From positions 2,356,001 through 2,420,000 of the forward strand of contig NZ_JAENXS010000002.1 in the NCBI RefSeq assembly GCF_016612535.1: DNA of 64,000 nucleotides, given 5' to 3'. Below the pieces are notes generated by a model. The model ran no database searches and was not told the DNA's origin. It saw only the letters and a program-made list of their open reading frames with translations. The stretch is from Bradyrhizobium diazoefficiens. GTDB lineage: Bacteria > Pseudomonadota > Alphaproteobacteria > Rhizobiales > Xanthobacteraceae. Below, one piece after another: positions 1 to 64,000 of this stretch (positions are counted from its first letter, which is position 1; every line of letters begins with the position of its first letter). The position numbers and the translations under genes were made by a program.

Positions 1-577
1 ATGGCAACATCGCCTCGGTCTCTGCGCGGCGCTTGGCAGCGAGGAAATCGCGGCTGTCGATCATCGCTGATGTGAGTGTGCGATGATTGACCAGTGATCC
101 AGAGCGGGGACGCCAGGGAGAGCCGGTATGAAGCTCGAAATGGTCTGTGGCGAGGTCGCGGAACAGTTCCATGACGTTGCGGCGTTCGATCATCGTGATA
201 CCTTCGGCCGTGAGCCTTTCCAGTTCGACCGATCGCACCTCCGAGCCATTCTGCTCGCGCTGGCTCTTCTGTTGGGCCTGTTCGTTGTCGTCGAGTTCGC
301 GTTCGATGCGACCCGTCGCGCGGTGAAAGAGGTTGACGGTCGACCAGAGCAGATTCTCAAGGTCGGGTTCGAGCCGGGTGTCGCTCAAGGTCGCCACGAA
401 AGCGTCGAAGATATCGGCGATCGCGCCGGCGATGATTTTGGCTTCGGGTAACGGCCTCGGATCGGGCTCGTCGTGGAAGGAACGGTGGCCGTAGAGCTGA
501 AGCTCGTTGAGCACATGATCGGTCGGGGATGAACTGTGCTGCGGTTCGAACTCGGTATCATCATGGTCGGTCGTCAT
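1..577 (-). CDS. DUF2493-type protein, N-terminal part (runs off the left edge)
   Basis: Open without a stop from an ATG at 577 to the window edge, about 192 residues. The start is preceded on the minus strand by an AAGGAC-like ribosome site 8 bases away. The N-terminus is acidic (MTTDHDDTEFEPQ), followed by a predicted helical segment rich in E, D, R and Q, and then RNVMELFRDLATDHFELHTG, TPWR-like SPWRPRSGS and DSRDFLAAKR. This start and the gene order (ParB-like, strawberry notch, Toprim, then this gene) fit the DUF2493 (SLOG-like) proteins of alphaproteobacterial plasmids and integrative elements. The diagnostic C-terminal domain lies outside the window, so the family name is inference. 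The reading frame itself is secure. Confidence 0.65.
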   Translation of the reverse strand, partial: MTTDHDDTEFEPQHSSSPTDHVLNELQLYGHRSFHDEPDPRPLPEAKIIAGAIADIFDAFVATLSDTRLEPDLENLLWSTVNLFHRATGRIERELDDNEQAQQKSQREQNGSEVRSVELERLTAEGITMIERRNVMELFRDLATDHFELHTGSPWRPRSGSLVNHRTLTSAMIDSRDFLAAKRRAETEAMLP

Positions 578-695
578 GGTGAGAGGTCCTTTGCCGGATC
601 GACCGCGTCCATCGCGGCCTTCGTGGCGATCACCAGACGGCGGGCGGGACGGACCAGAACCCGAAGCGCAGCGCAGGGCCGGAGCAGAGCGGAGG

Positions 696-773
696 ATGGC
701 AGAGGTGCGGCTATTTTGTTTCGCGATGCAAAGGCGCGCAAGCGCCGGCGGAAAATAGCCGCACCTCTGCCAT
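696..773. repeat. Perfect 22-bp inverted repeat in the 317-bp toprim/DUF2493 gap
   Basis: The arms at 696-717 and 752-773 are exact reverse complements (left arm begins ATGGCAGAGGTGCGGC). They are separated by 34 bases that hold a smaller GC-rich hairpin (GCGCGCAAGCGC). It could form a long stem-loop or cruciform. It lacks a T-run, so it is not a standard terminator. It sits between the end of the Toprim gene and the start of the DUF2493-type gene, both on the minus strand. No protein-coding gene is credible in 578-894. Confidence 0.8.
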
Positions 774-894
774 TGCCGGACCGGACCGCTTGCCGTCCGA
801 TCGCCCTCTAGAAGGCCGGGGACGCGGACTCTGTCCGGCAACGCCGACGTCGAGCTGACTGGCGATGACGAGAACGCGTTCAAAGCGCCTGCTG

Positions 895-1941
895 TTATCC
901 CGCGACGGTCGTCGCCGAGCGAACGAAGCGGACAACGTCCTGTGGCACAAGCTGTACGCGCAAGGCCGCCTCAAGCTCTTCAGCGCCCAGCGTCCGCAGA
1001 TCTCCGTTAAAATCATCGAAGCTGGGCGACAATGTGAACGCCTCGATGCCGGCCGCTTCCGCGCGGTTCGTCAAGTTCATCGCAGCACCCTCTCCGGCAG
1101 GATCGGCGTCGCGGGCGATATACAGTCGGCGCAGCGTCAACGGGAGCAGCAGGGCGGCGAGATGGTTGGCTGAGAGTGCCGCGACCATCGGCATGCTCGG
1201 CAGAACATGGCGAATCGAAAGCATGGTCTCGATGCCCTCGCCCGCCACAAGCACATCGTTAGCAAGACCGAACCGTACGGCGTTACCCAGGAGGTCGCCC
1301 ATGGCACGTCGCGGAGTGTCAATCGACGCCTTGCCGCGTCCGGACGGGTCAAGCCAAGTCCGGTGCACGCCCGTGATCCGGCCGTCGAGGTCGGTAACTC
1401 GGGCAATCATCGCCGGCCAGACTTCAGTCGGCGCTTCGTCGTCCGCCCGGTAGTAGCAGCGCGGATGGAAACGCAACGCACCTTCGTGATGCACGGATGG
1501 AATGCCTCGTCGGCACAAATAGGTTTCGACAACAGTCCGATTGATCGACCGCGATATGCCGAACAGTCGCCGGGCTGCTGCTGGGGATCCGGTCTGGGCC
1601 TTGGCGTGCGCGGACATCAATTCGGGTGGGGAATCGGGTCGAGGCAGGCCTAAGAATCGTCGCGCCTCGTCGGCAACATCGCGGAAATCGAGCAACCCGC
1701 AACTCTCACTGATAATGTCGAGCAGGTCGCCATGCTCGCCGGTCGCAGCGTCCGTCCACTTGCCCGCAGGTCCCTTGGTCGACGCAACCAACCGCACAAA
1801 CATGGAGCGCCCGGGCGTATTTCTGCTATCGCCGACCAGCCAATAGCGGCCTTGGCGACGGCCGTTGGAGAGATAGTGCCGGCACACCGCCTCCGCCTCG
1901 CGAGCGAGGCGGAGCGCCAGTTCGGAAGCATCGCGGGGCAT
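895..1941 (-). CDS. Toprim domain-containing protein (primase-like)
   Basis: 348 residues from the ATG at 1941, giving MPRDASELALRLAREAE. An in-frame start 14 codons upstream would lie inside the preceding gene. The stop of that gene and this ATG overlap (TAATG), which implies translational coupling. The N-terminal half resembles the zinc-ribbon-less primase-type domain (GRRQGRYWLVGD, then TGEHGDLLDII). The C-terminal half carries a TOPRIM fold: VLVAGEGIETMLS gives the catalytic Glu and LYIARDADPAGEGAA gives the DxD. Such proteins sit with strawberry-notch helicases on alphaproteobacterial plasmids and integrative elements and are presumed to act in element replication; that role is inferred. 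Confidence 0.85.
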   Translation of the reverse strand: MPRDASELALRLAREAEAVCRHYLSNGRRQGRYWLVGDSRNTPGRSMFVRLVASTKGPAGKWTDAATGEHGDLLDIISESCGLLDFRDVADEARRFLGLPRPDSPPELMSAHAKAQTGSPAAARRLFGISRSINRTVVETYLCRRGIPSVHHEGALRFHPRCYYRADDEAPTEVWPAMIARVTDLDGRITGVHRTWLDPSGRGKASIDTPRRAMGDLLGNAVRFGLANDVLVAGEGIETMLSIRHVLPSMPMVAALSANHLAALLLPLTLRRLYIARDADPAGEGAAMNLTNRAEAAGIEAFTLSPSFDDFNGDLRTLGAEELEAALRVQLVPQDVVRFVRSATTVAG

Positions 1942-4900
1942 TATGCAGCCTCCCACTCGCCGATGCGCTCGATCGGATAGCATTCGAGCAGCTTGGCAAG
2001 GACGCCGACACCATCTGCGTCGACAGGCACGAACATGCGCAGCTTCCAGGAGATGATCTCGCTGAAGAGTCCATAAGCGCGCAAGCGGTCGCGCATGGTG
2101 TCGGTGAAGTCAGCGAGCTCGATACGATGCGCGCCCATGACGCGGGCGCGCCGAAGTCTCAGGCCTTCGGCAAGGTCGAGAACCGTGCGGCCTTCCAACA
2201 GCGCCGCAAAGGCGTCCGCGGGTGGCAGCGTCGGCTGTTCGCCGTGAAGCGCGCTGGTGACCCAGGCGGACGAAACTTTCCGGCCGATGATCCGCTCGCC
2301 GGCATCGGTCTGAAGACGATAGACGCGCGTCGATTCGTTAGGCAGCCGCTTCCAGATCGGCAGGAGGAGACCCGCGACGACATGGATCGTGCTCTCAGTG
2401 AACTCCGGCACTGTCGCAAGCTCAGCCTGCCAGACGCTACTAAATCGCTCGCGATCCGTCTCGATCCAATGGCTTTCCGCCATTGCGTCGAGCGGAACGC
2501 TCAGGCTTTCCATAGGCCGGATCAAGCGGACGCGTTGTTCGATCTCACCATCGTCGAGCATGAGGCTCGGCGCAGGGACCTGCACCGCGGCTCGGCCGGA
2601 ACGTTCGTTGACCAGCAAGACGGTACGACGATCAGAGAGGCGGCCGAGCGCTTCATCCAGGGGCAGAGGCCGGTTACGCTCGCGCTGGGTGATCGTAAGC
2701 AGACGGGTCTCCGCACAAGTCGCGGCATGGGTGTAGATCGTACGCCGATCGGTGACGACGAAGCTTTCGGCCCGCAGCGTCTCAAGACCGACGTCGTAGA
2801 TTCCTGAGGCGATGGCGCCTTCGATGCGAGTGGTGAGCAACTGCTCGAAGGCCGTGAAGAGCACGTTTTGCAGATCGATGGTCAGCGCCAGCAGGCGGTT
2901 GAGGAAGGTCGTGATCGGCGGCAGCTCATCCTTCATGCCATTGGAGTCGGTCAGCTTCAGCCCGGTTGCATCCTCGAACGTCTCGAGCGAGCAGCCTTCC
3001 ACCTTGCCCCGGATCAGGAGCGTATAGAGCTGACGCAAGGCATCGCGACCGTAGTTGCTCTCCAGATTGTCCTCGGGTCGAAACAACCCCTGCCCGCCGG
3101 TCTGCCGCTGACCGCGGGTAATGGCGCCGAGCGTGTCGAGCCGGCGCGCAATGGTGCTGAGAAAGCGCTTCTCGGCTTTCACATTGGTCGCAATGGGACG
3201 AAACAGCGGCGGCTGGGCCTGGTTGGTCCTGTTCGTGCGGCCGAGACCCTGGATCGCGGCGTCGGCCTTCCAGCCGGGCTCGAGCAGGTAGTGAACGCGC
3301 AAGCGCTGGTTTCGAGCAGACAGCTCGGCATGGTAGCTGCGACCCGTCCCGCCGGCGTCCGAGAAGACGAGGATGCGCTTGACATCGTCCATGAAGGCCG
3401 CGGTTTCAGCGAGGTTCGCCGAGCCGGCACGGTTCTCGACCGTTAGGCGGTTGCTTTTGCGGATAATGCGGCGCGACCGTCCGGTGACTTCGGCCACCAT
3501 GTCGGTCCCAAACCGCTGCACGATCTGGTCGAGTGCGCCGGGCACGGGTGAGAGCGAGGCGAGATGCTCGATCAGCCGGTCGCGGCGCGCAACGGCTTCC
3601 CGGCTCTCGACGGGCTGACCATCACGGTACACAGGCCGAGACGAAAGGTTGCCTTCCGAATCGGTGAAGGGCTCGTACAGTTGGACCGGGAAGGAATGGG
3701 CGAGGTAGTCGAGCACGTATTCCCGGGGGGTGATATCGACCTGGACGTCGCTCCACTCCTCGGTTGGTATCTCCGCAAGCCGGCGCTCCATCAGCGCTTC
3801 ACCGGTCGATACGATCTGGATCACGGCGGCGTGGCCTTCCCCAAGATCGCGTTCGATCGAGCGGATCAGGGAAGGTGTCTTCATCGACGCGAGGAGATGA
3901 CTGAAGAAGCGCTGCTTTGCGGACTCGAATGCCGATCGGGCCGCCGACTTCGCCTGCGCGTTGAGCGTCCCGGTCTCGAAGGTGATGTTCGCCGCCCGCA
4001 TGGCGGCGTTGAGATTGTTATGGATGACGCTAAACGCACCCGCATACGCATCGTAAATGCGGATCTGCTCGTCGGTCAGCCGATGTTCGACCAGTTCGTA
4101 CGCGACACCCTCGTATGAAAGGGAGCGCGCCGCATAAAGCCCAAGTGCCTTGAGGTCGCGCGCCAGCACCTCCATTGCGGCGACGCCGCCAGCCTCGATG
4201 GCCTCGACGAACTCCGAGCGGGTCGCAAATGGAAAGTCCTTATCGCCCCACAATCCAAGACGCTGGGCGTAGGCCAGATTATGCACTGTGGTAGCGCCGG
4301 TTGCCGAAACGTAAACGACGCGCGCATTCGGCAGGGCGTGCTGCAGCCGGAGCCCCGCTCTTCCCTGCTGCGAGGCAGCCTGATCGCCGCGTTCGCCCTT
4401 GCTGCCCGCGGCATTCTGCATGGCGTGGCTTTCATCGAAGACAATGACGCCGTCGAAGTCGGCACCCAACCATTCGACGATCTGCCTGACGCGGGAAACC
4501 TTGTCGTCGCGAGCGTCGGACCGCAGCGTGGCGTAGGTGGTAAAAAGGATGCCCTGCTCCAGCCGGATCGACGTGCCCTGGCGGAAGCGCGACAGCGGCG
4601 TCACGAGCAGGCGTTCCATGCCAAGCGCCGAACAGTCGCGCTGCGCATCCTCGATCAGCTTGTCAGACTTGCTGATCCAAACCGCTCGACGACGGCCTTT
4701 CAGCCAGTTATCGAGCAGGATACCGGCGACCTGACGTCCTTTGCCCGCGCCGGTGCCATCACCAAGGAACCAGCCGCGCCGGAATTGAACGGCATTGTCC
4801 GCATCCTCGCGGGCCGCGGACACGACATCAAAGGTTTCGTCAATCGTCCATGATCCCGCAAGAAAGCCCGCATGCGCCTCGCCGGCATAGATGATGGATT

Positions 4901-6275
4901 CGAGTTGTGCGTCGGACAGCAGGCCGCCCGTGACGACATTTGCCGGAAGGTGCGGCCGATAGGAGGGGACCGGAGGCGCCACCGACGCCATGGCGGCGGA
5001 TTGCACAAGCTTGGTCGGATGTGCATGCGATCCGGGAATCCGGATCGACTGAAGCGCGTATCCCTCATAGAGCGCGTCCGTGATCCGGTCGGCCTCAGCC
5101 GGTGTCCACGCCACGGTCTCATAGGTGAGCTCGATCGCTTCGGGCGCCGAGGTCGGAGCCGCCGCGGCGGATGGGCGCGTCGCGTAAGCGCGGACGGTCC
5201 GCGGAATGGCCGGAGTACTGACCGCTGGAGCCACAACAGCCGCAGCGATCGGCTGTCGTGCTGGAACGTGCTTCGTGACCCAGCCAAGCAGCGTGGCAAC
5301 GTCCGATGCCACGCCCAGAGACGGCGGAAATGCCCGCTTATGGTCCGCGGGCAACCGATCGATCACGGTCAAGCGCGTCTCGACCGAGGTGCCGTGCTTG
5401 GCGAAGACCGAGCCAGCGATCGCGGCAGTGAAGACAACACGGCCGCGCTCCTGCAACCGGACAAAGGCGTCAGTCCAGACCGGATTGTCGGGGGAGCAAT
5501 TCGCCCCGGTGATCGCGACCAGCCGGCCGCCGTCCGGGAGTCGCGCCAAGGCGGACGCAATGTGCCGCAACGCCGCGTCGGACATGCGGCGATCGACATG
5601 CGCCACCGCAGAGAATGGCGGGTTCATCAGCACGACGCTCGGCCGGACGTCGGCGTCGAGATGGTCGTCGATGTTGGCGGCGTCGAACCTCGTTGCGGCG
5701 TTGCCGGAAAAGAGATGCGAAAGAAGCTCCGCTCGCGCTTCGGCGAGTTCGTTGAGAACGAGCGACGCGCCCGACAGTTCGGCCCAAATGGCGAGCAGAC
5801 CCGTACCGGCCGACGGCTCCAGCACAATGTCGGCAGGCGTGATCGATGCCGCAGCGCTCGCGGCAAGCGCAAGCATGATGGGTGTGCTGAATTGCTGGAG
5901 GGCTTCACTCTCTTCCGAGCGGCGCGTGTGGGTCGGAAGTAGATTCCTGATTTTGGAGAGCATCGGCAACATTGCGGCCGATGAAGCGGCACGGGCGCGC
6001 ATGGCCGGACCAAACTTGCGAAGGAACAGAACGGTAGCCGCCTCACAGGCGTCGTAAGCCATCTTCCAGTTCCATCCGCCCTCAGCGTCGGACGCGCCAA
6101 AGGCGTTGATCATCGCCGCGCGCAACATCGGAGCGTCGATGCGCTGGCCACGTTCAAGATGCAGAAGCAGATCGTGGGCCGTCCTGGCGATTGCGGCGGC
6201 ACTCATCGCCGAACCGGACGCAACAGAAGACGGCGCGGCCGCAACGGCAGCCACGGAGACGGAAGTCGATGTCAT
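1941..6275 (-). CDS. Strawberry notch-type methylase-helicase fusion
   Basis: 1444 residues from the ATG at 6275 (MTSTSVSVAA), which follows GAGGTTCTTCCC. An upstream in-frame ATG at 6332 has no good ribosome site. Domains in order: an N-terminal N6-adenine methyltransferase-like domain with motif I EPSAGTG (about 153-159) and motif IV NPPF (about 218-221); an Ala/Pro-rich linker; an SF2 helicase with Walker A GDGTGAGKG (Lys about 512) and DESH box (about 614-617); and a strawberry-notch helicase C-terminal domain with GLGRTNRTNQ. The same layout occurs in phage P1 DarB, an antirestriction protein, and in many alphaproteobacterial mobile elements. It probably protects or processes element DNA in the cytoplasm. 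It belongs to the minus-strand run parB-like, this gene, toprim. Confidence 0.93.
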   Translation of the reverse strand: MTSTSVSVAAVAAAPSSVASGSAMSAAAIARTAHDLLLHLERGQRIDAPMLRAAMINAFGASDAEGGWNWKMAYDACEAATVLFLRKFGPAMRARAASSAAMLPMLSKIRNLLPTHTRRSEESEALQQFSTPIMLALAASAAASITPADIVLEPSAGTGLLAIWAELSGASLVLNELAEARAELLSHLFSGNAATRFDAANIDDHLDADVRPSVVLMNPPFSAVAHVDRRMSDAALRHIASALARLPDGGRLVAITGANCSPDNPVWTDAFVRLQERGRVVFTAAIAGSVFAKHGTSVETRLTVIDRLPADHKRAFPPSLGVASDVATLLGWVTKHVPARQPIAAAVVAPAVSTPAIPRTVRAYATRPSAAAAPTSAPEAIELTYETVAWTPAEADRITDALYEGYALQSIRIPGSHAHPTKLVQSAAMASVAPPVPSYRPHLPANVVTGGLLSDAQLESIIYAGEAHAGFLAGSWTIDETFDVVSAAREDADNAVQFRRGWFLGDGTGAGKGRQVAGILLDNWLKGRRRAVWISKSDKLIEDAQRDCSALGMERLLVTPLSRFRQGTSIRLEQGILFTTYATLRSDARDDKVSRVRQIVEWLGADFDGVIVFDESHAMQNAAGSKGERGDQAASQQGRAGLRLQHALPNARVVYVSATGATTVHNLAYAQRLGLWGDKDFPFATRSEFVEAIEAGGVAAMEVLARDLKALGLYAARSLSYEGVAYELVEHRLTDEQIRIYDAYAGAFSVIHNNLNAAMRAANITFETGTLNAQAKSAARSAFESAKQRFFSHLLASMKTPSLIRSIERDLGEGHAAVIQIVSTGEALMERRLAEIPTEEWSDVQVDITPREYVLDYLAHSFPVQLYEPFTDSEGNLSSRPVYRDGQPVESREAVARRDRLIEHLASLSPVPGALDQIVQRFGTDMVAEVTGRSRRIIRKSNRLTVENRAGSANLAETAAFMDDVKRILVFSDAGGTGRSYHAELSARNQRLRVHYLLEPGWKADAAIQGLGRTNRTNQAQPPLFRPIATNVKAEKRFLSTIARRLDTLGAITRGQRQTGGQGLFRPEDNLESNYGRDALRQLYTLLIRGKVEGCSLETFEDATGLKLTDSNGMKDELPPITTFLNRLLALTIDLQNVLFTAFEQLLTTRIEGAIASGIYDVGLETLRAESFVVTDRRTIYTHAATCAETRLLTITQRERNRPLPLDEALGRLSDRRTVLLVNERSGRAAVQVPAPSLMLDDGEIEQRVRLIRPMESLSVPLDAMAESHWIETDRERFSSVWQAELATVPEFTESTIHVVAGLLLPIWKRLPNESTRVYRLQTDAGERIIGRKVSSAWVTSALHGEQPTLPPADAFAALLEGRTVLDLAEGLRLRRARVMGAHRIELADFTDTMRDRLRAYGLFSEIISWKLRMFVPVDADGVGVLAKLLECYPIERIGEWEAA

Positions 6276-6405
6276 GGGAAGAACCTCGAGGAGCTGGGAA
6301 GGATCGAGCCGCCGCGGCGCACTCTCGACCACGCCGGCTCAAATCCCTCCCGGCCGCCCTCTTCCTCTCAAGACCCGACGTCCCGCAGGACATCGGCCAC
6401 ACGGG

Positions 6406-6433
6406 TTGCGGGGTGGTCGAAGCCGCCCCGCAA
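6406..6433. other. Intercistronic hairpin
   Basis: TTGCGGGGTGG (6406-6416) pairs with CCGCCCCGCAA (6423-6433), 11 bp with one G:T, around a 6-base loop. It lies just after the stop of the ParB-like gene (6441) and before the strawberry-notch start (6275), reading on the minus strand. There is no U-tract, so it may be an mRNA processing or attenuation structure rather than a full terminator. Confidence 0.45.
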
Positions 6434-6440
6434 GTGTGGA

Positions 6441-8564
6441 TCATTCAGCAGCGATGATGTGCGGCCGCTCCTCTTCGGCATCCGCGGTGGCTTCGTCCTC
6501 GGGGGTCGCGAGGAATTCAGGCAAGGCCTCAACGTCAGCGTTGGCGTCTTGCCCCACGGTATCTATCTCCACGAGACGAAGCGGTTCGGGCAGCCAACCC
6601 GTGCCATCGAGCAGCCGCTCGGCTTCGCGGGCCATGTCGCCCTTCTTGAGGTGGTCGATGAGCTGGACCGATGGCTCGCCCTTCGCCTCACGCACGGCTT
6701 CGAGAATACGAGGCTTGGTGACCCGGCCGAGATAGTTGTCGACGGTCGGTTTCCAGCCCACTGCCGCCATATCGAGTCCGACCGAGCGAGCAAGGAGGTC
6801 GGCCTGATCGAGCCTTCGGCGGACGCCATGGGCGGAGACCCGGCTCTCATTGTAGCGGTTAGCCGGCTCATAGAGCGCATTGACTGCGGATGATGCACAA
6901 TGAGCGAACAGCGCAGCCTGTTCCTTCCCGCCAAGCGCAGTGAGGGCGTCCCAGAGGTCGCCTTCGTCCTTGGGAAGGCGGACCTTCCACCCGTCGTGCC
7001 TGGTGTCGACGGCCTCAGCCGACGCGCTCTCCTTCAAGCCCGGCGCAGATGCGGGAAACGCCGGCGTCCGGATCGCGATCTCCAGGCAACCGCTCGACGA
7101 CGCGAAACGATAGAACGTCGCCAGCACAAAGTTGTGCAGTACCGCCTGGAAGGCAACGGTTGGATTGTTCGCTAATGCGTTGCGTAGCGCCAGCGTGCGA
7201 TGTGCGGTCAGCTCGGTGATGAGCCGATCCGGCAGCGGTTTAACGCTGTCGTCCTCGTCTTCATCGACGGGTTCTGCCGGCGCGCCGCCGACAGTGATGA
7301 CCGCACGTTGGACTGAACCAACGGTTGCTGGTCGTTCACCGCCCTCCTCTTCGTCCTGTGCGCCGATCTCCAGATCATCGACGACGAGTGCCTCGTCCTC
7401 TGACCGAACGTAGCCTCGGTCCACCGACAGCGAGCCCTCGGCATCGATGCTGATGAATACACCGGCGCGGGCGATCTCTGCCGGATCGTAGATCAGGGAT
7501 CGGGCTTCAAATGCGGACCGTGCCGCTTCGATCTCGCCAAGACGCTGATCGACTTCGTCGGGCAGTTCAACGGCGTCCTGATAGTCCGCCTCGATCTTGT
7601 CGTACTCGGCGTTGAGCGCATCAAGCGTCGCCCGCTCCTCCTCCGTCAAATCAGCCGGCTCGCCCTCAAGCTTCCGGAGGCCGCCGGAATGGCCGTAGGG
7701 GAAATCAACGGCGATCGAGATCCACTTCCAGCCCTCGGCCGCGATCGCCTCGGCGTCAGCCTTGAGTTTCTCGGTCACGAGACGATCGAGCAACGGTACG
7801 TCCTGCAGCCAGCCGCCGTCGTCGTGCTCAAACAGATCCCGCATGACCGTGCCGCCGGCCTGCTCGTAGGCGTCCAACCCGATGAACCGCGCGCGGCGAT
7901 CCGATGCACGAACCGTATTCTCGGTCAGCATACGGCGGATCTGGTAGGGCTCATCATAGTTCGAGCGACTCACGTTCTCCCAGATCTGCTCCTGACGCGC
8001 ATGATCACCGGTCACCGCGAAGGCCATCAACTGCTCCAACGTCATGCCGTCGTCGGCATAGACGTCGTGGAGTTTCGGGGAGACCGATGCGAGGCGCAGT
8101 CGCTGCTTGACGATCGCAGGCGTCACAAAGTGACGTGCGGCGATCTCTTCTTCGCTCATCCCGCCATCATGCAAGCTCCGGAACGCGCGGAACTGATCGA
8201 GGGGGTGCAGGCCGATTCGTTCGTCATTCTCGGCAAGAGAATCGTCCTCAGCGATACCGTTATCCCGGACCACGCACGGCACGGGTTGGGTCTTGGCCAA
8301 GCGCTTCTGCTTCACCAACAATTCGAGGGCACGATAACGCCGCCCACCGGCTGGCACCTCGAACATTCCGGTTTCCTGGCCATCCGCATCGAGGACCGCA
8401 CGAACGCTTAGGCTTTGCAGCAACGTGCGTTGCGCAATGCTTTCCGCCAGTTGCTCGATCGAGATGCCTGCCTTCACACGCCGAACATTGGACTGGCTCA
8501 AGACCAGCTTGTTGAAGGGAATATCGCGGGAAGAACTGAGTTTGATTTTCTGAACGCTTGCCAT
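6441..8564 (-). CDS. Large ParB/RepB/Spo0J-type protein
   Basis: 707 residues. I chose the ATG at 8564 (MASVQKIKLSSS) because the typical ParB opening follows at once (IPFNKLVLSQSNVRR). The longer in-frame reading up to 9089 runs through a hairpin-rich non-coding repeat. The N-terminal ParB/sulfiredoxin-like nuclease domain has the GGRRYRAL motif (about residue 77-84). A KorB-like helix-turn-helix follows (EEEIAARHFVTPAIVKQRLR). The long C-terminal half is acidic and poorly characterised. ParB-like proteins of this size regularly precede strawberry-notch genes on alphaproteobacterial elements. A role in partition or in regulating the backbone is likely but not shown by the sequence. Confidence 0.9.
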   Translation of the reverse strand: MASVQKIKLSSSRDIPFNKLVLSQSNVRRVKAGISIEQLAESIAQRTLLQSLSVRAVLDADGQETGMFEVPAGGRRYRALELLVKQKRLAKTQPVPCVVRDNGIAEDDSLAENDERIGLHPLDQFRAFRSLHDGGMSEEEIAARHFVTPAIVKQRLRLASVSPKLHDVYADDGMTLEQLMAFAVTGDHARQEQIWENVSRSNYDEPYQIRRMLTENTVRASDRRARFIGLDAYEQAGGTVMRDLFEHDDGGWLQDVPLLDRLVTEKLKADAEAIAAEGWKWISIAVDFPYGHSGGLRKLEGEPADLTEEERATLDALNAEYDKIEADYQDAVELPDEVDQRLGEIEAARSAFEARSLIYDPAEIARAGVFISIDAEGSLSVDRGYVRSEDEALVVDDLEIGAQDEEEGGERPATVGSVQRAVITVGGAPAEPVDEDEDDSVKPLPDRLITELTAHRTLALRNALANNPTVAFQAVLHNFVLATFYRFASSSGCLEIAIRTPAFPASAPGLKESASAEAVDTRHDGWKVRLPKDEGDLWDALTALGGKEQAALFAHCASSAVNALYEPANRYNESRVSAHGVRRRLDQADLLARSVGLDMAAVGWKPTVDNYLGRVTKPRILEAVREAKGEPSVQLIDHLKKGDMAREAERLLDGTGWLPEPLRLVEIDTVGQDANADVEALPEFLATPEDEATADAEEERPHIIAAE

Positions 8565-8725
8565 GTCGTCGTCTCCACGACGGGCGATCGGGAGACTCTC
8601 TCTCGACCTCCAACCCGCCACGGAGGAATCGACGTCCCTCTCACTCTCTGCCGCACGACACGAACTCGGGGGTGAGACACAGCATAAGGATGCATCACGC
8701 GGCTTCGTCGTTCCCTTCAAAGAAG

Positions 8726-9003
8726 TTCCGAAGCGAAGCGGAGGCTCGGAAAAAGGCACCCGCAGGAGGGTCAGCATAGCGCCGACGCGCAGCGGCGGGA
8801 CCCGGGACCGAGTGCAGTCGCGAGACCGGTTAAGAAGGCACCCGGGCGCGGGACAGTGATAGCGACGCCGCAGGCGGGCCCCTTCAGCGAGTGCCCCCGG
8901 CGAGAAGCACATAATTCTTGCGCGAAGGACCGTCACCCGAAGGGCCGAGACCGATGGGCTCGGTAAGCGCAACGCGTAGAGCCTGGTCCGCGAGCGAACG
9001 CGC
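8726..9003. ncRNA. Structured repeat, copy 1 (candidate non-coding RNA or 5' leader)
   Basis: About 280 bp of GC-rich DNA alignable with 21065-21358 through shared blocks: GGCACCCG, AGCATAGCG, GACCGGTTAA, CAGTGATAGCGAC, CCCCTTCAGCGAGTG, TCTTGCGCGA, GGCCGAGAC, GGTCCGCG. Between the blocks lie hairpins whose sequence differs from copy 2 but whose pairing is kept: CGCCG/CGGCG at 8780-8797, CCCG/CGGG at 8841-8852, CGCC/GGCG at 8866-8876, CCGAG/CTCGG at 8945-8963, GCG/CGC at 8967-8975, CGCG/CGCG at 8989-9002. On the minus strand it lies about 160 bp upstream of the ParB-like start, so it could be that gene's leader. On the plus strand nothing follows it. The strand is undetermined. The rest of 8565-9101 shows no credible gene. 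Confidence 0.6.
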
Positions 9004-9101
9004 CCGTTCTTTGGCGCCATGTGGTGCGCAAAAACGAATAAGAGCTGCTCAGCCCACGTCCTCTTGCGAAGCCGCTGTACGCACGTCAAACTGAAGCCTG
9101 A

Positions 9102-9851
9102 TCAGACGTTCTCAAACATCCAAAATGCCAGCATGCGGGCCCCATAAGTCAGGACGACGCCGATCAGCATCATTGAGAGGGCCGTCCAGTCACTATTGAA
9201 GAGCGAGGCGAGGAGTGCAACGGGCACCAGGCCGACCCCAAACATGCACATGCCGATGATGATCGATTTCAATCCCCAATAGAAATAGGCCGTCAGGAGA
9301 CCGATCATCCAGAGGCAGGTCCCGAAAATATAGGAGGAAGAGAAGAAACCGATGGCGCTGACAACGCGCGTCTTTCGAAACGCCGACAGTGGAGCCAGAA
9401 TGACAATGCAGACCACGATCGCCCATTGCGCGGCGAGGCTGACGTAGTGCAGCAAGTTCTCCGACGCCCAGGTAGCGCCGTAGAGAAGCATCATAAGCAG
9501 CGTTACGGAACCAATCCCGATCGCTAGCATGAGGAGAAAGGCTCCGATTCCCTGCAGCGTCTCTTTCGCCCAGGCGGTATTCGCGGCACGAGCGCTCTTT
9601 GCATCGTGTTGCCTGGCCGCGGCACGCGTCAGCTCGGACTGGACCTGAGGTACCGGGGGCAAAGGTTGCGCAACCTTCGGCGGCGGGAATAGCTGTTCAA
9701 CTTCAGCCGCTCTCTTCCAGGCATCAAATCCTGCACACCACACAAAGACCTCGCCGGGTCTCGCCATCCCGCTCAAGAGACTGATCAACCGGTCCTGCGG
9801 TAGCGGGGCGACGGTTTGCCGATGCTGATCGACGTAATACCAGGCGGACAT
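9102..9851 (-). CDS. GYF_2-domain membrane protein
   Basis: 249 residues. Residues 1-55 match the GYF_2 (DUF4339) pattern: MSAWYYVDQ, then a 'control' segment and EVFVWCAGFDAWKRAAEV. A proline- and charge-rich linker follows. From about residue 95 there are about five hydrophobic segments (for example GIGAFLLMLAIGIGSVTLLM and WAIVVCIVILAPL), so it is an inner-membrane protein with a cytoplasmic peptide-binding-like head. It is the last gene of a minus-strand series with the KTSC and trypsin-like genes. Specific function is unknown. Confidence 0.8.
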   Translation of the reverse strand: MSAWYYVDQHRQTVAPLPQDRLISLLSGMARPGEVFVWCAGFDAWKRAAEVEQLFPPPKVAQPLPPVPQVQSELTRAAARQHDAKSARAANTAWAKETLQGIGAFLLMLAIGIGSVTLLMMLLYGATWASENLLHYVSLAAQWAIVVCIVILAPLSAFRKTRVVSAIGFFSSSYIFGTCLWMIGLLTAYFYWGLKSIIIGMCMFGVGLVPVALLASLFNSDWTALSMMLIGVVLTYGARMLAFWMFENV

Positions 9852-9917
9852 GAGCCCTCCTTCGCTTAAACGAGTACATCCGGATCGGCATAGGCGCTCT
9901 GCCGCGCCGCTGTGAAT

Positions 9918-10274
9918 TCAGTAGGGCGGGACTCGGTGGGTGCGGCAATCGAACGGGCCGTCCGAGCCCGTTCCCTTGATGCGCTCGTTGTAGAATGTGC
10001 CCATCGATGGCGCTTCGAGAAACGCACTCAGTATGGCCTTTGGAAATTCGCAATAATGATAGTAGGTCGTATTGAGGCGAATGATCATATATTGCTTGGT
10101 GTCATCATAGCAGACACGCGTGATAAAGCTGCTGCGGCTGATATCGTTACAGGAAAATGTCTTGAGATCGACGGGACCTCGGTATTTGACGTTGACTGTC
10201 TCGCCATGCGACGGCAGCAGGTACGCGCCGAAGAGCGCAAGCGACGCAACCCACAGCGTTCGTTTCAGGCGCAA
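9918..10274 (-). CDS. Exported KTSC-domain protein
   Basis: 118 residues. It has an N-terminal signal peptide (MRLKRTLWVASLALFGAYL) ending near SHGE. The body contains a short beta-rich KTSC-type domain: SRSSFITRVCYDD, YMIIRLNTTYYHYCEFP, then AFLEAPSMGTFYNERIKG, which is the usual 'Y-x-Y-x-x-V-P ... S-x-G-x-x-F/Y-N' ending of the family. KTSC domains are small and functionally undefined. Cysteines at CNDIS, CYDD, YCEF and FDCR could form disulfides in the periplasm. It starts 10 bp after the trypsin-like gene ends, so co-transcription with it is likely. Confidence 0.75.
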   Translation of the reverse strand: MRLKRTLWVASLALFGAYLLPSHGETVNVKYRGPVDLKTFSCNDISRSSFITRVCYDDTKQYMIIRLNTTYYHYCEFPKAILSAFLEAPSMGTFYNERIKGTGSDGPFDCRTHRVPPY

Positions 10275-10283
10275 GGCGGATCC

Positions 10284-11459
10284 TCAATAACGGGTGCCGG
10301 GTATGTATTTGTCGAGGCGCGAGGGCGTCAGCTTGCCGTCGGCGTGATAGCCGACGAGATCGATCTTTCCGTCGAAATCAACGTCATGAAAAGAGATATC
10401 CCACTTCGTGTCGCGATTGCGGTCTGCGACCGAGATATCCGTCTTGCCGTCGAAGTTCGTATCGAGATGCGCCGAGATGGGTTTGGTGAGGTCGTCAGGC
10501 GTGACGAAGGAATAGTCGGGCTTGCCATCGCAGTTCGTATCGTACTGGATGAGCCCAGCGATGTTCTGCCGGTCCCTTCCCTCATATAGTTTCACCGACT
10601 TGCAGGTCGCCGGCGCTTTGGCCGGTATCGGCTGACCGGCCTTGGCTAGAAACGCCTGGACATCGGCGATGGAGATCGCGAAGTTCAACGCTTCGCCCTT
10701 GGCCTTGAAGGCGTTCACGCCGACGAGCTTGCCATCGTCCGATAGGAGGGGGCCGCCCGAATTGCCGGGATTGATCGGTGTCTGGGTCTGGATCACGCTT
10801 GCCTTGTGCGCACCTTCTTCGTCGCGCCATTCGTAGTCCTTACGGTATTGGCTGATAAATCCTTTGGTGTAGGTCCAGGCCTCTCCGGTCGGATGCCCGA
10901 TCGCGTGCACGTCGGCGCCGACCTGAATGTCGGCTTCGGAGCCCAGGGCGATCGGCTTGACGTCGCGCGGGGTCGCCGCCAGGCGAAGGAGGGCCAGGTC
11001 GTGGCCCGGATCGATTTTCACGACCTGCGCGATCTCGAAGTCCGCCTCGGATGGCTTGCTGCCCTCGGTTGGCGGCTTGAACAGGAGACCGACCTTCTGG
11101 AAGCCCTTGACCACATGCCAGTTGGTCAGGACCGTGTCCCCGGGCCCGATATAGGAACCTGAACCAATGCTGGTGTCGGTGACGACGATGACGACGGAGG
11201 GCGATAGCAACCGGTAGATCTCGGAATCGTGCCGGCCGCGGCTGGCGAAAGGCGCGTCCGCGAGCTTGGCGCCGGCATACTTGCTGGCAAGCGAGATGCC
11301 GAGACCGCCCATATCGTAAAGTTCGGGGGTGCTCTCAAGCGAGAGTATGCTAGCGTTCTCGGGCGACGCCGGGAGGGCCTTGCCGACCAAGTCTGCCTGG
11401 GCCACGGCTGTATCCGTGAGGGCGACGGCAATGAAGGCTGACAGAACGGCACGCTTCAT
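10284..11459 (-). CDS. Secreted trypsin-like (HtrA/S1C-type) serine protease
   Basis: 391 residues from the ATG at 11459 (MKRAVLSAFIAVALTDTAVA, a signal peptide), preceded by GGGGAG. The catalytic triad is visible: His115 in TNWHVVKGF, Asp154 in PGHDLALLRLA and Ser234 in NPGNSGGPLLS. Instead of a PDZ domain, the C-terminus has four short Asp/Asn repeats (TNCDGKPDY, TNFDGKTDI, RNRDTKWDI, VDFDGKIDL). They resemble calcium-binding EF-hand or FG-GAP loops. It is divergent from, and overlaps by 26 bp, the CHAT gene start, and runs with the KTSC and GYF_2 genes. Probably periplasmic; substrates unknown. Calcium-dependent anchoring is my inference from the loops. Confidence 0.9.
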   Translation of the reverse strand: MKRAVLSAFIAVALTDTAVAQADLVGKALPASPENASILSLESTPELYDMGGLGISLASKYAGAKLADAPFASRGRHDSEIYRLLSPSVVIVVTDTSIGSGSYIGPGDTVLTNWHVVKGFQKVGLLFKPPTEGSKPSEADFEIAQVVKIDPGHDLALLRLAATPRDVKPIALGSEADIQVGADVHAIGHPTGEAWTYTKGFISQYRKDYEWRDEEGAHKASVIQTQTPINPGNSGGPLLSDDGKLVGVNAFKAKGEALNFAISIADVQAFLAKAGQPIPAKAPATCKSVKLYEGRDRQNIAGLIQYDTNCDGKPDYSFVTPDDLTKPISAHLDTNFDGKTDISVADRNRDTKWDISFHDVDFDGKIDLVGYHADGKLTPSRLDKYIPGTRY

Positions 11460-14400
11460 ACGATCGGGCTCCCCATCCCTGATGCAGTTGCTGGCAGCGA
11501 TGGTGCTCTGCACAACCTTGCAGTTCATTCCCGTTTCGCGCGCATTTTCACAGCCCGCGCCGGATTTGGAAAGCCGAAAACAGGCCGCTTACCAGAAATT
11601 TCATCACGGCCAGGTCCGGGAGGCGGCGCGGGAGATCGCCGAGCTTGCCAAACAAACCGACGATAAATCTGCCAAGGCTTATCTGCTCCGCGATCTGACC
11701 GAGATCTGTACGACGGCGTATGAGCTTGATTGCGCGGTTCAAGCCGAGATTGCGGCCTATGAGATCGTCAAGAGTGACGAAAAGCTCAAGGCGCTCTTCT
11801 CAGAACTTTATGCTTATTTGGTTCGCGCTCAGGTCTGGGCGAATAATCCGGAGGTGCAGACGGGCGTCTTCCGGGACAACAAGGTCCCGTTCAATCCCGC
11901 CGCGACACCTTATCCGGCCATGATGGCCAACCTGGCGGCGGTCACATATTTCCTGCGGTCGAACAATCAACGGTTAGCTGAAAAAGCTTACTCCACCGCT
12001 GTCATCAGCCTGCTATTGATCGACCCCAAAGACAAGTACAGCATCGGCAAGGGGCTGGTCGAGCTGCTCGAATCTCTGATCGTGCAACAGGATATCGTAA
12101 GCGCACAGGCGCTTGCGCGACTTATAGATCCCTACATTTCCGCCAACTTCAATCATGAAGGGCCGGTATTCGCAGGTTACATACATCTGACGAACCAACT
12201 CTTCGCCATGACGAGCCGGTCGAGGAAGGCGGCGAGCTATCTCGACGAGGCGATCCGGCTGAACGATCGCCTCGACATCAACGACGGCATCAAGCTCTAC
12301 CGCACTTCGACCAGCAATAGCCTCGCTTCACTGTCACTGCTCTTTGAAGGCACGACCGACGAGGCCGCTGCCGTTCACGAGCGCCATCCGCTACAGTCTC
12401 AGAGAGAAGCGATCCTTGCACGGGGGCATTTTGAGACGCTGCAGGAGTTTTACTTTGCGCTCTCCGATGTGCTCATCGAAAGCTCCAGGGAGTCGCCCCG
12501 AACGGCGGCCTGGAAGCCGCTGTTCGCCTCGATCCCTCCAACGTGGCAACTGAAGGGGCTGATTGCCGAGAATATCGAGTCCTATCGCCATTTTGTGCTC
12601 GGGCTTATTACGTTCAGGACATCCAAGCCAGAAGGCGCTCAACTGGTCCAAACAGCGGCAAGGGAACGCATTGAAGTCTTTGAGACGTTTCTGAAGCAGC
12701 GTTTTGAGGGGTTTCAGCTTCCTTCTTTGATGGATCTGCTCGTCATCGAGACTGCGCTTACATCCCTTGCGGACTATCCCCCGGCGGATGCCGCCGATCT
12801 GGCACTGAAGGGCAGCGAGATGCTGTCCCGCACACTGCGGCATCAGACCAGCGATTTTGCCGTGCTCATCGGCGCGCAGAAGACCGAACGCGCTCGCGCC
12901 ACCGTGCGCTCCCATTATCTCCTGCTGCAACAAAAGCGGCAGTGGGAGCTCGATCAGATCAAGCTCCTCATGGCGGGCGGCAAGAAAGAGGCCGGCTATC
13001 TCATTACAACCTATGCGGGCCTCACGGAGACGATCGGGCGATTGGGGGAGACCCTCGCAAAAGATGCGGATTACGCCAAAGCAATCGGCTATCCGACGAC
13101 CGCGCAGATGCAGTCTGTCCTCGAACCCAATGAAGTCTTCCTTACTTTCTTCCCAACGCTGAAAGGCATGGGCCGCCTCTGCATTTCGAAAACGACGGCG
13201 CTCTTTTCGGTTTCTGATGTCAATCCGCAGCAGGCGATCCTGGACGCCAAGCTGTTGCGGCTGGCGCTGACGCAGGAACGCGCGCCCGATGATACACTGG
13301 ATAGCCAGTATCCGGTGGCATCGGCGGTCCGGCTTGGCGATCTGCTCTTCAAAGGCCTTGAGGCGTGCCTGGTGCCGGGTTCGCTGGTTAATGCTGCCCC
13401 TCCGGAGGAGCTCGCCGGTATTCCCCTCGCGGCTCTGCTCGAGGAAGCGCCGCCCCGTCGGGGTGACGGCTATGACCTGCTGGCGGCGCGCTGGCTCGGA
13501 AAGAAGTTCAGATTCGCAACCTCGATTTCTGCGCGCCACCTGCTTGGCACGCGCGCATCCGTGTCACACCAGCACGCTTCGCTTCCTTATCTCGGGCTCG
13601 GCAATCCGGCTCTTTCAACCGCTACGCAGCAGGCAAGCCTGACGCGTGGCGGCAATGCGAATGCCTCGCTGCGCGGCGCCCTGAGCGAACTTGGATCGCT
13701 TCCCGAAACAGCCGATGAAATCACCAGCGTTGCGCAGCTTATGAGGGCATCGAAACGCGATGTCCTTTTGGGCGCGGACGCTTCGGAAGAAGATTTTCGC
13801 ACGAAGGATCTCGGCAAATACGACATTATTCATTTTGCGACGCATGGGCTGCTGCGCAACGACGTGCCCGGCGTCAATGAGGCGTCCCTCGTTTTGACGC
13901 CCAACGATCTCTCCGACAGTTTCAACGATGGATTATTGACGGCGTCCGAGATCACGCGGCTGCCACTGGATGCGCGCCTCGTAGTTTTGTCGGCCTGCAA
14001 CACGGCACGAATCGACACCTCGGCCGCGAATATTGGTATCACCGATCTCTCCGCTGCCTTCTCGGTCGCGGGCTCTCCGACATTGCTGGCGTCCCTTTGG
14101 ACCGTGGAAACCAACGCCGCGCATGATCTCGTTCTGGAATTTTTCAGATCCTGGAAGGACCAACGTCACAAGAGCGCATCAGCAGCTTTATCGGAAGGAA
14201 TCGAACGCTACCTCGCCAAGGCCGACAGGGCCCACCATCACCCGCGCTTCTGGGCTCCCTTCATCGTCTTCGGCTATGGCGCCAGCCTTCCCGACGACGC
14301 TCCGCTTTCAACGGCCACGGCCTTTGCGTATGAGCATATTGATCGCGATGATGTCGGCGAAGTTCTTGATGCTAAAGCGGATGCCGGCCGCCTGTTACTT

Positions 14401-15456
14401 TCGGTAATGGGGGACTGGGATGGCAAGAGCATGGCGAGCATCATCAGGGATGCCGCCACCGACGGCGCGCGCCTTGCGGCGCCGTCGCATGAGATCGGCG
14501 CCGGCCAGCTTCTCATCGATCAATCGCAAATCTATGCGTTTGGCTATAAGGCGTCGGTACATCCTTACCCGATCGTGAGGCGGTTTGCGCCGAGCGGCTC
14601 CGAGGTGTGGGAGACGACATGGCCGGATCTTGTGGACGACATGCCGTTCGGGTCGCTGGCCGTCGGGAGCGACATCGTCATGCTGTCGGGATCGACTTAT
14701 TCATCGCATACGGAGGAACGCGTGGCGCGCCTCATCCGGTTTGACCACGATGGGCATGAGATCACGCGCAAGGATATCAAGGTCGGATTATCCGAGTTTA
14801 TCATCGGCAGATGGGCACTGCTCTCAAGGGTCGGCGCGGATCTCGCGCTCATCATCAACTCCCGGCAGTTTGGCAATTTCGGCTCAAACGAGGCTCTGTT
14901 CGGCCTGCCCACACTGTGCCAGGGCCCGCTTCAGGCGGCCGTCTATCTGCTGGACGGCGCGAGCTTTGAGGTGAAGAAGACACTTACGATCCCGGACTAT
15001 CAGGTCTTCGCCGCGGAGGGGGGCGAGAGCCGACTGATGATCGGCGGCCAGACGCGGGGATATTGCGATAGCGGCGGCAAAGGACTTCTTATCGCGGCGA
15101 GCCCGGAGCTGACGCCATCGCCGCTCTGGAAGGATGACGACCAGTTTCCTTCCAACGTCCAGTCTGTGGCGAGCGCGAACGGCGAGACGCTTTTCGTGGT
15201 CAAGCGGCAGCGGCCGATTGGCGTGAGGCGCCTCGGCGTAGCGGCGCCGGAGTCGAATTCAAAAAGATGGGGTGACGGAGGCGACGAACTGCTCGAATTT
15301 TCGGTGCTCAGGATCGGCCAGGACGGCGCAGCGGTGCCCACCTACAACTCCTCGTTCGGACTGAGTGCATTCGCGCAGGGAATTGTTTTCGACCGCGGCG
15401 CGCCGGTCATTTACGGCAGCCTTGGCGGCCGCGCGGCGATTTCGGAACGGCGATAG
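11434..15456 (+). CDS. Large exported CHAT-domain (caspase-like) protease
   Basis: 1340 residues from the ATG at 11434 (MKADRTARF). This start has GAGGG upstream and gives a basic n-region before the hydrophobic stretch LMQLLAAMVLCTTLQFIPV, cleaved near AFSQ. An alternative start is the ATG at 11482. Domains: a helical, TPR-like N-terminal half (from about EAAREIAELAKQ), then a CHAT peptidase with catalytic His804 in HFATHG and Cys855 in LSACNTA, followed by GITDLSAAFSVAG and SLWTVE typical of CHAT. The last ~350 residues look beta-rich and propeller-like. CHAT proteases usually act in the cytoplasm in conflict or signalling systems; an exported one beside a trypsin-like protease and a subtilase is unusual. 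Confidence 0.88.
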   Translation, partial: KADRTARFIRSGSPSLMQLLAAMVLCTTLQFIPVSRAFSQPAPDLESRKQAAYQKFHHGQVREAAREIAELAKQTDDKSAKAYLLRDLTEICTTAYELDCAVQAEIAAYEIVKSDEKLKALFSELYAYLVRAQVWANNPEVQTGVFRDNKVPFNPAATPYPAMMANLAAVTYFLRSNNQRLAEKAYSTAVISLLLIDPKDKYSIGKGLVELLESLIVQQDIVSAQALARLIDPYISANFNHEGPVFAGYIHLTNQLFAMTSRSRKAASYLDEAIRLNDRLDINDGIKLYRTSTSNSLASLSLLFEGTTDEAAAVHERHPLQSQREAILARGHFETLQEFYFALSDVLIESSRESPRTAAWKPLFASIPPTWQLKGLIAENIESYRHFVLGLITFRTSKPEGAQLVQTAARERIEVFETFLKQRFEGFQLPSLMDLLVIETALTSLADYPPADAADLALKGSEMLSRTLRHQTSDFAVLIGAQKTERARATVRSHYLLLQQKRQWELDQIKLLMAGGKKEAGYLITTYAGLTETIGRLGETLAKDADYAKAIGYPTTAQMQSVLEPNEVFLTFFPTLKGMGRLCISKTTALFSVSDVNPQQAILDAKLLRLALTQERAPDDTLDSQYPVASAVRLGDLLFKGLEACLVPGSLVNAAPPEELAGIPLAALLEEAPPRRGDGYDLLAARWLGKKFRFATSISARHLLGTRASVSHQHASLPYLGLGNPALSTATQQASLTRGGNANASLRGALSELGSLPETADEITSVAQLMRASKRDVLLGADASEEDFRTKDLGKYDIIHFATHGLLRNDVPGVNEASLVLTPNDLSDSFNDGLLTASEITRLPLDARLVVLSACNTARIDTSAANIGITDLSAAFSVAGSPTLLASLWTVETNAAHDLVLEFFRSWKDQRHKSASAALSEGIERYLAKADRAHHHPRFWAPFIVFGYGASLPDDAPLSTATAFAYEHIDRDDVGEVLDAKADAGRLLLSVMGDWDGKSMASIIRDAATDGARLAAPSHEIGAGQLLIDQSQIYAFGYKASVHPYPIVRRFAPSGSEVWETTWPDLVDDMPFGSLAVGSDIVMLSGSTYSSHTEERVARLIRFDHDGHEITRKDIKVGLSEFIIGRWALLSRVGADLALIINSRQFGNFGSNEALFGLPTLCQGPLQAAVYLLDGASFEVKKTLTIPDYQVFAAEGGESRLMIGGQTRGYCDSGGKGLLIAASPELTPSPLWKDDDQFPSNVQSVASANGETLFVVKRQRPIGVRRLGVAAPESNSKRWGDGGDELLEFSVLRIGQDGAAVPTYNSSFGLSAFAQGIVFDRGAPVIYGSLGGRAAISERR

Positions 15457-15719
15457 GTGTACGGATTTACAGTTCGGCAACTCTCGGGCGTTCCAACCGA
15501 CAGCTTGCAGAATAAGTATGGTCGATCGTGGGTCTAACCGTTGAACCCGAAAGACACACTCACGCTTCACTCTGACTGGCGCGTCACAGCGTAGCGCGGG
15601 ATTCATATACTTCGTTTCAAAGTTGTGATTGACAACTCGTTCGCCTGGTCCGAAACTGAGGCAATAAGAATAATCATATTCACAACTGTTTTTGCGGCGC
15701 TGTTTTTTGGGGGCGGGAT

Positions 15720-16760
15720 ATGTTTGGCGCGGCTTCACGCGGCGCGCTTCTCTGTGCTGCGTTGTGTTTGGGCTCCTGTACGAGCCTCAATGTTATCCAT
15801 GATCCGCATCCTTTCCTCGACCGCCAGCAAGTGCCCAACTTGCTGAAATCGATGAGATGCGAGCTCATTACGTATATCGAAGCAAACCGGCAGCGGCGCA
15901 ATCTCTTCTATCTGCTCCGCAATTTCGACCGGACCTATGCGTTCGCAACCTTTCCGCACTATGAGCTATCGGAAAAACTGTTCGGTCTGATCGTGCTGGA
16001 TCTCAAGGTTCAGGACACGGTTGGCGTGGGCGCCACCATTGATCCTCTGAACACGGTGGACGCTGCAACGACCCGGACATGGCATTTTGGACCGTCGGCT
16101 GGAAATCAGAACACGTATGAGCTGAACTGGAGCTTCCTGGTGCCTCAGGATGCTCGTCTCACGCCGCCGCTGAACAAGATCGATCCTTTCCAGTGCTACA
16201 CATCGTTGCCGCCCGTCGTCCAGTTTCCGGGCCTGGACGATCGGCTGAGGAAAGCTGGGTATGTCGCCCGCGATTTCGATGGTCTCGCGCGCGGCAACTA
16301 TCCGGAGCTGGCGAACTTTGTTCGCGTCACCGTCAACGGGACAGTGCCCTTAGCTGCATGGCTGCAGGATAACAGCACCGAGACCTGGGCCAATTTTGCA
16401 GCTCTCGACAGGAAGCTTGAGGCAAACGAGCAGTTCATACCCGCTCAGATGATCTACACATTTGCCGTCCAGGCGAGCGTCGGGCTCGAGGTCAAATTTA
16501 CACTGGTTTCGCCGGTCTGGAGCGCGCTCGCACCAAACGCAAACGGCTCAACCCAGCACACAAGTCAGATTCAGATCTGGCTTAACGGCGAGCCCGCGAA
16601 GCTTGCGGCAGCGGCTCAGTCAGGCACGGCGGAGATCACCACAACACCTGCCGAGCCGCATGGAGCCGGGCCGCTACCAGGAGCGCCGACGGTCCAGAAG
16701 AAGCGGGGAACGATCACGAACCAGTTGCCGCTCTTTCCGGTGCGACCAACAATTCGCTGA
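15720..16760 (+). CDS. Predicted lipoprotein of unknown function
   Basis: 346 residues. The N-terminus MFGAASRGALLCAALCLGSC gives a signal peptide with lipobox LGSC (lipidated Cys20). The mature part has no family I recognise. It starts with a helical region (LLKSMRCELITYIEANRQRR), then a beta-rich region with FGLIVLDLKVQDTVGVG and LNWSFLVPQD, and ends in a Pro/Ala-rich tail. The beta-rich part (a domain testing 'increased solubility' in amphipathic strands) could be membrane-associated, but that is a guess. It sits 264 bp after the CHAT gene and 21 bp before the subtilase gene, so it probably shares a transcript with the latter. Confidence 0.75.
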   Translation: MFGAASRGALLCAALCLGSCTSLNVIHDPHPFLDRQQVPNLLKSMRCELITYIEANRQRRNLFYLLRNFDRTYAFATFPHYELSEKLFGLIVLDLKVQDTVGVGATIDPLNTVDAATTRTWHFGPSAGNQNTYELNWSFLVPQDARLTPPLNKIDPFQCYTSLPPVVQFPGLDDRLRKAGYVARDFDGLARGNYPELANFVRVTVNGTVPLAAWLQDNSTETWANFAALDRKLEANEQFIPAQMIYTFAVQASVGLEVKFTLVSPVWSALAPNANGSTQHTSQIQIWLNGEPAKLAAAAQSGTAEITTTPAEPHGAGPLPGAPTVQKKRGTITNQLPLFPVRPTIR

Positions 16761-16781
16761 CGAGTTCAAGGGGGCTGAACC

Positions 16782-18209
16782 ATGTGGCGGGTGATGTGGC
16801 AATACGGCTCCTCGCGTATGGGCCCAATGACTGCGGCTGTCGCGCCTGATCTTCAGGGCGTTCTCGATGCCAAGGCTCTTCTGTGGAAGGATCTAAACGC
16901 CTACGGAGATCCCGAGCCGGTGTTCTCCGAGCATCCGGCCTTGCTAAGAACGAGCATGCTTGCGCTGCCTCATCTGCAGGCGGACCCGGCCATGGACCTC
17001 GCAGGTTACGCGCACGTCTTCGTGCCGACGCAGCAGCAGGCGCTGACGCTGGTCAACCGGTTGCGGGCCGAGCGCGACATCGTCTACGCCGACATGCAGG
17101 GTGAGTGGCAATATCCGGTAAAGTTCGGCCAATCGCGACGGGTTCCGACGGCCGAGATCCTGCTGTCGGTCCCGGTGCCTGGCACACCGGATTTGTCGAG
17201 CGAGCAGGGATATCTAGGACCCGCGCCGGCCGGGATCGACGCACTCTATGCGTGGACCATTCCGGGCGGGCGCGGGACCGGCGTCAGGATTGTTGACATC
17301 GAGAACGGCTGGAATTTCGGTCACGAGGATCTGAAAGGCAACGACAACGGCGTGATCTACGGCCCCCATTCGGATAACGATCACGGCACGGCGGTGCTCG
17401 GAATCTTCCATGGGGATGCCAACATCTTCGGCGTAACCGGCATTGCGAGCCAGTCATCGCTCTCCGCGGCGGCGGTCATGTATGATTTCAAGCTGCGCAA
17501 ATGGAATGCCGCAGCGGCGATCAAGTTCGCGGCGGATCGTATGGCGCAGGGCGATGTGATCCTCCTTGAGATGCACGCGCCGGGTCCCAACACTCATGGG
17601 AACAATTCCAAGTCGCAGCAGGGGTTCATTTCGATCGAATACTGGCTGCCCGAATTTGCCGCGATCAAATATGCGACCGGCAAAGGAATTCACGTGGTGG
17701 AAGCTGGCGGCAATGGCGGTGAAAACCTGGATGCGCCGATCTACAACAATGCATTCTCGCGGACAGTTCGTGACTCCGGCGCAATTCTGGTCGGTGGCGG
17801 CAATTCGGCCCATGACGCTCATCCGCGATCACGCATCTGGTGGTCGAACTACGGCAGCCGCGTGGACGTCCAGGGATGGGGTCTTGACATCGTGACTACC
17901 GGAGGACGGTCAGAACCTTCGTACTATGACCGCATCAGCAGCGCCGATGAGTCAAAATGCTATACGCAATCCTTCGGTGGCACTTCGGGAGCATCACCCA
18001 TCATAACGGGAGCCGTCGCTTCGATCAGCGGGGCCCTGAAGGCCGCCGGACGGGCAACGTTGCCTCCCTCAGAGATGAGGCAATTGATGGTGGAGACCGG
18101 GACCGCACAAAGCGACGCCCCCGATTTCCCATCCGCCACGCAACATATTGGACCTCTTCCTGATCTAAGAGCGGCCTTTTCACGTCTGACGCTTGGGGGT
18201 GTAGCATGA
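16782..18209 (+). CDS. Subtilisin-like (S8) serine protease
   Basis: 475 residues, with a strong AGGGGG ribosome site 9 bases before the ATG at 16782. Catalytic residues: Asp172 (VDIENGWNF), His201 (NDHGTAVLG), oxyanion Asn311 (AGGNGGEN) and Ser402 (GGTSGASPI). About 150 residues precede the peptidase domain, like a prodomain. No signal peptide is visible (MWRVMWQYGSSRMGPM), in contrast to its neighbours, so its location is uncertain. It overlaps the next gene by ATGA. Together with the CHAT and trypsin-like genes it makes three different protease folds in one cluster. This suggests a proteolytic cascade, though sequence alone cannot show that. Confidence 0.9.
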   Translation: MWRVMWQYGSSRMGPMTAAVAPDLQGVLDAKALLWKDLNAYGDPEPVFSEHPALLRTSMLALPHLQADPAMDLAGYAHVFVPTQQQALTLVNRLRAERDIVYADMQGEWQYPVKFGQSRRVPTAEILLSVPVPGTPDLSSEQGYLGPAPAGIDALYAWTIPGGRGTGVRIVDIENGWNFGHEDLKGNDNGVIYGPHSDNDHGTAVLGIFHGDANIFGVTGIASQSSLSAAAVMYDFKLRKWNAAAAIKFAADRMAQGDVILLEMHAPGPNTHGNNSKSQQGFISIEYWLPEFAAIKYATGKGIHVVEAGGNGGENLDAPIYNNAFSRTVRDSGAILVGGGNSAHDAHPRSRIWWSNYGSRVDVQGWGLDIVTTGGRSEPSYYDRISSADESKCYTQSFGGTSGASPIITGAVASISGALKAAGRATLPPSEMRQLMVETGTAQSDAPDFPSATQHIGPLPDLRAAFSRLTLGGVA

Positions 18210-18904
18210 GATCACTTTTCACTGTGGCTCGACTAGAGGCAGCAACACTCGTGCTGCTAACTGTTTTTGCGATTCCGCTGGCACAAGCACAATCCGTCAG
18301 GCTTCCGCCAGCGTTGCAGGCCTGCTTCAGCCGGGACCATGGCAAACCGATTCAACTCGTCCCCGAAGGTGATATCCAGACCTGCTATCCACCGGCTTTT
18401 CAATTCGTGATGTCACGGGGTTGGCTTAGCCCCGCAAGCTTTTGGGAGTATGCCGGCAATCAGGGCTCGATGCAGTGGCTTGAGTATGTCTCGTCCTGGC
18501 GGCTGCCGGGCAACGCCATTGAGTGCAAGGCGATTTCCGATGGGTTTGGTTTTACCTTTAACGGCGAGGTCGAGCGCGTCCGGCGCTGGTTGTTTACCCC
18601 CGCGGGCTTGGCGCGGCTATCCGATCCGCAGGACCGAGCGAAGCATCTGACAGACGCGTATCAGCGAACGACGCCCCCTTGCGCAATCGGAGCGCCTAAG
18701 ACGACACAAACGGACGTCGAGAAGATGCTGCAGCGGATTGCAGCGGGTCCAGCGGTTTACCAGTGCACGCCTTGGGGACGTGGCGGATGTGACAACGGGA
18801 AACCGCGAACGGGCACATTCGTCAACGTATCCAACCCGCTTGCCAATGAACTCGGCGGCGCACGCGCGCAGTCCTACGAACTCGTTTTGAAGTTGTTTGA
18901 ATGA
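18206..18904 (+). CDS. Small secreted protein, unrecognised family
   Basis: 232 residues. Signal peptide (MRSLFTVARLEAATLVLLTV ending near LAQAQS). The mature part is rich in aromatic residues (FVMSRGWLSPASFWEYAGN, MQWLEYVSSWRLPG) and has six cysteines (ACFSR, TCYPP, ECKAI, PPCAI, YQCTP, GGCDN), so disulfides in the periplasm are likely. It starts in a 4-base overlap with the subtilase, so the two are coupled. It may be a substrate, inhibitor or cofactor of that protease; nothing in the sequence decides which. Confidence 0.75.
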   Translation: MRSLFTVARLEAATLVLLTVFAIPLAQAQSVRLPPALQACFSRDHGKPIQLVPEGDIQTCYPPAFQFVMSRGWLSPASFWEYAGNQGSMQWLEYVSSWRLPGNAIECKAISDGFGFTFNGEVERVRRWLFTPAGLARLSDPQDRAKHLTDAYQRTTPPCAIGAPKTTQTDVEKMLQRIAAGPAVYQCTPWGRGGCDNGKPRTGTFVNVSNPLANELGGARAQSYELVLKLFE

Positions 18905-19320
18905 GCAGGTTTCAGTGACTCAGGGACTATCGTTGCTCCGGCGAGCTCCACCAAGTGGACGGGTTATTCCAGAGGAATTCGCGATGATCGGTGGCGGTCT
19001 CGGCGAACTCCATTTCGTAAACGGGCGCGTAGCGTCACCAAGCGAGTGACAAGGCTTCGGGCCAAGCCCGCGTCGTTCTCAGCCGATGCGGTGCACCGAA
19101 AGTCGGATGGAGGTTCTGATCACGATCTAAGCCACTGGAGCGCACAAATTTGGCAGCCTCCTCTTGATAAAGAGGATGATCTGCGGCAATCTCTGGTCGT
19201 TTCCTATAATCGACACTACTAAAAGCCTTTTTCAGTCTGGCTCCAGGCCCGGGCGAGCGGATGTTCGCTACGCCTGTGGTCGGTTGCCTGGACGCGAACG
19301 CATACAAGGATTTTTTTCAG
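18905..19320. other. Intergenic, 416 bp, with a short possible gene remnant
   Basis: A 44-codon plus-strand frame at 18915-19049 (GTG start, reading RVIPEEFAMIGGGLGELHFV near its end) looks protein-like and may be the tail of a deleted gene. A 90-codon minus-strand frame at 19035-19307 has no ribosome site I trust. The last 20 bases hold the AAGGA site of the haloperoxidase gene. No terminator or repeat was seen. Confidence 0.4.
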
Positions 19321-21036
19321 ATGACCAAGACACCGATGGCTAATGAACCGAATCCCGCGAAGCGCGATGTCAAGGGAATTGGAAATTTTCACAAGACGCT
19401 CAAGCACGATCCGAGGTCGGGGCTCGTCGATCAGCACGCATTCGCTCAGTTCGACAGGATCACCCAGGACGGGGACAATTTCGCGAACGTCCCGCAGGCG
19501 TCCGGCGCCTCGCCACTGATCAATCCGCAGGCCGGCTGGTCGCACGAGGAGCTCGGCCCAGATCCGCGGCAGATGACGATGCCGCCGCCGCCGGACGTAC
19601 GCTCACATGCATCGGCGGTGGAGATGACCGAGTTGTTCTGGATGGCGCTCTTGCGCGATGTCAAACTCCAGGATTTCGCAACTGACGCAGGCATTACCGA
19701 AGCGGTGACCGAACTTCACGGCCTCTTTGACCAGCACAAGAAAGAATTCCGGCGTATGGACCTGCCGCTTGCGCCAGGCGCAAAGCAGTCCGGCATGCCG
19801 TTCATTTCGACGGAGGCGGTCGATATTTCGGTCAAGACCGTGTTTCGATCCGGTTTGCCCGACGAGAACAAAGGGCCGCTGGTTAGCCAGTTCTTCCTCA
19901 ACGATATTTCGTACGGCACCCAGGTCATTCTGCAAAAGCAATTCCCATACAAGGCTGGGCAGGACTTCCTGTGCGATTGGGACTCCTGGCTGAAGGCGCA
20001 GGATACGGGGCTCGATAACGACGGTCATAACTATCCTGGCGACAATACGAATACGCCGCCCGATCAGCCCAGGACGAACTACTATGAGAACGACTACCAT
20101 ACGTTTGCCGGACTGCGCCCGATCAGCACGATGCGGGATCTGGCGCGGTTCGTAAACAAGGACGCGCTTCATCAGGCCTATTTCAACGCTGCGCTTCAAC
20201 TGCTCAACTGGGGCGCGAAGCCGTCCAGGCAGAATCCATACAGCGGCGGCAAGATCAAGAACCAGATTGCCTTCGGCACGCTCGGCGGGCCGCATCTGCT
20301 GGCACTGGTGTCGGAAGTGGCGAGCCGGGCGCTCAAGGTCATTTGGCGGCAAAAGTGGCGCCAGCATCTCAGGCACCGGCCGGAAGCCTACGGAGGCCTC
20401 ATGCAGGCGATTTACCACAAGGACCTCGCCGAGGCCCTTCCAGCCTTTGTGTTCTCGACGAAGGCCGCGCAGCAAATTCTCGCATATAACAAGAAGGGCA
20501 ACTTCTTGCTGCCGATAGCATTCTCCGCCGGTTCGCCTGCCCATCCGGCGTACGGAGCGGGGCATGCAACGGTCGCCGGCGCATGCGTCACCATCCTGAA
20601 GGCCTGGTTCGATCATCATGGCGCACTGCTGAAGCCCGTCATCGAAGGCGGCAGGGACGCAATCGCCGGAACACCGCTATCCATTCAGGCCTTCGGTGCA
20701 GACGATGGCGACATGGTGACGGTCGAGGGCGAGTTGAACAAGCTCGCCAGCAATGTCGCGATGGGGCGCAGCATGGGCGGCGTTCATTGGCGAACCGACA
20801 ATACCCGCAGCCTGCGGCTCGGCGAGAAGATCGCGACGATCATTTTGCGTCGGCAGAGCGGCGACTACCATGAGCATCCCGGCTGGGAGTACTGGAATTT
20901 CGACGGCAATCGGGTGTCAATCAGCAATATGGGACATGTCGAAGTCGAGAACGACGCCAACCTCACCGGCTTCTACAACTCGCCAGCCTTCGCACCATTT
21001 CACAGGGACCATGTGTTCGACGATCTTGTCGCCTGA
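19321..21036 (+). CDS. Vanadium-dependent haloperoxidase / PAP2-fold enzyme
   Basis: 571 residues from the ATG at 19321 (MTKTPMANEPNP), 10 bases after AAGGA. The three vanadate/phosphate-binding motifs of the PAP2-chloroperoxidase fold are present in order: KWRQHLRHRPEAYGG, SPAHPAYGAGHATVAGA (acid-base His415) and GRSMGGVHWRTDN (axial His489). Spacing and length fit bacterial vanadium haloperoxidases of about 550-600 residues rather than small PAP2 phosphatases. Family members oxidise halides with peroxide or act as phosphatases; which applies here cannot be read from the sequence. No signal peptide is obvious. It closes the gene cluster bracketed by the two structured repeats. Confidence 0.88.
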   Translation: MTKTPMANEPNPAKRDVKGIGNFHKTLKHDPRSGLVDQHAFAQFDRITQDGDNFANVPQASGASPLINPQAGWSHEELGPDPRQMTMPPPPDVRSHASAVEMTELFWMALLRDVKLQDFATDAGITEAVTELHGLFDQHKKEFRRMDLPLAPGAKQSGMPFISTEAVDISVKTVFRSGLPDENKGPLVSQFFLNDISYGTQVILQKQFPYKAGQDFLCDWDSWLKAQDTGLDNDGHNYPGDNTNTPPDQPRTNYYENDYHTFAGLRPISTMRDLARFVNKDALHQAYFNAALQLLNWGAKPSRQNPYSGGKIKNQIAFGTLGGPHLLALVSEVASRALKVIWRQKWRQHLRHRPEAYGGLMQAIYHKDLAEALPAFVFSTKAAQQILAYNKKGNFLLPIAFSAGSPAHPAYGAGHATVAGACVTILKAWFDHHGALLKPVIEGGRDAIAGTPLSIQAFGADDGDMVTVEGELNKLASNVAMGRSMGGVHWRTDNTRSLRLGEKIATIILRRQSGDYHEHPGWEYWNFDGNRVSISNMGHVEVENDANLTGFYNSPAFAPFHRDHVFDDLVA

Positions 21037-21064
21037 TCCGGGACAGGAATCGATGAGCGTGATC

Positions 21065-21358
21065 GAGCGTGCGCGAAGCGCATCGCTCCCCTGAAATGGC
21101 ACCCGGGGAGCGTGAGCATAGCGACCCCGAAGGGGGCACGCGAGACGAGTGCAACGCCGTGACCGGTTAACAGCGGCACCCGTCTGACGGGGCAGTGATA
21201 GCGACCTGCCACTCGCGAGCGAGTGACAGGGGCCCCTTCAGCGAGTGGCCCCGGCGCGGCGTTCATTATGTCTTGCGCGATGGGACCGTTACCGGAAGGC
21301 CGAGACGAAGACTCGGTGAGCGCAAGCTCATAGGGCCCGGTCCGCGTGGCGGACGCGG
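21065..21358. ncRNA. Structured repeat, copy 2 (candidate non-coding RNA)
   Basis: Homologous to 8726-9003 in the same orientation. Hairpins include GAGCG...CGCTC at 21065-21088, CCCC-GAA-GGGG at 21125-21135, CCCGT/ACGGG at 21179-21191, a 26-base stem-loop at 21205-21230 (only 11 bases in copy 1), CCGAG/CTCGG at 21300-21316, GAGC/GCTC at 21318-21329 and GTCCGC/GCGGAC at 21340-21354. It also has an internal duplication: two units of GGCACCCG, hairpin, ATAGCGA, hairpin. It lies 29 bp after the haloperoxidase stop and 140 bp before the next gene. The strand is undetermined. The 21037-21498 gap holds nothing else I can support. Confidence 0.6.
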
Positions 21359-21498
21359 CCCCAATCCAATTCCGTTGTCAGGGGTTGCTTGTGCATAACC
21401 TGGCGACCGTAGCAGCGACCCTGCTGACTCGTGCAGATCGACCGCCCTACCATTTGAGGTAGATTTCCGGACCGACCTCTTTCATTTGGAGATTTCCT

Positions 21499-23004
21499 TT
21501 GAGTTTTGCGAACACCGTTTTCGTGTCCGACCTCCGCAGGGGTCCCGCGCGAGCGGCTATTGTTGGGCTGTTTCTGGCGCTCCTGGCCTTGGCGATAGCT
21601 ATTGATCCATCCCGAGCGCAACAGCCGACCGGCACGGGCGAAACCGCCGGAGACGCGTCCACCGGCCAGGCCCCAGCGGCTGGCGGAGCCACCGGCCAGC
21701 AAAAGGCCAGCACCAAAGACGCAGCCAAAGCCTCTCGCAATCCGGTGTCGGACTGCGCGGGTGGCGAAGTCTTCAGCAAGCTTGCCACCACGGCCAACAG
21801 TCCGGCGATCATCTATAACGGAAATCTGGTGCCCGCCGGTAGTTTGGTTGACTTCGGGTTGACTAGCTCGCTTGACACGAACGGCCACTATTTTGCGTTG
21901 TTTCTCGATGACGAGACCAAGCCTCGCGACAATGACGGGCGTGGCGCCCGCGCACGGCGGGCCGGTGATACCGACGATCTTGTCGCAAGACGCCTGCTAG
22001 CGGCCGGCGACACCATCGTTTCGGTCGACGTGCCGGCGAGCGCCGCCGGGTTCTGGACCAAACGAAATCTCTACATCTATCAATGCGACAGCACGCGAAG
22101 ACCATTCAACGTCTCGTATCTGCCGGTCTATTTGAGCCCGCTCCCATGGAGCATCGCCATTGCCGTGCTGACCGTGTTCGGAGCTTATTTCGTCGCCGCA
22201 AACGCATTCGGGTTCGCAACGGGCCAGTCGCTCAAAGGGGCACAGGCATGGAACCCCATCCGTATTACCGCGAGCTCGGACAATCGCGGTAGTCTTTCGG
22301 CCTTTCAGGTATTCTTCTTCACGATGCTAGTGTTTGCGATGCTGGCATTCGTTCTGCTGCGCATCGGCATCTTGTCAGACCTTTCAACCACCGTCCTAGA
22401 ACTGCTCGGCATTTCGGGCATCGGAGCGGCGGCGGCGAAAGGAGCCGATTCGGCGAAGACCGCGATCGATCCGGCCAATGAAGCGTGGCTTCGCGGCAAA
22501 GGTTGGTACGATGGGCCGTCCGTCCGCGCAGCCACTGCGCCCAGCTTCTACGACCTGATCTCGAGCGATGGCGTTTTCGACGTGTACCGCTTTCAGAGCT
22601 TGCTCTTCACGGCCGCGGTCGGCGCTGCGCTCTTCATCGGCGGTGTCTCGCAACTCTCATCCTTTTCAGTGCCTGCCAATATTCTTGGCATTCTGGGATT
22701 GAGCCAGGTTGTCTACATCGCTGGCAAGCTCGTTGCTCCAGGTACGGCATCACAGCTTAATGCCGTGCTGACCGATCTTCGGACGGCAGAGGCGGAATTC
22801 CGCGCCGCTGCTTTCGCAGGAGCTACGCCTCCCGGCACGTCGACGGGGATCGCGCTGACCCTGGCCGACGCTGCCGATCGTGCCGGGGCGGCGAACTACG
22901 TAAGGTATCTGGACAAGGCCAAGGGGGCGGCCAAGCTTTTTACCGATCTCACCGGCCGTATCGTTGATCGACCGAAGCTCGAGCCTTCACTTGGGACGAC
23001 GTGA
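21499..23004 (+). CDS. Multi-TM membrane protein, unrecognised
   Basis: 501 residues. The likely start is a TTG at 21499 with GGAG seven bases upstream. It has an N-terminal signal/anchor (AAIVGLFLALLALAIAIDPSRA), then a low-complexity Gly/Ala/Thr linker, then a soluble domain (about 80-205: NSPAIIYNGNLVPAG, FALFLDDETKP). Two TM segments follow (SIAIAVLTVFGAYFVAANA and FQVFFFTMLVFAMLAFVLL). A cytosolic stretch with AAAAKGADSAK comes next, then two further TM segments (SLLFTAAVGAALFIGG and ILGILGLSQVVYIAGK). The pattern suggests an envelope sensor or channel-like protein. Function is unknown. It follows the structured repeat and may belong to the exported cluster. Confidence 0.75.
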   Translation: MSFANTVFVSDLRRGPARAAIVGLFLALLALAIAIDPSRAQQPTGTGETAGDASTGQAPAAGGATGQQKASTKDAAKASRNPVSDCAGGEVFSKLATTANSPAIIYNGNLVPAGSLVDFGLTSSLDTNGHYFALFLDDETKPRDNDGRGARARRAGDTDDLVARRLLAAGDTIVSVDVPASAAGFWTKRNLYIYQCDSTRRPFNVSYLPVYLSPLPWSIAIAVLTVFGAYFVAANAFGFATGQSLKGAQAWNPIRITASSDNRGSLSAFQVFFFTMLVFAMLAFVLLRIGILSDLSTTVLELLGISGIGAAAAKGADSAKTAIDPANEAWLRGKGWYDGPSVRAATAPSFYDLISSDGVFDVYRFQSLLFTAAVGAALFIGGVSQLSSFSVPANILGILGLSQVVYIAGKLVAPGTASQLNAVLTDLRTAEAEFRAAAFAGATPPGTSTGIALTLADAADRAGAANYVRYLDKAKGAAKLFTDLTGRIVDRPKLEPSLGTT

Positions 23005-23361
23005 CCTCGCGACTTAGTTCGGAGTGCCAGGCTGCTTTGCATTGACGAAGATCGTGGCGATCGTTCTTCTGCTGATCGGATTCTTGCTGACGCTCGCTTG
23101 CAGAGGTGGACCATCAGCTTGTCACGGCCGATCGAACAGGACGCAAGGGACAGCCGACCCCGAAGGAACGCAAAAAGCGCTGCACGGAGCGCCACCGCGT
23201 CCTTTCGTGGCCGCCGTTGGTTGTTGAAACTGGCTCAAGTACGGAGGCGGCTCGGTCAGCCAAGCGCGATCCCGGAAGGATCGCGCCAGCTGCGAGACAT
23301 GTGTAATCACCGGGGGGTCGAAGAAAACGGCGATATGTGCTGAGACCTCGGTGCGGCAATG
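23005..23361. other. Intergenic, 357 bp, no supported gene
   Basis: Contains only short overlapping frames. One begins with a hydrophobic stretch (IVAIVLLLIGFLLTLACRGG at 23048-23107) and then loses protein character, so it may be the decayed N-terminus of a small membrane protein or lipoprotein. No repeat or terminator was recognised. Confidence 0.35.
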
Positions 23362-23565
23362 CTAGAGCTTACGCCACTTGTCCCTGCCGGGTCCGACATC
23401 CCGTACGCGCTCGACATGTATGGTGGCATCCGGATCGATAGCCTTCGCCTTGTCGATCGCTTCGGCCTGGGTATTGGTCGTCGCGCTTGCGCGATCCGCG
23501 CTCGGACGCAACACATTGTAGCGACCATCCGGCCGCTGCTCGATGAAGAACTCGTTCTTGGCCAT
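23362..23565 (-). CDS. DUF2188 family small protein
   Basis: 67 residues (MAKNEFFIEQRPDGRYNVLR) with a good ribosome site (TGAGGAAAT) before the ATG at 23565. The DUF2188 pattern is clear: an N-terminal beta hairpin ending in YNVLRPSADRAS, then TNTQAEAIDKAKAIDPDATIHVERV and a charged C-terminus with GRDKWRKL. Members are short orphan proteins of unknown role, common in bacterial accessory genomes. It is a single gene. Confidence 0.85.
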   Translation of the reverse strand: MAKNEFFIEQRPDGRYNVLRPSADRASATTNTQAEAIDKAKAIDPDATIHVERVRDVGPGRDKWRKL

Positions 23566-23697
23566 ATTTCCTCACAGGCTACTTGGGTAAGATAGTGATA
23601 CGCGCCCGTTAAGCTCGGATTGGGCGTCGGTGGCGGTTCGCGGCTATTCTCAAACTGCTGCAGGTGGTGGGCAGAGCTGCGAGAGGCAGGCGGCAGA

Positions 23698-24609
23698 TCA
23701 TTTCGCAGGCTCTAACGTATACTCGTTTTCGACGGTGATGCTCCCAACGTAGCCCGGGTACTTGTTCTGCTGCTCGTCCTTCAGGCCCTTGTGAGAATAG
23801 TTCGGATTTGAGGAGTAGATGTGCACCTTGTCGTCTTCGAGGTCGAACGTGATATCGCCCGCCTTATTCTGGGTGATGACCTTGTAGCCGGTATAGTAGT
23901 GGAGATGCCGGGAGGGAGCTTCGCCAATCACGATGATCTGCGGATCGAGTTTTTCGAGCCAGGTATCAGGTATCTTGCCTGATTTACGGCCGTGGTGAGC
24001 CGCAAACACCACTGTCGTCTTGGTTAGATCGATGTTGTCGGTGATTTTCTCCATAAAGTCCGTTTCGAGATCACCGAGCCAAAGGAAGCTTGCGCCGTCC
24101 GCCGTAGCGTAGCGAACCAGGGCGGACATGTTGTTGTAGGCGATTCCCGCCTCACCATCCGCGAGCGCGTCCTTGAAGTGCTCATTCGACGTATCGGGCC
24201 ACAGAATCTTTATGCCGGCTGAGCCACGCTCGTCGTTGCCCTGGTTCATCCATCGCCGAGAACAGCCTTTATAGATATAGAAGGCTTTGCCGGTGTCGTC
24301 GCGAAGCTTGCAGTAGTGCTCGAACGACGTGGTTTCATCGTCTTTGATGACCTTGTTTTTCACGACGTAAAAGTTCCTGATCGGCATTTCAGCATCGAGC
24401 CGCTCGATACCGCCAAAGTGGTCGTCATCGGGATGCGTGGAGACAAACCTCGTTATTCCTTTGTCCGCCGACTCTGCCTTGAGCTCCTCGATGATCGTAT
24501 CAGCGTTCTCGTCATTCAGGTCGCAGTCGATGATCGTGAAATTGTCCGAGTTGTGTTTGATATAAAACGTGTCGCCGTTTCCGACCGCAAAGCTCTTGAT
24601 AATCGTCAT
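23698..24609 (-). CDS. Metallo-beta-lactamase-fold hydrolase 1 (ComEC-type MBL)
   Basis: 303 residues. It begins directly with the first MBL strand (MTIIKSFAVGNGDTFYIK, then FTIIDCDLN). Metal-binding motif STHPDDDHFGG gives HxxxDH, followed by WLGDLE and FAAHHGRKSG. This pattern is that of the soluble MBL domains related to ComEC/Rec2. No signal peptide or TM segment is visible, so it is cytoplasmic. It is the last gene of a minus-strand unit with the four-TM gene and a second MBL gene. The substrate is unknown; nucleic acid or phosphodiester is expected for this subfamily. Its lower GC content and Asn/Lys-rich composition differ from its neighbours and suggest separate acquisition. Confidence 0.88.
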   Translation of the reverse strand: MTIIKSFAVGNGDTFYIKHNSDNFTIIDCDLNDENADTIIEELKAESADKGITRFVSTHPDDDHFGGIERLDAEMPIRNFYVVKNKVIKDDETTSFEHYCKLRDDTGKAFYIYKGCSRRWMNQGNDERGSAGIKILWPDTSNEHFKDALADGEAGIAYNNMSALVRYATADGASFLWLGDLETDFMEKITDNIDLTKTTVVFAAHHGRKSGKIPDTWLEKLDPQIIVIGEAPSRHLHYYTGYKVITQNKAGDITFDLEDDKVHIYSSNPNYSHKGLKDEQQNKYPGYVGSITVENEYTLEPAK

Positions 24610-24643
24610 AGGTTCTTCTCTGCTCGTCTCGAATGGTATCCTA

Positions 24644-25411
24644 CTAGCCTGAGGCTTGCTTGCGTTTCGGACGCGGCCCGGCCGCAGCTTCCTGCTTTCT
24701 CAGGTGCGGCGACTCAACACTGAGCAGGAGCTGCCGGGCGTAGATGCGCGCGGCCTCGGTGACCGCCGCTCTTGTCGAGAAGGCCATCAGATAGCAGGCA
24801 TGCAGAAAAGCGATCACGAAGACGGGCAGCAGGCCGATACCTGCTGTTACGGGCCAGTGGAGGACGTATTGCACCACGCAGCCGGCCACAATCAGAAGGT
24901 TCAGGATCAGCGCGAACCGCTTCAGGGCGAAAAGGTTGCGCCGATAGCCGTAGCTGATGTTCTCGTTGAACAGGATGTCGAATTTCTTCTGGTTTCGCGT
25001 GTTCTCGCGGAGCCAGTCGCCTGCCCGTTTGTAGAAGGCATCCGCCGCTTCGGAATGCTCGGCTTCCTGCGCTGATGTCGGCGCGGCCCCGGAAAGCTTA
25101 GCTCCAAGGAAAGCGTGCATCCGCGCCTTCGTCGCTGCGTCGAACGTGGCGTCGCGATGCCGAAGCATGGTGATACTCGGCAAGCCTCCCATGCCTTCGA
25201 TCAGCCTTGGCTCAATGGCCTTGCCGCGCCGCCTGGCGGCGTCCGCGAAAGCCCACAGCAAGACGGCAAGAGCGGTTCCGGCGATGCCGTGCACCAGCTT
25301 GAGCTCGGTGCCCGATGTCATCACCACCCAGGTCAGCGCGAGGGCCGGAGCCGCAGCAATGATGGCCGGAAACAACCGCGCGAACAGAGTGTACTTGTCG
25401 AACTTGGGCAT
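24644..25411 (-). CDS. Four-TM membrane protein between two MBL genes
   Basis: 255 residues from the ATG at 25411 (MPKFDKYTLFARLF), 4 bp after the stop of the upstream MBL gene. Two TM segments lie near the N-terminus (FPAIIAAAPALALTWVVM and IAGTALAVLLWAFADAA). A soluble charged middle follows (about 65-165, AEHSEAADAFYKRAGDWLRE). Two more TM segments come next (FALILNLLIVAGCVVQYVLH and GLLPVFVIAFLHACYLMAF), then a basic tail. The layout resembles the SLATT/S-2TM type of predicted pore-forming effectors, but I cannot assign that family by motif. It is very likely co-translated with the upstream MBL gene. Confidence 0.75.
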   Translation of the reverse strand: MPKFDKYTLFARLFPAIIAAAPALALTWVVMTSGTELKLVHGIAGTALAVLLWAFADAARRRGKAIEPRLIEGMGGLPSITMLRHRDATFDAATKARMHAFLGAKLSGAAPTSAQEAEHSEAADAFYKRAGDWLRENTRNQKKFDILFNENISYGYRRNLFALKRFALILNLLIVAGCVVQYVLHWPVTAGIGLLPVFVIAFLHACYLMAFSTRAAVTEAARIYARQLLLSVESPHLRKQEAAAGPRPKRKQASG

Positions 25412-25415
25412 GGCC

Positions 25416-26489
25416 CTAGTCATCCTCGACATCGGGGGTGAACAGAATGACATCGGCATCGACCATGCCGGCGCGCCGGTCGTAGCCGTTGCGGAGATTG
25501 ACCCAGGAGTTGCGCGTGGCGTGGACCTTGTAGCCGCGCCGCGTGAATGCATTCGCGACCTTCTTGCGGGGATAGATGTCGGCATTCTTGCCGATCGAAG
25601 CGATGGCGTAACCACGATGCGGCGCGGGATAGGTGCCCAGCCAGCGGTTCAGGACCGTTGGCGTGACATTGCGCCTGCTGCCGTGATGCGGGATCTGAAC
25701 AATGTCCGGCTGGATGATCAGGTTGGTGTTTTCGGCGTACTGAGCTGCCTCTGCGAGACCTTCCGGCCCGACATCGGCGGTCAGCAAAATATGCTTGCCG
25801 TCAATCACGGCCCATTGCACAACCGAGGTCTCGTTAGAGGCGGACGTTGCCGGCGGGTCATTGTCGAGGGACTCAAGATCGAGGCGTTCGAGGATTTTCT
25901 CGGCGACATTCGAGAACGCCCTGCCGATCAGGCTGCCGAATCCTTCCTGCAACGCACTTCCGTAGGAGGTCGGTGTTTTGTCGAGATCGGGAATGAGCTT
26001 CACGTACCGCATGCGGCTGGGTGCCAGCACTGTGAATGGGCCGATCGCGGACCCCTGCAGGGGCGCCCGGATGGCGATGCCGCGCCGCTGCGCAACCTCC
26101 TCCATCTCAACCAGGTACGGATGCATCTCGCGCATCCGTTTGATGAGACCGTCGCGCGTGTAGGCGCCATGGAAGCTACCGATGACCTCATCGACATAGT
26201 CCCAAGGCTTATTCATCCAGAGCGTGCCAATACTGAAGCGTGGATGCTCGAGCACCTTGATCAGACCGGTCGCATGATCGTTGTCCGCGTGGGAAAGGAC
26301 GACGTTGGCGATATTTTCCGGCTTGGCGAAGTGGCGCTCGATATGTTCGATAATCTGGTCGCCGGTGTCGGTGAAGCCGCCGTCGATGATATTGATGGAA
26401 AACGGGCTCTCCTTCGTGACCCCCCACCGGAATACGATGGCGTCGCCATTGCTGTCGCCGACGCGAAGGAAATCGATCTCGTATGGCAA
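25416..26489 (-). CDS. Metallo-beta-lactamase-fold hydrolase 2 (ComEC-type MBL)
   Basis: 357 residues. MPYEIDFLRVGDSNGDAIVF is the usual opening of ComEC-like MBL proteins. Metal-binding motifs are SHADNDHATG, LLTADVGPEG and IPHHGSRRN. It is the first gene of the unit with the four-TM protein and MBL 1. The two MBL proteins are clearly different in sequence, so this is not a recent tandem duplication. It is probably a cytoplasmic hydrolase. A role in a conflict system is suggested by the context, not shown. Confidence 0.88.
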   Translation of the reverse strand: MPYEIDFLRVGDSNGDAIVFRWGVTKESPFSINIIDGGFTDTGDQIIEHIERHFAKPENIANVVLSHADNDHATGLIKVLEHPRFSIGTLWMNKPWDYVDEVIGSFHGAYTRDGLIKRMREMHPYLVEMEEVAQRRGIAIRAPLQGSAIGPFTVLAPSRMRYVKLIPDLDKTPTSYGSALQEGFGSLIGRAFSNVAEKILERLDLESLDNDPPATSASNETSVVQWAVIDGKHILLTADVGPEGLAEAAQYAENTNLIIQPDIVQIPHHGSRRNVTPTVLNRWLGTYPAPHRGYAIASIGKNADIYPRKKVANAFTRRGYKVHATRNSWVNLRNGYDRRAGMVDADVILFTPDVEDD

Positions 26490-26789
26490 GGCATGCTCCT
26501 GCGTTCGGCCGTCCTTGCGGGACGGTCGTTGTCAACCTGAGAAGTCGGAGAGCCTCGAGCGAGTGATCCCCACCTGCTGGCGAACAATCTGGGAACGACG
26601 CGGGAACTGTTCAAGGGTCTAAAGAAATATTCTTCTAAAAATATGCGGCTTCTGACGGGAAACCCGCACTCAGTGCCGGAAAATTAGGACAATGATATTG
26701 ACCATTCTTGTTTCGCCCCCCGGTTTTTCAAAAAGAGAAAGGCACTCTCTGGAAGATGCCGAGCCATCACGCAACCTTTGGTCCAGAAC
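26490..26789. other. Intergenic, 300 bp between two minus-strand units
   Basis: The stretch 26615-26700 is AT-rich compared with its surroundings (AAAGAAATATTCTTC, then AAAAATATG) and could hold the promoter of the MBL unit or the end of the ParB-like transcript. No gene or clear terminator was recognised. Confidence 0.35.
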
Positions 26790-27725
26790 CTAATCGCTGG
26801 AAGCCACGAGAGACTTGATAGGAATTGGCACAGTTCCGTGCCCGCCTTCGAGGGTTGCCGAGAGGATAGACCTGAACTCCCTCGCCATTTCGGGATGATT
26901 GTCGTCGAGATACCGCGCGATGCTCCGCCTGCCGAGCAGTTCCGAGATAAAGCGAGCCGCAATGGCCAGATCGAGCATGTCGCGTCCATAGCTTGCTTCG
27001 ACGCCGGCGGCTTTCTGCTGTACCTCTTTCAGTTCACGCTCCATCAGGGCAAGGTCCGCGGCGGTGACCACGGCCGGAACGCCGCGCTTCGGCGACTTCA
27101 GGCGGCCCTCGGCCGGGGTGGCTGTGAGCAGGGCTCTTGCATAGGACGCGGAGTAGTTTGAGGCAGCGGCCATTAATGCGCAGGCCTCCAGCTGGCGCGG
27201 CTCGCGCATCTTGCGCAGGAGATCGAACGTGACCGGATTGACCGGCTGATCCCGCAACAGACGGACGGCCTGCGCGCAGATTCCGCGCAGCATCTGCTGC
27301 CGGCGCCTGATATGCGCGATATTGACGTTGAGGGCCCGCGCGATCCTCTCCTGCGGCACGCCGCGCTCGATGGCGCGCAGGATCATGAAATGCTCCTGCA
27401 CGATGGAGAGCCGGATCGCCTTTTTGTTGTAAGTGTAGGCTTCGTCGTCGAGCGCCAGCAGGCATTCGGTGTCTACCGCGCCCCTGGCGATCAGAATATC
27501 CAGCCTCAGCACTCCGTCCAGCAACAGGTACCGGCCGCGCCTGTCCGGCTTGTGAAAGACGGCAAGCGGCTCGATGACGCCGATCTCATCGATCGAGGCG
27601 GCGATCGTCTTGTATTTATGGGAACGCTGGATGCGGTCGGTTACCTGCCGAAGCGGCAGTAGCGAGTTGAGCGGCAGCACCGCGAGCTCGGGCTCGAACG
27701 CCAGGCGGATGGTCTTATCCGTCAT
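26790..27725 (-). CDS. ParB-like protein with RepB C-terminal domain
   Basis: 311 residues. An N-terminal ParB-type domain (VLPLNSLLPLRQVTDRIQRS, then RYLLLDGVLRLDIL replacing the usual GERR motif) is followed by a helix-turn-helix (PQERIARALNVNIAHIRRRQ). A 'plasmid partitioning RepB C-terminal' type domain comes next (VNPVTFDLLRKMREPRQLEA). It overlaps the upstream ParB-like gene by 4 bp. Loss of the canonical GERRYRA box suggests loss of CTP hydrolysis, but that is inference. It is the third gene of the recombinase-ParB-RepB unit. Confidence 0.85.
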   Translation of the reverse strand: MTDKTIRLAFEPELAVLPLNSLLPLRQVTDRIQRSHKYKTIAASIDEIGVIEPLAVFHKPDRRGRYLLLDGVLRLDILIARGAVDTECLLALDDEAYTYNKKAIRLSIVQEHFMILRAIERGVPQERIARALNVNIAHIRRRQQMLRGICAQAVRLLRDQPVNPVTFDLLRKMREPRQLEACALMAAASNYSASYARALLTATPAEGRLKSPKRGVPAVVTAADLALMERELKEVQQKAAGVEASYGRDMLDLAIAARFISELLGRRSIARYLDDNHPEMAREFRSILSATLEGGHGTVPIPIKSLVASSD

Positions 27726-28588
27726 GACGCGCCCGCCGACATGAGGCGCACGACCGGCAGCGGCAGCCTGTCGACCCCTTCCTCGCGCAGGAGCGACGTG
27801 AACATGCGCTCATTCATCAGGGTCCTGAGCGCGCCGATCAAAAAGACTAGTCGTGCATGCGTGAGATCGGCCTTCTTCGCCACAATCTCCTGACGCTCGA
27901 TTTCCTGCCGAAAAGCGCGGACGAGAGACGCAGCACTGATCTTCTCATCGGCAAACTGGTCCTTCATGGAGGTGCGATGGCGCTGCTCGACGAGCTTGCG
28001 CATCTTTTCGATCTGCTTGCTGGTATGCTTGCCGTTCACGAAGGCTTCCAGCAGCGCCCCCTGAAGCTGGGGCGTGCTGGCTCGCGCGATCTCGATGGCG
28101 AGGGCTGGCGGCACGATACCGCGCTCGACCGCGCTGATCAGGCGGTCTTCGCCGTGTTTGATGAGATAGGCGATGGCCCGCGCGAAGTCCTGCGTGACGC
28201 CTAGCTTTGCTGCGATATCTGGAGCTTTGTAAGCCTTGGCGAGCCGGCCGATATCACTGACGAGCTCGACCGGCGAGTGCCGACGGCGGGCGATGTTCTC
28301 GACCAAGCTCATCAGGATGCAGTCCTCGGTCGAGGCCTCGACGAGGATCGCCGGGATCTCCGTCTGCCCAAGCGCCGAAAGCGCCTCCATCCGCGTCTCG
28401 CCAAACGCCAGCTCGTATCCGTTGCCGCCTTCCCGCTTGCTGGCCGTGACCGGCCGTTTCAGGCCGACCGCCCCGATGCTCTTGACGATCTCCTTGAGGC
28501 GCGCCCGGCTGCGCTCGCGCGGATTAAGAACCTTGATCGCCGCGATGGGGATGGATTCGATCCTGCGGCGGCGCTTCATGCGGGCCAC
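27722..28588 (-). CDS. ParB N-terminal domain protein
   Basis: 288 residues, beginning MARMKRRRRIESIPIAAIKV, the standard ParB opening. Box: GYELAFGETRMEAL, with GETR where GERR is usual, then LMSLVENIARRRHSPVE, a very typical ParB box. The helix-turn-helix is KAPDIAAKLGVTQDFARAIA. The gene overlaps the recombinase upstream by 13 bp and the RepB-C gene downstream by 4 bp, so all three are translated together. Known ParB chemistry is CTP-dependent DNA sliding; here the protein may assist site choice of the recombinase, which is a hypothesis. Confidence 0.88.
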   Translation of the reverse strand: MARMKRRRRIESIPIAAIKVLNPRERSRARLKEIVKSIGAVGLKRPVTASKREGGNGYELAFGETRMEALSALGQTEIPAILVEASTEDCILMSLVENIARRRHSPVELVSDIGRLAKAYKAPDIAAKLGVTQDFARAIAYLIKHGEDRLISAVERGIVPPALAIEIARASTPQLQGALLEAFVNGKHTSKQIEKMRKLVEQRHRTSMKDQFADEKISAASLVRAFRQEIERQEIVAKKADLTHARLVFLIGALRTLMNERMFTSLLREEGVDRLPLPVVRLMSAGAS

Positions 28589-30138
28589 CTTTCATCGAAA
28601 CCAACGCAGAGGCGGCAGAACGCATCGACGCTGTCAAACCGGCAGGCCTGGGCAAAGACCGGGTTGGTAATGCGCAGGATCTTCCCGCGCGCCTGCGCAA
28701 GCTCGTAGGTCGGCAGCAGGTAGCAGGATGCGACGACGTCGTTCGATGGGTTCATGCGCAGGATCAGTGTGAGTTCGGCCTTTGCGCGGCGATTGGCATG
28801 GATTTTCCAGCGCACGCGTTTGGCGCCGTCGGTGATCGCGCGCGCCGAGCCGATCGCGATGCGGCAACCGTCAGCGAGACGAAGAGTGCCGGATTCGATG
28901 TCAAGTGTGGCAGCGCCGCCAAGATCCTTGATTGTGGCGGCTATTTCGGCGGCGATTCCAGTGATGCGGACCCGGTACTTGGCCGTGGTCTCGGCGCGGC
29001 GTTGACGCGGTTCGGGCTGGTAACCAGCGAGCGCGTAGGCGGCGACCAGGGACCCGAAGCGCCGCCGGTAGCTTTCGGCCGACAGGATGCCGTCGGCTGC
29101 AGCGATAATGGCCGTCGATAAATGACCCTTCTCGCGCCCCAGCGCCGCAAGGCGGTCGATCACCTCCTGATCGCTGCGCTTTGCGCGCCGCGCGCGCATG
29201 ATCTCCTGCGCCCGGGTGAACAGCTCGGAGGAAACGACGGCCGGAAAGGCTTCGTCATGCCTGATCCACATCTCGCGGGGATTGTCGACGCGCTTCTGCT
29301 TCAGCTTGAAGGAGGCGCGGTTGAAGATGAGGCTGCCGGTATAGGCTTCATTGGCGAGGATCTTCCCGACAGTCTCGCCCGACCAGCGGGTACCGCGCGA
29401 GGTGCGTATCTGCTGGGCGTTCAGCTCGGCCGCGATGTCGCCGAGATACTTGCCCTCGATGGCGACGGCGCGGAACATGCGCCTGACGGTGTCGACCTCG
29501 GCCTCGGGCCCGTGAATGATCCTGATCCGGTCGGTGTGCAGATATTTTTGCTGGCCATGTTCGAGTGTCTGCCGGACGGCTCCACTCTCCTCGATCAGCT
29601 GCCGCCGCAACCCGTAGCCGGGCATCCCGCCGCGCCAGAATCCCATGCGCACGATGCGCGATTGGCCGAGAAACACTTTCTTCGAAAGCTGACGGCTGAA
29701 ATCGGCCGCCCCCACCCGCTTGACGTTCTTGAGGATGACCGAGGCCAGGCTGCCGTCATTCTCGAATTCGTCTTCACAGTAGTGAATGGTGATGCCGGCC
29801 CGCTGGCAGATGAATTCATAATAGGCGCTCTCATCGACGTTCTGAAAGCGCCCCCAGCGCGTAACGTCATAGACGAGGACGCAATCGAAGTCGGCGCGCC
29901 CGCCCTCGACATCGGCGATCAGCGATTTGAGGCCGTCGCGCCAGCTTATCCCGAGACCGCTAAGGCCCTGGTCGGAATAGGTGCGGACGATGGTCAGGTT
30001 GCGGCGCTCGGCATAGGCCGCAATGGCTTCGGCCTGGTTCTCGGTTGAGTATTTCTGCTGGTCGGTGGACATGCGCACATACTGCGCGGCTCGCGAGCCG
30101 CGCACATCGCCAACCGGGAGATGTAGCACCTCATCCAT
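28576..30138 (-). CDS. Large serine recombinase
   Basis: 520 residues. The N-terminal resolvase domain has the nucleophile Ser24 in QYVRMSTDQQ, then TIVRTYSDQGLSG and CVLVYDVTRWGRFQN. The recombinase domain follows, with KVFLGQSRIVRMGFWRGGMP and GKILANEAYTGSLIFNR. The usual Cys-rich zinc ribbon of large serine integrases is not visible; instead the C-terminus is a beta-rich domain with LGGAATLDIESG. The start at 30138 (MDEVLHLP) has a plausible position, and a later Met23 is too far in. It is the first gene of a three-gene overlapping unit with two ParB-like proteins. It could mobilise this segment. Confidence 0.92.
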   Translation of the reverse strand: MDEVLHLPVGDVRGSRAAQYVRMSTDQQKYSTENQAEAIAAYAERRNLTIVRTYSDQGLSGLGISWRDGLKSLIADVEGGRADFDCVLVYDVTRWGRFQNVDESAYYEFICQRAGITIHYCEDEFENDGSLASVILKNVKRVGAADFSRQLSKKVFLGQSRIVRMGFWRGGMPGYGLRRQLIEESGAVRQTLEHGQQKYLHTDRIRIIHGPEAEVDTVRRMFRAVAIEGKYLGDIAAELNAQQIRTSRGTRWSGETVGKILANEAYTGSLIFNRASFKLKQKRVDNPREMWIRHDEAFPAVVSSELFTRAQEIMRARRAKRSDQEVIDRLAALGREKGHLSTAIIAAADGILSAESYRRRFGSLVAAYALAGYQPEPRQRRAETTAKYRVRITGIAAEIAATIKDLGGAATLDIESGTLRLADGCRIAIGSARAITDGAKRVRWKIHANRRAKAELTLILRMNPSNDVVASCYLLPTYELAQARGKILRITNPVFAQACRFDSVDAFCRLCVGFDERWPA

Positions 30139-30234
30139 GCGAACAGCCTTGCATGGCCTCAGACTGGTCAGCAGACTAGCGCCGCAAGGTACAGAACCGG
30201 TTGCCGGAAACGTGCTGAGTTAAGACGAATGCCA

Positions 30235-30501
30235 TCAGTTGCAGACGATGGTTCCGCCGTATCCGCCTGTGTTGATGCAGGTGCGGGGGCGCCCTGAATC
30301 CGAGGCCGCATTTGAGGTCGCCCTGGCTTGCTGTCTCGATGTTGCAAGCTGGGTCCGGCAGGCCACATAGGCATCACTGCCGGTCTTCGCTCCGTAGGAC
30401 AGACACTGCTGGTCATCCTGGGCGTTGTCAGCCGCCATGCGCTCTTCGCTGCCCATGCATCCGGTCAGCAGAAGCAAACCAAGCAAGACCGTCTTCTTCA
30501 T
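30235..30501 (-). CDS. Small predicted lipoprotein
   Basis: 88 residues from the ATG at 30501: MKKTVLLGLLLLTGC has a textbook lipobox LTGC with lipidated Cys15. The mature part is hydrophilic with a cysteine pattern (QQCLSYGAK, VACRTQL, RTCINTG, VCN) and a Gly-rich end. Proteins of this type (entry-exclusion-like or 'QCxxYG' lipoproteins) are common in Rhizobiales; the specific role is unknown. Confidence 0.8.
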   Translation of the reverse strand: MKKTVLLGLLLLTGCMGSEERMAADNAQDDQQCLSYGAKTGSDAYVACRTQLATSRQQARATSNAASDSGRPRTCINTGGYGGTIVCN

Positions 30502-30707
30502 TGAAATGTCTGCGCTTAAACGGCGCTCTCCTCGCCCACTGTGATGTTTATGATGGCTGCAACCAGCAATTGTCAACCGCACCGGCGCCAGCCTGCCGAT
30601 GAGGACCTTCGGTGGATAATCCAGCCGAAACTGGCTCAAGGCCCGATCCAGGCGGCGCGAACTTTGGTATAAATCTGCGTTTGGCGCACTTCAGGGGCTT
30701 GTGTGCA

Positions 30708-32225
30708 ATGCCGAAGAATATTGTGATCTTTTCCGACGGCACGGGCCAGGCCGGCGGCATCAATTTCGATGAAGCGCGGACCAATGTCTACAAGCTCTAC
30801 CGGGCCTGCCGCGTGGGGCCGGACACAAAGGTCGAACCTTCCGAACAGGTTGCCTTCTACGATCCGGGTCTCGGCTCGGCCTCGGACGGCGGCCACTTCA
30901 AGATTGGGTGGATGCGCTGGCTCTACAACCTTGCAAGCATGGCGACGGGCCTCGGCATCACGCGCAACATCGTCGATTGCTACGCGGCCATCATCAGCCT
31001 TTACGAGGAGGGTGACCGCATCTTCCTGATCGGCTTCAGCCGGGGCGCCTACACGGTGCGATCAGTCGCCGGCGTGATGACCTATTGCGGCATTCCGCGG
31101 CACCAACCTGACGGCTCGCCCCTGCGGCGCGACCCGAAGAGCATCAGGAAGCTCGCCGAGCACGCGGTAAAGCATGTCTATCAGTTCTGCCCGTCCTACA
31201 GCCGGAAGGAGGCCAGCGGCTATCGGCAGTTCCTGCTGGAGACCCGCGATGCTATCGCAAGACAATTCAGAGCGCAGCACGGATGCTCCGTCACCACAGA
31301 CGATATTGAGCGGGCAAACGTCGTTCCCTATTTCATCGGCGTGTTCGACACGGTCGCAGCGCTTGGTCACAAGTATCTCGGTGCGGCCCTCGTTGCGGTC
31401 GCTATCGCACTGCTGATCGGTCTGCACTGGCTGGGTGGCGCGCTCGCACCCATCTTTCCGTGGGCCGGTTGGGTTGCCTCGGGTCTGAGCTATCTCGGCG
31501 TTGCGGCTGCGATCGTCGCCCTTCTTATGAACTATCTCAAATTCGCGCCGCCGCTGCCGGGCAACGGCTCCTTCAAGCGACTGATGACGCTGCATTTCGC
31601 ACCGCCCAAGCACAAATTCTATGACACGACGCTGAACCCCAATGTCGGCTATGCCAAGCATGCGATTTCGATCGATGAGAATCGCGCCGACTTTGCCCGG
31701 GTCGGCTGGTCGCCGACGGCAGCAAAGGCCGGCGTGCGCGATGCGCAGGGCAACCTTTATTTCGAGCAGGTGTGGTTTCCGGGGGTGCATGCCGACGTCG
31801 GCGGCGGCTATCTGGAGAACGAGGCGCGGCTGTCGGACGTGGCGTTGACCTGGATGGTGGCCGGGGCTTCGATCATTCCGGACGGCCTCAAGCATGACGC
31901 CAGCGTCCTGCGCCTCTCACCGGATCCTGCGGGACCGCAGCACGATGAGCAGGCGACCAGCTTCCTGAAGCTCGGCAGCCGCAATATTCCCGTCGATTCC
32001 AAAACGGGGCTTGCCCAGTCCCCGATGCATAAATCAGTCTATCGACGGTTTGAGACAGCATCGGTCCTGCTCTATGACCGCGTCGCCACCTATCGCCCAG
32101 ATAACATGCGGGTGCATGTCGATTTCAGGCATTATTTCGATCAGAGCACAGCCCAACCTCCACAATGCATCGCTGACGACATTGAACTCAAATGGACGAA
32201 CGGCGGTTGCACTGGCCGCTTGTGA
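30708..32225 (+). CDS. DUF2235 alpha/beta hydrolase (Tle1-like phospholipase family)
   Basis: 505 residues from the ATG at 30708 (MPKNIVIFSDGTGQ), where the DUF2235 homology starts. The nucleophile elbow is GFSRGAY (Ser111). Later family motifs are VPYFIGVFDTVAALG and FPGVHADVGGGY. Two TM segments interrupt the middle (AALVAVAIALLIGLHWLGG and GLSYLGVAAAIVALLM), so it is probably anchored in the inner membrane. Tle1-type T6SS effectors belong to this family, but no VgrG, PAAR or immunity gene is near. A housekeeping or accessory lipid or ester hydrolase is as likely as an effector. Confidence 0.88.
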   Translation: MPKNIVIFSDGTGQAGGINFDEARTNVYKLYRACRVGPDTKVEPSEQVAFYDPGLGSASDGGHFKIGWMRWLYNLASMATGLGITRNIVDCYAAIISLYEEGDRIFLIGFSRGAYTVRSVAGVMTYCGIPRHQPDGSPLRRDPKSIRKLAEHAVKHVYQFCPSYSRKEASGYRQFLLETRDAIARQFRAQHGCSVTTDDIERANVVPYFIGVFDTVAALGHKYLGAALVAVAIALLIGLHWLGGALAPIFPWAGWVASGLSYLGVAAAIVALLMNYLKFAPPLPGNGSFKRLMTLHFAPPKHKFYDTTLNPNVGYAKHAISIDENRADFARVGWSPTAAKAGVRDAQGNLYFEQVWFPGVHADVGGGYLENEARLSDVALTWMVAGASIIPDGLKHDASVLRLSPDPAGPQHDEQATSFLKLGSRNIPVDSKTGLAQSPMHKSVYRRFETASVLLYDRVATYRPDNMRVHVDFRHYFDQSTAQPPQCIADDIELKWTNGGCTGRL

Positions 32226-32297
32226 TTGAGCACTCGCAGAAGATTGACGCTCCTCAACGAAATGCTACAAGGCCGCTCCCATAGGATCGGATAAGCA

Positions 32298-32480
32298 ATG
32301 GCCAAGAAAGCAAAGAAGATCGTTCGTCGCGAGTATACGAAAGCGGACGTCAAGCAGTTGCGTGCTCATTCGAAGGCGCGAACGCCGGTCGTAAAGATCG
32401 CAAAACTGACAAAGCGGAGCGAAGGCTCTCTGCGGCAGAAGGCGCAGAAGCTCGGCATCAGCCTCGGTCACCGCCGCTAG
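32298..32480 (+). CDS. Small basic conserved protein
   Basis: 60 residues, Lys/Arg-rich: MAKKAKKIVRREYTKADVKQ, then KIAKLTKRSEGSLRQKAQKL and GISLGHRR. The middle reads like a single helix-turn-helix (VVKIAKLTKRSEGSLRQKA). Close relatives are common single-copy small proteins in Bradyrhizobium-type genomes. A DNA-binding role is plausible from charge and motif only. Confidence 0.75.
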   Translation: MAKKAKKIVRREYTKADVKQLRAHSKARTPVVKIAKLTKRSEGSLRQKAQKLGISLGHRR

Positions 32481-32597
32481 CTTACGATCTGTGTCGCGAG
32501 GTCTCCCGCTAGGCGCCTACTGCGTAAAGTCCTTCAACGCGGCATCCGGCATACGGATCGGCACGTTTTGGTCTAGCGCGCACGAGCAAGCCGAATC

Positions 32598-32629
32598 AAA
32601 TCCGGCGAGCGGTGAGGCTCGCCGGATTT
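32598..32629. terminator. Bidirectional rho-independent terminator
   Basis: Perfect 13-bp stem (AAATCCGGCGAGC at 32598-32610, GCTCGCCGGATTT at 32617-32629) with a 6-base loop and T-runs on both outer sides. It lies between the converging small basic gene (plus) and the ArdC gene (minus) and can stop both. Confidence 0.9.
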
Positions 32630-32653
32630 TTGGACGAGTCGTTCGCCCGGCGA

Positions 32654-33565
32654 TCAGGCGGCCTGTGCCTCCCCTCGCCCTGTCTCTGCCACCGGCTGCA
32701 AGCCGTTGAGAAAATCCGCCGCCCGTTGCGCATGGGATGCGGCGGTAAAGATGGCGCGCCTGTCGCTCTTCAGCACCTTGATCCATGAAGCGATATAGGC
32801 GGCATGATCCGCCCTCGACTCTGGCGTGAGGTCGAGATCGGCACAGACAAACGCTGATCCAAGCTCGGCGACAAGCTCCTCCATCGCGTAACCCTCATCG
32901 CCAAAGCGCTTGCGGCCGAACTCGCGATTCAACCGGCTTTCATGCCGCGTCCAATGGGTGGCCTCATGCGCTCGCGTGGCGTAGTAGCTTTGGGCGTCGC
33001 GGAAGCTCTCGAAGGGCGGCATCTGAACGAAGTCCTGCGCGATATTGTAATAGGCCATGTTGCCGCCGTGACGGATCGTGGCTTCGGTCGCCGCGAAGAA
33101 CGCCTCGGCCCGTTCAATGCGCTCGATGGTCCCGGTACGCGGCGCAGGTTTGCCGTAGAACTGCGCGGGCAAGCCGTCGATCTGCTCGACATTGAAGACG
33201 GTATAGCCTTTGAGGAAGGGAATGGCGCGTTCGGACTCTTCGCCGGTTGCGGCGTCGGTTTCGCTGCGGATGATTTTGTCGGTATAGACGACGAGGCTGC
33301 CATGCTCGCCCTTGCGGACCTGGCCCTTGAGTTCGCTCGCCTGCTTGTAGGTCATCCAGATGGGGGCGGCGAAGCCGCGTTCGATCGCGGCGGACCACAA
33401 CATCAGAACGTTGATCCCCTTGTAGGGCATGCCGTTGGCCCGCAGCGGGCGCGTGATGCGCCCCGCGGTGTGCTCGGCATTCCATGGCTTGATCCACGGC
33501 CTGACACCTTTTTCGAGTTCGGCGACGATCTGGTTGGTGATCTTCTGATAGAGATCGGTTTTCAT
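32654..33565 (-). CDS. ardC: ArdC-type antirestriction protein
   Basis: 303 residues from the ATG at 33565 (MKTDLYQKITNQIVAELEKG). The N-terminal ssDNA-binding domain (DUF1738) has RPWIKPWN and KGINVLMLW. The C-terminal zinc-metallopeptidase-like domain has the HEATH motif (200-204) and AMEELVAELGSAF with the third ligand. ArdC proteins bind single-stranded DNA of entering plasmids and protect it from type I restriction. This fits a mobile element. It ends close to a strong terminator, and its start follows a hairpin-rich leader. Confidence 0.92.
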   Translation of the reverse strand: MKTDLYQKITNQIVAELEKGVRPWIKPWNAEHTAGRITRPLRANGMPYKGINVLMLWSAAIERGFAAPIWMTYKQASELKGQVRKGEHGSLVVYTDKIIRSETDAATGEESERAIPFLKGYTVFNVEQIDGLPAQFYGKPAPRTGTIERIERAEAFFAATEATIRHGGNMAYYNIAQDFVQMPPFESFRDAQSYYATRAHEATHWTRHESRLNREFGRKRFGDEGYAMEELVAELGSAFVCADLDLTPESRADHAAYIASWIKVLKSDRRAIFTAASHAQRAADFLNGLQPVAETGRGEAQAA

Positions 33566-33582
33566 TTGCTCATTCCTAATTG

Positions 33583-33766
33583 CCGGTTGCGCATGCAACC
33601 GGAACTAGGCCCGCGCCAATGAGCGGGGGTTGGCCGTCACAGGCCGGAAAGCGCGCGGGCTTGGTGCGGGCTGGAGGTGAGCGCAGCGAGCCGACGACAC
33701 GGCCGCCGCTTTCCGCCCTCATTCTCATGAGGGCTTGGCCTTGACGGCCTGGGGGCCGCAGGCCCC
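33583..33766. promoter_or_regulatory. Hairpin-rich leader upstream of ardC
   Basis: Three perfect palindromes: CCGGTTGC/GCAACCGG at 33583-33602 (18 bp from the ardC start), GCCCTCAT/ATGAGGGC at 33715-33734 and GGGGCC/GGCCCC at 33752-33766. The whole 33566-33896 gap has no gene. On the minus strand this is the ardC 5' region. It may be a folded mRNA leader or a single-strand promoter structure, as known upstream of some plasmid leading-region genes; the latter is inference. Confidence 0.5.
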
Positions 33767-33896
33767 GAAACACGGGCTCAGCCAGCAGCGCACCCTCACA
33801 ATATTGTATTCTGGAAATACGAATTTCCTGTTGTGCCGTCGGGCAAAACAGTGGTTTATGGAGTGCCTGGCTCTGTCAGGAAAAGGAACGGCCTCG

Positions 33897-34136
33897 ATGG
33901 CTCATCGAAGCGACCCGCCCTCGGATCTCGTCGCAATCTCGCGGCTGAACGGGGAATTCAAAAAGAATTACGGAACACTGCTTGGTGCGTATCTCTATTT
34001 GCGGTCGGTGCACGCTGCCGGTGGACGCTCCTACTTCTGGAGCGGCCTGATCGTGGCAAGCATCACGGGCCTCTTGAGCTGGTTCGGCCAGCATGGCTGG
34101 AAATGGACTTTTCTGACGTGGCGGAATCCAGCGTAG
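33897..34136 (+). CDS. Small hypothetical protein with one TM segment
   Basis: 79 residues from the ATG at 33897 (MAHRSDPPSDLVAISRLNGE) with AGGAAAAGGAA upstream. One possible hydrophobic segment (YFWSGLIVASITGLLSWFG) lies near the C-terminus. I do not recognise it. It stands alone between ardC and the Crp-type regulator. The 34137-34425 stretch after it shows nothing else. Confidence 0.45.
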   Translation: MAHRSDPPSDLVAISRLNGEFKKNYGTLLGAYLYLRSVHAAGGRSYFWSGLIVASITGLLSWFGQHGWKWTFLTWRNPA

Positions 34137-34425
34137 TCGGAGCGGCGGGTCCCGCCGCGCGGTTGCCGGCATGCCCCAGTGCTTGGTTGCTCCGGCTCGG
34201 GGATTGCGGCAGCTGGTCCCCGGAGCGACGGCTGACACATTGTTGGCGGCGACTGACCAACAGGCGGGCAGTGCGTGCGACAGGTTGGCCGGGCGCGGCG
34301 CGCTCTTGCGGTGTCATTGACTGCAAAAGCTACAACAGCGCCCCAGTTCATGAGCCTGTGCGTAAAAATGCGCCAGAATCGCTGCGGCCCGGAATTTGCA
34401 AAACTCCTGCAGCAGGAGGTGCGAC

Positions 34426-35190
34426 ATGGGACCGCCAGGAACGATGCAACTCATGCCCGGCGCGGAGCAATCACAGCTCTCGAGCATGTTGACGCTGTCC
34501 GACTATAACCGGCCGCGGGAGTATCGGCACTCGGTTCTGGACCGGTTGACAGCAGCCGAACGCGATCTCGTCCTGCAAAGGAGCGAACGCCGTCTGGCTA
34601 GGAAACATTCGACCATCTTTCGTCAGGGCGAACCGCAAAAGGGAATTTACCTGCTCCTGTCGGGCGGGGTGCGCGTCTTCTATATCGCGCCGTCGGGGCG
34701 GGAAATTACGCGGGCCTACTGGTTTGCAGGGAATTTCATCGGCGGGCCCGATGTGTTCGGAAGTGCCCCGCATATGTGGTCGGCCGTCGCGACGCGCGAC
34801 ACGAGCCTGATCTTCATTGCCGGCGCGACGCTGAGAACTCTCTGCGAGCGCATACCAAATCTCGCGATCGGCCTGATCGAAGCGATGGCCTTCAAGGGCC
34901 GCTCCTACTCCGCGATCGCGCAGATGCTTGGAACCAGGTCGGCCAATGAGCGCATGATTCAGGTGCTCCTGCTGCTCACGGAAATGTACGGGAGCGGACG
35001 CGAGTGCGGGACCGATATCGATGTGCCGATCACCCATGAGGAGATCGCGCATATGGTGGGCGCCACGCGCCAATGGGTAACCAAGGGCTTGAAGCGATTG
35101 CAGGCTGACGGCCTCATTGACGCCGGAAGAGGCAAACTGGTTGTGCATAAGGTGGACGCGCTCGTGAAGGAGCTCGCCGCCGCGGCTTAG
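34426..35190 (+). CDS. Crp/Fnr family transcription regulator
   Basis: 254 residues from the ATG at 34426 (MGPPGTMQLMPG), behind a near-perfect AGGAGGT site. The cyclic-nucleotide-binding fold spans about 40-155 (IFRQGEPQKGIYLLLSG, then GREITRAYWFAGNFIGGPDVF), and the C-terminal Crp-type helix-turn-helix is ITHEEIAHMVGATRQWVTKG. No Cys cluster for a [4Fe-4S] centre, so not a classic FNR. It sits just before an ABC transporter operon. A palindrome 8 bases after its stop recurs before the metallophosphoesterase gene, so it is the likely local regulator. Confidence 0.9.
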   Translation: MGPPGTMQLMPGAEQSQLSSMLTLSDYNRPREYRHSVLDRLTAAERDLVLQRSERRLARKHSTIFRQGEPQKGIYLLLSGGVRVFYIAPSGREITRAYWFAGNFIGGPDVFGSAPHMWSAVATRDTSLIFIAGATLRTLCERIPNLAIGLIEAMAFKGRSYSAIAQMLGTRSANERMIQVLLLLTEMYGSGRECGTDIDVPITHEEIAHMVGATRQWVTKGLKRLQADGLIDAGRGKLVVHKVDALVKELAAAA

Positions 35191-35197
35191 CGCGAAC

Positions 35198-35215
35198 TTC
35201 GCAATTTATTGCAGT
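35198..35215. promoter_or_regulatory. Putative operator 1 (Crp-type palindrome)
   Basis: TTCGCAATTTATTGCAGT, with half-sites GCAAT/ATTGC around TT, about 80 bp before the ABC ATPase start. It matches the site at 37906-37923 in 15 of 18 positions. Likely bound by the adjacent Crp/Fnr-type regulator. Confidence 0.55.
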
Positions 35216-35295
35216 GTGCGCCCGTTCTTCCTTGCGACCCCAAAGACCGACAGCGAAGGTTGGTTCGTTGGCAGAATTCGTAGGGTAGCCGCGCG

Positions 35296-36147
35296 ATGCG
35301 AAATCTCGTTCTTGTGAGACAACCCGGGCCCTCAACCATGAGGGGCCCCGCCATAGCAGCCAGCGACCGCCAGGGAAGTATCGCTGGGCGAAGCCTCTCG
35401 ATGGGATTCCACTCGAAGGCGGGGCCGGTCACCGTGCTCGATGAGCTCGACATCGATATCCAGTCCGGCGAATTCGTCGCACTGCTTGGGCCGTCGGGAT
35501 GCGGAAAATCGACGCTGCTTAATCTCTTCGCCGGCATACTGAAGCCGACGGGCGGCAGCGTAACGATCGATCAGAAGGCCGTGGAAGGGCCCAATCCCCG
35601 TGTCGGAATCGTGTTTCAGCAGCACTCGCTGTTCCCCTGGATGAGCGTGCTGGAAAATGTCGCGTTCGGACCCAAGATGCTCGGCAGGGGCGACCCGATC
35701 GGAACTGCCCGCACATTCCTGGCGCTTGTCGGTCTCGAAAAATTCGAAAAGTCGTGGCCGAGCAGGTTATCCGGCGGCATGCAGCAGCGCGTCGGCCTCG
35801 CGCGTGCCCTTGCGACCTATCCTCCCGTTCTACTGATGGACGAACCGTTCGGGGCGCTCGACGCGCAGACCCGGTCGATCATGCAGGAAGAACTGATGAA
35901 GCTGTGGGAGCAATTCCATTCGACCGTCGTGTTCGTCACCCATGACATCGAGGAGGCGATCTTCCTGGCGGATCGCGTGATCGTGATGAAGACGATGCCG
36001 GGCGGCATCAAGGCCGACCTGAAGATCAATCTGCCGCGGCCCCGCAACCACACGATGATCAGGAGCGAGTTGTTCAACCGATATCGCGGCGAAATCTTCG
36101 AACTGATCCGCGAGGAGACGCTCAAGGTCTTCAACAGAGGCAAATGA
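35296..36147 (+). CDS. ABC transporter ATP-binding protein (SsuB/TauB/NrtD type)
   Basis: 283 residues. Walker A GPSGCGKSTLLN, Q-loop VFQQHSLFPWMSV, signature LSGGMQQRVGLARAL, Walker B LLMDEPFGALD and H-loop VTHDIEEAI are all intact. About 35 N-terminal residues precede the ATPase fold; a later start is possible. It forms an operon with the permease 9 bp downstream and the binding protein after it. The family imports sulfonates, taurine, nitrate, cyanate or pyrimidine precursors; the substrate is not decided by sequence. Confidence 0.92.
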   Translation: MRNLVLVRQPGPSTMRGPAIAASDRQGSIAGRSLSMGFHSKAGPVTVLDELDIDIQSGEFVALLGPSGCGKSTLLNLFAGILKPTGGSVTIDQKAVEGPNPRVGIVFQQHSLFPWMSVLENVAFGPKMLGRGDPIGTARTFLALVGLEKFEKSWPSRLSGGMQQRVGLARALATYPPVLLMDEPFGALDAQTRSIMQEELMKLWEQFHSTVVFVTHDIEEAIFLADRVIVMKTMPGGIKADLKINLPRPRNHTMIRSELFNRYRGEIFELIREETLKVFNRGK

Positions 36148-36156
36148 GGATCCCGC

Positions 36157-36924
36157 ATGATCGACTGGGATGACATCGCGCGCCGCGCCGTCTTTGCCGT
36201 CGTCGGCATCGGGCTCTTCGTTGCCCTCTGGTTCATTGCGTCTATTCACCTTCACAGCGACGTCCTCCTGCCGGAGCCGACGGTCGTCTTCAGGGGGTTC
36301 ATCGACCTATTGCGTGACGGCTCTCTGCTGAAGGACGTAGGCGCCAGTCTAAAGCGCGTATTGGGCGGCTTTGCCATCGCATCGCTCCTGGCGATTCCGC
36401 TTTCGCTGCTGATGGCTTCGGTGCGGCCGCTCGATCTTCTGATGTCGCCGGTGATCTCGTTCCTGCGTCCGATTCCGCCGATCGCGTGGATTCCGATTGC
36501 GATCCTCTGGTTCGGCATCGGCGACCCGCCAAGCTATTTCATCACGGCGATTGCTTCGTTCTTTCCGATCTTCATCAACAGCTACGCGGGCGGCAAGTCA
36601 GTCCAGCCGCAGCACATTTACGCAGCGCGATCGCTGGGCGCCGGGCCGCGCGCCTTGTTCCTGAGAATCTATTTGCCGTCCGCGATGCCGATGATTGCCA
36701 CAGGCCTGCGGGTTGGCCTCGGCCAGTCATGGATGGCGGTCGTCACCGCGGAGCTGATCGCGGCGCATTCAGGTCTCGGCTACATGATCCAGGCCAACCG
36801 TCTTGCGCTCGAGACAGGTCTGGTTCTGGTCGGCATGTGCGTGATCGGCCTGCTCGGGGCACTCATGTCGCTCGGACTGGGCGTTATCGAGCGGCATGTC
36901 CTCATTCCCTGGAAGCAGAACTGA
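36157..36924 (+). CDS. ABC transporter permease (SsuC/TauC type)
   Basis: 255 residues with about six TM segments (first AVVGIGLFVALWFIAS). The EAA-like cytoplasmic loop is AARSLGAGPRALFLRIYLPSA, which contacts the ATPase. MIDWDDIARRAV gives a short cytoplasmic N-terminus. It is the second gene of the transporter operon. Confidence 0.92.
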   Translation: MIDWDDIARRAVFAVVGIGLFVALWFIASIHLHSDVLLPEPTVVFRGFIDLLRDGSLLKDVGASLKRVLGGFAIASLLAIPLSLLMASVRPLDLLMSPVISFLRPIPPIAWIPIAILWFGIGDPPSYFITAIASFFPIFINSYAGGKSVQPQHIYAARSLGAGPRALFLRIYLPSAMPMIATGLRVGLGQSWMAVVTAELIAAHSGLGYMIQANRLALETGLVLVGMCVIGLLGALMSLGLGVIERHVLIPWKQN

Positions 36925-36935
36925 CGAGGCCAATC

Positions 36936-37892
36936 GTGGTTATCACTCATCCAAAGAGGCTCGCTGCCTGTCTGCGGCTTTTGCCCATCATCGGTACCTG
37001 TCTCTCGCTGGCGGTTGGTAATGCGGCCGCCGACGACGCATCGATCCGGATTGCGTACCCAAGCGGGATGAATGCCCAGGTCGTGATCGCCATGGAGAAG
37101 GCGGGCATCGCCGAAAAGGCTGGCCTGAAACCCGAATACACCGCATTCCAGTACGGACCGCCGATGATGGAAGCGCTTGCCTCGGGCGCAATCGATACGG
37201 TCGTCACCAGCCTGATGCCCATCACGAGCTACGCGGTGAAGGTGCCGGGGGGCATCAAGATCGTGGCAATGGTCGGGCAATCCAGCCACTCGCTCCTCGT
37301 CGCCAAGGACAGCGGAATCACGACGGCGGAGGCCCTCGCGGGCAAGACCGTCGGGGTGTCGTTCGGTTCGGACTCCCATCTCGACCTGCTGGTCTGGCTG
37401 GGAGAGCATGACCTCAAGGGCAAGGTGACGCTCGTCAACATAGCACCGGCCGAGCTTGCCTCGTCGCTCGCCTCGAAGTCGGTGGATGCGATCCTGATCC
37501 GGCAGCCGCAGGTCCTGCGTCTGCAGCAGCAGACCGGAGCCAAGACGCTTCACACCTGGCCATTCCGGTTCGTCTCGGTCGTGAGGACGAAGTTCCTCGA
37601 GGAGCATCCGAGGGAAGTGGCCGCCTATCAGGCCGCGCTGCGCAATGCCATGGTGTATGTTGCACAAAATCACGCCCAGGCGGCAAAATGGTTTGGCGAA
37701 TATGCGCGCACTGATCCGGCGATCATCGAAGAAGTCTCGTCCGATGATCCGCTCTACAACAAAAAGGCTTCCGATATCGATTTAAGCGTGGCTGCGAGCG
37801 ATCGTGCGCTGATTGCCAAATGGTCCGATGATGCACTCGCGCAGGGCATGATCAAGAAGAAGCTGGATGTGGGCTCGCTGTTCGAGAAGTAG
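36936..37892 (+). CDS. ABC transporter substrate-binding protein (NMT1/SsuA-like)
   Basis: 318 residues from a GTG at 36936 with GAGG six bases upstream. It opens VVITHPKRLAACLRLLPIIG, a signal peptide ending near NAAAD. A longer in-frame reading overlaps the permease gene and is rejected. The NMT1/SsuA-type fold is seen in SIRIAYPSGMNAQVVIAMEK, YGPPMMEALASGAIDTV and GKTVGVSFGSDSHLDLL. The ligand is not evident. It is the last gene of the transporter operon. Confidence 0.9.
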   Translation: MVITHPKRLAACLRLLPIIGTCLSLAVGNAAADDASIRIAYPSGMNAQVVIAMEKAGIAEKAGLKPEYTAFQYGPPMMEALASGAIDTVVTSLMPITSYAVKVPGGIKIVAMVGQSSHSLLVAKDSGITTAEALAGKTVGVSFGSDSHLDLLVWLGEHDLKGKVTLVNIAPAELASSLASKSVDAILIRQPQVLRLQQQTGAKTLHTWPFRFVSVVRTKFLEEHPREVAAYQAALRNAMVYVAQNHAQAAKWFGEYARTDPAIIEEVSSDDPLYNKKASDIDLSVAASDRALIAKWSDDALAQGMIKKKLDVGSLFEK

Positions 37893-37905
37893 CGCGTCCG
37901 ACATC

Positions 37906-37923
37906 TTCGCAACTAATTGCGGT
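37906..37923. promoter_or_regulatory. Putative operator 2 (Crp-type palindrome)
   Basis: TTCGCAACTAATTGCGGT contains the perfect inverted repeat CGCAA/TTGCG around CTAA, 48 bp before the 37971 start. It shares 15 of 18 positions with operator 1, so the metallophosphoesterase gene is probably in the same regulon as the transporter. Confidence 0.55.
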
Positions 37924-37970
37924 CCGCGGGGCAATTCCGGTTTATCCGACGGCAGCTCTAGGCACAATGG

Positions 37971-39149
37971 ATGAGCGTTCGCTCGGGCGCACTATCACTC
38001 CAACAGTTTCAGGGCTCTCCCGTGACAAAACCTGCCAGCGACACCTTTCACCTTTGGGTCTTCTCGGACGCACACGTCGCCACCGACAAGGCCGTGTCAG
38101 CCGCGATCCGCAATGGCATGGAATTCATGCCGCCGGCCGGCTACCCGGAGAGTCTCGCCTCCGCGCTGAAGCAATCGGAGAATGGCGGCGAGCTTGGTGG
38201 CCCCGCCTTTCCGTGGGATGTCGCCCTCGATCTCGGCGACAATGCCGGTCTATGGGATCTGCCGGACGACAAGCAGGGTCGCGAAGTCGCGCGTCAGTTC
38301 TCCGTTCTGCGCAACCATAGCCGCGAACATATCTATTCGATCGGGGGTAATCACGACGCTTCTCCGGGGAGAGAAAACTGGTGGTTCAGGAAGTGGGTTG
38401 ATCCCATGGGAGAGAATACCGAAAACTCCGGTGTCGATAATTCGCGGCGGCCCTACCCAATTGAGGGCACCTGGGAGCGCTATTCCTTCAAAGTCGGCAA
38501 TATCCTGTTCCTGATGATGAGCGACCGCAACGACCTTCCCTATCCAGTCGGTCGCCGCGAGACCGGGGGCGGCTCGCCTGCCGGCGCCGTGACCGGCGAT
38601 ACCTGGGACTGGTGGCGCAAGCACGTCGAGAGCGCGGGGGATGATACGATCATTCTGAGCTGCCATCACCACATGCTGCGCGAGACCACCGTAGCGTCGG
38701 GTGACTTCGAAGGCGTCTCGCAATATCCCGACGGCAGCTATCGTCACGGACGATACCACGGCGTCGACGGCGTACCCGAGGGGGCCTCCTATCTGTATTT
38801 CGTCGACGACCAGCCCAAGGCGCAAAGGTTCGAACAGTACCTGGACGAACATCCCGGTTGTATCGACATCTGGCTCGGCGGACACACCCACACATTTCCA
38901 ACCGATATCGTCAACGGGCGTAGCCATGTCGAGCGCAAATGGAAGACCAGTTTCGTCAACTGCGCGCAACTTTCGAAATATCATTCATTCGTGACCTGCC
39001 CGCCCATGAGCCGCCACTTCACGTTCACGGCCGGCTCGCCGCTGGTCCGTGTCCGCTGCTACCTTCACGATGACAGCCATGCCGCACAGGGCTGGTACGC
39101 CCCCGCCGAGCGCGTGCTCGAACTCAATCGCCCGTTCTTTCCGAGCTAG
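37971..39149 (+). CDS. Metallophosphoesterase (calcineurin-like)
   Basis: 392 residues from the ATG at 37971. A GTG at 38022 with AGGG upstream is an equal alternative and would give VTKPASDTFHLWV. Motifs in order: FSDAHVAT (DxH), LGDNAG (GDx), GGNHDA (GNHD), SCHHHML and GGHTHTF (GHxH), the full dinuclear metal site. No signal peptide, so cytoplasmic. Being controlled with an uptake system by a shared palindrome suggests it hydrolyses the imported phosphoester or a signal made from it. That link is inference. Confidence 0.88.
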   Translation: MSVRSGALSLQQFQGSPVTKPASDTFHLWVFSDAHVATDKAVSAAIRNGMEFMPPAGYPESLASALKQSENGGELGGPAFPWDVALDLGDNAGLWDLPDDKQGREVARQFSVLRNHSREHIYSIGGNHDASPGRENWWFRKWVDPMGENTENSGVDNSRRPYPIEGTWERYSFKVGNILFLMMSDRNDLPYPVGRRETGGGSPAGAVTGDTWDWWRKHVESAGDDTIILSCHHHMLRETTVASGDFEGVSQYPDGSYRHGRYHGVDGVPEGASYLYFVDDQPKAQRFEQYLDEHPGCIDIWLGGHTHTFPTDIVNGRSHVERKWKTSFVNCAQLSKYHSFVTCPPMSRHFTFTAGSPLVRVRCYLHDDSHAAQGWYAPAERVLELNRPFFPS

Positions 39150-39299
39150 TCGATATGGCGCGAAGGATCGTGACGCGGCAGGGCGGAGACCTTAGACTCC
39201 GCGCCATCCCGCCGACCGGTGGCGTAGAGGCCGCCCGGCAAAGCCGGGTGCGCCCACAACCCGGTTGACCAAAACGGCTCGTGCCCGCACAGTGAATTG

Positions 39300-40505
39300 A
39301 TGCGCTTGCTAACCACGCCTTCATCGCTTGAAGCGGCTTTTTGCCAGCTACTCGTTCGTCATAAAAGGCTGTCATTTGCGGTCGCATGGGCCTCGCATGG
39401 CTTTCCAGGGTACGAACAACTTCTCAAGCATGAGCATAAGATCCGGCGCGCAACGGTCGGCATCCACTTCTATCAAACCCATCCGTCGTTCATTGAGCGT
39501 TTCTTGAAGGACAAACGCGTAAGGTTCGCGATGGACAGCTCGGGTGTATTCCACCCGAAGCTTTATCTCTTTGAGAGTTCGGACGAGGATTGGTCGTGCC
39601 TGATCGGAAGCGCTAATTTTACGGCCGCCGCTTTCAGTATGAATACGGAGGCTTGCCTGCTCTTCGAGGCTGGCGATGATCGTAGCGCTGCGACAAAGCG
39701 AAAGCTCGACAAGGCGCTGGAAGGCTATTGGGGGTCCGGAGATTATTTCGATCCGGATGATCTCGAACAGTATCGCTTCCTGTGGAATCTGTCTCGCCAG
39801 CGGCAGAAAGGGATAGCGGGTGGCTTCTCTGACAAGCGCGGGGCGAAACCGGTTTTGCGAATTCCGCTCCTGAAGATGTCATGGAGCGCCTATTATCAGA
39901 AGGTCCTGCGAGACCGGCAGCGTGCCGTTGATAAGCGGACCGCGGTACTCAATGAGGCGCGCCGTCTGTTTGAGGCCAAGGGATCTCTGTCGCGGATGTC
40001 CACACCGGAACGCCGGGGCATTGCGGGAACTGCTCCAGACGGGGATATCCCTTGGGGTTGGTTCGGCTCGATGCGAGTTGCACGCATCTTCCCCGTGCTC
40101 GTCAAGGACAACAGTCTAGCCCTGTCGCAGGCGCTCGATGCGATACCGCTAAGGGGAGAAGTCCGTCGCGAGCACTATCTCGACTATATTGCAGCCTATC
40201 TCGGGGCCTTCCCGCAAAAGCGGGGTCATGGCCTGGCAACCGCGACGCGGTTGCTGGCAATGAAGCGACCGGATTATTTCGTCTGTCTTGACTCGCCGAA
40301 CCGGGACCGTCTCTGCGAAGAGTTTGGCATCAAGCTCGGCCATCACGACTATGAACGCTATTGGGACTGTGTGATTGAGCACATTATGATCTCCCGATGG
40401 TGGACCTCGTCCCGACCGGCTGCCGCCAGAGCAGGTGCCATCTGGGATGGTAGGGCAGCCTTTTTGGATTCTCTCTATTACAGACCCAAACCAAAGGGGA
40501 ATTGA
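39300..40505 (+). CDS. PLD-type nuclease-like protein
   Basis: 401 residues from the ATG at 39300 (MRLLTTPSSLEAAF). The N-terminal phospholipase-D nuclease fold has FHPKLYLFES (His85, HxK) and SCLIGSANFTAAAF, as in single-HKD restriction-type nucleases that dimerise. The C-terminal half (about 200-400) is an unassigned domain with YLGAFPQKRGHGLATATRLL and MKRPDYFVCLDSPNR. It is an orphan gene, with no methylase or helicase next to it. It could be a stand-alone restriction or defence nuclease. Confidence 0.8.
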   Translation: MRLLTTPSSLEAAFCQLLVRHKRLSFAVAWASHGFPGYEQLLKHEHKIRRATVGIHFYQTHPSFIERFLKDKRVRFAMDSSGVFHPKLYLFESSDEDWSCLIGSANFTAAAFSMNTEACLLFEAGDDRSAATKRKLDKALEGYWGSGDYFDPDDLEQYRFLWNLSRQRQKGIAGGFSDKRGAKPVLRIPLLKMSWSAYYQKVLRDRQRAVDKRTAVLNEARRLFEAKGSLSRMSTPERRGIAGTAPDGDIPWGWFGSMRVARIFPVLVKDNSLALSQALDAIPLRGEVRREHYLDYIAAYLGAFPQKRGHGLATATRLLAMKRPDYFVCLDSPNRDRLCEEFGIKLGHHDYERYWDCVIEHIMISRWWTSSRPAAARAGAIWDGRAAFLDSLYYRPKPKGN

Positions 40506-40660
40506 GGGAAGCCGGCGACCGTTGACGGACGTCGGCGTCTGATTAGGGCCAGACACGCCGTGCTGTGGCCAGCTTTTGAAGTCGCTGATGCTGAGGGCTC
40601 CGCATTCATTTCTCGCCTTTGAACCGGGCTCGGACAGGCGCGCCAAACGTTCTGGCCAGA

Positions 40661-41161
40661 TCAATCATCTGGATACTCGTCCAGGGCGATCTGCGTCTCG
40701 AACCGATAATTTCGGATACGAGCTTTCCGGTACCGCAACCTCTCCCCATCAAGAACAATGTACTTGAAGCGTCCCGCGACTAGCATCTGCATGACCGGGC
40801 CTAGTGCGTCGGCGGACATGGAGAAGCCCCCGGTCAGCCTCGCTTCGCGGACATCGATATAGCCCACGCCTGTAGGTCGATGCTCGCGCTTTTGCTCGAT
40901 ATTAGCCAGCTGAACATCCGGCATGAAGGTCAGCTCTGCCGTTCTGGCCTTCAGCTTGAGCTTACTGGGCAGCAGAACTTCCGCGCGAACCACGATATGG
41001 CGGTAGTCGCCATAAGTCCGGCCATTGTAGCGAGGCTCATTCACGCCGAAGCTGTAGCTCCAGTTCCAATCCTCGATCTGCAGGATGTAGCAGACGCTCG
41101 ATACTTTGAGTGGGCCCCCTTGCGTTTTCCTGACCATGGAGCCATCCGACGACTTGCGCAC
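40661..41161 (-). CDS. Hypothetical protein downstream of a PD-(D/E)XK gene
   Basis: 166 residues from a GTG at 41161; an ATG at 41137 is the alternative. Predicted all-beta: VCYILQIEDWNWSYSFGVN, HIVVRAEVLLPSKL, TAELTFMPDVQ and a C-terminal FKYIVLDGERLRYRKARIRN. I do not recognise it. It starts 27 bp after the end of the PD-(D/E)XK nuclease gene on the same strand, so the two probably form a unit. Confidence 0.7.
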   Translation of the reverse strand: MRKSSDGSMVRKTQGGPLKVSSVCYILQIEDWNWSYSFGVNEPRYNGRTYGDYRHIVVRAEVLLPSKLKLKARTAELTFMPDVQLANIEQKREHRPTGVGYIDVREARLTGGFSMSADALGPVMQMLVAGRFKYIVLDGERLRYRKARIRNYRFETQIALDEYPDD

Positions 41162-41188
41162 CGATGCGGTGAACGGCCGACGGCCCCA

Positions 41189-42370
41189 CTACGCCGCTGG
41201 CGGTAGTGCCTTTGCAATGGTCGTAAATATCTCGTTCGCATCCGCCTCTATGGCTTCGACGACTCTCCTCACTTTGGCTTTGATCTCGGCCTCATCCTCA
41301 TTGTAGACCTCCGACGCCACAAACTTGGATTTCTTCAGATAGAAGGAAGACCATTTTTTTCCTTCAGGCTTGCGGTAGGACTTCAGGTCCTTAGCAGCTG
41401 ACAGGATCGTCTCCCGCAGCTCCTCATTCCCCGGCGAGATAATTGCCTTGGCAACGGCGTTCTGATCTGACCAGAAATAGTCGATCTCGAACAGGAACAC
41501 CTCCTTATCGGGCCAACCTACACCCGCTATCCGCGGCAGCCGGTCCGCCAACTCCCGGGATGTGAAGCGCACATACCCCTTGTTGCGCGACCCGATCACG
41601 AAACCGCGCGCCTTAAATTCCTCCTCGAAATATGGATAAAGGACGCTGGCCGGATCGGGACGGTTCTCGAAGACGAAATCGAACGCGGACTTATGCGCCT
41701 TGTAAACCTTGCGTGCGAGGTCATTCAGCTTGTCGTTCATGAGGAGCTCACGATTGATGGTGGTCAGGTAATCCTCAACATAAAGGCCCATCTTGTCGCT
41801 TATGGAGTCGCGATAGAGTTCGAGTACGTTGGCGAGTATGCCGGCTATCTGCTCATAAGAATAGTTGATGTAGACTTTTCGATCGCTCTCATCGACAGGG
41901 TCTGAACCGAGCGGCGTCAGAAAGACGAAGTGTTTTTGCTTGGCACCGAATTCTCCATCAACGATGCCTCTGTAGCGGCTGAGTTGCTGCGAGTGCTCCG
42001 ACGAATCGACCTTGTTCTCCACGACGATTACGTCGTTGGGAAAATCGATCAGGATGTCGATGCCTCGCCACTCGCGCCGTACATCGACATCGCTGAAATC
42101 CATCAGATCGGCATCAAACAGTGTGCGTCCCTGCGCCCGGCTGTCGGCGAAAATGTCGCGGAGGAATTTGCGCAGCAGAATGTCGCCGAGACCGTGATTT
42201 TCGCCCGGGTCGAGCAGGTAGGCGAAGAAATTCGAATGCCGGATTTCCTGCCGCTCGATCGCCAACGCGCGGAAAATATTGGGATCGCCCATCGCCAGTT
42301 CAAGCTTCTCGAAATCCGGATCCGTGATAGCAGCCGCCAGCCGCGTCTCCAGGTCAACTTCCTCGCTCAC
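41189..42370 (-). CDS. PD-(D/E)XK nuclease family protein
   Basis: 393 residues from a GTG at 42370. Core: RHSNFFAYLLDPGENHGLGD near residue 44, then GIDILIDFPNDVIVVENKVD with Asp105, Glu118 and Lys120 as the PD-(D/E)XK triad, followed by HSQQLSRY. This is the PDDEXK_4 layout. The C-terminal half is helical and unassigned. Proteins of this family are frequent orphan genes in defence islands. No associated ATPase is present. Confidence 0.88.
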   Translation of the reverse strand: MSEEVDLETRLAAAITDPDFEKLELAMGDPNIFRALAIERQEIRHSNFFAYLLDPGENHGLGDILLRKFLRDIFADSRAQGRTLFDADLMDFSDVDVRREWRGIDILIDFPNDVIVVENKVDSSEHSQQLSRYRGIVDGEFGAKQKHFVFLTPLGSDPVDESDRKVYINYSYEQIAGILANVLELYRDSISDKMGLYVEDYLTTINRELLMNDKLNDLARKVYKAHKSAFDFVFENRPDPASVLYPYFEEEFKARGFVIGSRNKGYVRFTSRELADRLPRIAGVGWPDKEVFLFEIDYFWSDQNAVAKAIISPGNEELRETILSAAKDLKSYRKPEGKKWSSFYLKKSKFVASEVYNEDEAEIKAKVRRVVEAIEADANEIFTTIAKALPPAA

Positions 42371-42662
42371 GATCGTACCCGCCCCAGTTGTGGATACGAG
42401 ACTAGCTTCGAGAGCGCACCCATCTCAAGCGCAAATCATCAATATCCCCCATGAGGCGATGACCTCGGATTTCCAAAGGGACGTGACCTCATCATTTCAC
42501 GCCATACGTCCTTCTTCGCCTTATCGCACCTTCGTCGGCTCATGGCTGCAAGTGCAAGGGCACTCCTCCGCCGCGTTCCGGCCGCTGTGCGGTGCATCCG
42601 CCTCCTCCGTCGCAAGGTCTCCGTTCAAGGCCGCGATTGGCGGTCAAACGATGGAGGAGACA

Positions 42663-42842
42663 ATGCCACTTTGGACAATCAGCGAACTCATGCACCGCAC
42701 GCGGGACGAGCTTTGTGATCTCGCGGCTGAGCTTGAGCAGGGTCTGGCACAACACGAATCCGGGACGGTCGAGCGACTGAATGCGCTAACGAGCCTGGAA
42801 AACATTCGCCGCGTCATGAACTGGCGCGGCTTTCATTTCTGA
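42663..42842 (+). CDS. Small conserved hypothetical protein
   Basis: 59 residues from the ATG at 42663, behind GGAGGAG (MPLWTISELMHRTRDELCDL, then LEQGLAQHESGTVERLNALT). Predicted to be one long helical hairpin. A near-identical type of small protein occurs in many rhizobial accessory regions; role unknown. Confidence 0.75.
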   Translation: MPLWTISELMHRTRDELCDLAAELEQGLAQHESGTVERLNALTSLENIRRVMNWRGFHF

Positions 42843-42856
42843 GGCCAGAAGCAGAA

Positions 42857-42887
42857 AGGCCCCGGCGGGATTTCCCAACCGGGGCCT
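42857..42887 (-). terminator. Rho-independent terminator for the 42916 gene
   Basis: AGGCCCCGG (42857-42865) pairs with CCGGGGCCT (42879-42887). On the minus strand the stem is followed by TTTCTGCTT, and it lies 29 bp beyond the stop of the minus-strand gene. Confidence 0.7.
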
Positions 42888-42915
42888 GACTTGCTGACTT
42901 CACTGGCTACCGGAG

Positions 42916-43392
42916 CTAGGTCCGAAACGCTTCCATGCGCCGCGAACCGGTGCGGCCCCGCCTGGGCCGCTTTGCCGGAGGTTTGGCCGCCTTGGCCAAC
43001 TCCTCCTTGGCGCCGAGAAGCTCGGCGATGACAGTCTCGGGCACGGTGAGCAGCAGTTTGCTCTGCTCCCCGCCGGCGAGGTCCTTCCATTTGAGCCGCG
43101 TCTTGTAAGGTTTCACCGGATTGAAGCTCTCGGTCGGCTCGAAGGTCTCGACCCGGAACGCGATATCCCGGTTGACCGCAACACCGTCCTCCGTGAACAG
43201 GTGCAGCTCATGTTCGGCTGCGAACGCCTCGGGCGTCTGCTCAGTGAGGACGATGTCGCGATTGAGAAGGACAAGGCGCGCCTTGAACTCCTTCTCCGGC
43301 TTGAACTCGGGATTGGCTGACGGATCGAAGGCCTCGACGAACGCGACCTGATCGACCGCGACCAGTCTTTTTCCGATAGTGACGACTTTCAT
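42916..43392 (-). CDS. Conserved hypothetical protein with basic tail
   Basis: 158 residues from the ATG at 43392, preceded by AAGGAGACAGTC. Beta-rich body with LVAVDQVAFVEAFDPSANPE, RLVLLNRDIVLTEQTPEAF and the near-repeat AVNRDIAFRVETFEPTESFN. This gives two copies of a 'NRDI(V/A)...E' unit of about 50 residues. The C-terminus is strongly basic (KPPAKRPRRGRTGSRR), which suggests nucleic-acid contact. No family assigned. Single gene with its own terminator. Confidence 0.8.
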   Translation of the reverse strand: MKVVTIGKRLVAVDQVAFVEAFDPSANPEFKPEKEFKARLVLLNRDIVLTEQTPEAFAAEHELHLFTEDGVAVNRDIAFRVETFEPTESFNPVKPYKTRLKWKDLAGGEQSKLLLTVPETVIAELLGAKEELAKAAKPPAKRPRRGRTGSRRMEAFRT

Positions 43393-43849
43393 GACTGTCT
43401 CCTTTTGCTTGGGTTGATTGAACCCAAGGCTAGCGGAGCGGTGCAGATAGCAGGTACGAAAGGATTGGGAATCGAGCCGTAGTGATTTGGAAAGTTTCGG
43501 AACGCCAATCGTCAAACGGAATCTTTGGGAATGGCTCGCAATGTTTGGCAAGCGACTACGGCCAACATACGCATGCATGTCGATTGTTATGAACACGTAA
43601 CGGTTGTAAACCTTTCGCACTGCGTCATTTTTTGGTTTGATTTGCAGCTACCAAAAAAAGACAATGAGACTGTTCATTCGGCGTTTTAACTGGGCCGAGC
43701 GAGCTCAAAAGATGGAGGGGTTACCTGTTTTTGGCAGTGCGGCCAGTCCTGCTGTCAGCAACGTTCTAGCGAACTTTCCCATCTCTTGGCCAGCCAGTGT
43801 CCTTCGCGACGCGAAGGATTGGATCAACTAGCACCTTTGGGAGGGAGAC
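43393..43849. other. Intergenic, 457 bp, no firm gene
   Basis: Divergent promoter region between the minus-strand gene at 42916 and the plus-strand HTH gene at 43850. It is AT-richer at 43600-43690 (TTTTTTGG, CCAAAAAAAGAC). A 55-codon plus-strand frame from 43664 (MRLFIRRFNWAERAQK) lacks a ribosome site and is not called. Confidence 0.4.
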
Positions 43850-44110
43850 ATGCAGCCAGACGCCGCGCCACAGACGAAAGATGTTTCGCTAGCCGAGGAC
43901 GTACTCAGGGGCACGGAAGCCATCGCTGACTTTCTGTTTCACGGGACCAGCGACGATCAGCGCGGTCGTAACCGGCGCAAGGTTTACTGGCTGGCTGAAT
44001 CTTCACGGCTGCCGGTCTTCAGGCTCGGCTCGAGGCTTTGCGCCCGCAAGTCAAAGCTGCTGGATTTCATCGCAGCGCAAGAGAACCGTGTTATCCAGCC
44101 CGGCGAGTAG
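43850..44110 (+). CDS. Small winged-HTH / AlpA-like DNA-binding protein
   Basis: 86 residues, with GGGAGGGAG just before the ATG at 43850. Residues 18-75 (LRGTEAIADFLFHGTSDDQR, YWLAESSRLPVFRLGSRLCA, KSKLLDFIAAQE) match the excisionase/AlpA-type winged helix-turn-helix. It may regulate a neighbouring gene or act as an excision factor. It has no integrase neighbour here, so regulation is more likely. Confidence 0.75.
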   Translation: MQPDAAPQTKDVSLAEDVLRGTEAIADFLFHGTSDDQRGRNRRKVYWLAESSRLPVFRLGSRLCARKSKLLDFIAAQENRVIQPGE

Positions 44111-44201
44111 TGGCCCGCTTCAATGGCAGAGCTTCTAGCTAAATCCGCGAGCGGGCTGCTAAGCTCGAGCGGCCAAGAGTTGATCGAAGGATCGTCTAAC
44201 C

Positions 44202-46058
44202 TTGTCGGAATCGTTCGTCAGCAACATCATCGAGCGCGAAGCCTATCGGGTCTGCCGCCTCTTACCCTCGCACGACTTCCTGAGCTTTTGCCGCGAGCGT
44301 AAGATGCGGCTCGATGCCGAGCGGCCACGCCAGCTCGAGCGCCTTGGCCTATTCCTTCCGGTCCTGCGCGTCTACCGGATCGATGTAGAGCAAAAAATCA
44401 AGCTGCTCGAGGGGGGACAAAGATTCACCTATATGGACCTCTTGCCAAAAAGCGAGCCTTGGGAAGGCGACATCCGCATTGAGAAGGTGAATTTCGATTT
44501 CAGCCGGCGGGTTGTCCAGAGTTGGCGCGAGCATGGCAATGCCTGGGATCCTCGCGACTGTACCACGCCGCATCGGGCAACTATCGACACGGAGCCGGAG
44601 CGCCATGAGGCCTATTATTCGCAGTTCCAGCTGTTTGAGCTCGACGAGCTTTTGACCTATTTGACCGCGACCGTTCAGCTTGAATGGGCGCTTTCCGACG
44701 ATGGGACAATCGATCCCGACTGGGGCGATAACCTGAAGCCGGACCTTTCCGATGTCGCTGCACAGGTCGCAAGGTACGCGCGTCCGAGCGAGCCCCCGAT
44801 CAGCATGATCTGTCAGATCATCTCCGATCGATACTATCCGAGAACCCAGGGCGACGAACGCCAAATAACCATCTCCAACTTCACTCGTCACGGGACGGAA
44901 TGGGACTGGTACGCATTGGCCCGTCAATGGGATGCGACGGGCGTTGCAGCATCGCTGGGGCTCGAGAAAGCCGAGCTCAAACGTCTCTACGAGCGCGTCT
45001 TCCGGCAGTGCCTGGCTGGCGATCCGCTCGAAAACTGGCGCTTCCTGGTGCGTTTCGTCCGGGTACCAAAGCGGCAACGCTTGAAAGACGATGCTCTCAA
45101 GGCGCGGACCCTCGACGAGATGGCCAAGATGTTGCGTCTCTTCTACCAGGACGCTTTCGGCGAACGTCTGGATCCGTATGAAGACCTCGGTCGGGCCGTG
45201 ATTGACCGGGTTCCTGACATCACGGTTGAGGACGATCCACTGCGGGCGCTTGAGCTCATCGCCAACGATTTCGGCCTCAATCCGAAGGCCCAGCTCGTTC
45301 TTTTCGTGGAAGGCCAGACGGAGCTCGCCATTGTACCGCGCCTGATCGACAGGATGCACGCGACGAGCCTGAGTGTTCTGGGTATCGAGCTCGTGAGCGT
45401 TGGCGGCGTGTCAAACGCAACCGGCGGCAAGGATAGCTCCTACAGCGCCTTGTGGCGGCTGATCGACTATCTACATCACCATCAGACCATCGCTTTCGTT
45501 CTGCTCGACAATGAAGGGCTCGCGCCGATCAACATCGGAAAAGGCCTGCGCAAGGCGCGATCGATCCATTCGTCCGATCGCCGGGTCACACGGCCCGATT
45601 ACGTCAAGCTTTGGAAGCTCTGTTTCGAGCTGGATAATTTCAACAACGCCGAGCTCGCCAAGGCGCTTACGATCTACGCGGAAGGAAAGGCACGGTTTTC
45701 CGCGGGTGACATCAGGCAATGCCGCGACAGCGCACTCGAGCCGAAGCGCAAGGGCAAGCTCAGAACGCTTGATGTGCTCTACGCGGAGCGTACCGGACTG
45801 AACCTGAACAAGCCGCTTTTCGGACGGGTGCTGGTCGATCTGATGTTCGATCCCACGACGAGGCGCAAGGCGGAGCATCGGCCGATCATCAAGTTTCTCG
45901 GAAAACTCGTGCAGCGCGCGGTCGAAAAGCCCCAGCCGGTGACGCATGCGATCTGGCAGTACAACCAGCTCACCGGCTATTTTGGCACGCTTCACCCTGG
46001 GGCCGCGGCAAAGCGCAAGCATCCCTATCAACTGCACAAGCGTCGTAAGGCCAAATAG
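44202..46058 (+). CDS. TOPRIM (OLD-like) domain protein without an ATPase
   Basis: 618 residues from a TTG at 44202 with GAAGGAT upstream. The C-terminal half has an OLD-family type TOPRIM: LFVEGQTELAIVPRLID (Glu370, Glu374), a GGVSNATGG glycine loop and FVLLDNEG (Asp436, Glu438). The N-terminal 350 residues are helical, with no Walker motifs and no recognised domain. OLD and GajA nucleases join TOPRIM to an ABC ATPase; here the ATPase is missing or replaced. The next gene starts 1 base after the stop, so both probably form one system. A nuclease role is inferred. Confidence 0.8.
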   Translation: MSESFVSNIIEREAYRVCRLLPSHDFLSFCRERKMRLDAERPRQLERLGLFLPVLRVYRIDVEQKIKLLEGGQRFTYMDLLPKSEPWEGDIRIEKVNFDFSRRVVQSWREHGNAWDPRDCTTPHRATIDTEPERHEAYYSQFQLFELDELLTYLTATVQLEWALSDDGTIDPDWGDNLKPDLSDVAAQVARYARPSEPPISMICQIISDRYYPRTQGDERQITISNFTRHGTEWDWYALARQWDATGVAASLGLEKAELKRLYERVFRQCLAGDPLENWRFLVRFVRVPKRQRLKDDALKARTLDEMAKMLRLFYQDAFGERLDPYEDLGRAVIDRVPDITVEDDPLRALELIANDFGLNPKAQLVLFVEGQTELAIVPRLIDRMHATSLSVLGIELVSVGGVSNATGGKDSSYSALWRLIDYLHHHQTIAFVLLDNEGLAPINIGKGLRKARSIHSSDRRVTRPDYVKLWKLCFELDNFNNAELAKALTIYAEGKARFSAGDIRQCRDSALEPKRKGKLRTLDVLYAERTGLNLNKPLFGRVLVDLMFDPTTRRKAEHRPIIKFLGKLVQRAVEKPQPVTHAIWQYNQLTGYFGTLHPGAAAKRKHPYQLHKRRKAK

Positions 46059-46059
46059 G

Positions 46060-46644
46060 GTGCGACTCATACAAATTGGTTTCTATCTTTTCCTCCCTCC
46101 CAACTATGGACACAGATCCGTGGACGTTCTCGAATTTTGGCGGCCAACCATCAATTGGACCGGCTTCGATCAAGGCCCGATTTCGGACGCGATGTGGAAT
46201 CACTTCCGCAATGTCGTGATGCTATGTCATGCCTGTGAGCACTGGAAAGCTGCATCGAACGCGACGCGGCTTGCTCCACCCCGCTCTTACGTCGGAATGC
46301 CCGAGAGCAAGGGCGATCAGAAAAGACGTAAGAGCGAATGGAAAAGGAGCATCGATGTTCAGGACGGCCATATGCATCGCGCGGCATTTCTGGCGGGCGA
46401 ACAGATTGCGTTGATGTCCTATCTTCTAACCGACGACGACAAGGATACGTCGGATTGGAAGCTATACTTTTCCCTCCGTGGCGCTGTGGCGCACCAACTG
46501 CCCCATGATCAAGCCCGCTACCGTGCCGCGGCATTCAAATCGTTTCACGCGGCGCAGGAGCTTGAAAATGATCCGGCTGACATTGCGCTGAGATGGTTGC
46601 GACAGTCGGGATTGGCGCAGAAAACCGGACCGGTGAGAACCTAG
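46060..46644 (+). CDS. Partner of the TOPRIM protein, unrecognised
   Basis: 194 residues from a GTG at 46060, one base after the TOPRIM stop, so translation is almost certainly coupled. The sequence is helical and Trp/His-rich (MWNHFRNVVMLCHACEHWKA, DVQDGHMHRAAFLAGEQIAL, LYFSLRGAVAHQLPHDQARY). The regularly spaced His residues could bind metal. No family recognised. Confidence 0.7.
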   Translation: MRLIQIGFYLFLPPNYGHRSVDVLEFWRPTINWTGFDQGPISDAMWNHFRNVVMLCHACEHWKAASNATRLAPPRSYVGMPESKGDQKRRKSEWKRSIDVQDGHMHRAAFLAGEQIALMSYLLTDDDKDTSDWKLYFSLRGAVAHQLPHDQARYRAAAFKSFHAAQELENDPADIALRWLRQSGLAQKTGPVRT

Positions 46645-46681
46645 GGCGATTTCGTGCAATCTTCTGAAGGTGCGACATCCG

Positions 46682-48976
46682 CTACGCGGCGCTACGGCGT
46701 GTCATCTCTTGTTCGACGTGAACCAAATCAGCTTCATTGGCAGTGTCGAGCTTGTAAGAGCGCCGGATCCTGTCAAGTGTCCGCTTCGTCTCGTCTTCTG
46801 CGCCCGGCGTGTCGCCCAGGATTTGCGCGACCAATATCTGAGCAGGGACCAAATCGGGGTTCCGGTCCGCAATATCCCGCGCAATTTCAAGAGCACGGCC
46901 AAGCTCCTTCTTGAGATAGAAGCACATTGCCAGATGTCGGTTCGCCTGATCGTGAGGGGCTGTGGCCACCTCACCCCGACAACAACAATTGAGAAGCCCC
47001 TCTCTTAGAAGCACACGAGGATCGCCTTCAAGATCCACCGCGACCATAAGCGCAACGCCGACATAGTCGTAGGTTTCGATCAACTGCTTGAGGACCCGTG
47101 CTTTGTCTCCGGCCGCATTGTCCTTCAGGTACGGCAGACAAAGCACCTCAATCCGACGCTGAAGAGCCTTGTAGCCGTTCTCGAACGGCTTAAGGAAAAT
47201 GTTTAGTTGTCGTCCGCTGAGAAGGCTTGCAAAGGCGAGCAAACAGATGAGTAGCTCCGGTTCACTCATTGAATTGGTCAGGTCGTGTACGAATGCGTCG
47301 TAATCGGCTGGTGTTCTTCCTTTGTTGTTGATGCGCAAAAGTCCTTCCGATCTTATGAAAGTCTTGAAGAGCGCGAGCGTGGCCGGAAATCGCATGCCCC
47401 AAGAGGGAGTTCTTCTGCGAGTTTCCAAAAATGCAATAGCTGAAGCGTGCGGTGAACTTCCGATCTCACCAAGCGAGTAACAGATCAGCGACTGCCGGAA
47501 TTCATTGAGCTGTTCGCCCTGCCGAACAAGAAGCTCCGCGAGGGGATAAGGATCTCCGCTCCGGCAGGAAAGTACAAGCTCCAGGATACCAGCGAAATCG
47601 GCATCGCTTAAGTGATCCATGACCAGGGCCGAAGCCACGAACGCGTGTACCTTGCGGTACTGTCTCGTCCAGAAGCGACTACCCGAACCGAGGTCTTCGA
47701 CTTCCTCTATCGGCTCGATGACGTCCGATCCCAGAAAAGCGGTCCAGAAAAAATACCGAGCCTCCTCCCGCTGTGTTTCGTCGCCATCGAGCCAACGACC
47801 TAGATTCTGGTGATACGCTTCATCATCATTTGCGGGAGGGGTTGGCGGTCTTTGTGCGGGCGGGAGGGCTTCACCAGAGAAAGGTGCTGCGCGCGAGTTG
47901 CCGGCGAGAACACCGTGGATACGCCTGCCATCCGCAGCGTACATCCGCAAAAAAATGACGGCGTAGCAAAGCTTAATAAAGGCCGCCAGCGCACGTTTAT
48001 AGAACGTGAGGCCTTCTTCAAGGTCGTACGCGTTCAAGTCGTTGACCAGAGATTCCAGAGTGCATGAATCGTCGATTTCGAGATGTGCGCCTATGCTATC
48101 CCGAATCCGCCGCGCCATCTGAAGCTCAGCATCAAAATGCGATGCCGCCACGAGGTCGATTATGGGAGCTGCAGATTGCCGCTCGGCCGCGACAAGTCTG
48201 TCCAGACCGTCCATCTCTTGCGGGGCGCCAGCAGATACGCTGCGTGTCACGAGACAATCGCAGAAGCTGACAATATCCGTTATGATGCGAGCCTTGATCA
48301 GGCCTGCGATACGAGGATACGACTTCAGCCTCTCGAGCAGCTCCGCTTGCATGCCGATCCAGCGGCGAATGAGAGCGAGTTGTCCTGCGCGTGAATGAAC
48401 CGGCGTAAAATTGAGAGATGCGGAGGTATTGTCACGCGCCATCGCAAGTGGATCGACGCCTAGTTCTACGCCGGAGACATCCTTTTTCGATCTTTGGAAG
48501 GCGAGAAGCTCTTCTTTCAGGGCGGCGTCATTGAATTCGGGAGGATCGGCGTAAGGCAAATAGCCGGGCACGTTCAGGGCCGCCAAGCCCTCATATATCT
48601 CCTGTGCCCCGTCAACAAAGAAGTTGATCTTGCTGATCTCAATATCTGCCCAGAGCTCCAGGCGTTTGCCGAAATCAAAATCCTGCAGGTGAGCGCCGAG
48701 CCGATCGCGCGAGACCTTGAAGTATTCGTCGAAATAAGTTCCATAGGCCTCCTTCGTTCGATGAAACGCGCCCGTGTCGAACCCGGCCTGATTGAGTGGC
48801 CTCCGTAGGCCGCGCGCATGCTCGATAAAATCACGGGCTCTTATAAGGATGTGTCGCGCAAGTGTGCGAGCATCGAAGGAATCCGGAGCGTGCAGCGCAA
48901 GATGGCGGGCAAGTACCAGCTCTTCTGCAATGAATTTTAGCTTCGCCAACCTGACCGCGAGCATATTACGAGACAT
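46682..48976 (-). CDS. Large helical protein encoded after AbiEii, unrecognised
   Basis: 764 residues from the ATG at 48976 (MSRNMLAVRLAKLKFIAEEL), 4 bp after the AbiEii stop. Nearly all-alpha. One short hydrophobic stretch (FIKLCYAVIFLRMYAADGRR) is not a clear TM segment. The C-terminal 300 residues look like TPR/HEAT-type solenoid (ALFKTFIRSEGLLRINNKGR, then LAMCFYLKKELGRALEIARD). No catalytic motif was recognised. Its coupling to abiEi-abiEii makes it a candidate third component. AbiE systems normally have two genes. Confidence 0.75.
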   Translation of the reverse strand: MSRNMLAVRLAKLKFIAEELVLARHLALHAPDSFDARTLARHILIRARDFIEHARGLRRPLNQAGFDTGAFHRTKEAYGTYFDEYFKVSRDRLGAHLQDFDFGKRLELWADIEISKINFFVDGAQEIYEGLAALNVPGYLPYADPPEFNDAALKEELLAFQRSKKDVSGVELGVDPLAMARDNTSASLNFTPVHSRAGQLALIRRWIGMQAELLERLKSYPRIAGLIKARIITDIVSFCDCLVTRSVSAGAPQEMDGLDRLVAAERQSAAPIIDLVAASHFDAELQMARRIRDSIGAHLEIDDSCTLESLVNDLNAYDLEEGLTFYKRALAAFIKLCYAVIFLRMYAADGRRIHGVLAGNSRAAPFSGEALPPAQRPPTPPANDDEAYHQNLGRWLDGDETQREEARYFFWTAFLGSDVIEPIEEVEDLGSGSRFWTRQYRKVHAFVASALVMDHLSDADFAGILELVLSCRSGDPYPLAELLVRQGEQLNEFRQSLICYSLGEIGSSPHASAIAFLETRRRTPSWGMRFPATLALFKTFIRSEGLLRINNKGRTPADYDAFVHDLTNSMSEPELLICLLAFASLLSGRQLNIFLKPFENGYKALQRRIEVLCLPYLKDNAAGDKARVLKQLIETYDYVGVALMVAVDLEGDPRVLLREGLLNCCCRGEVATAPHDQANRHLAMCFYLKKELGRALEIARDIADRNPDLVPAQILVAQILGDTPGAEDETKRTLDRIRRSYKLDTANEADLVHVEQEMTRRSAA

Positions 48977-48980
48977 CCTG

Positions 48981-49853
48981 TTACCGGAGTGTTTGGCTCC
49001 GCGCCTGATCGGCATGAGGCATCAAAAACGCAGCAAGCGTGGCGACGACGACGGCAAGAGGCCCAGGGTCGATCGCCACGTCCTGGATGAAGGCAGTCCA
49101 TTGCTGGATCTTGGTCGGATCGTTCGCGAAAGCCTCACTCAGGGCATCCGGCCGCGTGGTAGGGATTGCGGTCTTCCTGCAGTCGAAGGTGGCGCGTATT
49201 CCGCGCGCAAGCCGGTCATCCTTGAATTCGTACGTCCGGGCCAGCACCCAGATATCGTAAAAATCCTTCAAACGCGTGTTGGCGAGGCCAAGATGGACCA
49301 TTGCCTGGAATTTCTCGGCAATGACCGTCTCCGGCGGATAGGCTCGAAGCTTTGGAGCCGGTTGATCGAGCAACGGCACAAGTTCGATTTCATTGAGACC
49401 AGGTTCGGTGGCGTCGCCATAACCGATATCAATGACGATGCGCATGCGTGCGCCGTCGATGGTTGCATAGCATTTGAGACGTAAGCCGCTGTAGCCGGAG
49501 TCATCGCGGACCGTGTCGACCTCAAGCGTACCGGTATCAAACGTGACGCCATCGTCAGCTTGGGTTTCGCAAATCTCTTTGAAGAAACCGAGTGTCAGTT
49601 GCGGATCGCTCTCACCAAAACCGAGCAGATCGAGATCCCGGGTCGGCCGGTGCGGATCGTCAAGCCAGTGCCGCAGCAACATCGCGCCCTTGAGAACAAA
49701 TTTGTCCTTGTAGTTGCTGATGCTGAGCCGATACAACAACCGTTCAAGCGCATACTGAGTGAGCAGGAGATCGAACGGCTCGTTGCGCTCTTTCGCAAGA
49801 TTGAGCAGGCGGGCACGGACCGAAGCTCCGACATTCTTCAGCGGCTTACGCAT
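48981..49853 (-). CDS. abiEii: AbiEii-type nucleotidyltransferase toxin
   Basis: 290 residues. The nucleotidyltransferase core is FVLKGAMLLRHW and RPTRDLDLLGFGE (DxD), followed by MRIVIDIGYGD (third acidic residue) and the family motif VIAEKFQAMVHLGLAN-RLKDFYDI. Overlaps the AbiEi stop by 8 bp. AbiEii modifies tRNA or other targets with NTPs and is countered by AbiEi, giving abortive infection. The last 30 residues (VVVATLAAFLMPHADQ) are less conserved. Confidence 0.93.
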   Translation of the reverse strand: MRKPLKNVGASVRARLLNLAKERNEPFDLLLTQYALERLLYRLSISNYKDKFVLKGAMLLRHWLDDPHRPTRDLDLLGFGESDPQLTLGFFKEICETQADDGVTFDTGTLEVDTVRDDSGYSGLRLKCYATIDGARMRIVIDIGYGDATEPGLNEIELVPLLDQPAPKLRAYPPETVIAEKFQAMVHLGLANTRLKDFYDIWVLARTYEFKDDRLARGIRATFDCRKTAIPTTRPDALSEAFANDPTKIQQWTAFIQDVAIDPGPLAVVVATLAAFLMPHADQARSQTLR

Positions 49854-50493
49854 TCATGGTCAGCGTCTCCAGGCGCGGCTGAACGATTTTTTCCCATATG
49901 CCGGCATCAACGGCATATCTTGCGATCTCCGAAGGTGTCGCCTTGCGCAGCCTGAGTGCGTCCTTCATCGCTTGCGTGGCGTGCGCAAGGCCTGCGGGTG
50001 CGTTGTAAAACGCTTTTTGACGTTGGCCGCTCTTGAAGAGATCGACGATGGTCTTGGCTGGCGTATAGACCGGCACCGAGACGCCTTCAATAATGTGACG
50101 CTCAACACCCTTGTCGAATTCCTTGGTACCGAAGCGCATGATTTGAATACGAGGGCGAGTAATCTTGGGCCGCCAATCGCGCGGACCAATCGCCATCCAT
50201 ACATAGGGGGGGATACGGTCTGTCAGTTCATGAAAGGCGAGCGCGGAGTCATAACAGACGACGCCGTTGGGAATGAGTTTGGCAGCGACGGCGAGTGAGT
50301 GGTTGCCGTCCAGCAGCGCATCAGGGAGCTGGTAGAGGCCGCGGCTGAGTTGGTTGACCGCACCCTTTTGCTCCATCCGGGAGATGGTTGCCGATGTGAT
50401 GCCTTCCTCAAGGAATTCGGAAAGACGCATCATGCCCCGCTTCTCGAGAAGCGAGATCGCCCTATCCTCCTGGCGTTGCGGTTCTTTTTTCAT
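49846..50493 (-). CDS. abiEi: AbiEi-type antitoxin / repressor
   Basis: 215 residues from the ATG at 50493 (MKKEPQRQEDRAISLLEKRG). The N-terminal winged helix-turn-helix spans about 10-60 (MRLSEFLEEGITSATISRME, then GAVNQLSRGLYQLPD). The C-terminal antitoxin domain has VCYDSALAFHELTDRIPPYV and KTIVDLFKSG. It is the first gene of the abiE unit. A long inverted repeat and a TTGACA box directly upstream fit the negative autoregulation known for AbiEi. Confidence 0.92.
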   Translation of the reverse strand: MKKEPQRQEDRAISLLEKRGMMRLSEFLEEGITSATISRMEQKGAVNQLSRGLYQLPDALLDGNHSLAVAAKLIPNGVVCYDSALAFHELTDRIPPYVWMAIGPRDWRPKITRPRIQIMRFGTKEFDKGVERHIIEGVSVPVYTPAKTIVDLFKSGQRQKAFYNAPAGLAHATQAMKDALRLRKATPSEIARYAVDAGIWEKIVQPRLETLTMNA

Positions 50494-50499
50494 GGAACC

Positions 50500-50540
50500 T
50501 ATATGATACAAAACATTGCGAATGTCAAGATATTGCGCAA
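50500..50540 (-). promoter_or_regulatory. abiE promoter and operator
   Basis: On the minus strand TTGACA (50523-50528) is followed after 17 bases by CATATA (50500-50505). The -35 box lies inside an inverted repeat, TTGCGCAAT/ATTCGCAA (50516-50540). The predicted transcript starts at about the AbiEi ATG, so the message may have almost no leader. Confidence 0.6.
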
Positions 50541-50678
50541 GGTAATGTATCGTTCATTGCCATAAGTTATTGGAAACAATTAATTTTTAAATCGAAGCGC
50601 TAAGCCATCGACTAACCTTTCTCACCCTTGCCAAACTACAACTTCGGCTGAGATTTACCCAGATTAGGGGGAAATGCT

Positions 50679-50999
50679 TTGAATCGCGGATCGGAATGGC
50701 GCCGTTGGGAGCCACATATTCATGCGCCGGGTACGGTTCTCGCCGACCGGTACGGGAAAACGAGTTGGTCGACCTATCTCGATACACTTGAGGCGGTAAG
50801 TCCCACTTTACACGCCATCGGCGTGACCGACTACTGCCTCTCCCGTTCGTACGAATGGGTGCAAGCTGAAAAGGATAAAGGACGGCTCAAGAATTACGAC
50901 CTGTTATTCCCCAATATTGAGCTGCGCCTCGGAGTGCAATGTTTCTGTAAGCGTCGCAGGCTAGCTGAGACAGCTTGCGGATGCCGAGAAACGGCTTGA
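50679..50999 (+). pseudogene. TrlF-type PHP/ATPase gene, N-terminal remnant
   Basis: About 86 codons from a TTG at 50679 behind AGGGGGA read like the start of TrlF-family PHP-SMC ATPases: MNRGSEWRRWEPHIHAPGTV, TSWSTYLDTLEAVSPTLHAI, GVTDYCLSRSYEWVQAEKDK. WEPHIHAPG is the PHP metal motif. After LRLGV (about 50940) homology stops and the frame ends within 20 codons. Full-length TrlF proteins exceed 800 residues. A second short frame at 50965-51083 (QLADAEKRLDMKFKVRAIYI) may be the tail of another deleted gene. The rest was probably lost when the fic segment arrived. Confidence 0.7.
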
Positions 51000-51044
51000 T
51001 ATGAAGTTCAAGGTGCGTGCGATATATATTGAGCCAGCACGAAA

Positions 51045-52169
51045 TTACTTGTCGGTGGCGCCGTCCGCATCGATCAGCGCATAACTAGTGCTCCGGCCCC
51101 CTGCGGCATCTTTTTTCAACACGCCCCTAGCCACTAGATCATCGACGTCGCGCAATGCGGTGTCCTGAGAGCTTTTCGTCAGCGTCGCCCATTTCGAGGT
51201 TGTAAGCTTCCCCTCAAACCCGTCGAACAAACGATCGATCATCGCGCGCTGACGGTCGTTGAAGGTCTGGCCAGCCTGGGCTTTCCAGAAGCGTGCCTTC
51301 CTGAGAACTGAGGCCAGGATGGTGTCGGCAGTATCGAAGGCGCGGTCGAGGCAATCCAAAAACCATTCAAGCCATGCCGTGATATCGAGCTCGCCCTTCT
51401 GGGTCGCTTCGAGAATATCGTAGTAAGCTTTGCGCTCCTGACGGATTTGCGCTGACATGCTGTAGAAGCGCTGCGAACTATTCTCCGAACGCGCCAGTGT
51501 CATATCGGCAATCGCGCGCGCGATACGTCCGTTGCCATCGTCGAACGGATGGATGGTGACAAACCAGAGGTGAGCAATGGCCGCCTTCATCACAGGGTCG
51601 ATGTCTTGCTGCACATTAAACCAGTCGATGAAGGTTTTCATTTCCTCGGCGAGCAGGGCAGATTTGGGTGCTTCGTAATGCACGTGTTCATGGCCGATCG
51701 CGCCTGAGATCACCTGCATCGGTCCGGTTTGATCCGTTCGCCAGGCGCCCACGTTGATTTTGTTCATACCGCTGCGTCCGGTCGGAAAGAGAGCGGCATG
51801 CCAGCCGAAGAGACGTTCGGAAGTGAGGGGCGTGCTGTACTTGCCGGTGGCATCGAGCATCATCTCAACCACGCCCTCGACATTGCGTTCGGAAGGCGTC
51901 AGAGCACCAATATCAACACCTAGCCTGCGGGCGATTGAGGAGCGTACCTGATCACGGTTGAGGATCTCGCCTTCAATCTCGCTCGACTTCGTCACTTCTT
52001 CAGTAAGAGCTTCAAGCGTGGCCTCGGTCTTCAGCTTGAATCCGAGTTCCTCCATACGTCCTGAAAGCCGTCCTTGCCGGTTACGGACAGTGGCTAGTTT
52101 CTGAAGAAGTTTGCCCTTGTCCCACGTGAAATCAGGCCACCCTTCAAGTTCATGGACGTAAGTTTGCAT
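51045..52169 (-). CDS. Fic-domain protein (AMPylase-like) with C-terminal HTH
   Basis: 374 residues from the ATG at 52169 (MQTYVHELEGWPDF). An N-terminal DUF4172 region carries the inhibitory alpha-helix motif SSEIEGE (class II Fic). The Fic core has the catalytic motif HPFDDGNGR (His207). The C-terminal winged helix-turn-helix is KWATLTKSSQDTALRDVDDL. Members add AMP or related groups to proteins. The HTH and the half-site array covering its start imply that it controls its own expression. The first codons and ribosome site lie inside the operator. Confidence 0.93.
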   Translation of the reverse strand: MQTYVHELEGWPDFTWDKGKLLQKLATVRNRQGRLSGRMEELGFKLKTEATLEALTEEVTKSSEIEGEILNRDQVRSSIARRLGVDIGALTPSERNVEGVVEMMLDATGKYSTPLTSERLFGWHAALFPTGRSGMNKINVGAWRTDQTGPMQVISGAIGHEHVHYEAPKSALLAEEMKTFIDWFNVQQDIDPVMKAAIAHLWFVTIHPFDDGNGRIARAIADMTLARSENSSQRFYSMSAQIRQERKAYYDILEATQKGELDITAWLEWFLDCLDRAFDTADTILASVLRKARFWKAQAGQTFNDRQRAMIDRLFDGFEGKLTTSKWATLTKSSQDTALRDVDDLVARGVLKKDAAGGRSTSYALIDADGATDK

Positions 52170-52266
52170 TCTCCGCACCTCCTGCGGAGAATATACGCCT
52201 TATTCACCGCAGAGTCCAGGACATTTGCCGCACCAAATGCGGTGAATAAGACCCGTATTCTCCGCA
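52168..52266 (-). promoter_or_regulatory. Fic operator: array of TATTC(T/A)CCGCA half-sites
   Basis: Five half-sites: ATTCTCCGCA (52168-52177) and TGCGGAGAAT (52183-52192) form a perfect hairpin over the ribosome site and ATG; CTTATTCACCGCA (52199-52211) and TGCGGTGAATAAG (52238-52250) form a perfect 13-bp inverted repeat; a fifth, GTATTCTCCGCA, lies at 52255-52266. The likely binder is the HTH of the Fic protein. The hairpin could also hide the ribosome site in the mRNA. Confidence 0.7.
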
Positions 52267-52532
52267 GCTTGGCCTCTCACCTGCTTGCCATTAACCAGAT
52301 GCCAACCATTGCGAAACGCCAATGAAACTCTTGAGGTGTAGCTAGAGAACAAGTGGCGCGGCGCCGCCGTCGGCGCTCATCCGAATTTGTGTTTCCAGGT
52401 GATTTCGGAACGGTGCTATGGTTCGGGGACTTAAGAGATTGGCGTGCGCCGGCCGGGCTAACCCGGCACGAATTCCAGGCGGTGTTGCAGAACGAGCACG
52501 GCGACTGGCGCGGCCTTTGAAGGCTGACGAGA

Positions 52533-52961
52533 ATGTCTAACCGTCAGAAACTATTCGGAAAAGCCGCTACCCCGCACAACTCAAAGTCGCGCGCCCGGTC
52601 TGACGCCCCCCATTTGACGGGTTCCACTCCTGCTCCTAAGCTGTCCAAATTGAGTCCCAGTCAGTTCGTTGAATCCGATTTTAGGCGTGGTGCCTCCGAG
52701 AAACTCATCAACATGGCAGTGGTGGCGACTGTTGCGGGGATATCGATCGAGATCAAGTATGGGTATCTCACCCAGCAGTTTTTTGCCGTTACGAGCCACG
52801 GCCAAGCTGTGATCGATATACCCTCATTGAATGTGAGCTACTGCACCTTGTCGGCTCAACAATTGCAAACGGTACTTCAGTGGGCGAGCAGTCGCACAGC
52901 GGCTTTATCGAGAGAGTGGAGTAAGGCGAAAAACGGTCTACCTGTCGGAAGGATTCCATAG
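52533..52961 (+). CDS. DUF4160-like protein
   Basis: 142 residues. The first ~60 are a basic, Pro/Ser-rich extension (SNRQKLFGKAATPHNSKSRA). The C-terminal part follows the DUF4160 pattern: ATVAGISIEIKYGYLTQQFF, GQAVIDIPSLNV, and LQTVLQWASSRTAALSREW ending GLPVGRIP. The usual 'PPHFHA' segment is divergent. Two bases separate it from the DUF2442 gene. DUF4160-DUF2442 pairs behave like toxin-antitoxin modules by context only. Confidence 0.7.
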   Translation: MSNRQKLFGKAATPHNSKSRARSDAPHLTGSTPAPKLSKLSPSQFVESDFRRGASEKLINMAVVATVAGISIEIKYGYLTQQFFAVTSHGQAVIDIPSLNVSYCTLSAQQLQTVLQWASSRTAALSREWSKAKNGLPVGRIP

Positions 52962-52963
52962 AG

Positions 52964-53326
52964 ATGTCTGAACTACCCATGAACGACAGAGAGACGGAGC
53001 CGCTCATTGATAAGGCTTCGCCTGATTTCAAGACGTGCAGCGTGATTTTGACTTGGCGGAATGGCGCTAAATCACGTGCCGACTTCAGCCATATGGTGGG
53101 AGAGGGAATCTTCAAGTCGTTTTCTGATCCGAAGTTCTTCAATCATGTGGAACTGACCCACGACGGCCGCGCGCTCACTTGGCCCAAGGGGATAGATTTC
53201 GACTCCTTGCTCTTGTGGTACACCGCGAATCCCCAGACCGTTCCGCTAGGGCTGAAGCACCATCTGCCGAGCAAATCGCCCTTTGCGCCAAAGTCCGTGA
53301 TGATCGCCCCAAATGTCGGTGGCTAG
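52964..53326 (+). CDS. DUF2442 domain protein
   Basis: 120 residues. DUF2442 signature VELTHDGRALTWPKGIDFDS preceded by SVILTWRNGAKSRADFSHMV and GIFKSFSDPKFF. These small proteins regularly pair with DUF4160, as here. The C-terminal extension LKHHLPSKSPFAPKS is unusual. Its stop overlaps the end of the converging TM protein gene by 4 bp. Confidence 0.8.
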   Translation: MSELPMNDRETEPLIDKASPDFKTCSVILTWRNGAKSRADFSHMVGEGIFKSFSDPKFFNHVELTHDGRALTWPKGIDFDSLLLWYTANPQTVPLGLKHHLPSKSPFAPKSVMIAPNVGG

Positions 53327-53838
53327 CGCTTATTGGCGTTTTTCGGATCGAGCGCGAGATACGGCCTGAACCGGCGAACGAGATTACCGGCTTGCAGTTC
53401 CTGCTGAACCCAAAGCAAGTTCTTGCTGACATCGGCCTTTAGCTCCTCTCGAAGCTTGGCATCTGTCAGCTCTGCCAGGGCCTCCTGTCCGACCTTGACG
53501 GAGCTTGCAACTGTGCCCAGCTCCTCTAGGTATTTGACGATGTCATCGCCGAAATGAAATGGCGCATCATTCACATCGACAAAGAAGCGCTTGAGCACCG
53601 GATCTGAAACCGTGTCCTTGACGACCGCTTCCGCAAGAAGCGCGTGTGCGGCTTCGAAAATCTTTAGCCGTTTTTCATAGCGGTCGTGGTCTAGCTTCTT
53701 ACGCGCAATGCGCATTTGTTGCATAGCGATCCAAGCGCCGATCGCTGTGATCGCTGATCCGACCAGTGGCACAACGAACGTCTGTGCAAGCGCCTGCGCG
53801 TATTGCAGCCAGTCCGGTACAGCACTTGCCGTATTCAT
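53323..53838 (-). CDS. Single-TM hypothetical protein with coiled helices
   Basis: 171 residues. One TM segment near the N-terminus (AQTFVVPLVGSAITAIGAWI), then long charged helices (MRIARKKLDHDRYEKRLKIF, ADVSKNLLWVQQELQAG). Such proteins are common orphan genes in Proteobacteria and may be membrane-tethered coiled-coil proteins. Function unknown. Confidence 0.75.
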   Translation of the reverse strand: MNTASAVPDWLQYAQALAQTFVVPLVGSAITAIGAWIAMQQMRIARKKLDHDRYEKRLKIFEAAHALLAEAVVKDTVSDPVLKRFFVDVNDAPFHFGDDIVKYLEELGTVASSVKVGQEALAELTDAKLREELKADVSKNLLWVQQELQAGNLVRRFRPYLALDPKNANKR

Positions 53839-53941
53839 TTGCTCAGCCCATGAACGGACGCTTGCATCATAGCATGGCGGAAAAAATCTCGCACTATTTG
53901 GAGCTTGCGCTCGGTGCCATAAAAAATGGCAGATAGATCGC

Positions 53942-54130
53942 GACCGTCATTATATTTGCGGTGCCTCTGCAATCGCGACTGGTCTGCAGACGGTGGTGCG
54001 TCCAAGCGGTCAGCTTATCAGCGGCGCGGCGATCATCGCAGTTTGGTCTTACGGCGCCGGCTATGCGGTGGCGATCATCGCGATGCCTATGGCGATCATC
54101 ATCATGCTGCTGCTGCCATTCCCGCGCTGA
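53942..54130 (+). pseudogene. Transporter (MFS-like) C-terminal remnant
   Basis: A 62-codon frame without a start reads TGLQTVVRPSGQLISGAA, then WSYGAGYAVAIIAMPMAIII and ends MLLLPFPR. This is a typical last one or two TM helices of an MFS transporter. Everything upstream is missing, so it is a decayed fragment marking an old recombination point. Confidence 0.55.
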
Positions 54131-54198
54131 TCTGCCTCGCAGACAGTCCAACACTAGGCCCCCCTTCAGAAGGCGTGCGCAGTCCTTGACTCGTTTGC

Positions 54199-54483
54199 TC
54201 AAAGCCGTTGCCAACTGGCCGATGACGGCGGCCTCCAATCCCTCTTTTTGCGCGCGCGGGTGTCGGTCACGAGGTCGGGGATCTGTTCGGCCATGGAAAC
54301 CAGGCTTGCAACAAGCTCGTCCGCGTCGACGCGCGTTACGCGGGCAAACTTCTGCCAGTGACGCGCACCAATCTGGTCGAGCTTGTATTCGCCCCCGACC
54401 TTCATGGCGAGCTTGACCTTCCGCCGGTCAACGTGGTCGTAGGGAAGAATGCTGGCGATATCGTACAGCGGTGCGAGGCGCAC
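54199..54483 (-). pseudogene. HipA-type toxin kinase, C-terminal fragment
   Basis: About 94 codons: RLAPLYDIASILPYDHVDR, then KLAMKVGGEYKLDQIGARHW and VSMAEQIPDLVTDTRARK, the C-terminal lobe of HipA kinases. A stop codon lies two codons before the GTG at 54483, and the kinase N-lobe, P-loop and catalytic Asp are absent. No HipB antitoxin is present. A non-functional relic. Confidence 0.8.
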
Positions 54484-54653
54484 GTGAGCTTATCGGCCTG
54501 ACAACATAAGAGTTCACATCAACTTCAAGCATCCGCATACAACTTCAAGGAAGCGGTTCTGCCGGACGGCCTTCGAGTCGCGTTGAGCTCCGTCGAGACG
54601 GACAGAGTAGATCACAATGCCGAGAGTGGACTCGCCGGCTGGCCGCCAAAAAC

Positions 54654-54694
54654 ACCGTTTGAAAAACCGTTTTAGTTCGGCTCTCTCAAACGGT
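54654..54694. repeat. Inverted repeat near the tRNA fragment
   Basis: ACCGTTTGA (54654-54662) and TCAAACGGT (54686-54694) are exact inverted copies with a 23-base spacer that contains a third, similar half-site (ACCGTTTTA). It lies 27 bp left of the tRNA-Lys fragment and may be integrase arm or excisionase binding sites. The 54490-54720 gap has no gene. Confidence 0.45.
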
Positions 54695-54720
54695 TTCTCT
54701 CGCTAAGGTCTTGATTTGTT

Positions 54721-54769
54721 TGGTGGGCGCACCAGGGCTCGAACCTGCGACCCGCGGATTAAGAGTCCG
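54721..54769 (-). other. 3' fragment of tRNA-Lys(CTT) (candidate attachment-site duplicate)
   Basis: On the minus strand the 3' half of a tRNA is intact: anticodon loop with CTT (GGACTCTTAATCC), variable region, T-arm GGTTCGAGCCC, acceptor TGCGCCC and encoded CCA (54721-54723). The 5' half (acceptor, D-arm) is missing, and the anticodon stem loses pairing at its outer base. This is how attachment-site duplicates left by tRNA-targeting integrases look. The xis-int pair starts 136 bp away. Confidence 0.75.
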
Positions 54770-54904
54770 GAAACAGTCCGATTCGTACTCCGGAACCGCC
54801 GATTGCCGCACCAGCTTAGAGGCAATCCTTCCCGAGGAGCAGATTTCGCATAGCCTTGGACCTAGCGGCCGAGCCAAAGGCCTCATGAGTACGGCGTTCA
54901 AGAC

Positions 54905-55342
54905 ATGCCGAAACGTAAGACCGACAAGCTCGCCCGCGCAAAAGCACGGCCCGATCCGACCCAATGGGGAGAGGACGAAGTGATGACCCTTGTCGAGGCC
55001 GCTGCAGTATTTTTTCCGCACGGTCCGTTGACATTATCCTCGTTGCGCAGGGCGGCGACCGCAGGGACTCTTGAAATCGCCAAAGTGGCAGGCAAAGATT
55101 TGACGACACCTCGCGCAATCCGCAAATTAGTGAAGCCGTCATGCCGGGCCGCAAAGCCAAGCCGCCACGACTCTGGTTTAGAGAGGACGATGAAACCTGG
55201 ATCATCCTCGATCGTGGCCGGCAAATCCGCACAGGCCGCAGCCGCGACGAGATTGACGGAGCTGCGAAGGCGCTCGAAGCTTACATCGGCGAGCGGCATA
55301 CCAGCACGATCGGAGCAACCGACCCTAGCGTCCTCGCAATAG
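54905..55342 (+). CDS. Excisionase-like protein
   Basis: 145 residues. The conserved part is EVMTLVEAAAVFFPHGPLTL-SSLRRAATAGTLEIAKVAGKDL, followed by TTPRAIRKLV, a helix-turn-helix type common in rhizobial excisionases next to integrases. Its 3' 200 bases overlap the integrase gene in another frame; the tail there is low-complexity, so the functional part is about the first 85 residues. It probably controls excision direction. Confidence 0.7.
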   Translation: MPKRKTDKLARAKARPDPTQWGEDEVMTLVEAAAVFFPHGPLTLSSLRRAATAGTLEIAKVAGKDLTTPRAIRKLVKPSCRAAKPSRHDSGLERTMKPGSSSIVAGKSAQAAAATRLTELRRRSKLTSASGIPARSEQPTLASSQ

Positions 55343-56397
55343 CCGACGTTCTCACAGCCTATGAGATTTCAAAGCGGCCCAAGACTAAGAGCGACGAACG
55401 CGCATGGGCGCAGCACGACCTACTGCTCATTCGCCTGCTCGATCTCAACAATTTCTTTGGCGACAAAACCGTCAGCGAGCTCAAAGCCCAGCTCTGCCGT
55501 GACTTTGTCGACTGGTCTACCGGCACCGCGAACGACAATAATAGGAAAGCCGGCATCAAGCCGCGCAACGGGACTGTCTCTGATCAAACCGCGCGACGCC
55601 GGCTTGAAGATTTGCGAGCTGCGGTGAACGCCTACCACGCCGAGCACACGCTCAGCGTCGTTCCGAAAATCACTCTTCCTCGCAAGGCAGAGGGGCGACA
55701 CCGCTGGCTGACGCGCAATGAGGCCGCGCGCCTGCTTGGTGCAGCAATCGGCTACGTGTGGGACACGGAGCAGTCGACGTGGAAGCGCAGGGAAGACGGC
55801 GCGCTCGTGCGCAGGGAACGGTGGCTCATTCGTCGTCGCTATCCTGCGGCGCGCTTCTGCCTAGTTGGCATCTATAGCGCTCGTCGCGAAGAGACGATCC
55901 GGCGTACCCAGTGGCTGCCAACAACAACCCATCCTTGGATGAACCTGGAGGCGATGGTCTACCAGGGCAAAGGGGCGCTGGAGCGGTCAACCAAGAAGCG
56001 GCGGCCGCCGGCAAAGATCGCCAGCCGTCTGCGCCCCCACTTGGTTCGTTGGCGCAGGATTGACCATGCTCGGTCGGCAGAACTCCGCGCCGCTGGGGTC
56101 ATGGGGGAAGGTGAGCAAATCAGGTTCGTCGTGAACCGCATGAACGACGGCCAGCCACTTGCCGGGAAGATAAGGTCAGCTTGGGAAGGCATTCTGGAGG
56201 ATGCGGGGCTAGGCGATGACGTGGTCCGGCATTCGCTACGCCATACCGCAGCGACTTGGCTGATGCAGGCAGGCGTGGACATGTGGGAAGCCGCCGGCTG
56301 GCTCGGAATGACGGTTGAGCAATTGGAGGCCAATTATGGCCATCACCACCCGGACTTCCAGGAAGAGGCGGCGGAAGCGTTTGGGGGAAGGCGCTGA
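55141..56397 (+). CDS. int: Tyrosine recombinase / integrase
   Basis: 418 residues from the ATG at 55141 (MPGRKAKPPRLWFREDDETW). Catalytic residues: Arg in GIYSARREETI, H-x-L-R in RHSLRHTAATW, His replaced by Trp in AAGWLGM, and Tyr in ANYGHHHPDF. N-terminal SAM-like DNA-binding domain about 60-180. The 3' end is about 310 bp from the tRNA-Pro 3' end, a standard position for a tRNA-targeting integrase, while a tRNA-Lys fragment lies upstream of its xis. Which tRNA it uses is not settled. Confidence 0.93.
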   Translation: MPGRKAKPPRLWFREDDETWIILDRGRQIRTGRSRDEIDGAAKALEAYIGERHTSTIGATDPSVLAIADVLTAYEISKRPKTKSDERAWAQHDLLLIRLLDLNNFFGDKTVSELKAQLCRDFVDWSTGTANDNNRKAGIKPRNGTVSDQTARRRLEDLRAAVNAYHAEHTLSVVPKITLPRKAEGRHRWLTRNEAARLLGAAIGYVWDTEQSTWKRREDGALVRRERWLIRRRYPAARFCLVGIYSARREETIRRTQWLPTTTHPWMNLEAMVYQGKGALERSTKKRRPPAKIASRLRPHLVRWRRIDHARSAELRAAGVMGEGEQIRFVVNRMNDGQPLAGKIRSAWEGILEDAGLGDDVVRHSLRHTAATWLMQAGVDMWEAAGWLGMTVEQLEANYGHHHPDFQEEAAEAFGGRR

Positions 56398-56405
56398 GTT
56401 GGGCC

Positions 56406-56633
56406 CTATTCGCCGCGAGCTTTTCGCGCCTTGAGGTCGGCCAAAATCAGCTCGTAGGTCCGGAGGGAGGACTTGTGGTGCTTGATCATGTCCTGGGTGA
56501 CATCGCGCCAGGGGCCGTTTCCCTCGCGCTCCCCGATCGTCATTTTTCCCGCTTCGAGCGGTTCAAGATCGTCGCGGATCTGCCTTACCTGCTCTTCGAC
56601 GTCCTTGGCGTACGCCTCAAGATCGACGGGCAT
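56406..56633 (-). CDS. Small conserved hypothetical protein
   Basis: 75 residues, charged and helical: MPVDLEAYAKDVEEQVRQIR, EREGNGPWRDVTQDMIKHHK, then YELILADLKARKARGE. Probably a coiled-coil hairpin. Typical of rhizobial genomes near element borders; role unknown. Converges with the integrase gene 8 bp away. Confidence 0.75.
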   Translation of the reverse strand: MPVDLEAYAKDVEEQVRQIRDDLEPLEAGKMTIGEREGNGPWRDVTQDMIKHHKSSLRTYELILADLKARKARGE

Positions 56634-56650
56634 GGCTGATGTGCCTCAAA

Positions 56651-56672
56651 TCATTGCGCATTTCATTGCGCA
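56651..56672. repeat. Tandem 10-bp direct repeat next to tRNA-Pro
   Basis: TCATTGCGCA occurs at 56651-56660 and 56663-56672, a 12-bp period. It sits between the integrase module and the tRNA-Pro 3' end, where integrase arm-binding repeats would be. It could also be part of the promoter of the 56406 gene. Confidence 0.45.
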
Positions 56673-56706
56673 CAAAAAACAGCGAAACTATAAGTACTTG
56701 AAATAA

Positions 56707-56783
56707 TGGTCGGAGTGGCAGGATTCGAACCTGCGACCCCTGCGTCCCGAACGCAGTGCTCTACCGGGCTGAGCCACACTCCG
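56707..56783 (-). tRNA. tRNA-Pro(CGG)
   Basis: Complete 77-base cloverleaf including encoded CCA at the 3' end (56707-56709). Acceptor CGGAGTG pairs with CACTCCG, D-arm with GGCTCAGCCCGGTAGAGC, anticodon loop TTCGGGA (anticodon CGG), T-arm GGTTCGAATCC. It marks the switch from accessory to core-like genes. Confidence 0.97.
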
Positions 56784-56851
56784 ACAAGAGGCCGGCTTAT
56801 AGCGTCGGGTGTGACGCACCGCAAGCGGCCGAGCCGAGGAATTTTGTCCCT

Positions 56852-57841
56852 GTGAAAACGAGTCTTGAAACGCTGATTTTACCGGCCGGCGAGGCCGGCG
56901 CGGAAGCCGCCGCCCGGATATTGGCCGCCGGTGGACTGGTCGCGTTCCCGACCGAGACGGTGTACGGGCTCGGGGCGGATGCCGGAAACGCCGGCGCCAT
57001 CGCCCACCTCTACGCCGCCAAGGGGCGGCCGGCGTTCAATCCGCTGATCGCCCATGTCGCCGACCTCGCCGCTGCGCAGCGGATCGGGCGGTTCGACGCG
57101 CGGGCCAAAAAGCTTGCGGAGGCGTTCTGGCCGGGGCCGCTGACGCTGGTGGTTCCGAAGACCGACGATTGCCCGGTGGCCGATCTCGCCACCGCGGGCC
57201 TCGACACCGTCGCGATCCGTATTCCCGCCCATCCCGTGGCGGAAGCGATCCTCCGCGCCTTTGGCGGGGCCGTGGTGGCGCCGTCCGCCAACATCTCCGG
57301 CCATGTCTCGCCCACGCTGGCGGCCCATGTCGAGAGCGATCTTGGCGGGCGGATCGACCTGATCGTCGACGGCGGGCCGGTCGAGGTCGGCGTCGAATCG
57401 ACCATCGTCGGCTGCTTTGAGACGCCGATGCTGCTGCGACCGGGCGGACTGTCGCGCGAACGGATCGAGGCCGTGCTGGGCGTGGCGCTGGCGCGGCCGC
57501 CGGCGGAGGCCGGGAGCGACGACAGCCAGCCGCTGGCGCCGGGCATGCTGGCCTCGCATTACGCGCCGCGCGCGACCGTGCGGCTCAATGCGCAGGATGT
57601 TGCGCCGGACGAAGCGCTGCTGGCGTTCGGGCCCGCGCACCTGCCCGGCCTTGACGCTGCGTCTTCTGTCATGAATTTGTCGCCCGCGGCTGATCTCGAT
57701 GAGGCCGCCGCCAACCTGTTCGGCTATCTTCGCGCTCTTGATGCGAAGGGCCCGCGGGCGATCGCGGTGATGACGATTCCCGAAGAAGGACTTGGCGAAG
57801 CCATCAACGACCGGCTGCGGCGCGCGGCAGTGGCGAGATAG
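56852..57841 (+). CDS. sua5: L-threonylcarbamoyladenylate synthase (Sua5/YrdC)
   Basis: 329 residues from a GTG at 56852 with GAGGA upstream; longer in-frame readings run into the tRNA. The YrdC domain has FPTETVYGLGADA, KGRPAFNPLIAHV, WPGPLTLVVP and APSANISGHVSPT. The Sua5-specific C-terminal domain starts near PLAPGMLASHYAPRA. It makes threonylcarbamoyl-AMP for the t6A modification of ANN-decoding tRNAs. Core gene; fitting that it follows a tRNA only by chance. Confidence 0.95.
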   Translation: MKTSLETLILPAGEAGAEAAARILAAGGLVAFPTETVYGLGADAGNAGAIAHLYAAKGRPAFNPLIAHVADLAAAQRIGRFDARAKKLAEAFWPGPLTLVVPKTDDCPVADLATAGLDTVAIRIPAHPVAEAILRAFGGAVVAPSANISGHVSPTLAAHVESDLGGRIDLIVDGGPVEVGVESTIVGCFETPMLLRPGGLSRERIEAVLGVALARPPAEAGSDDSQPLAPGMLASHYAPRATVRLNAQDVAPDEALLAFGPAHLPGLDAASSVMNLSPAADLDEAAANLFGYLRALDAKGPRAIAVMTIPEEGLGEAINDRLRRAAVAR

Positions 57842-57859
57842 GAGCGAAGAGACGAGACA

Positions 57860-59287
57860 ATGAACATCAATAAATCTGCCACTCCTCCGCTTGCGCCCGA
57901 GCTGATCGACCAATTCCGCAAGATCGTCGGCGAGAAGCACGCGATCACCAACGCGACGGACATCGAGGCCTATGTCACCGAGGAGCGCAATCTGTTCCAC
58001 GGCCGCTCGGCCTTAGTGCTGCGTCCGGGCTCGACGACCGAGGTCTCTGAAATCTGCAAGCTCGCCTCCGCGCACAACATCGCGCTGGTGCCGCAGGGCG
58101 GCAACACCGGGCTCGTCGGCGGCCAGACGCCGCACAACGGCGAGGTGGTGGTGTCGTTGCGCCGGCTCGACAAGATCCGCGAGGTCGACACCGCGTCGAA
58201 CACCATGACCTGCGAGGCTGGCGTGATTCTTCAGATCGCGCAACAGAAGGCGGCTGATGTGGACCGGCTGTTTCCGCTGTCGCTGGGCGCGGAAGGAAGC
58301 TGCACCATCGGCGGCAATCTGTCGACCAATGCCGGCGGCACCGCCGCGCTCGCCTATGGCGTCGCGCGCGAGATGGCGCTGGGGCTGGAAGTGGTGCTCG
58401 CCGACGGGCGCGTGCTCAATGTGCTGTCGAAGCTGAAAAAGGACAACACCGGCTACAATCTGCACAACCTCTTCATCGGTGCGGAAGGCACGCTCGGCAT
58501 CATCACGGCGGCGACGCTCAAACTGTTTCCGAAACCGCGGGCGATCGAGACCGCCTATGTCGGGCTGAAGTCGCCTGAGGCCGCGCTGAAGCTTCTGACC
58601 ATTGCGCAGAGCGAAGCTGCGAACGCGCTGACGAGCTTCGAGCTGCTCTCGGAAATGGCGGTGGATTTCTCGGTCCGCCACGGCATCGACGTGCGCGATC
58701 CGCTTGCCGAAAAACATCCCTGGTACGTGCTGATGGAATTGTCCTCCGCGAGCGACGACGCCCGCACGCCGCTGGAGACGATCCTCGCCCGCGCCATGGA
58801 GGAAGAGATCGTCGACGATGCCGTGATCGCGGCCAACCTCACCCAGCGCAACGGCTTCTGGAAGCTGCGCGAGGAGATGTCGTCGGCGCAGAAGCCCGAG
58901 GGCGGCTCGATCAAGCACGACATTTCCGTTCCCGTAGCCGCCGTGCCCGCCTTCATCGCGGAGGCCAATGAAGCCGTGGTGAAGCTGATCCCCGGCGCAC
59001 GGCCGGTGCCGTTCGGCCATCTCGGCGACGGCAATCTGCACTACAACGTCAGCCAGCCGATCGGCGCCAGCACCGCGGATTATCTGGCGCGCTGGCACGA
59101 GATGAACGCGGTGGTGTTCGCAATCGTGCTGCGCATGGGCGGTTCGATCTCGGCCGAGCACGGCATCGGCGTGCTCAAGCGCGACGAGCTTCCGCAAGTG
59201 AAGGACAAGACCGCGATCGAGCTGATGCACGCGATCAAGGCGATGCTCGATCCGCATGGCATCATGAATCCGGGGAAGGTGCTGTGA
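57860..59287 (+). CDS. FAD-linked 2-hydroxyacid dehydrogenase/oxidase (GlcD/D2HGDH type)
   Basis: 475 residues. The FAD-binding PP-loop has VPQGGNTGLVGGQ and the VAO-type motif LGAEGSCTIGGNLSTNAGG. NLHNLFIGAEGTLGII follows. The C-terminal FAD-oxidase domain has VPFGHLGDGNLHYNV and GGSISAEHGIGVLKRDEL. The pattern is that of D-lactate/D-2-hydroxyglutarate/glycolate dehydrogenases. Precise substrate not decided. It starts 18 bp after sua5. Confidence 0.93.
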   Translation: MNINKSATPPLAPELIDQFRKIVGEKHAITNATDIEAYVTEERNLFHGRSALVLRPGSTTEVSEICKLASAHNIALVPQGGNTGLVGGQTPHNGEVVVSLRRLDKIREVDTASNTMTCEAGVILQIAQQKAADVDRLFPLSLGAEGSCTIGGNLSTNAGGTAALAYGVAREMALGLEVVLADGRVLNVLSKLKKDNTGYNLHNLFIGAEGTLGIITAATLKLFPKPRAIETAYVGLKSPEAALKLLTIAQSEAANALTSFELLSEMAVDFSVRHGIDVRDPLAEKHPWYVLMELSSASDDARTPLETILARAMEEEIVDDAVIAANLTQRNGFWKLREEMSSAQKPEGGSIKHDISVPVAAVPAFIAEANEAVVKLIPGARPVPFGHLGDGNLHYNVSQPIGASTADYLARWHEMNAVVFAIVLRMGGSISAEHGIGVLKRDELPQVKDKTAIELMHAIKAMLDPHGIMNPGKVL

Positions 59288-59289
59288 GC

Positions 59290-59733
59290 ATGTCCGCGCT
59301 TACGATCAACGCGATCAACGATTCCGACGTCGAGAACGTCGTCGCGCTGTGGCAGCGCTGCGGCCTGACGCGCCCCTGGAACGATCCGCATGCCGACATC
59401 GCGCTGGCGCGGCGGCGCGACAATTCCACCCTGCTGATCGGCCGCGACAATGGTGCGATCGTGGCGACGGTCATGGTCGGCCATGACGGCCATCGCGGCT
59501 GGGTCTATTACGTTGCCGTGGATCCTGATGGCCGCAAGCGCGGCCATGGCCGAGCGATCATGGCCGCCGCGGAAAACTGGCTGCGCCAGGCCGGCATCGC
59601 AAAACTTCAGCTGCTGGTCCGTCGCGGGAACGCGCAGGCTAATGCGTTCTATCAATCGCTGGGCTTCGAGGAATCCACCTCGGTGATGTTCCAGAAATGG
59701 CTCGACGGCCGCGAGACCACTGCAAGCAACTGA
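59290..59733 (+). CDS. GNAT acetyltransferase (YpeA-like)
   Basis: 147 residues from the ATG at 59290; a GTG at 59284 is possible but overlaps the previous stop. CGLTRPWNDPHADI near the N-terminus and VMVGHDGHRGWVYYVAVDPD are distinctive of the YpeA subgroup. The acetyl-CoA loop is RKRGHGRA, then NAFYQSLGFEE. The acceptor is unknown. Starts 2 bases after the preceding stop, in an operon. Confidence 0.9.
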   Translation: MSALTINAINDSDVENVVALWQRCGLTRPWNDPHADIALARRRDNSTLLIGRDNGAIVATVMVGHDGHRGWVYYVAVDPDGRKRGHGRAIMAAAENWLRQAGIAKLQLLVRRGNAQANAFYQSLGFEESTSVMFQKWLDGRETTASN

Positions 59734-59742
59734 GATCAAGCC

Positions 59743-60324
59743 ATGACCATTTCCGACCGCGTCCGCATCAAGGACGTCCGCGTGCTCTCGGATGGCTGGA
59801 CGCCACTGAAGAGCACGACGTTCGAGTACCGGCGCGCCAGCGGCGAATGGCAGACGCAGCATCGGGAGACCTATGAGCGCGACAATGCCGCCGCCGTGCT
59901 GCCCTACAATCGAGCGCGGCGCACCGTAATCCTGGTGCGGCAGTTCCGCCTGCCGGCGTTCATCCGCGGCTACGACGATCTCCTGATCGAGGCGGCCGCC
60001 GGCGTGCTGGATAACGCCGAGCCCGAGCTGCGCATCCGCGCCGAGGCCGAGGAGGAAACCGGTTATCGCCTGCACCACGTCCACAAGGTGTTCGAGGCGT
60101 TCATGAGCCCCGGCGCCATCACCGAAAAACTGCATTTCTTCGTCGCCGAGTATGAGCCAGAGATGCGCGTCAGCGCCGGCGGCGGCCTCGAACATGAAGG
60201 CGAGGACATCGAGGTGCTGGAGCTCGGCATCGACGAGGCCTTGGCGATGATCGCCGACGGCCGCATCATCGACGCCAAGGCGATCATGCTGCTGCAATAC
60301 GCGGCGCTGCATATTTTCAGATAG
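59743..60324 (+). CDS. nudK: NUDIX hydrolase, GDP-mannose pyrophosphatase type
   Basis: 193 residues. NUDIX box: AGVLDNAEPELRIRAEAEEETGY (G-x5-E-x7-REUXEE pattern with EAEEE). Conserved NudK segments are AAVLPYNRARRTVILVRQFR, FMSPGAITEKLHFFVAEYE and AGGGLEHEGEDIEVLEL. NudK splits GDP-mannose to GMP and mannose-1-phosphate. Last gene of the four-gene run from sua5. Confidence 0.92.
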   Translation: MTISDRVRIKDVRVLSDGWTPLKSTTFEYRRASGEWQTQHRETYERDNAAAVLPYNRARRTVILVRQFRLPAFIRGYDDLLIEAAAGVLDNAEPELRIRAEAEEETGYRLHHVHKVFEAFMSPGAITEKLHFFVAEYEPEMRVSAGGGLEHEGEDIEVLELGIDEALAMIADGRIIDAKAIMLLQYAALHIFR

Positions 60325-60332
60325 GCGCTCCT

Positions 60333-60476
60333 TCACCTCTCCCCTCTTGCGGGGAGAGGTCGGAATTCAAGCGCAGCTTGAATTCCGGGCGAGGGGGACT
60401 TTCGACGAGTCTCACTGTCACCACGCTTGCCGAGACTCCCCCTCCAACCCTCTCCCCCGCCAGCGGGGCGAGGGAG
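60333..60476. repeat. Repetitive extragenic palindrome cluster (rhizobial type)
   Basis: Three palindromes in a row: CCTCTCCCC/GGGGAGAGG, GGAATTCAAGC/GCTTGAATTCC and CCCTCTCCCCCGCC facing GGCGAGGG-type arms. Such mosaics are scattered in Bradyrhizobium-like genomes after genes and can act as transcription or processing signals. It separates nudK from the 60599 gene; the rest of that 274-bp gap is unremarkable. Confidence 0.75.
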
Positions 60477-60598
60477 CGCACCTGCTTCGCGGCGAGCCAT
60501 TGCGCAACGCAATTCTGACCTGCATCACCCTGCCCGCTGTTGAGCTGCCCCCCGACTATCTCTAGTCTGTCGCCAACAAGAACCAAGGAGACGCGCCC

Positions 60599-61528
60599 AT
60601 GTCCGCTCCGCGCGACGACGAATTCGGCTTTGCGCCCGACTACGATGCCCCCATCCCCTATATGCAGCGCACGCGGGACTATTACACCGCGATCGGATAC
60701 ACCACGCCGTATCGCTGGGCGCATCACACCGCGGCGCCGTTCCAGCCGCTGAAGAAGCCGCTGGCGCAATCGCGGGTGACGATCATCACGACGGCTGCGC
60801 CTTACGATCCGACCAAGGGCGACCAGGGTCCGGGTGCGGCGTATAATGGCAGTGCCAAATTCTACCAGGTCTATGACGGCGACACGTCGAAGCCACACGA
60901 TCTGCGCATCTCGCATATCGGCTACGACCGCAAGCACACCACGGCCACCGACAACGGCACCTGGTTTCCGCTGCCGCAGCTCCTGACGGCCGCCGCTTCG
61001 GGCCGGATCGGCGAGGTCGCGCCGCGGTTCTTCGGCGCGCCGACCAACCGCAGCCATCGCGTCACGCTGGACACCGACGCACCGGAGATTCTGGCGCGCT
61101 GTCTGGCTGACAAGGTGGACGTCGCGGTGCTGGTGCCGAACTGTCCGGTTTGCCACCAGACCACGGCGCTGGTCGCCCGGCACCTGGAGGCTAACGGCAT
61201 TCCGGCCGTGGTGATGGGCTGCGCCAAGGACATCATCGAGCACGCCGCCGTGCCGCGCTTCTTGTTCAGCGATTTCCCGCTCGGCAATTCCGCCGGCAAG
61301 CCGCATGACGTCGCCTCGCAGGCGCAGACGTTCGAGCTCGCGCTCAAGCTGCTGGAGACCGCGAGCGGCCCGCAGACCACAATGCAGTCGCCGCTGCGCT
61401 GGAGCGAGGATGCCTCCTGGAAGCTCGACTACAACAACGTTGCGCAGCTTTCGCCGGAAGAGCTGGCGCGCCGCCGTGCCGAGTTCGACAAGCAGAAGGA
61501 GCTCGCGCGCGGCAATCGCGCCGCCTGA
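60599..61528 (+). CDS. Glycine/sarcosine/betaine reductase selenoprotein B-like protein
   Basis: 309 residues from the ATG at 60599, with AAGGAG upstream. Matches the GrdB-like family: IPYMQRTRDYYTAIGY, then GAAYNGSAKFYQVYDGD. A CxxC motif lies in VLVPNCPVCHQTTALVAR and the family ends in GIPAVVMGCAKDIIEHAAVP. No in-frame TGA, so no selenocysteine. Family members without selenium occur widely in aerobes; their reaction is uncertain and glycine reductase activity should not be assumed. 37 bp before the CoA transferase, likely one operon. Confidence 0.85.
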   Translation: MSAPRDDEFGFAPDYDAPIPYMQRTRDYYTAIGYTTPYRWAHHTAAPFQPLKKPLAQSRVTIITTAAPYDPTKGDQGPGAAYNGSAKFYQVYDGDTSKPHDLRISHIGYDRKHTTATDNGTWFPLPQLLTAAASGRIGEVAPRFFGAPTNRSHRVTLDTDAPEILARCLADKVDVAVLVPNCPVCHQTTALVARHLEANGIPAVVMGCAKDIIEHAAVPRFLFSDFPLGNSAGKPHDVASQAQTFELALKLLETASGPQTTMQSPLRWSEDASWKLDYNNVAQLSPEELARRRAEFDKQKELARGNRAA

Positions 61529-61565
61529 AATTCTCCAATAACGATGATCAAAAAGGGAGAGCGAC

Positions 61566-62759
61566 GTGACGCGACCGTTCGAGGGCGTGAAGATTCTGGA
61601 CTTCACGCAAGTGCTGGCCGGCCCCTATGCGAGCTACCAGCTCGCGCTGCTGGGCGCCGATGTCATCAAGGTCGAGCGGCGCGAGGGCGAGGACATGCGC
61701 CGCACGCCGCTGTCACGCGAATGGGCCGAGCGCGGGCTGGCGCCGGCGTTCCAGGCCATCAACGGCAACAAGCGCAGCCTGACGCTCGATCTGCAAAAGC
61801 CGGATGCGATCGCGATCGTGAAGAAGCTCGCCGCGACAGTCGACGTCGTCATGGAGAATTTTCGTCCGGGCGTGATGGACAAGCTCGGCATCGGCTATGA
61901 GGCGCTGTCGGCGATCAATCCAAAGCTGATCTATTGCGCGGTGTCCGGCTTCGGCCAGACCGGCCCGGATCGTTTGCGGCCCGGCTATGACGGCAAGATG
62001 CAGGCGCTGTCGGGCATCATGGCCATCACCGGCCATCCCGAGACGGGCCCGACGCGCGCGGGCTTTGCAGTGTGCGACGTGCTCTCGGGCGCCACGGCCG
62101 CGTTCGGGGTGTCGAGCGCGCTCTACCAGCGCGACCGCACCGGCAAGGGGCAGCTCATCGACGTCTCCATGCTGGAGGCGACGATGGCGTTTCTGTCGGG
62201 GCAGATCGCGGACTGGTCGGTCGCCGGCCATCGCCAGCAGCTCTCCGGCAACCAGGCGGTGAGCCGCCGGACCACGGCGAATTTATTCAAATGCGGTGAC
62301 GGGCACATCCTGCTCGCCGTCAACAACGAGAAGCAGTACCGCGCGCTGATGTCTGCGCTCGGCCGCGAGGATACGCTGTCCGATCCGCGTTTCGCCGACT
62401 GGTTTTCCCGCAACGAGAACGAGCCAGCGCTACGCGCCATCATCGAAGAGGCACTCGCGGCAAAGCCGGCGCGGGAATGGGAGACGATTTTGGAGGATGC
62501 CGGCGCGCCCTGCGCCAGCATCTGGAAGGTCGAGGAGGTCATCGATCATCCGCAGATCAAGGCGCGCGGCGCGATCCAGGAGCTCGACACGCAATACGGC
62601 CGGCTGCGCTTCGCCGGCAGCGGCTTCAAGCTCGCCCATGGCGGCGGCAAGCTCGACCGGATGGCGCCGGAGCTGGGCGCGGATACGGACGCGGTGCTCG
62701 GCGAGCTCGGGTTCGATGCGGCGGAGATCGCGGCGTTGCGGGCACGGGAGATTGTTTGA
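61566..62759 (+). CDS. CaiB/BaiF family CoA transferase
   Basis: 397 residues from a GTG at 61566 behind GGGAGAG. Class III CoA-transferase signs: FEGVKILDFTQVLAGPYASY, then VIKVERREGEDMR, NGNKRSLTLDLQKPDA, FRPGVMDKLGIGYEAL and YDGKMQALSGIMAITG. The C-terminal part has LEDAGAPCASIWKVEEVIDHP. Moves CoA between carboxylic acids; the acids are unknown. Likely operon with the GrdB-like gene. Confidence 0.95.
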   Translation: MTRPFEGVKILDFTQVLAGPYASYQLALLGADVIKVERREGEDMRRTPLSREWAERGLAPAFQAINGNKRSLTLDLQKPDAIAIVKKLAATVDVVMENFRPGVMDKLGIGYEALSAINPKLIYCAVSGFGQTGPDRLRPGYDGKMQALSGIMAITGHPETGPTRAGFAVCDVLSGATAAFGVSSALYQRDRTGKGQLIDVSMLEATMAFLSGQIADWSVAGHRQQLSGNQAVSRRTTANLFKCGDGHILLAVNNEKQYRALMSALGREDTLSDPRFADWFSRNENEPALRAIIEEALAAKPAREWETILEDAGAPCASIWKVEEVIDHPQIKARGAIQELDTQYGRLRFAGSGFKLAHGGGKLDRMAPELGADTDAVLGELGFDAAEIAALRAREIV

Positions 62760-62768
62760 AGGGGCCTT

Positions 62769-63533
62769 CTAAAACAACGACCCCTGCCCGTCATCCGCCG
62801 AGCCAGTCGCTGTCTTCCGCACCAGTTTCTTCGGCTTCATGGCCTCCGCTTCCGCCTCCATCTCCTCCGCACTGATCGGCAAGAGCAGCTGCTCGTCGTC
62901 ATTGGCGACGCGGTTGACGCGGGCGGAGACCGGGTGCCAAGCGAATTCGCCGATGCGCGGGGCGGTCATCAGCGGCAGGATCGAATCGATCTCGTCACTG
63001 CTGCAATCGAGCCAGCGCTCGAAATCGCGTGGGCTGATGGTGACCGGCACGCGGTCATGCAGCGCGGCCAAATCCTCGCCCGCCGCCGCCGTGACGATTG
63101 CGGCCGTATCGAGCTCCTCGCCGTTCGGCCCGATCCAGGTCTCGAACAAAGCAGCAAAGCCGAGCGGCGCTCCGTCGGCGTAACGGATGAAGAACGGCTG
63201 CTTGCGGCCATCGACCACCCTCCATTCGTAATAGCCGTCGGCCGGGATCAGCCCGCGCCGCCGGCGAATCGCCTTTTTGAACGCAGGCTTCTCCAGTGCG
63301 GTCTCGGAGCGGGCGTTGATCAGCAACGTAAAGCCCTTGGGATCCCTGACCCAGCTCGGCAGCAAGCCCCAGCGCATCAGGCGGAAATGGCGGGCCCCAT
63401 TCTCGACCAAGACGACCGGAATCGGTTGCGTCGGCGCGACATTGTACCGGGACGGGAAATTCGGCTGCTCGACGTAGCCGAACAGTTGCCGCAAAGCCGC
63501 GGGGGCCGAAGTTATGACGAAGCGTCCACACAT
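62769..63533 (-). CDS. SOS response-associated peptidase (SRAP/YedK)
   Basis: 254 residues. MCGRF gives the catalytic Cys2; NARSETAL, GYYEW and LHDRVPV supply Asn, Glu and His of the active site. YedK/HMCES forms a covalent thiazolidine link to abasic sites in single-stranded DNA. The C-terminal extension (AEEMEAEAEAMKPKKLVRK) is longer than in E. coli, as usual in Rhizobiales. Converges with the CoA transferase 9 bp away. Confidence 0.95.
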   Translation of the reverse strand: MCGRFVITSAPAALRQLFGYVEQPNFPSRYNVAPTQPIPVVLVENGARHFRLMRWGLLPSWVRDPKGFTLLINARSETALEKPAFKKAIRRRRGLIPADGYYEWRVVDGRKQPFFIRYADGAPLGFAALFETWIGPNGEELDTAAIVTAAAGEDLAALHDRVPVTISPRDFERWLDCSSDEIDSILPLMTAPRIGEFAWHPVSARVNRVANDDEQLLLPISAEEMEAEAEAMKPKKLVRKTATGSADDGQGSLF

Positions 63534-63596
63534 CCTAGCGCGACTATATAGGGTCCGTTCAGGTCCTTTTAACCCCGAACGTTAACACTGCGGCGG

Positions 63597-64000
63597 ATGA
63601 GCTCAATGGCCTCGCAATCCGCGCGGACGCATGAACAGACGGCCTCCGAGGCGCAAGCCTGGGCCGAACGGCTGCGCGTGGCCAATATCAACCCGCGAAC
63701 CGGGCTTGCCACCGACTATCTCAACCATTTCAATGAAGCCGTGATGCTGCTGGAAATGGTTCCGGACATGCCGGAATGCGCGGAAGACTTTTTGACCTGG
63801 TCGCCGCTGTCCTATGCCGAACATTTCACCGCCTCGAATTTCAAGGCACGGGATCTGGCAATCGAGGCCTATGAGAAGGCCGAGCCAAACGTGCGCGCCC
63901 AGTTCGACCACCTCACCGACACCATGACCTCGATTCTAACAGCGGTCGGCTCGGCCATGCGCGACGTCGAGAAGGACACGACCCGCGTCCGCCTCGCCGA
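63597..64000 (+). CDS. Conserved hypothetical protein, N-terminal part (runs off the right edge)
   Basis: Open from the ATG at 63597 (MSSMASQSARTHEQTASEAQ) to the window end, about 134 codons with no stop. A second ATG is at 63606. Reads NPRTGLATDYLNHFNEAVML, then CAEDFLTWSPLSYAEHFTAS and VRAQFDHLTDTMTSILTAVG, fully alpha-helical. Similar proteins are typical core genes in Bradyrhizobium-like genomes; function unknown. Divergent from the SRAP gene with 63 bp between starts. Confidence 0.8.
   Translation, partial: MSSMASQSARTHEQTASEAQAWAERLRVANINPRTGLATDYLNHFNEAVMLLEMVPDMPECAEDFLTWSPLSYAEHFTASNFKARDLAIEAYEKAEPNVRAQFDHLTDTMTSILTAVGSAMRDVEKDTTRVRLA

Follow-up and report, generated by a model that had tools for sequence, protein, structure and literature searches.

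It has been previously reported that F-type and related plasmids carry Frpo/ssi elements, intergenic sequences that fold as single-stranded DNA (ssDNA), occur in several divergent copies, are oriented with the transferred strand (T-strand) and lie upstream of anti-defence and establishment genes (available text of PMC11541004). A further orientation-specific ssDNA signal of an ICE, sso1 of ICEBs1, is located downstream from oriT (available text of PMC4595007). In the portion of PMC4686876 that concerns them, DNA mini-hairpins with GNA or GNNA loops are characterized as extraordinarily stable. Here we examine a 64,000-nucleotide stretch of the Bradyrhizobium diazoefficiens genome (the window), which holds two copies of a ~300-base element that we liken, by description, to Frpo/ssi and to sso1. 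Several of its plus-strand hairpins are capped in the manner of the DNA mini-hairpins, and it shares with the BjsR sRNAs and Br-REP elements of B. diazoefficiens USDA 110 the character of an imperfect intergenic repeat in the same genus (as these are described in part of PMC5082802). Our literature search recognized no paper that describes the element, and found none that explains how rhizobial islands, symbiosis islands included, survive the single-stranded phase in a new host. The element probably serves the island during its entry, in single-stranded form, into a new cell; we give an about even chance to the more specific reading, based on comparative analysis, that it is a T-strand ssDNA element of the ssi/sso/Frpo kind belonging to ICEs and plasmids with a DUF3363 (RlxS-like) relaxase.

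An initial annotation of this DNA had pointed to two divergent repeat copies in the same orientation, and similarity searches recovered both at those places. When copy 2 was compared by BLASTN with its whole own genome, it matched itself and copy 1 (E 1.8e-27, 73% identity, query positions 30-296 of 301); nhmmer also matched the two copies (E 2.5e-16), in a database much smaller than the one used for BLASTN. The stems named at that time were found in the sequence of both copies, several of them altered on both arms. Measured against 100 dinucleotide shuffles, copy 2 folded far better on either strand (plus, z -4.97; minus, z -4.96), but copy 1 alone did no better than its own shuffles (z -0.05; minus strand, z 0.62); we therefore rest our case on comparison rather than folding energy. 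A degenerate third copy of the element was found at G000:C5:34340-34506 (E 8.6e-14), and the same island holds two additional domains resembling the branched 3' domain (D3). All four D3 matches of the R2 model in this island were on the plus strand; these matches are not independent, because the model was built with two own-island stretches that had previously been found by nhmmer. The features of the window are collected in Table 1.

Table 1. Element copies, their structural parts and selected genes in the window.
Feature	Position	Strand	Evidence and remarks
Element copy 1, complete	8726..9007	+	BLASTN/nhmmer; aligned with relatives; conserved extent approximate
Copy 1 hairpin unit 1 (GGCAC...GTGC)	8755..8815	+	5'-side bulge AGCATAGCGC at 8773-8782
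Copy 1 outer ACCGG/CCGG clamp around hairpin unit 2	8825..8900	+
Copy 1 hairpin unit 2	8837..8895	+	Bulge AGTGATAGCGA at 8855-8865
Copy 1 branched 3' domain (D3)	8912..9007	+	R2 E 7.0e-15 (copy itself in model); covariation
Element copy 2, complete	21065..21362	+	BLASTN and comparison with relatives; conserved extent approximate
Copy 2 5' hairpin GAGCG...CGCTC with GCGAAGC tip	21065..21088	+	Sequence; GNA hairpin at 21070
Copy 2 hairpin unit 1	21098..21152	+	Bulge AGCATAGCGA at 21115-21124
Copy 2 outer ACCGG/CCGG clamp around unit 2	21162..21254	+
Copy 2 hairpin unit 2	21175..21249	+	Bulge AGTGATAGCGA at 21194-21204; long terminal stem 21205-21230
Copy 2 branched 3' domain (D3)	21266..21362	+	R2 E 1.8e-14 (copy itself in model); covariation
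Lone, weaker D3-like domain of own island	39149..39257	+	R2 E 2.9e-5 (stretch in model); independent nhmmer E 0.0018 prior to inclusion in R2
parB-like gene	6441..8564	-	Gene call; start upstream of and divergent from copy 1; 85% identity to the element-adjoining parB of locus L112; Pfam ParB_N match under cut-off
Strawberry-notch-type helicase gene, downstream of parB	1941..6206	-	Pfam AAA_34, Helicase_C_4; N-terminal part MTase-like, as judged by eye alone
Tyrosine integrase gene	55141..56397	+	Adjoins tRNA-Pro (56707-56783); the two mark a probable island boundary

Comparison of 63 copies revealed pairing in 95.0% of the cells and 83 cells with a double change, against 11-31 when the partner was slid; none of 500 shuffles reached this number. 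A less clear measure is how many pairs show a double change at all (13, against 5-12 slid), although it too was reached by 0 of 500 shuffles. In D3 the pairing rose to 96.7%, with 33 double-change cells against 0-12 slid, and the four pairs of the ACCGG/CCGG clamp were invariant across 27 sequences. Compensatory changes thus exceed the controls in these larger alignments, which supports the earlier proposal of a selected RNA (or DNA) structure. That this structure belongs to no known Rfam family was likewise borne out: a covariance-model search with 4227 families at the gathering score yielded no match to the element, the single match in the window being a tRNA, and none in the related loci L112, L052 and L065 at the same level. 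The best sub-threshold match was weak (E 3.6). A partly shared minus-strand reading frame had been raised as a rival explanation. We rejected a minus-strand protein, because none of 74 distinct copies had a gene call by codon usage that spans the core midpoint and because hairpin unit 2 varies in length across all three residues modulo 3 (18, 13 and 16 of the 47 copies measured). Some open frame was seen in 53 of 67 copies in six-frame translation, a count that is barely informative since the DNA is so GC-rich. The copies are a conserved, non-coding, structured family.

We found the element in 179 of 265 Bradyrhizobium genomes, in 105 of 391 genomes of the family and in 10 of 297 of the order; in the class sample the only genome with it, among 289, was the window's own. 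Two candidates per genome were scored in the genus search and up to seven in the family search, so that copy numbers per genome are to be read as "at least" values. A phage origin was rejected: at E 1e-5, none of 50,697 phage records matched.

We found that the neighbouring genes show a strand bias on the 5' side of the element. Among the 74 distinct copies the 5' neighbour was on the opposite strand in 53, on the same strand in 14 and not called in 7, while the 3' neighbour had no strand bias (29 and 26 on the two strands, none called in 19). In 46 of the 74, an ardC (36 copies) and/or parB gene (38 copies) was found on the opposite strand no more than 1.6 kb away on the 5' side, and a match to either gene in any other arrangement was seen in a single copy. 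Where ardC or parB was the called neighbour, its start was 223-457 bp from the core midpoint in 36 of 41 cases. Clustering of the 5'-side minus-strand ORFs placed 66 of 102 in one single-linkage cluster, compared to 11 of 99 for the largest 3' cluster. A search of the order with a covariance model blind to protein gave eight out-of-family matches: of the best three, the one in L097 had parB downstream of it on the minus strand, the one in L099 ardC, and the one in L100 a stretch of 35 residues matching the ArdC start, and the five weaker ones do not fit, including L102 with ardC on the 3' side. The stricter rule that every copy lies upstream of a minus-strand gene was rejected: second copies often do not, and many of them follow a plus-strand gene. 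Copy 2 of the window is one of these, an orphan with respect to ardC/parB whose 5' neighbour is a plus-strand gene ending at 21036.

The position of the relaxase gene points the same way. Counting contigs with coordinates for both element and relaxase among the matches listed, a DUF3363 relaxase gene was on the 5' side and the opposite strand in 21 of 22 pairs up to 60 kb apart, which is the polarity expected of a leading region; both pairs on named plasmids (2 of 2) had this polarity. Among the matches listed, the strand rule was broken by a single relaxase pair out of 22, that of G179, and by 2 of 16 element pairs. On circular pBb323S2b, which has a Ti-type TraA and no DUF3363, the nearer relaxase was on the 3' side. 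Our search for oriT with MOBP nic motifs gave nothing convincing, and oriT was not found. A different DNA-level role in conjugation or maintenance, as part of the relaxosome, as a secondary oriT or as a binding site for a ParB- or ArdC-like protein, is in our view improbable. It would account for the D3-like domain near the relaxase gene start in 7 of 21 relaxase regions, among them the own island, where this domain occupies the gap upstream of the relaxase gene in which oriT may be expected. However, this is just a third of the regions, one of the seven (L156, whose relaxase frame has 263 aa) lies on the strand opposite to that expected, and 12-35 kb separate the full elements from the relaxase gene among the matches listed.

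Whether the folded molecule is DNA or RNA was judged mainly from the hairpin loops. In loci of at least 14 kb, C(GNA)G made up 24 of 54 triloops on the element's plus strand and 1 of 54 on the other strand (background 53 of 1536), and for GNRA/GNYA/GNAB tetraloops the counts were 11 of 55 and 0 of 56, respectively (background 82 of 1663). GNAB is a DNA loop motif. The inner hairpin of D3 had a GNA, GNNA or GNAB loop in 41 of 54 copies, or in 13 when the 26 distinct hairpins are counted, with GNNA/GNAB tetraloops in 31 of the 54. Elsewhere the loops were mostly non-GNA: the second 5' hairpin was GNA in 6 of 37, and the D3 end hairpin was GNA in 7 of 43 and, in a second extraction, in DNA classes in 9 of 52, end-hairpin counts that go against the DNA-loop reading and whose extraction looked unreliable by eye. 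Wobble exceptions were balanced, at 53 G.T to 53 A.C, with a pair set chosen strand-blind and poorly aligned tips included; in D3 they were 27 to 5, with 22 from a single column. A count of 57 to 21 on a plus-strand RNAalifold structure was set aside because it is biased toward that strand. When 26 of 39 selected copies were folded, DNA energies placed the plus strand lower in 16 of the 26, a weak preference. Wobble counts and energies decide neither the strand nor the molecule; the loop evidence, though it does not extend to every hairpin, leans toward folded DNA over RNA.

This evidence bears on two readings in which the element acts as RNA. One is that the minus strand is transcribed as a structured leader, the long untranslated 5' part of an ardC/parB mRNA, and regulates that mRNA in cis; we consider it rather unlikely. 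The element is upstream of ardC/parB and codirectional with them when read on the minus strand, another conserved hairpin is present in the final ~80 bp ahead of the start codon, and RNA energies place the plus strand lower in only 9 of the 26 copies. Of the 115 C(GNA)G hairpins no more than 120 bp from the core midpoint, 94 have C-G as the next pair and so read cUNCGg on the minus strand. However, to our knowledge neither the 20 of 115 with G-C as the next pair nor the GNNA/GNAB loops of D3 have a stable RNA counterpart on the minus strand. Minus-strand UNCG tetraloops with a stem of at least 5 numbered 0, a weak count because CC(GNA)GG is booked as a triloop, and a gene where a leader demands one is lacking at D3 copies and at many second copies. 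A stand-alone non-coding RNA from the plus strand, divergent from ardC/parB, would fit the plus-strand structure, the GNRA members among the loops and the lack of any called gene across the core in the 74 copies. We regard it as quite unlikely, given that triloops and not GNRA tetraloops predominate, that Rfam offers no match, and that none of the ten Northern-validated sRNAs of USDA 110 in Table 1 of PMC5082802 starts at either copy in that strain (1,763,452-606 and 1,768,866-1,769,022, minus strand).

It is very unlikely, in our estimate, that the element serves recombination or is a hotspot, whether attC-like, transposon-like or integrase-related, and gathers cargo between its copies. Integrons and IS200/605 make use of folded ssDNA, and copy pairs can flank variable, partly defence-like cargo, as between 9 and 21 kb of the window and, similarly, beside other second copies. 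Nevertheless, the window copies are only 73% identical, which argues against a recent duplicate, and neither the ardC/parB link nor the relaxase polarity is expected of a hotspot.

The T-strand reading has as its observed support the conservation and structure of the element, the place and strand of ardC/parB in most copies, the relaxase polarity and the DNA-type loops. From these we infer that the plus strand is the T-strand, that it acts as ssDNA and that RNA synthesis follows. In the proposed mechanism, the T-strand would leave the donor and reach the recipient as ssDNA, and the plus strand of the element would then fold into two bulged hairpins and the branched 3' domain, many of its hairpins being capped by what would be very stable DNA mini-hairpin loops. 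RNA synthesis might then be initiated at the folded element by proteins of the host, with RNA polymerase or primase as the probable candidates. The RNA could be a primer for the second strand (as with ssi/sso), an early anti-restriction transcript (as with Frpo), or both, because ardC/parB and the genes behind them use the plus strand as template and start nearby on the 5' side. More tentatively, comparative analysis suggests the possibility of a new class of ssDNA start site that has no recognizable promoter. It would be defined by tandem hairpins, a conserved 10-11 nt bulge of the AGYRATAGCGA type and DNA mini-hairpin caps, would belong to islands and plasmids of the RlxS type in Bradyrhizobium and its relatives, symbiosis islands included, and would start early ArdC/ParB expression and second-strand synthesis in the recipient. 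If the T-strand reading is right, the element offers a handle on the single-stranded phase of island entry in nitrogen-fixing bacteria, shows where in a genome the leading region lies and which strand is transferred, and flags untested anti-defence genes adjoining it. In that case strand-specific loop motifs together with covariation may also tell folded DNA from RNA, an approach that could be tried on other orphan structured elements.

The element also shows differences from the described systems. The BjsR sRNAs and Br-REP elements differ from it in coordinates and in consensus sequences, as far as these are given in the available text of PMC5082802. GNA/GNNA DNA mini-hairpins are a loop motif and not a functional family. 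Unlike Frpo/ssi, the element has no recognized -35/-10 pair: a sequence-level scan of 46 upstream regions comprising element and spacer, for pairs of the sigma70 type, found no conserved one. It also differs from Frpo/ssi in being ~300 nt long and GC-rich, with tandem bulged hairpins, and in its occurrence in Alphaproteobacteria. Finally, sso1 of ICEBs1 is a Gram-positive signal of the rolling-circle type, whereas the function of our element is predicted; the element shows a preferred orientation, seen both in the D3 matches of its own island and in the relaxase pairs.

The two window copies of the element are related and similarly oriented, as the initial annotation proposed (73% identity, E 1.8e-27, BLASTN), and, again in agreement with it, an Rfam search gave no match over either copy. 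The element consists of two similar successive units followed by a branched 3' domain (D3). Each unit is a long hairpin, opening with GGCAC ... GTGCC and continuing through further stems to a variable tip, with one conserved bulge of 10-11 nt in the 5' arm (unit 1, AGCATAGCGA; unit 2, AGTGATAGCGA); unit 2 is held in an ACCGG/CCGG clamp whose four pairs are invariant in 27 sequences. The coordinates of the features are collected in the table.

Features in the window (G000:C2:2356001-2420000) and elsewhere in the same genome (G000)
Feature	Position	Strand	Remark
parB-like gene	6441-8564	-	divergent from copy 1
Pre-parB spacer (~80 bp)	8565-8640		alike before ardC and parB
Element, copy 1	~8726-9007	+	
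Element, copy 2	~21065-21362	+	
Two proteins	23698-26489		match PADLOC candidate defence PDC-M48B, E 8.1e-148 and 2.5e-100
Second ArdC of the island	32654-33565		ArdcN E 2.3e-43; no R1 match beside it
Protein	41189-42370		matches PADLOC candidate defence PDC-S26, E 2e-122
Integrase and adjoining tRNA-Pro	55141-56783		probable right end of island
Third, degenerate copy of two-hairpin part	G000:C5:34340-34506		E 8.6e-14; no D3 match after it at E 1
Three D3-like domains	G000:C1:3164844-3300740	-	E 2.1e-9 to 8.5e-4; possibly mark another island

Compensatory pairing, suggested earlier from the two copies alone, was borne out in the 27-copy alignment, where 96.0% of 792 cells pair and 21 double-change cells compare with 1-11 on slid structures (0/500 shuffles). 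With 63 less redundant copies, pairing was 95.0% and double-change cells numbered 83 vs 11-31; counting pairs with any double change separated the structures less strongly (13 vs 5-12), and D3 gave 96.7% pairing with 33 double-change cells vs 0-12, sequence relatedness being only partly controlled in all of these tests. The rival explanation, a minus-strand reading frame partly shared by the copies, was not supported: in 0 of 74 distinct copies does a codon-usage gene call cross the core midpoint, and unit-2 length is not constant modulo 3 (18/13/16 of 47 measured). In L052 and L065, which are the same place, and in L053 the 3' domain is broken by inserted sequence starting GTGCG. Behind it in L065 comes an ORF for a reverse transcriptase (RVT_1, E 6.8e-24), so this insert is probably a group II intron; Rfam gave no intron hit above the gathering threshold in either L052 or L065.

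With copy 2 as query, the element was found in 179 of 265 genomes of the genus (E 0.001 or better). A covariance model made from 27 copies (R1) matched 105/391 genomes and 14/47 genera of the family and 10/297 genomes and 5/122 genera of the order (both E 0.01); in the class draw of 289 it matched the window's own genome only (E 0.001). Among 72,556 plasmid records 13 gave a match, all from Bradyrhizobium, and phage records gave none. Among the matches listed, five genomes (G043, G042, G031, G245, G145) carry a divergent second element ~375-390 bp downstream of the first on the same strand. A full-text literature search yielded no description that we recognised as the element. In the accessible text of one USDA 110 study (PMC5082802), the starts of ten validated sRNAs do not lie at the element and the consensus sequences of two REP elements differ from it.

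Genes were called around 74 distinct copies, many of them in loci containing only 1.5 kb of flank: the 5' neighbour lies on the opposite strand in 53, on the same strand in 14 and is lacking in 7, as against 29, 26 and 19 on the 3' side. In 46/74 the anti-restriction gene ardC, a parB-like gene or both are encoded on the opposite strand no more than 1.6 kb to the 5' of the element, and such a match lies elsewhere in 1 copy. Outside the family, the three best of eight R1 matches in the order are upstream of a parB with 47% identity to the one in locus L112, of ardC (42%), and, in L100, of a match to 35 residues of the ArdC start; the five weaker matches are not upstream of either gene, the ardC of L102 being on the other side. 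In the spacers of 38 loci, most with ardC/parB, the ~80 bp that precede either gene look alike and by eye form a GACGGG...CCCGTC hairpin and a hairpin containing the ribosome-binding site, a candidate for a second regulatory RNA.

In the window, the parB-like gene is followed on its 3' side, all on the minus strand, by genes for a Strawberry-notch helicase, toprim, DUF736, a RepA-like initiator and TraF, and then a DUF3363/VirD2-type relaxase, TraG and trb genes; Pfam names the helicase, initiator, relaxase and TraG, and the remaining names come from sequence reading and the annotated parallel p192_1. Several of these are among the backbone genes of RlxS-type ICEs of Mesorhizobium in the portion of PMC8627217 available. 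On p192_1 (NCBI annotation) the element is directly upstream of a zincin-like (ArdC) gene, and the DUF3363 gene lies 13 kb off on the 5' side. Between copies 1 and 2 the cargo encodes trypsin-like, CHAT and subtilase proteins; one of the two PDC-M48B-matching proteins is metallo-beta-lactamase-like by Pfam. Some second copies lie upstream of accessory genes (N6 DNA methylase and a LysR regulator in L122, HipA in L129, TerB in L116), and others, window copy 2 among them, come after a plus-strand gene. The USDA 110 second copy adjoins an ardC remnant (42 residues aligned at 60%), which suggests accretion of islands.

Orientation was also compared with that of the relaxase gene. Among the matches listed, contigs with both gave 22 pairs of element and DUF3363 gene within 60 kb of each other; in 21 of them the relaxase gene is encoded on the opposite strand to the 5' of the element, 12-35 kb away, and G179 353392 alone differs. 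The arrangement recurs in two additional pairs, from named plasmids (2/2); a circular Ti-type plasmid without DUF3363 departs from it. Neighbouring elements within 130 kb share a strand in 14/16 pairs listed, and all four D3 matches of the window's island are on the plus strand, one just upstream of its relaxase gene; a D3 match is near the relaxase gene in 7/21 relaxase regions, in 6/7 on the strand opposite it. Because relaxase genes are usually in the lagging region, according to the accessible text of PMC11541004, we infer that the element's plus strand is the one transferred and that it belongs to a leading region; the transfer origin (oriT) was looked for and not located.

Whether the structure acts as DNA or RNA was weighed from its loops. 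In perfect hairpins (stem >=5) in and around elements at loci of 14 kb or more, C(GNA)G triloops make up 24/54 on the element's strand, 1/54 on the other and 53/1536 in background, and GNRA/GNYA/GNAB tetraloops 11/55, 0/56 and 82/1663. By a looser extraction, C(GNA)G occurs in 46/59 unit-1 tips, 38/67 unit-2 tips and 18/34 first 5' hairpins, and is scarce in second 5' hairpins (6/37), D3 inner (8/47) and D3 end hairpins (7/43); the 54 D3 inner loops comprise 27 GNAB, 10 GNA, 4 GNNA and 13 others. GNAB is also a DNA loop motif, and the RNA version of the GCGAAGC fragment is much weaker. GNA and GNNA loops form DNA mini-hairpins, GCGAAGC melting at 78 C, in the part of PMC4686876 available. Against the DNA reading, 94 of 115 C(GNA)G hairpins can also be read from the minus strand as cUNCGg, wobble counts between strands are equal (53 to 53) and folding energies are split. 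Copies are not independent events because loops are inherited.

We propose, at roughly even chances, that the element acts while the transferred strand is single and that RNA would be initiated on the incoming strand there, serving as primer, early message or both, because strand, loops, leading-region place, ardC link and one-strand repetition fit Frpo/ssi and sso1. The proposal is weakest in that 46 regions held no conserved promoter, so that synthesis of a primer by primase, or a promoter of unusual type, is just as likely as one resembling Frpo. We place the element in neither Frpo nor sso. In the accessible text of Samuel et al. (PMC11541004), Frpo/ssi promoters are upstream of anti-defence genes; the element likewise adjoins ardC in many copies, in what is probably a leading region, and, unlike Frpo, showed no conserved promoter in those regions. 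The sso1 of ICEBs1 is orientation-specific in the available part of PMC4595007, and the element shows a preferred orientation and is itself repeated along one strand.
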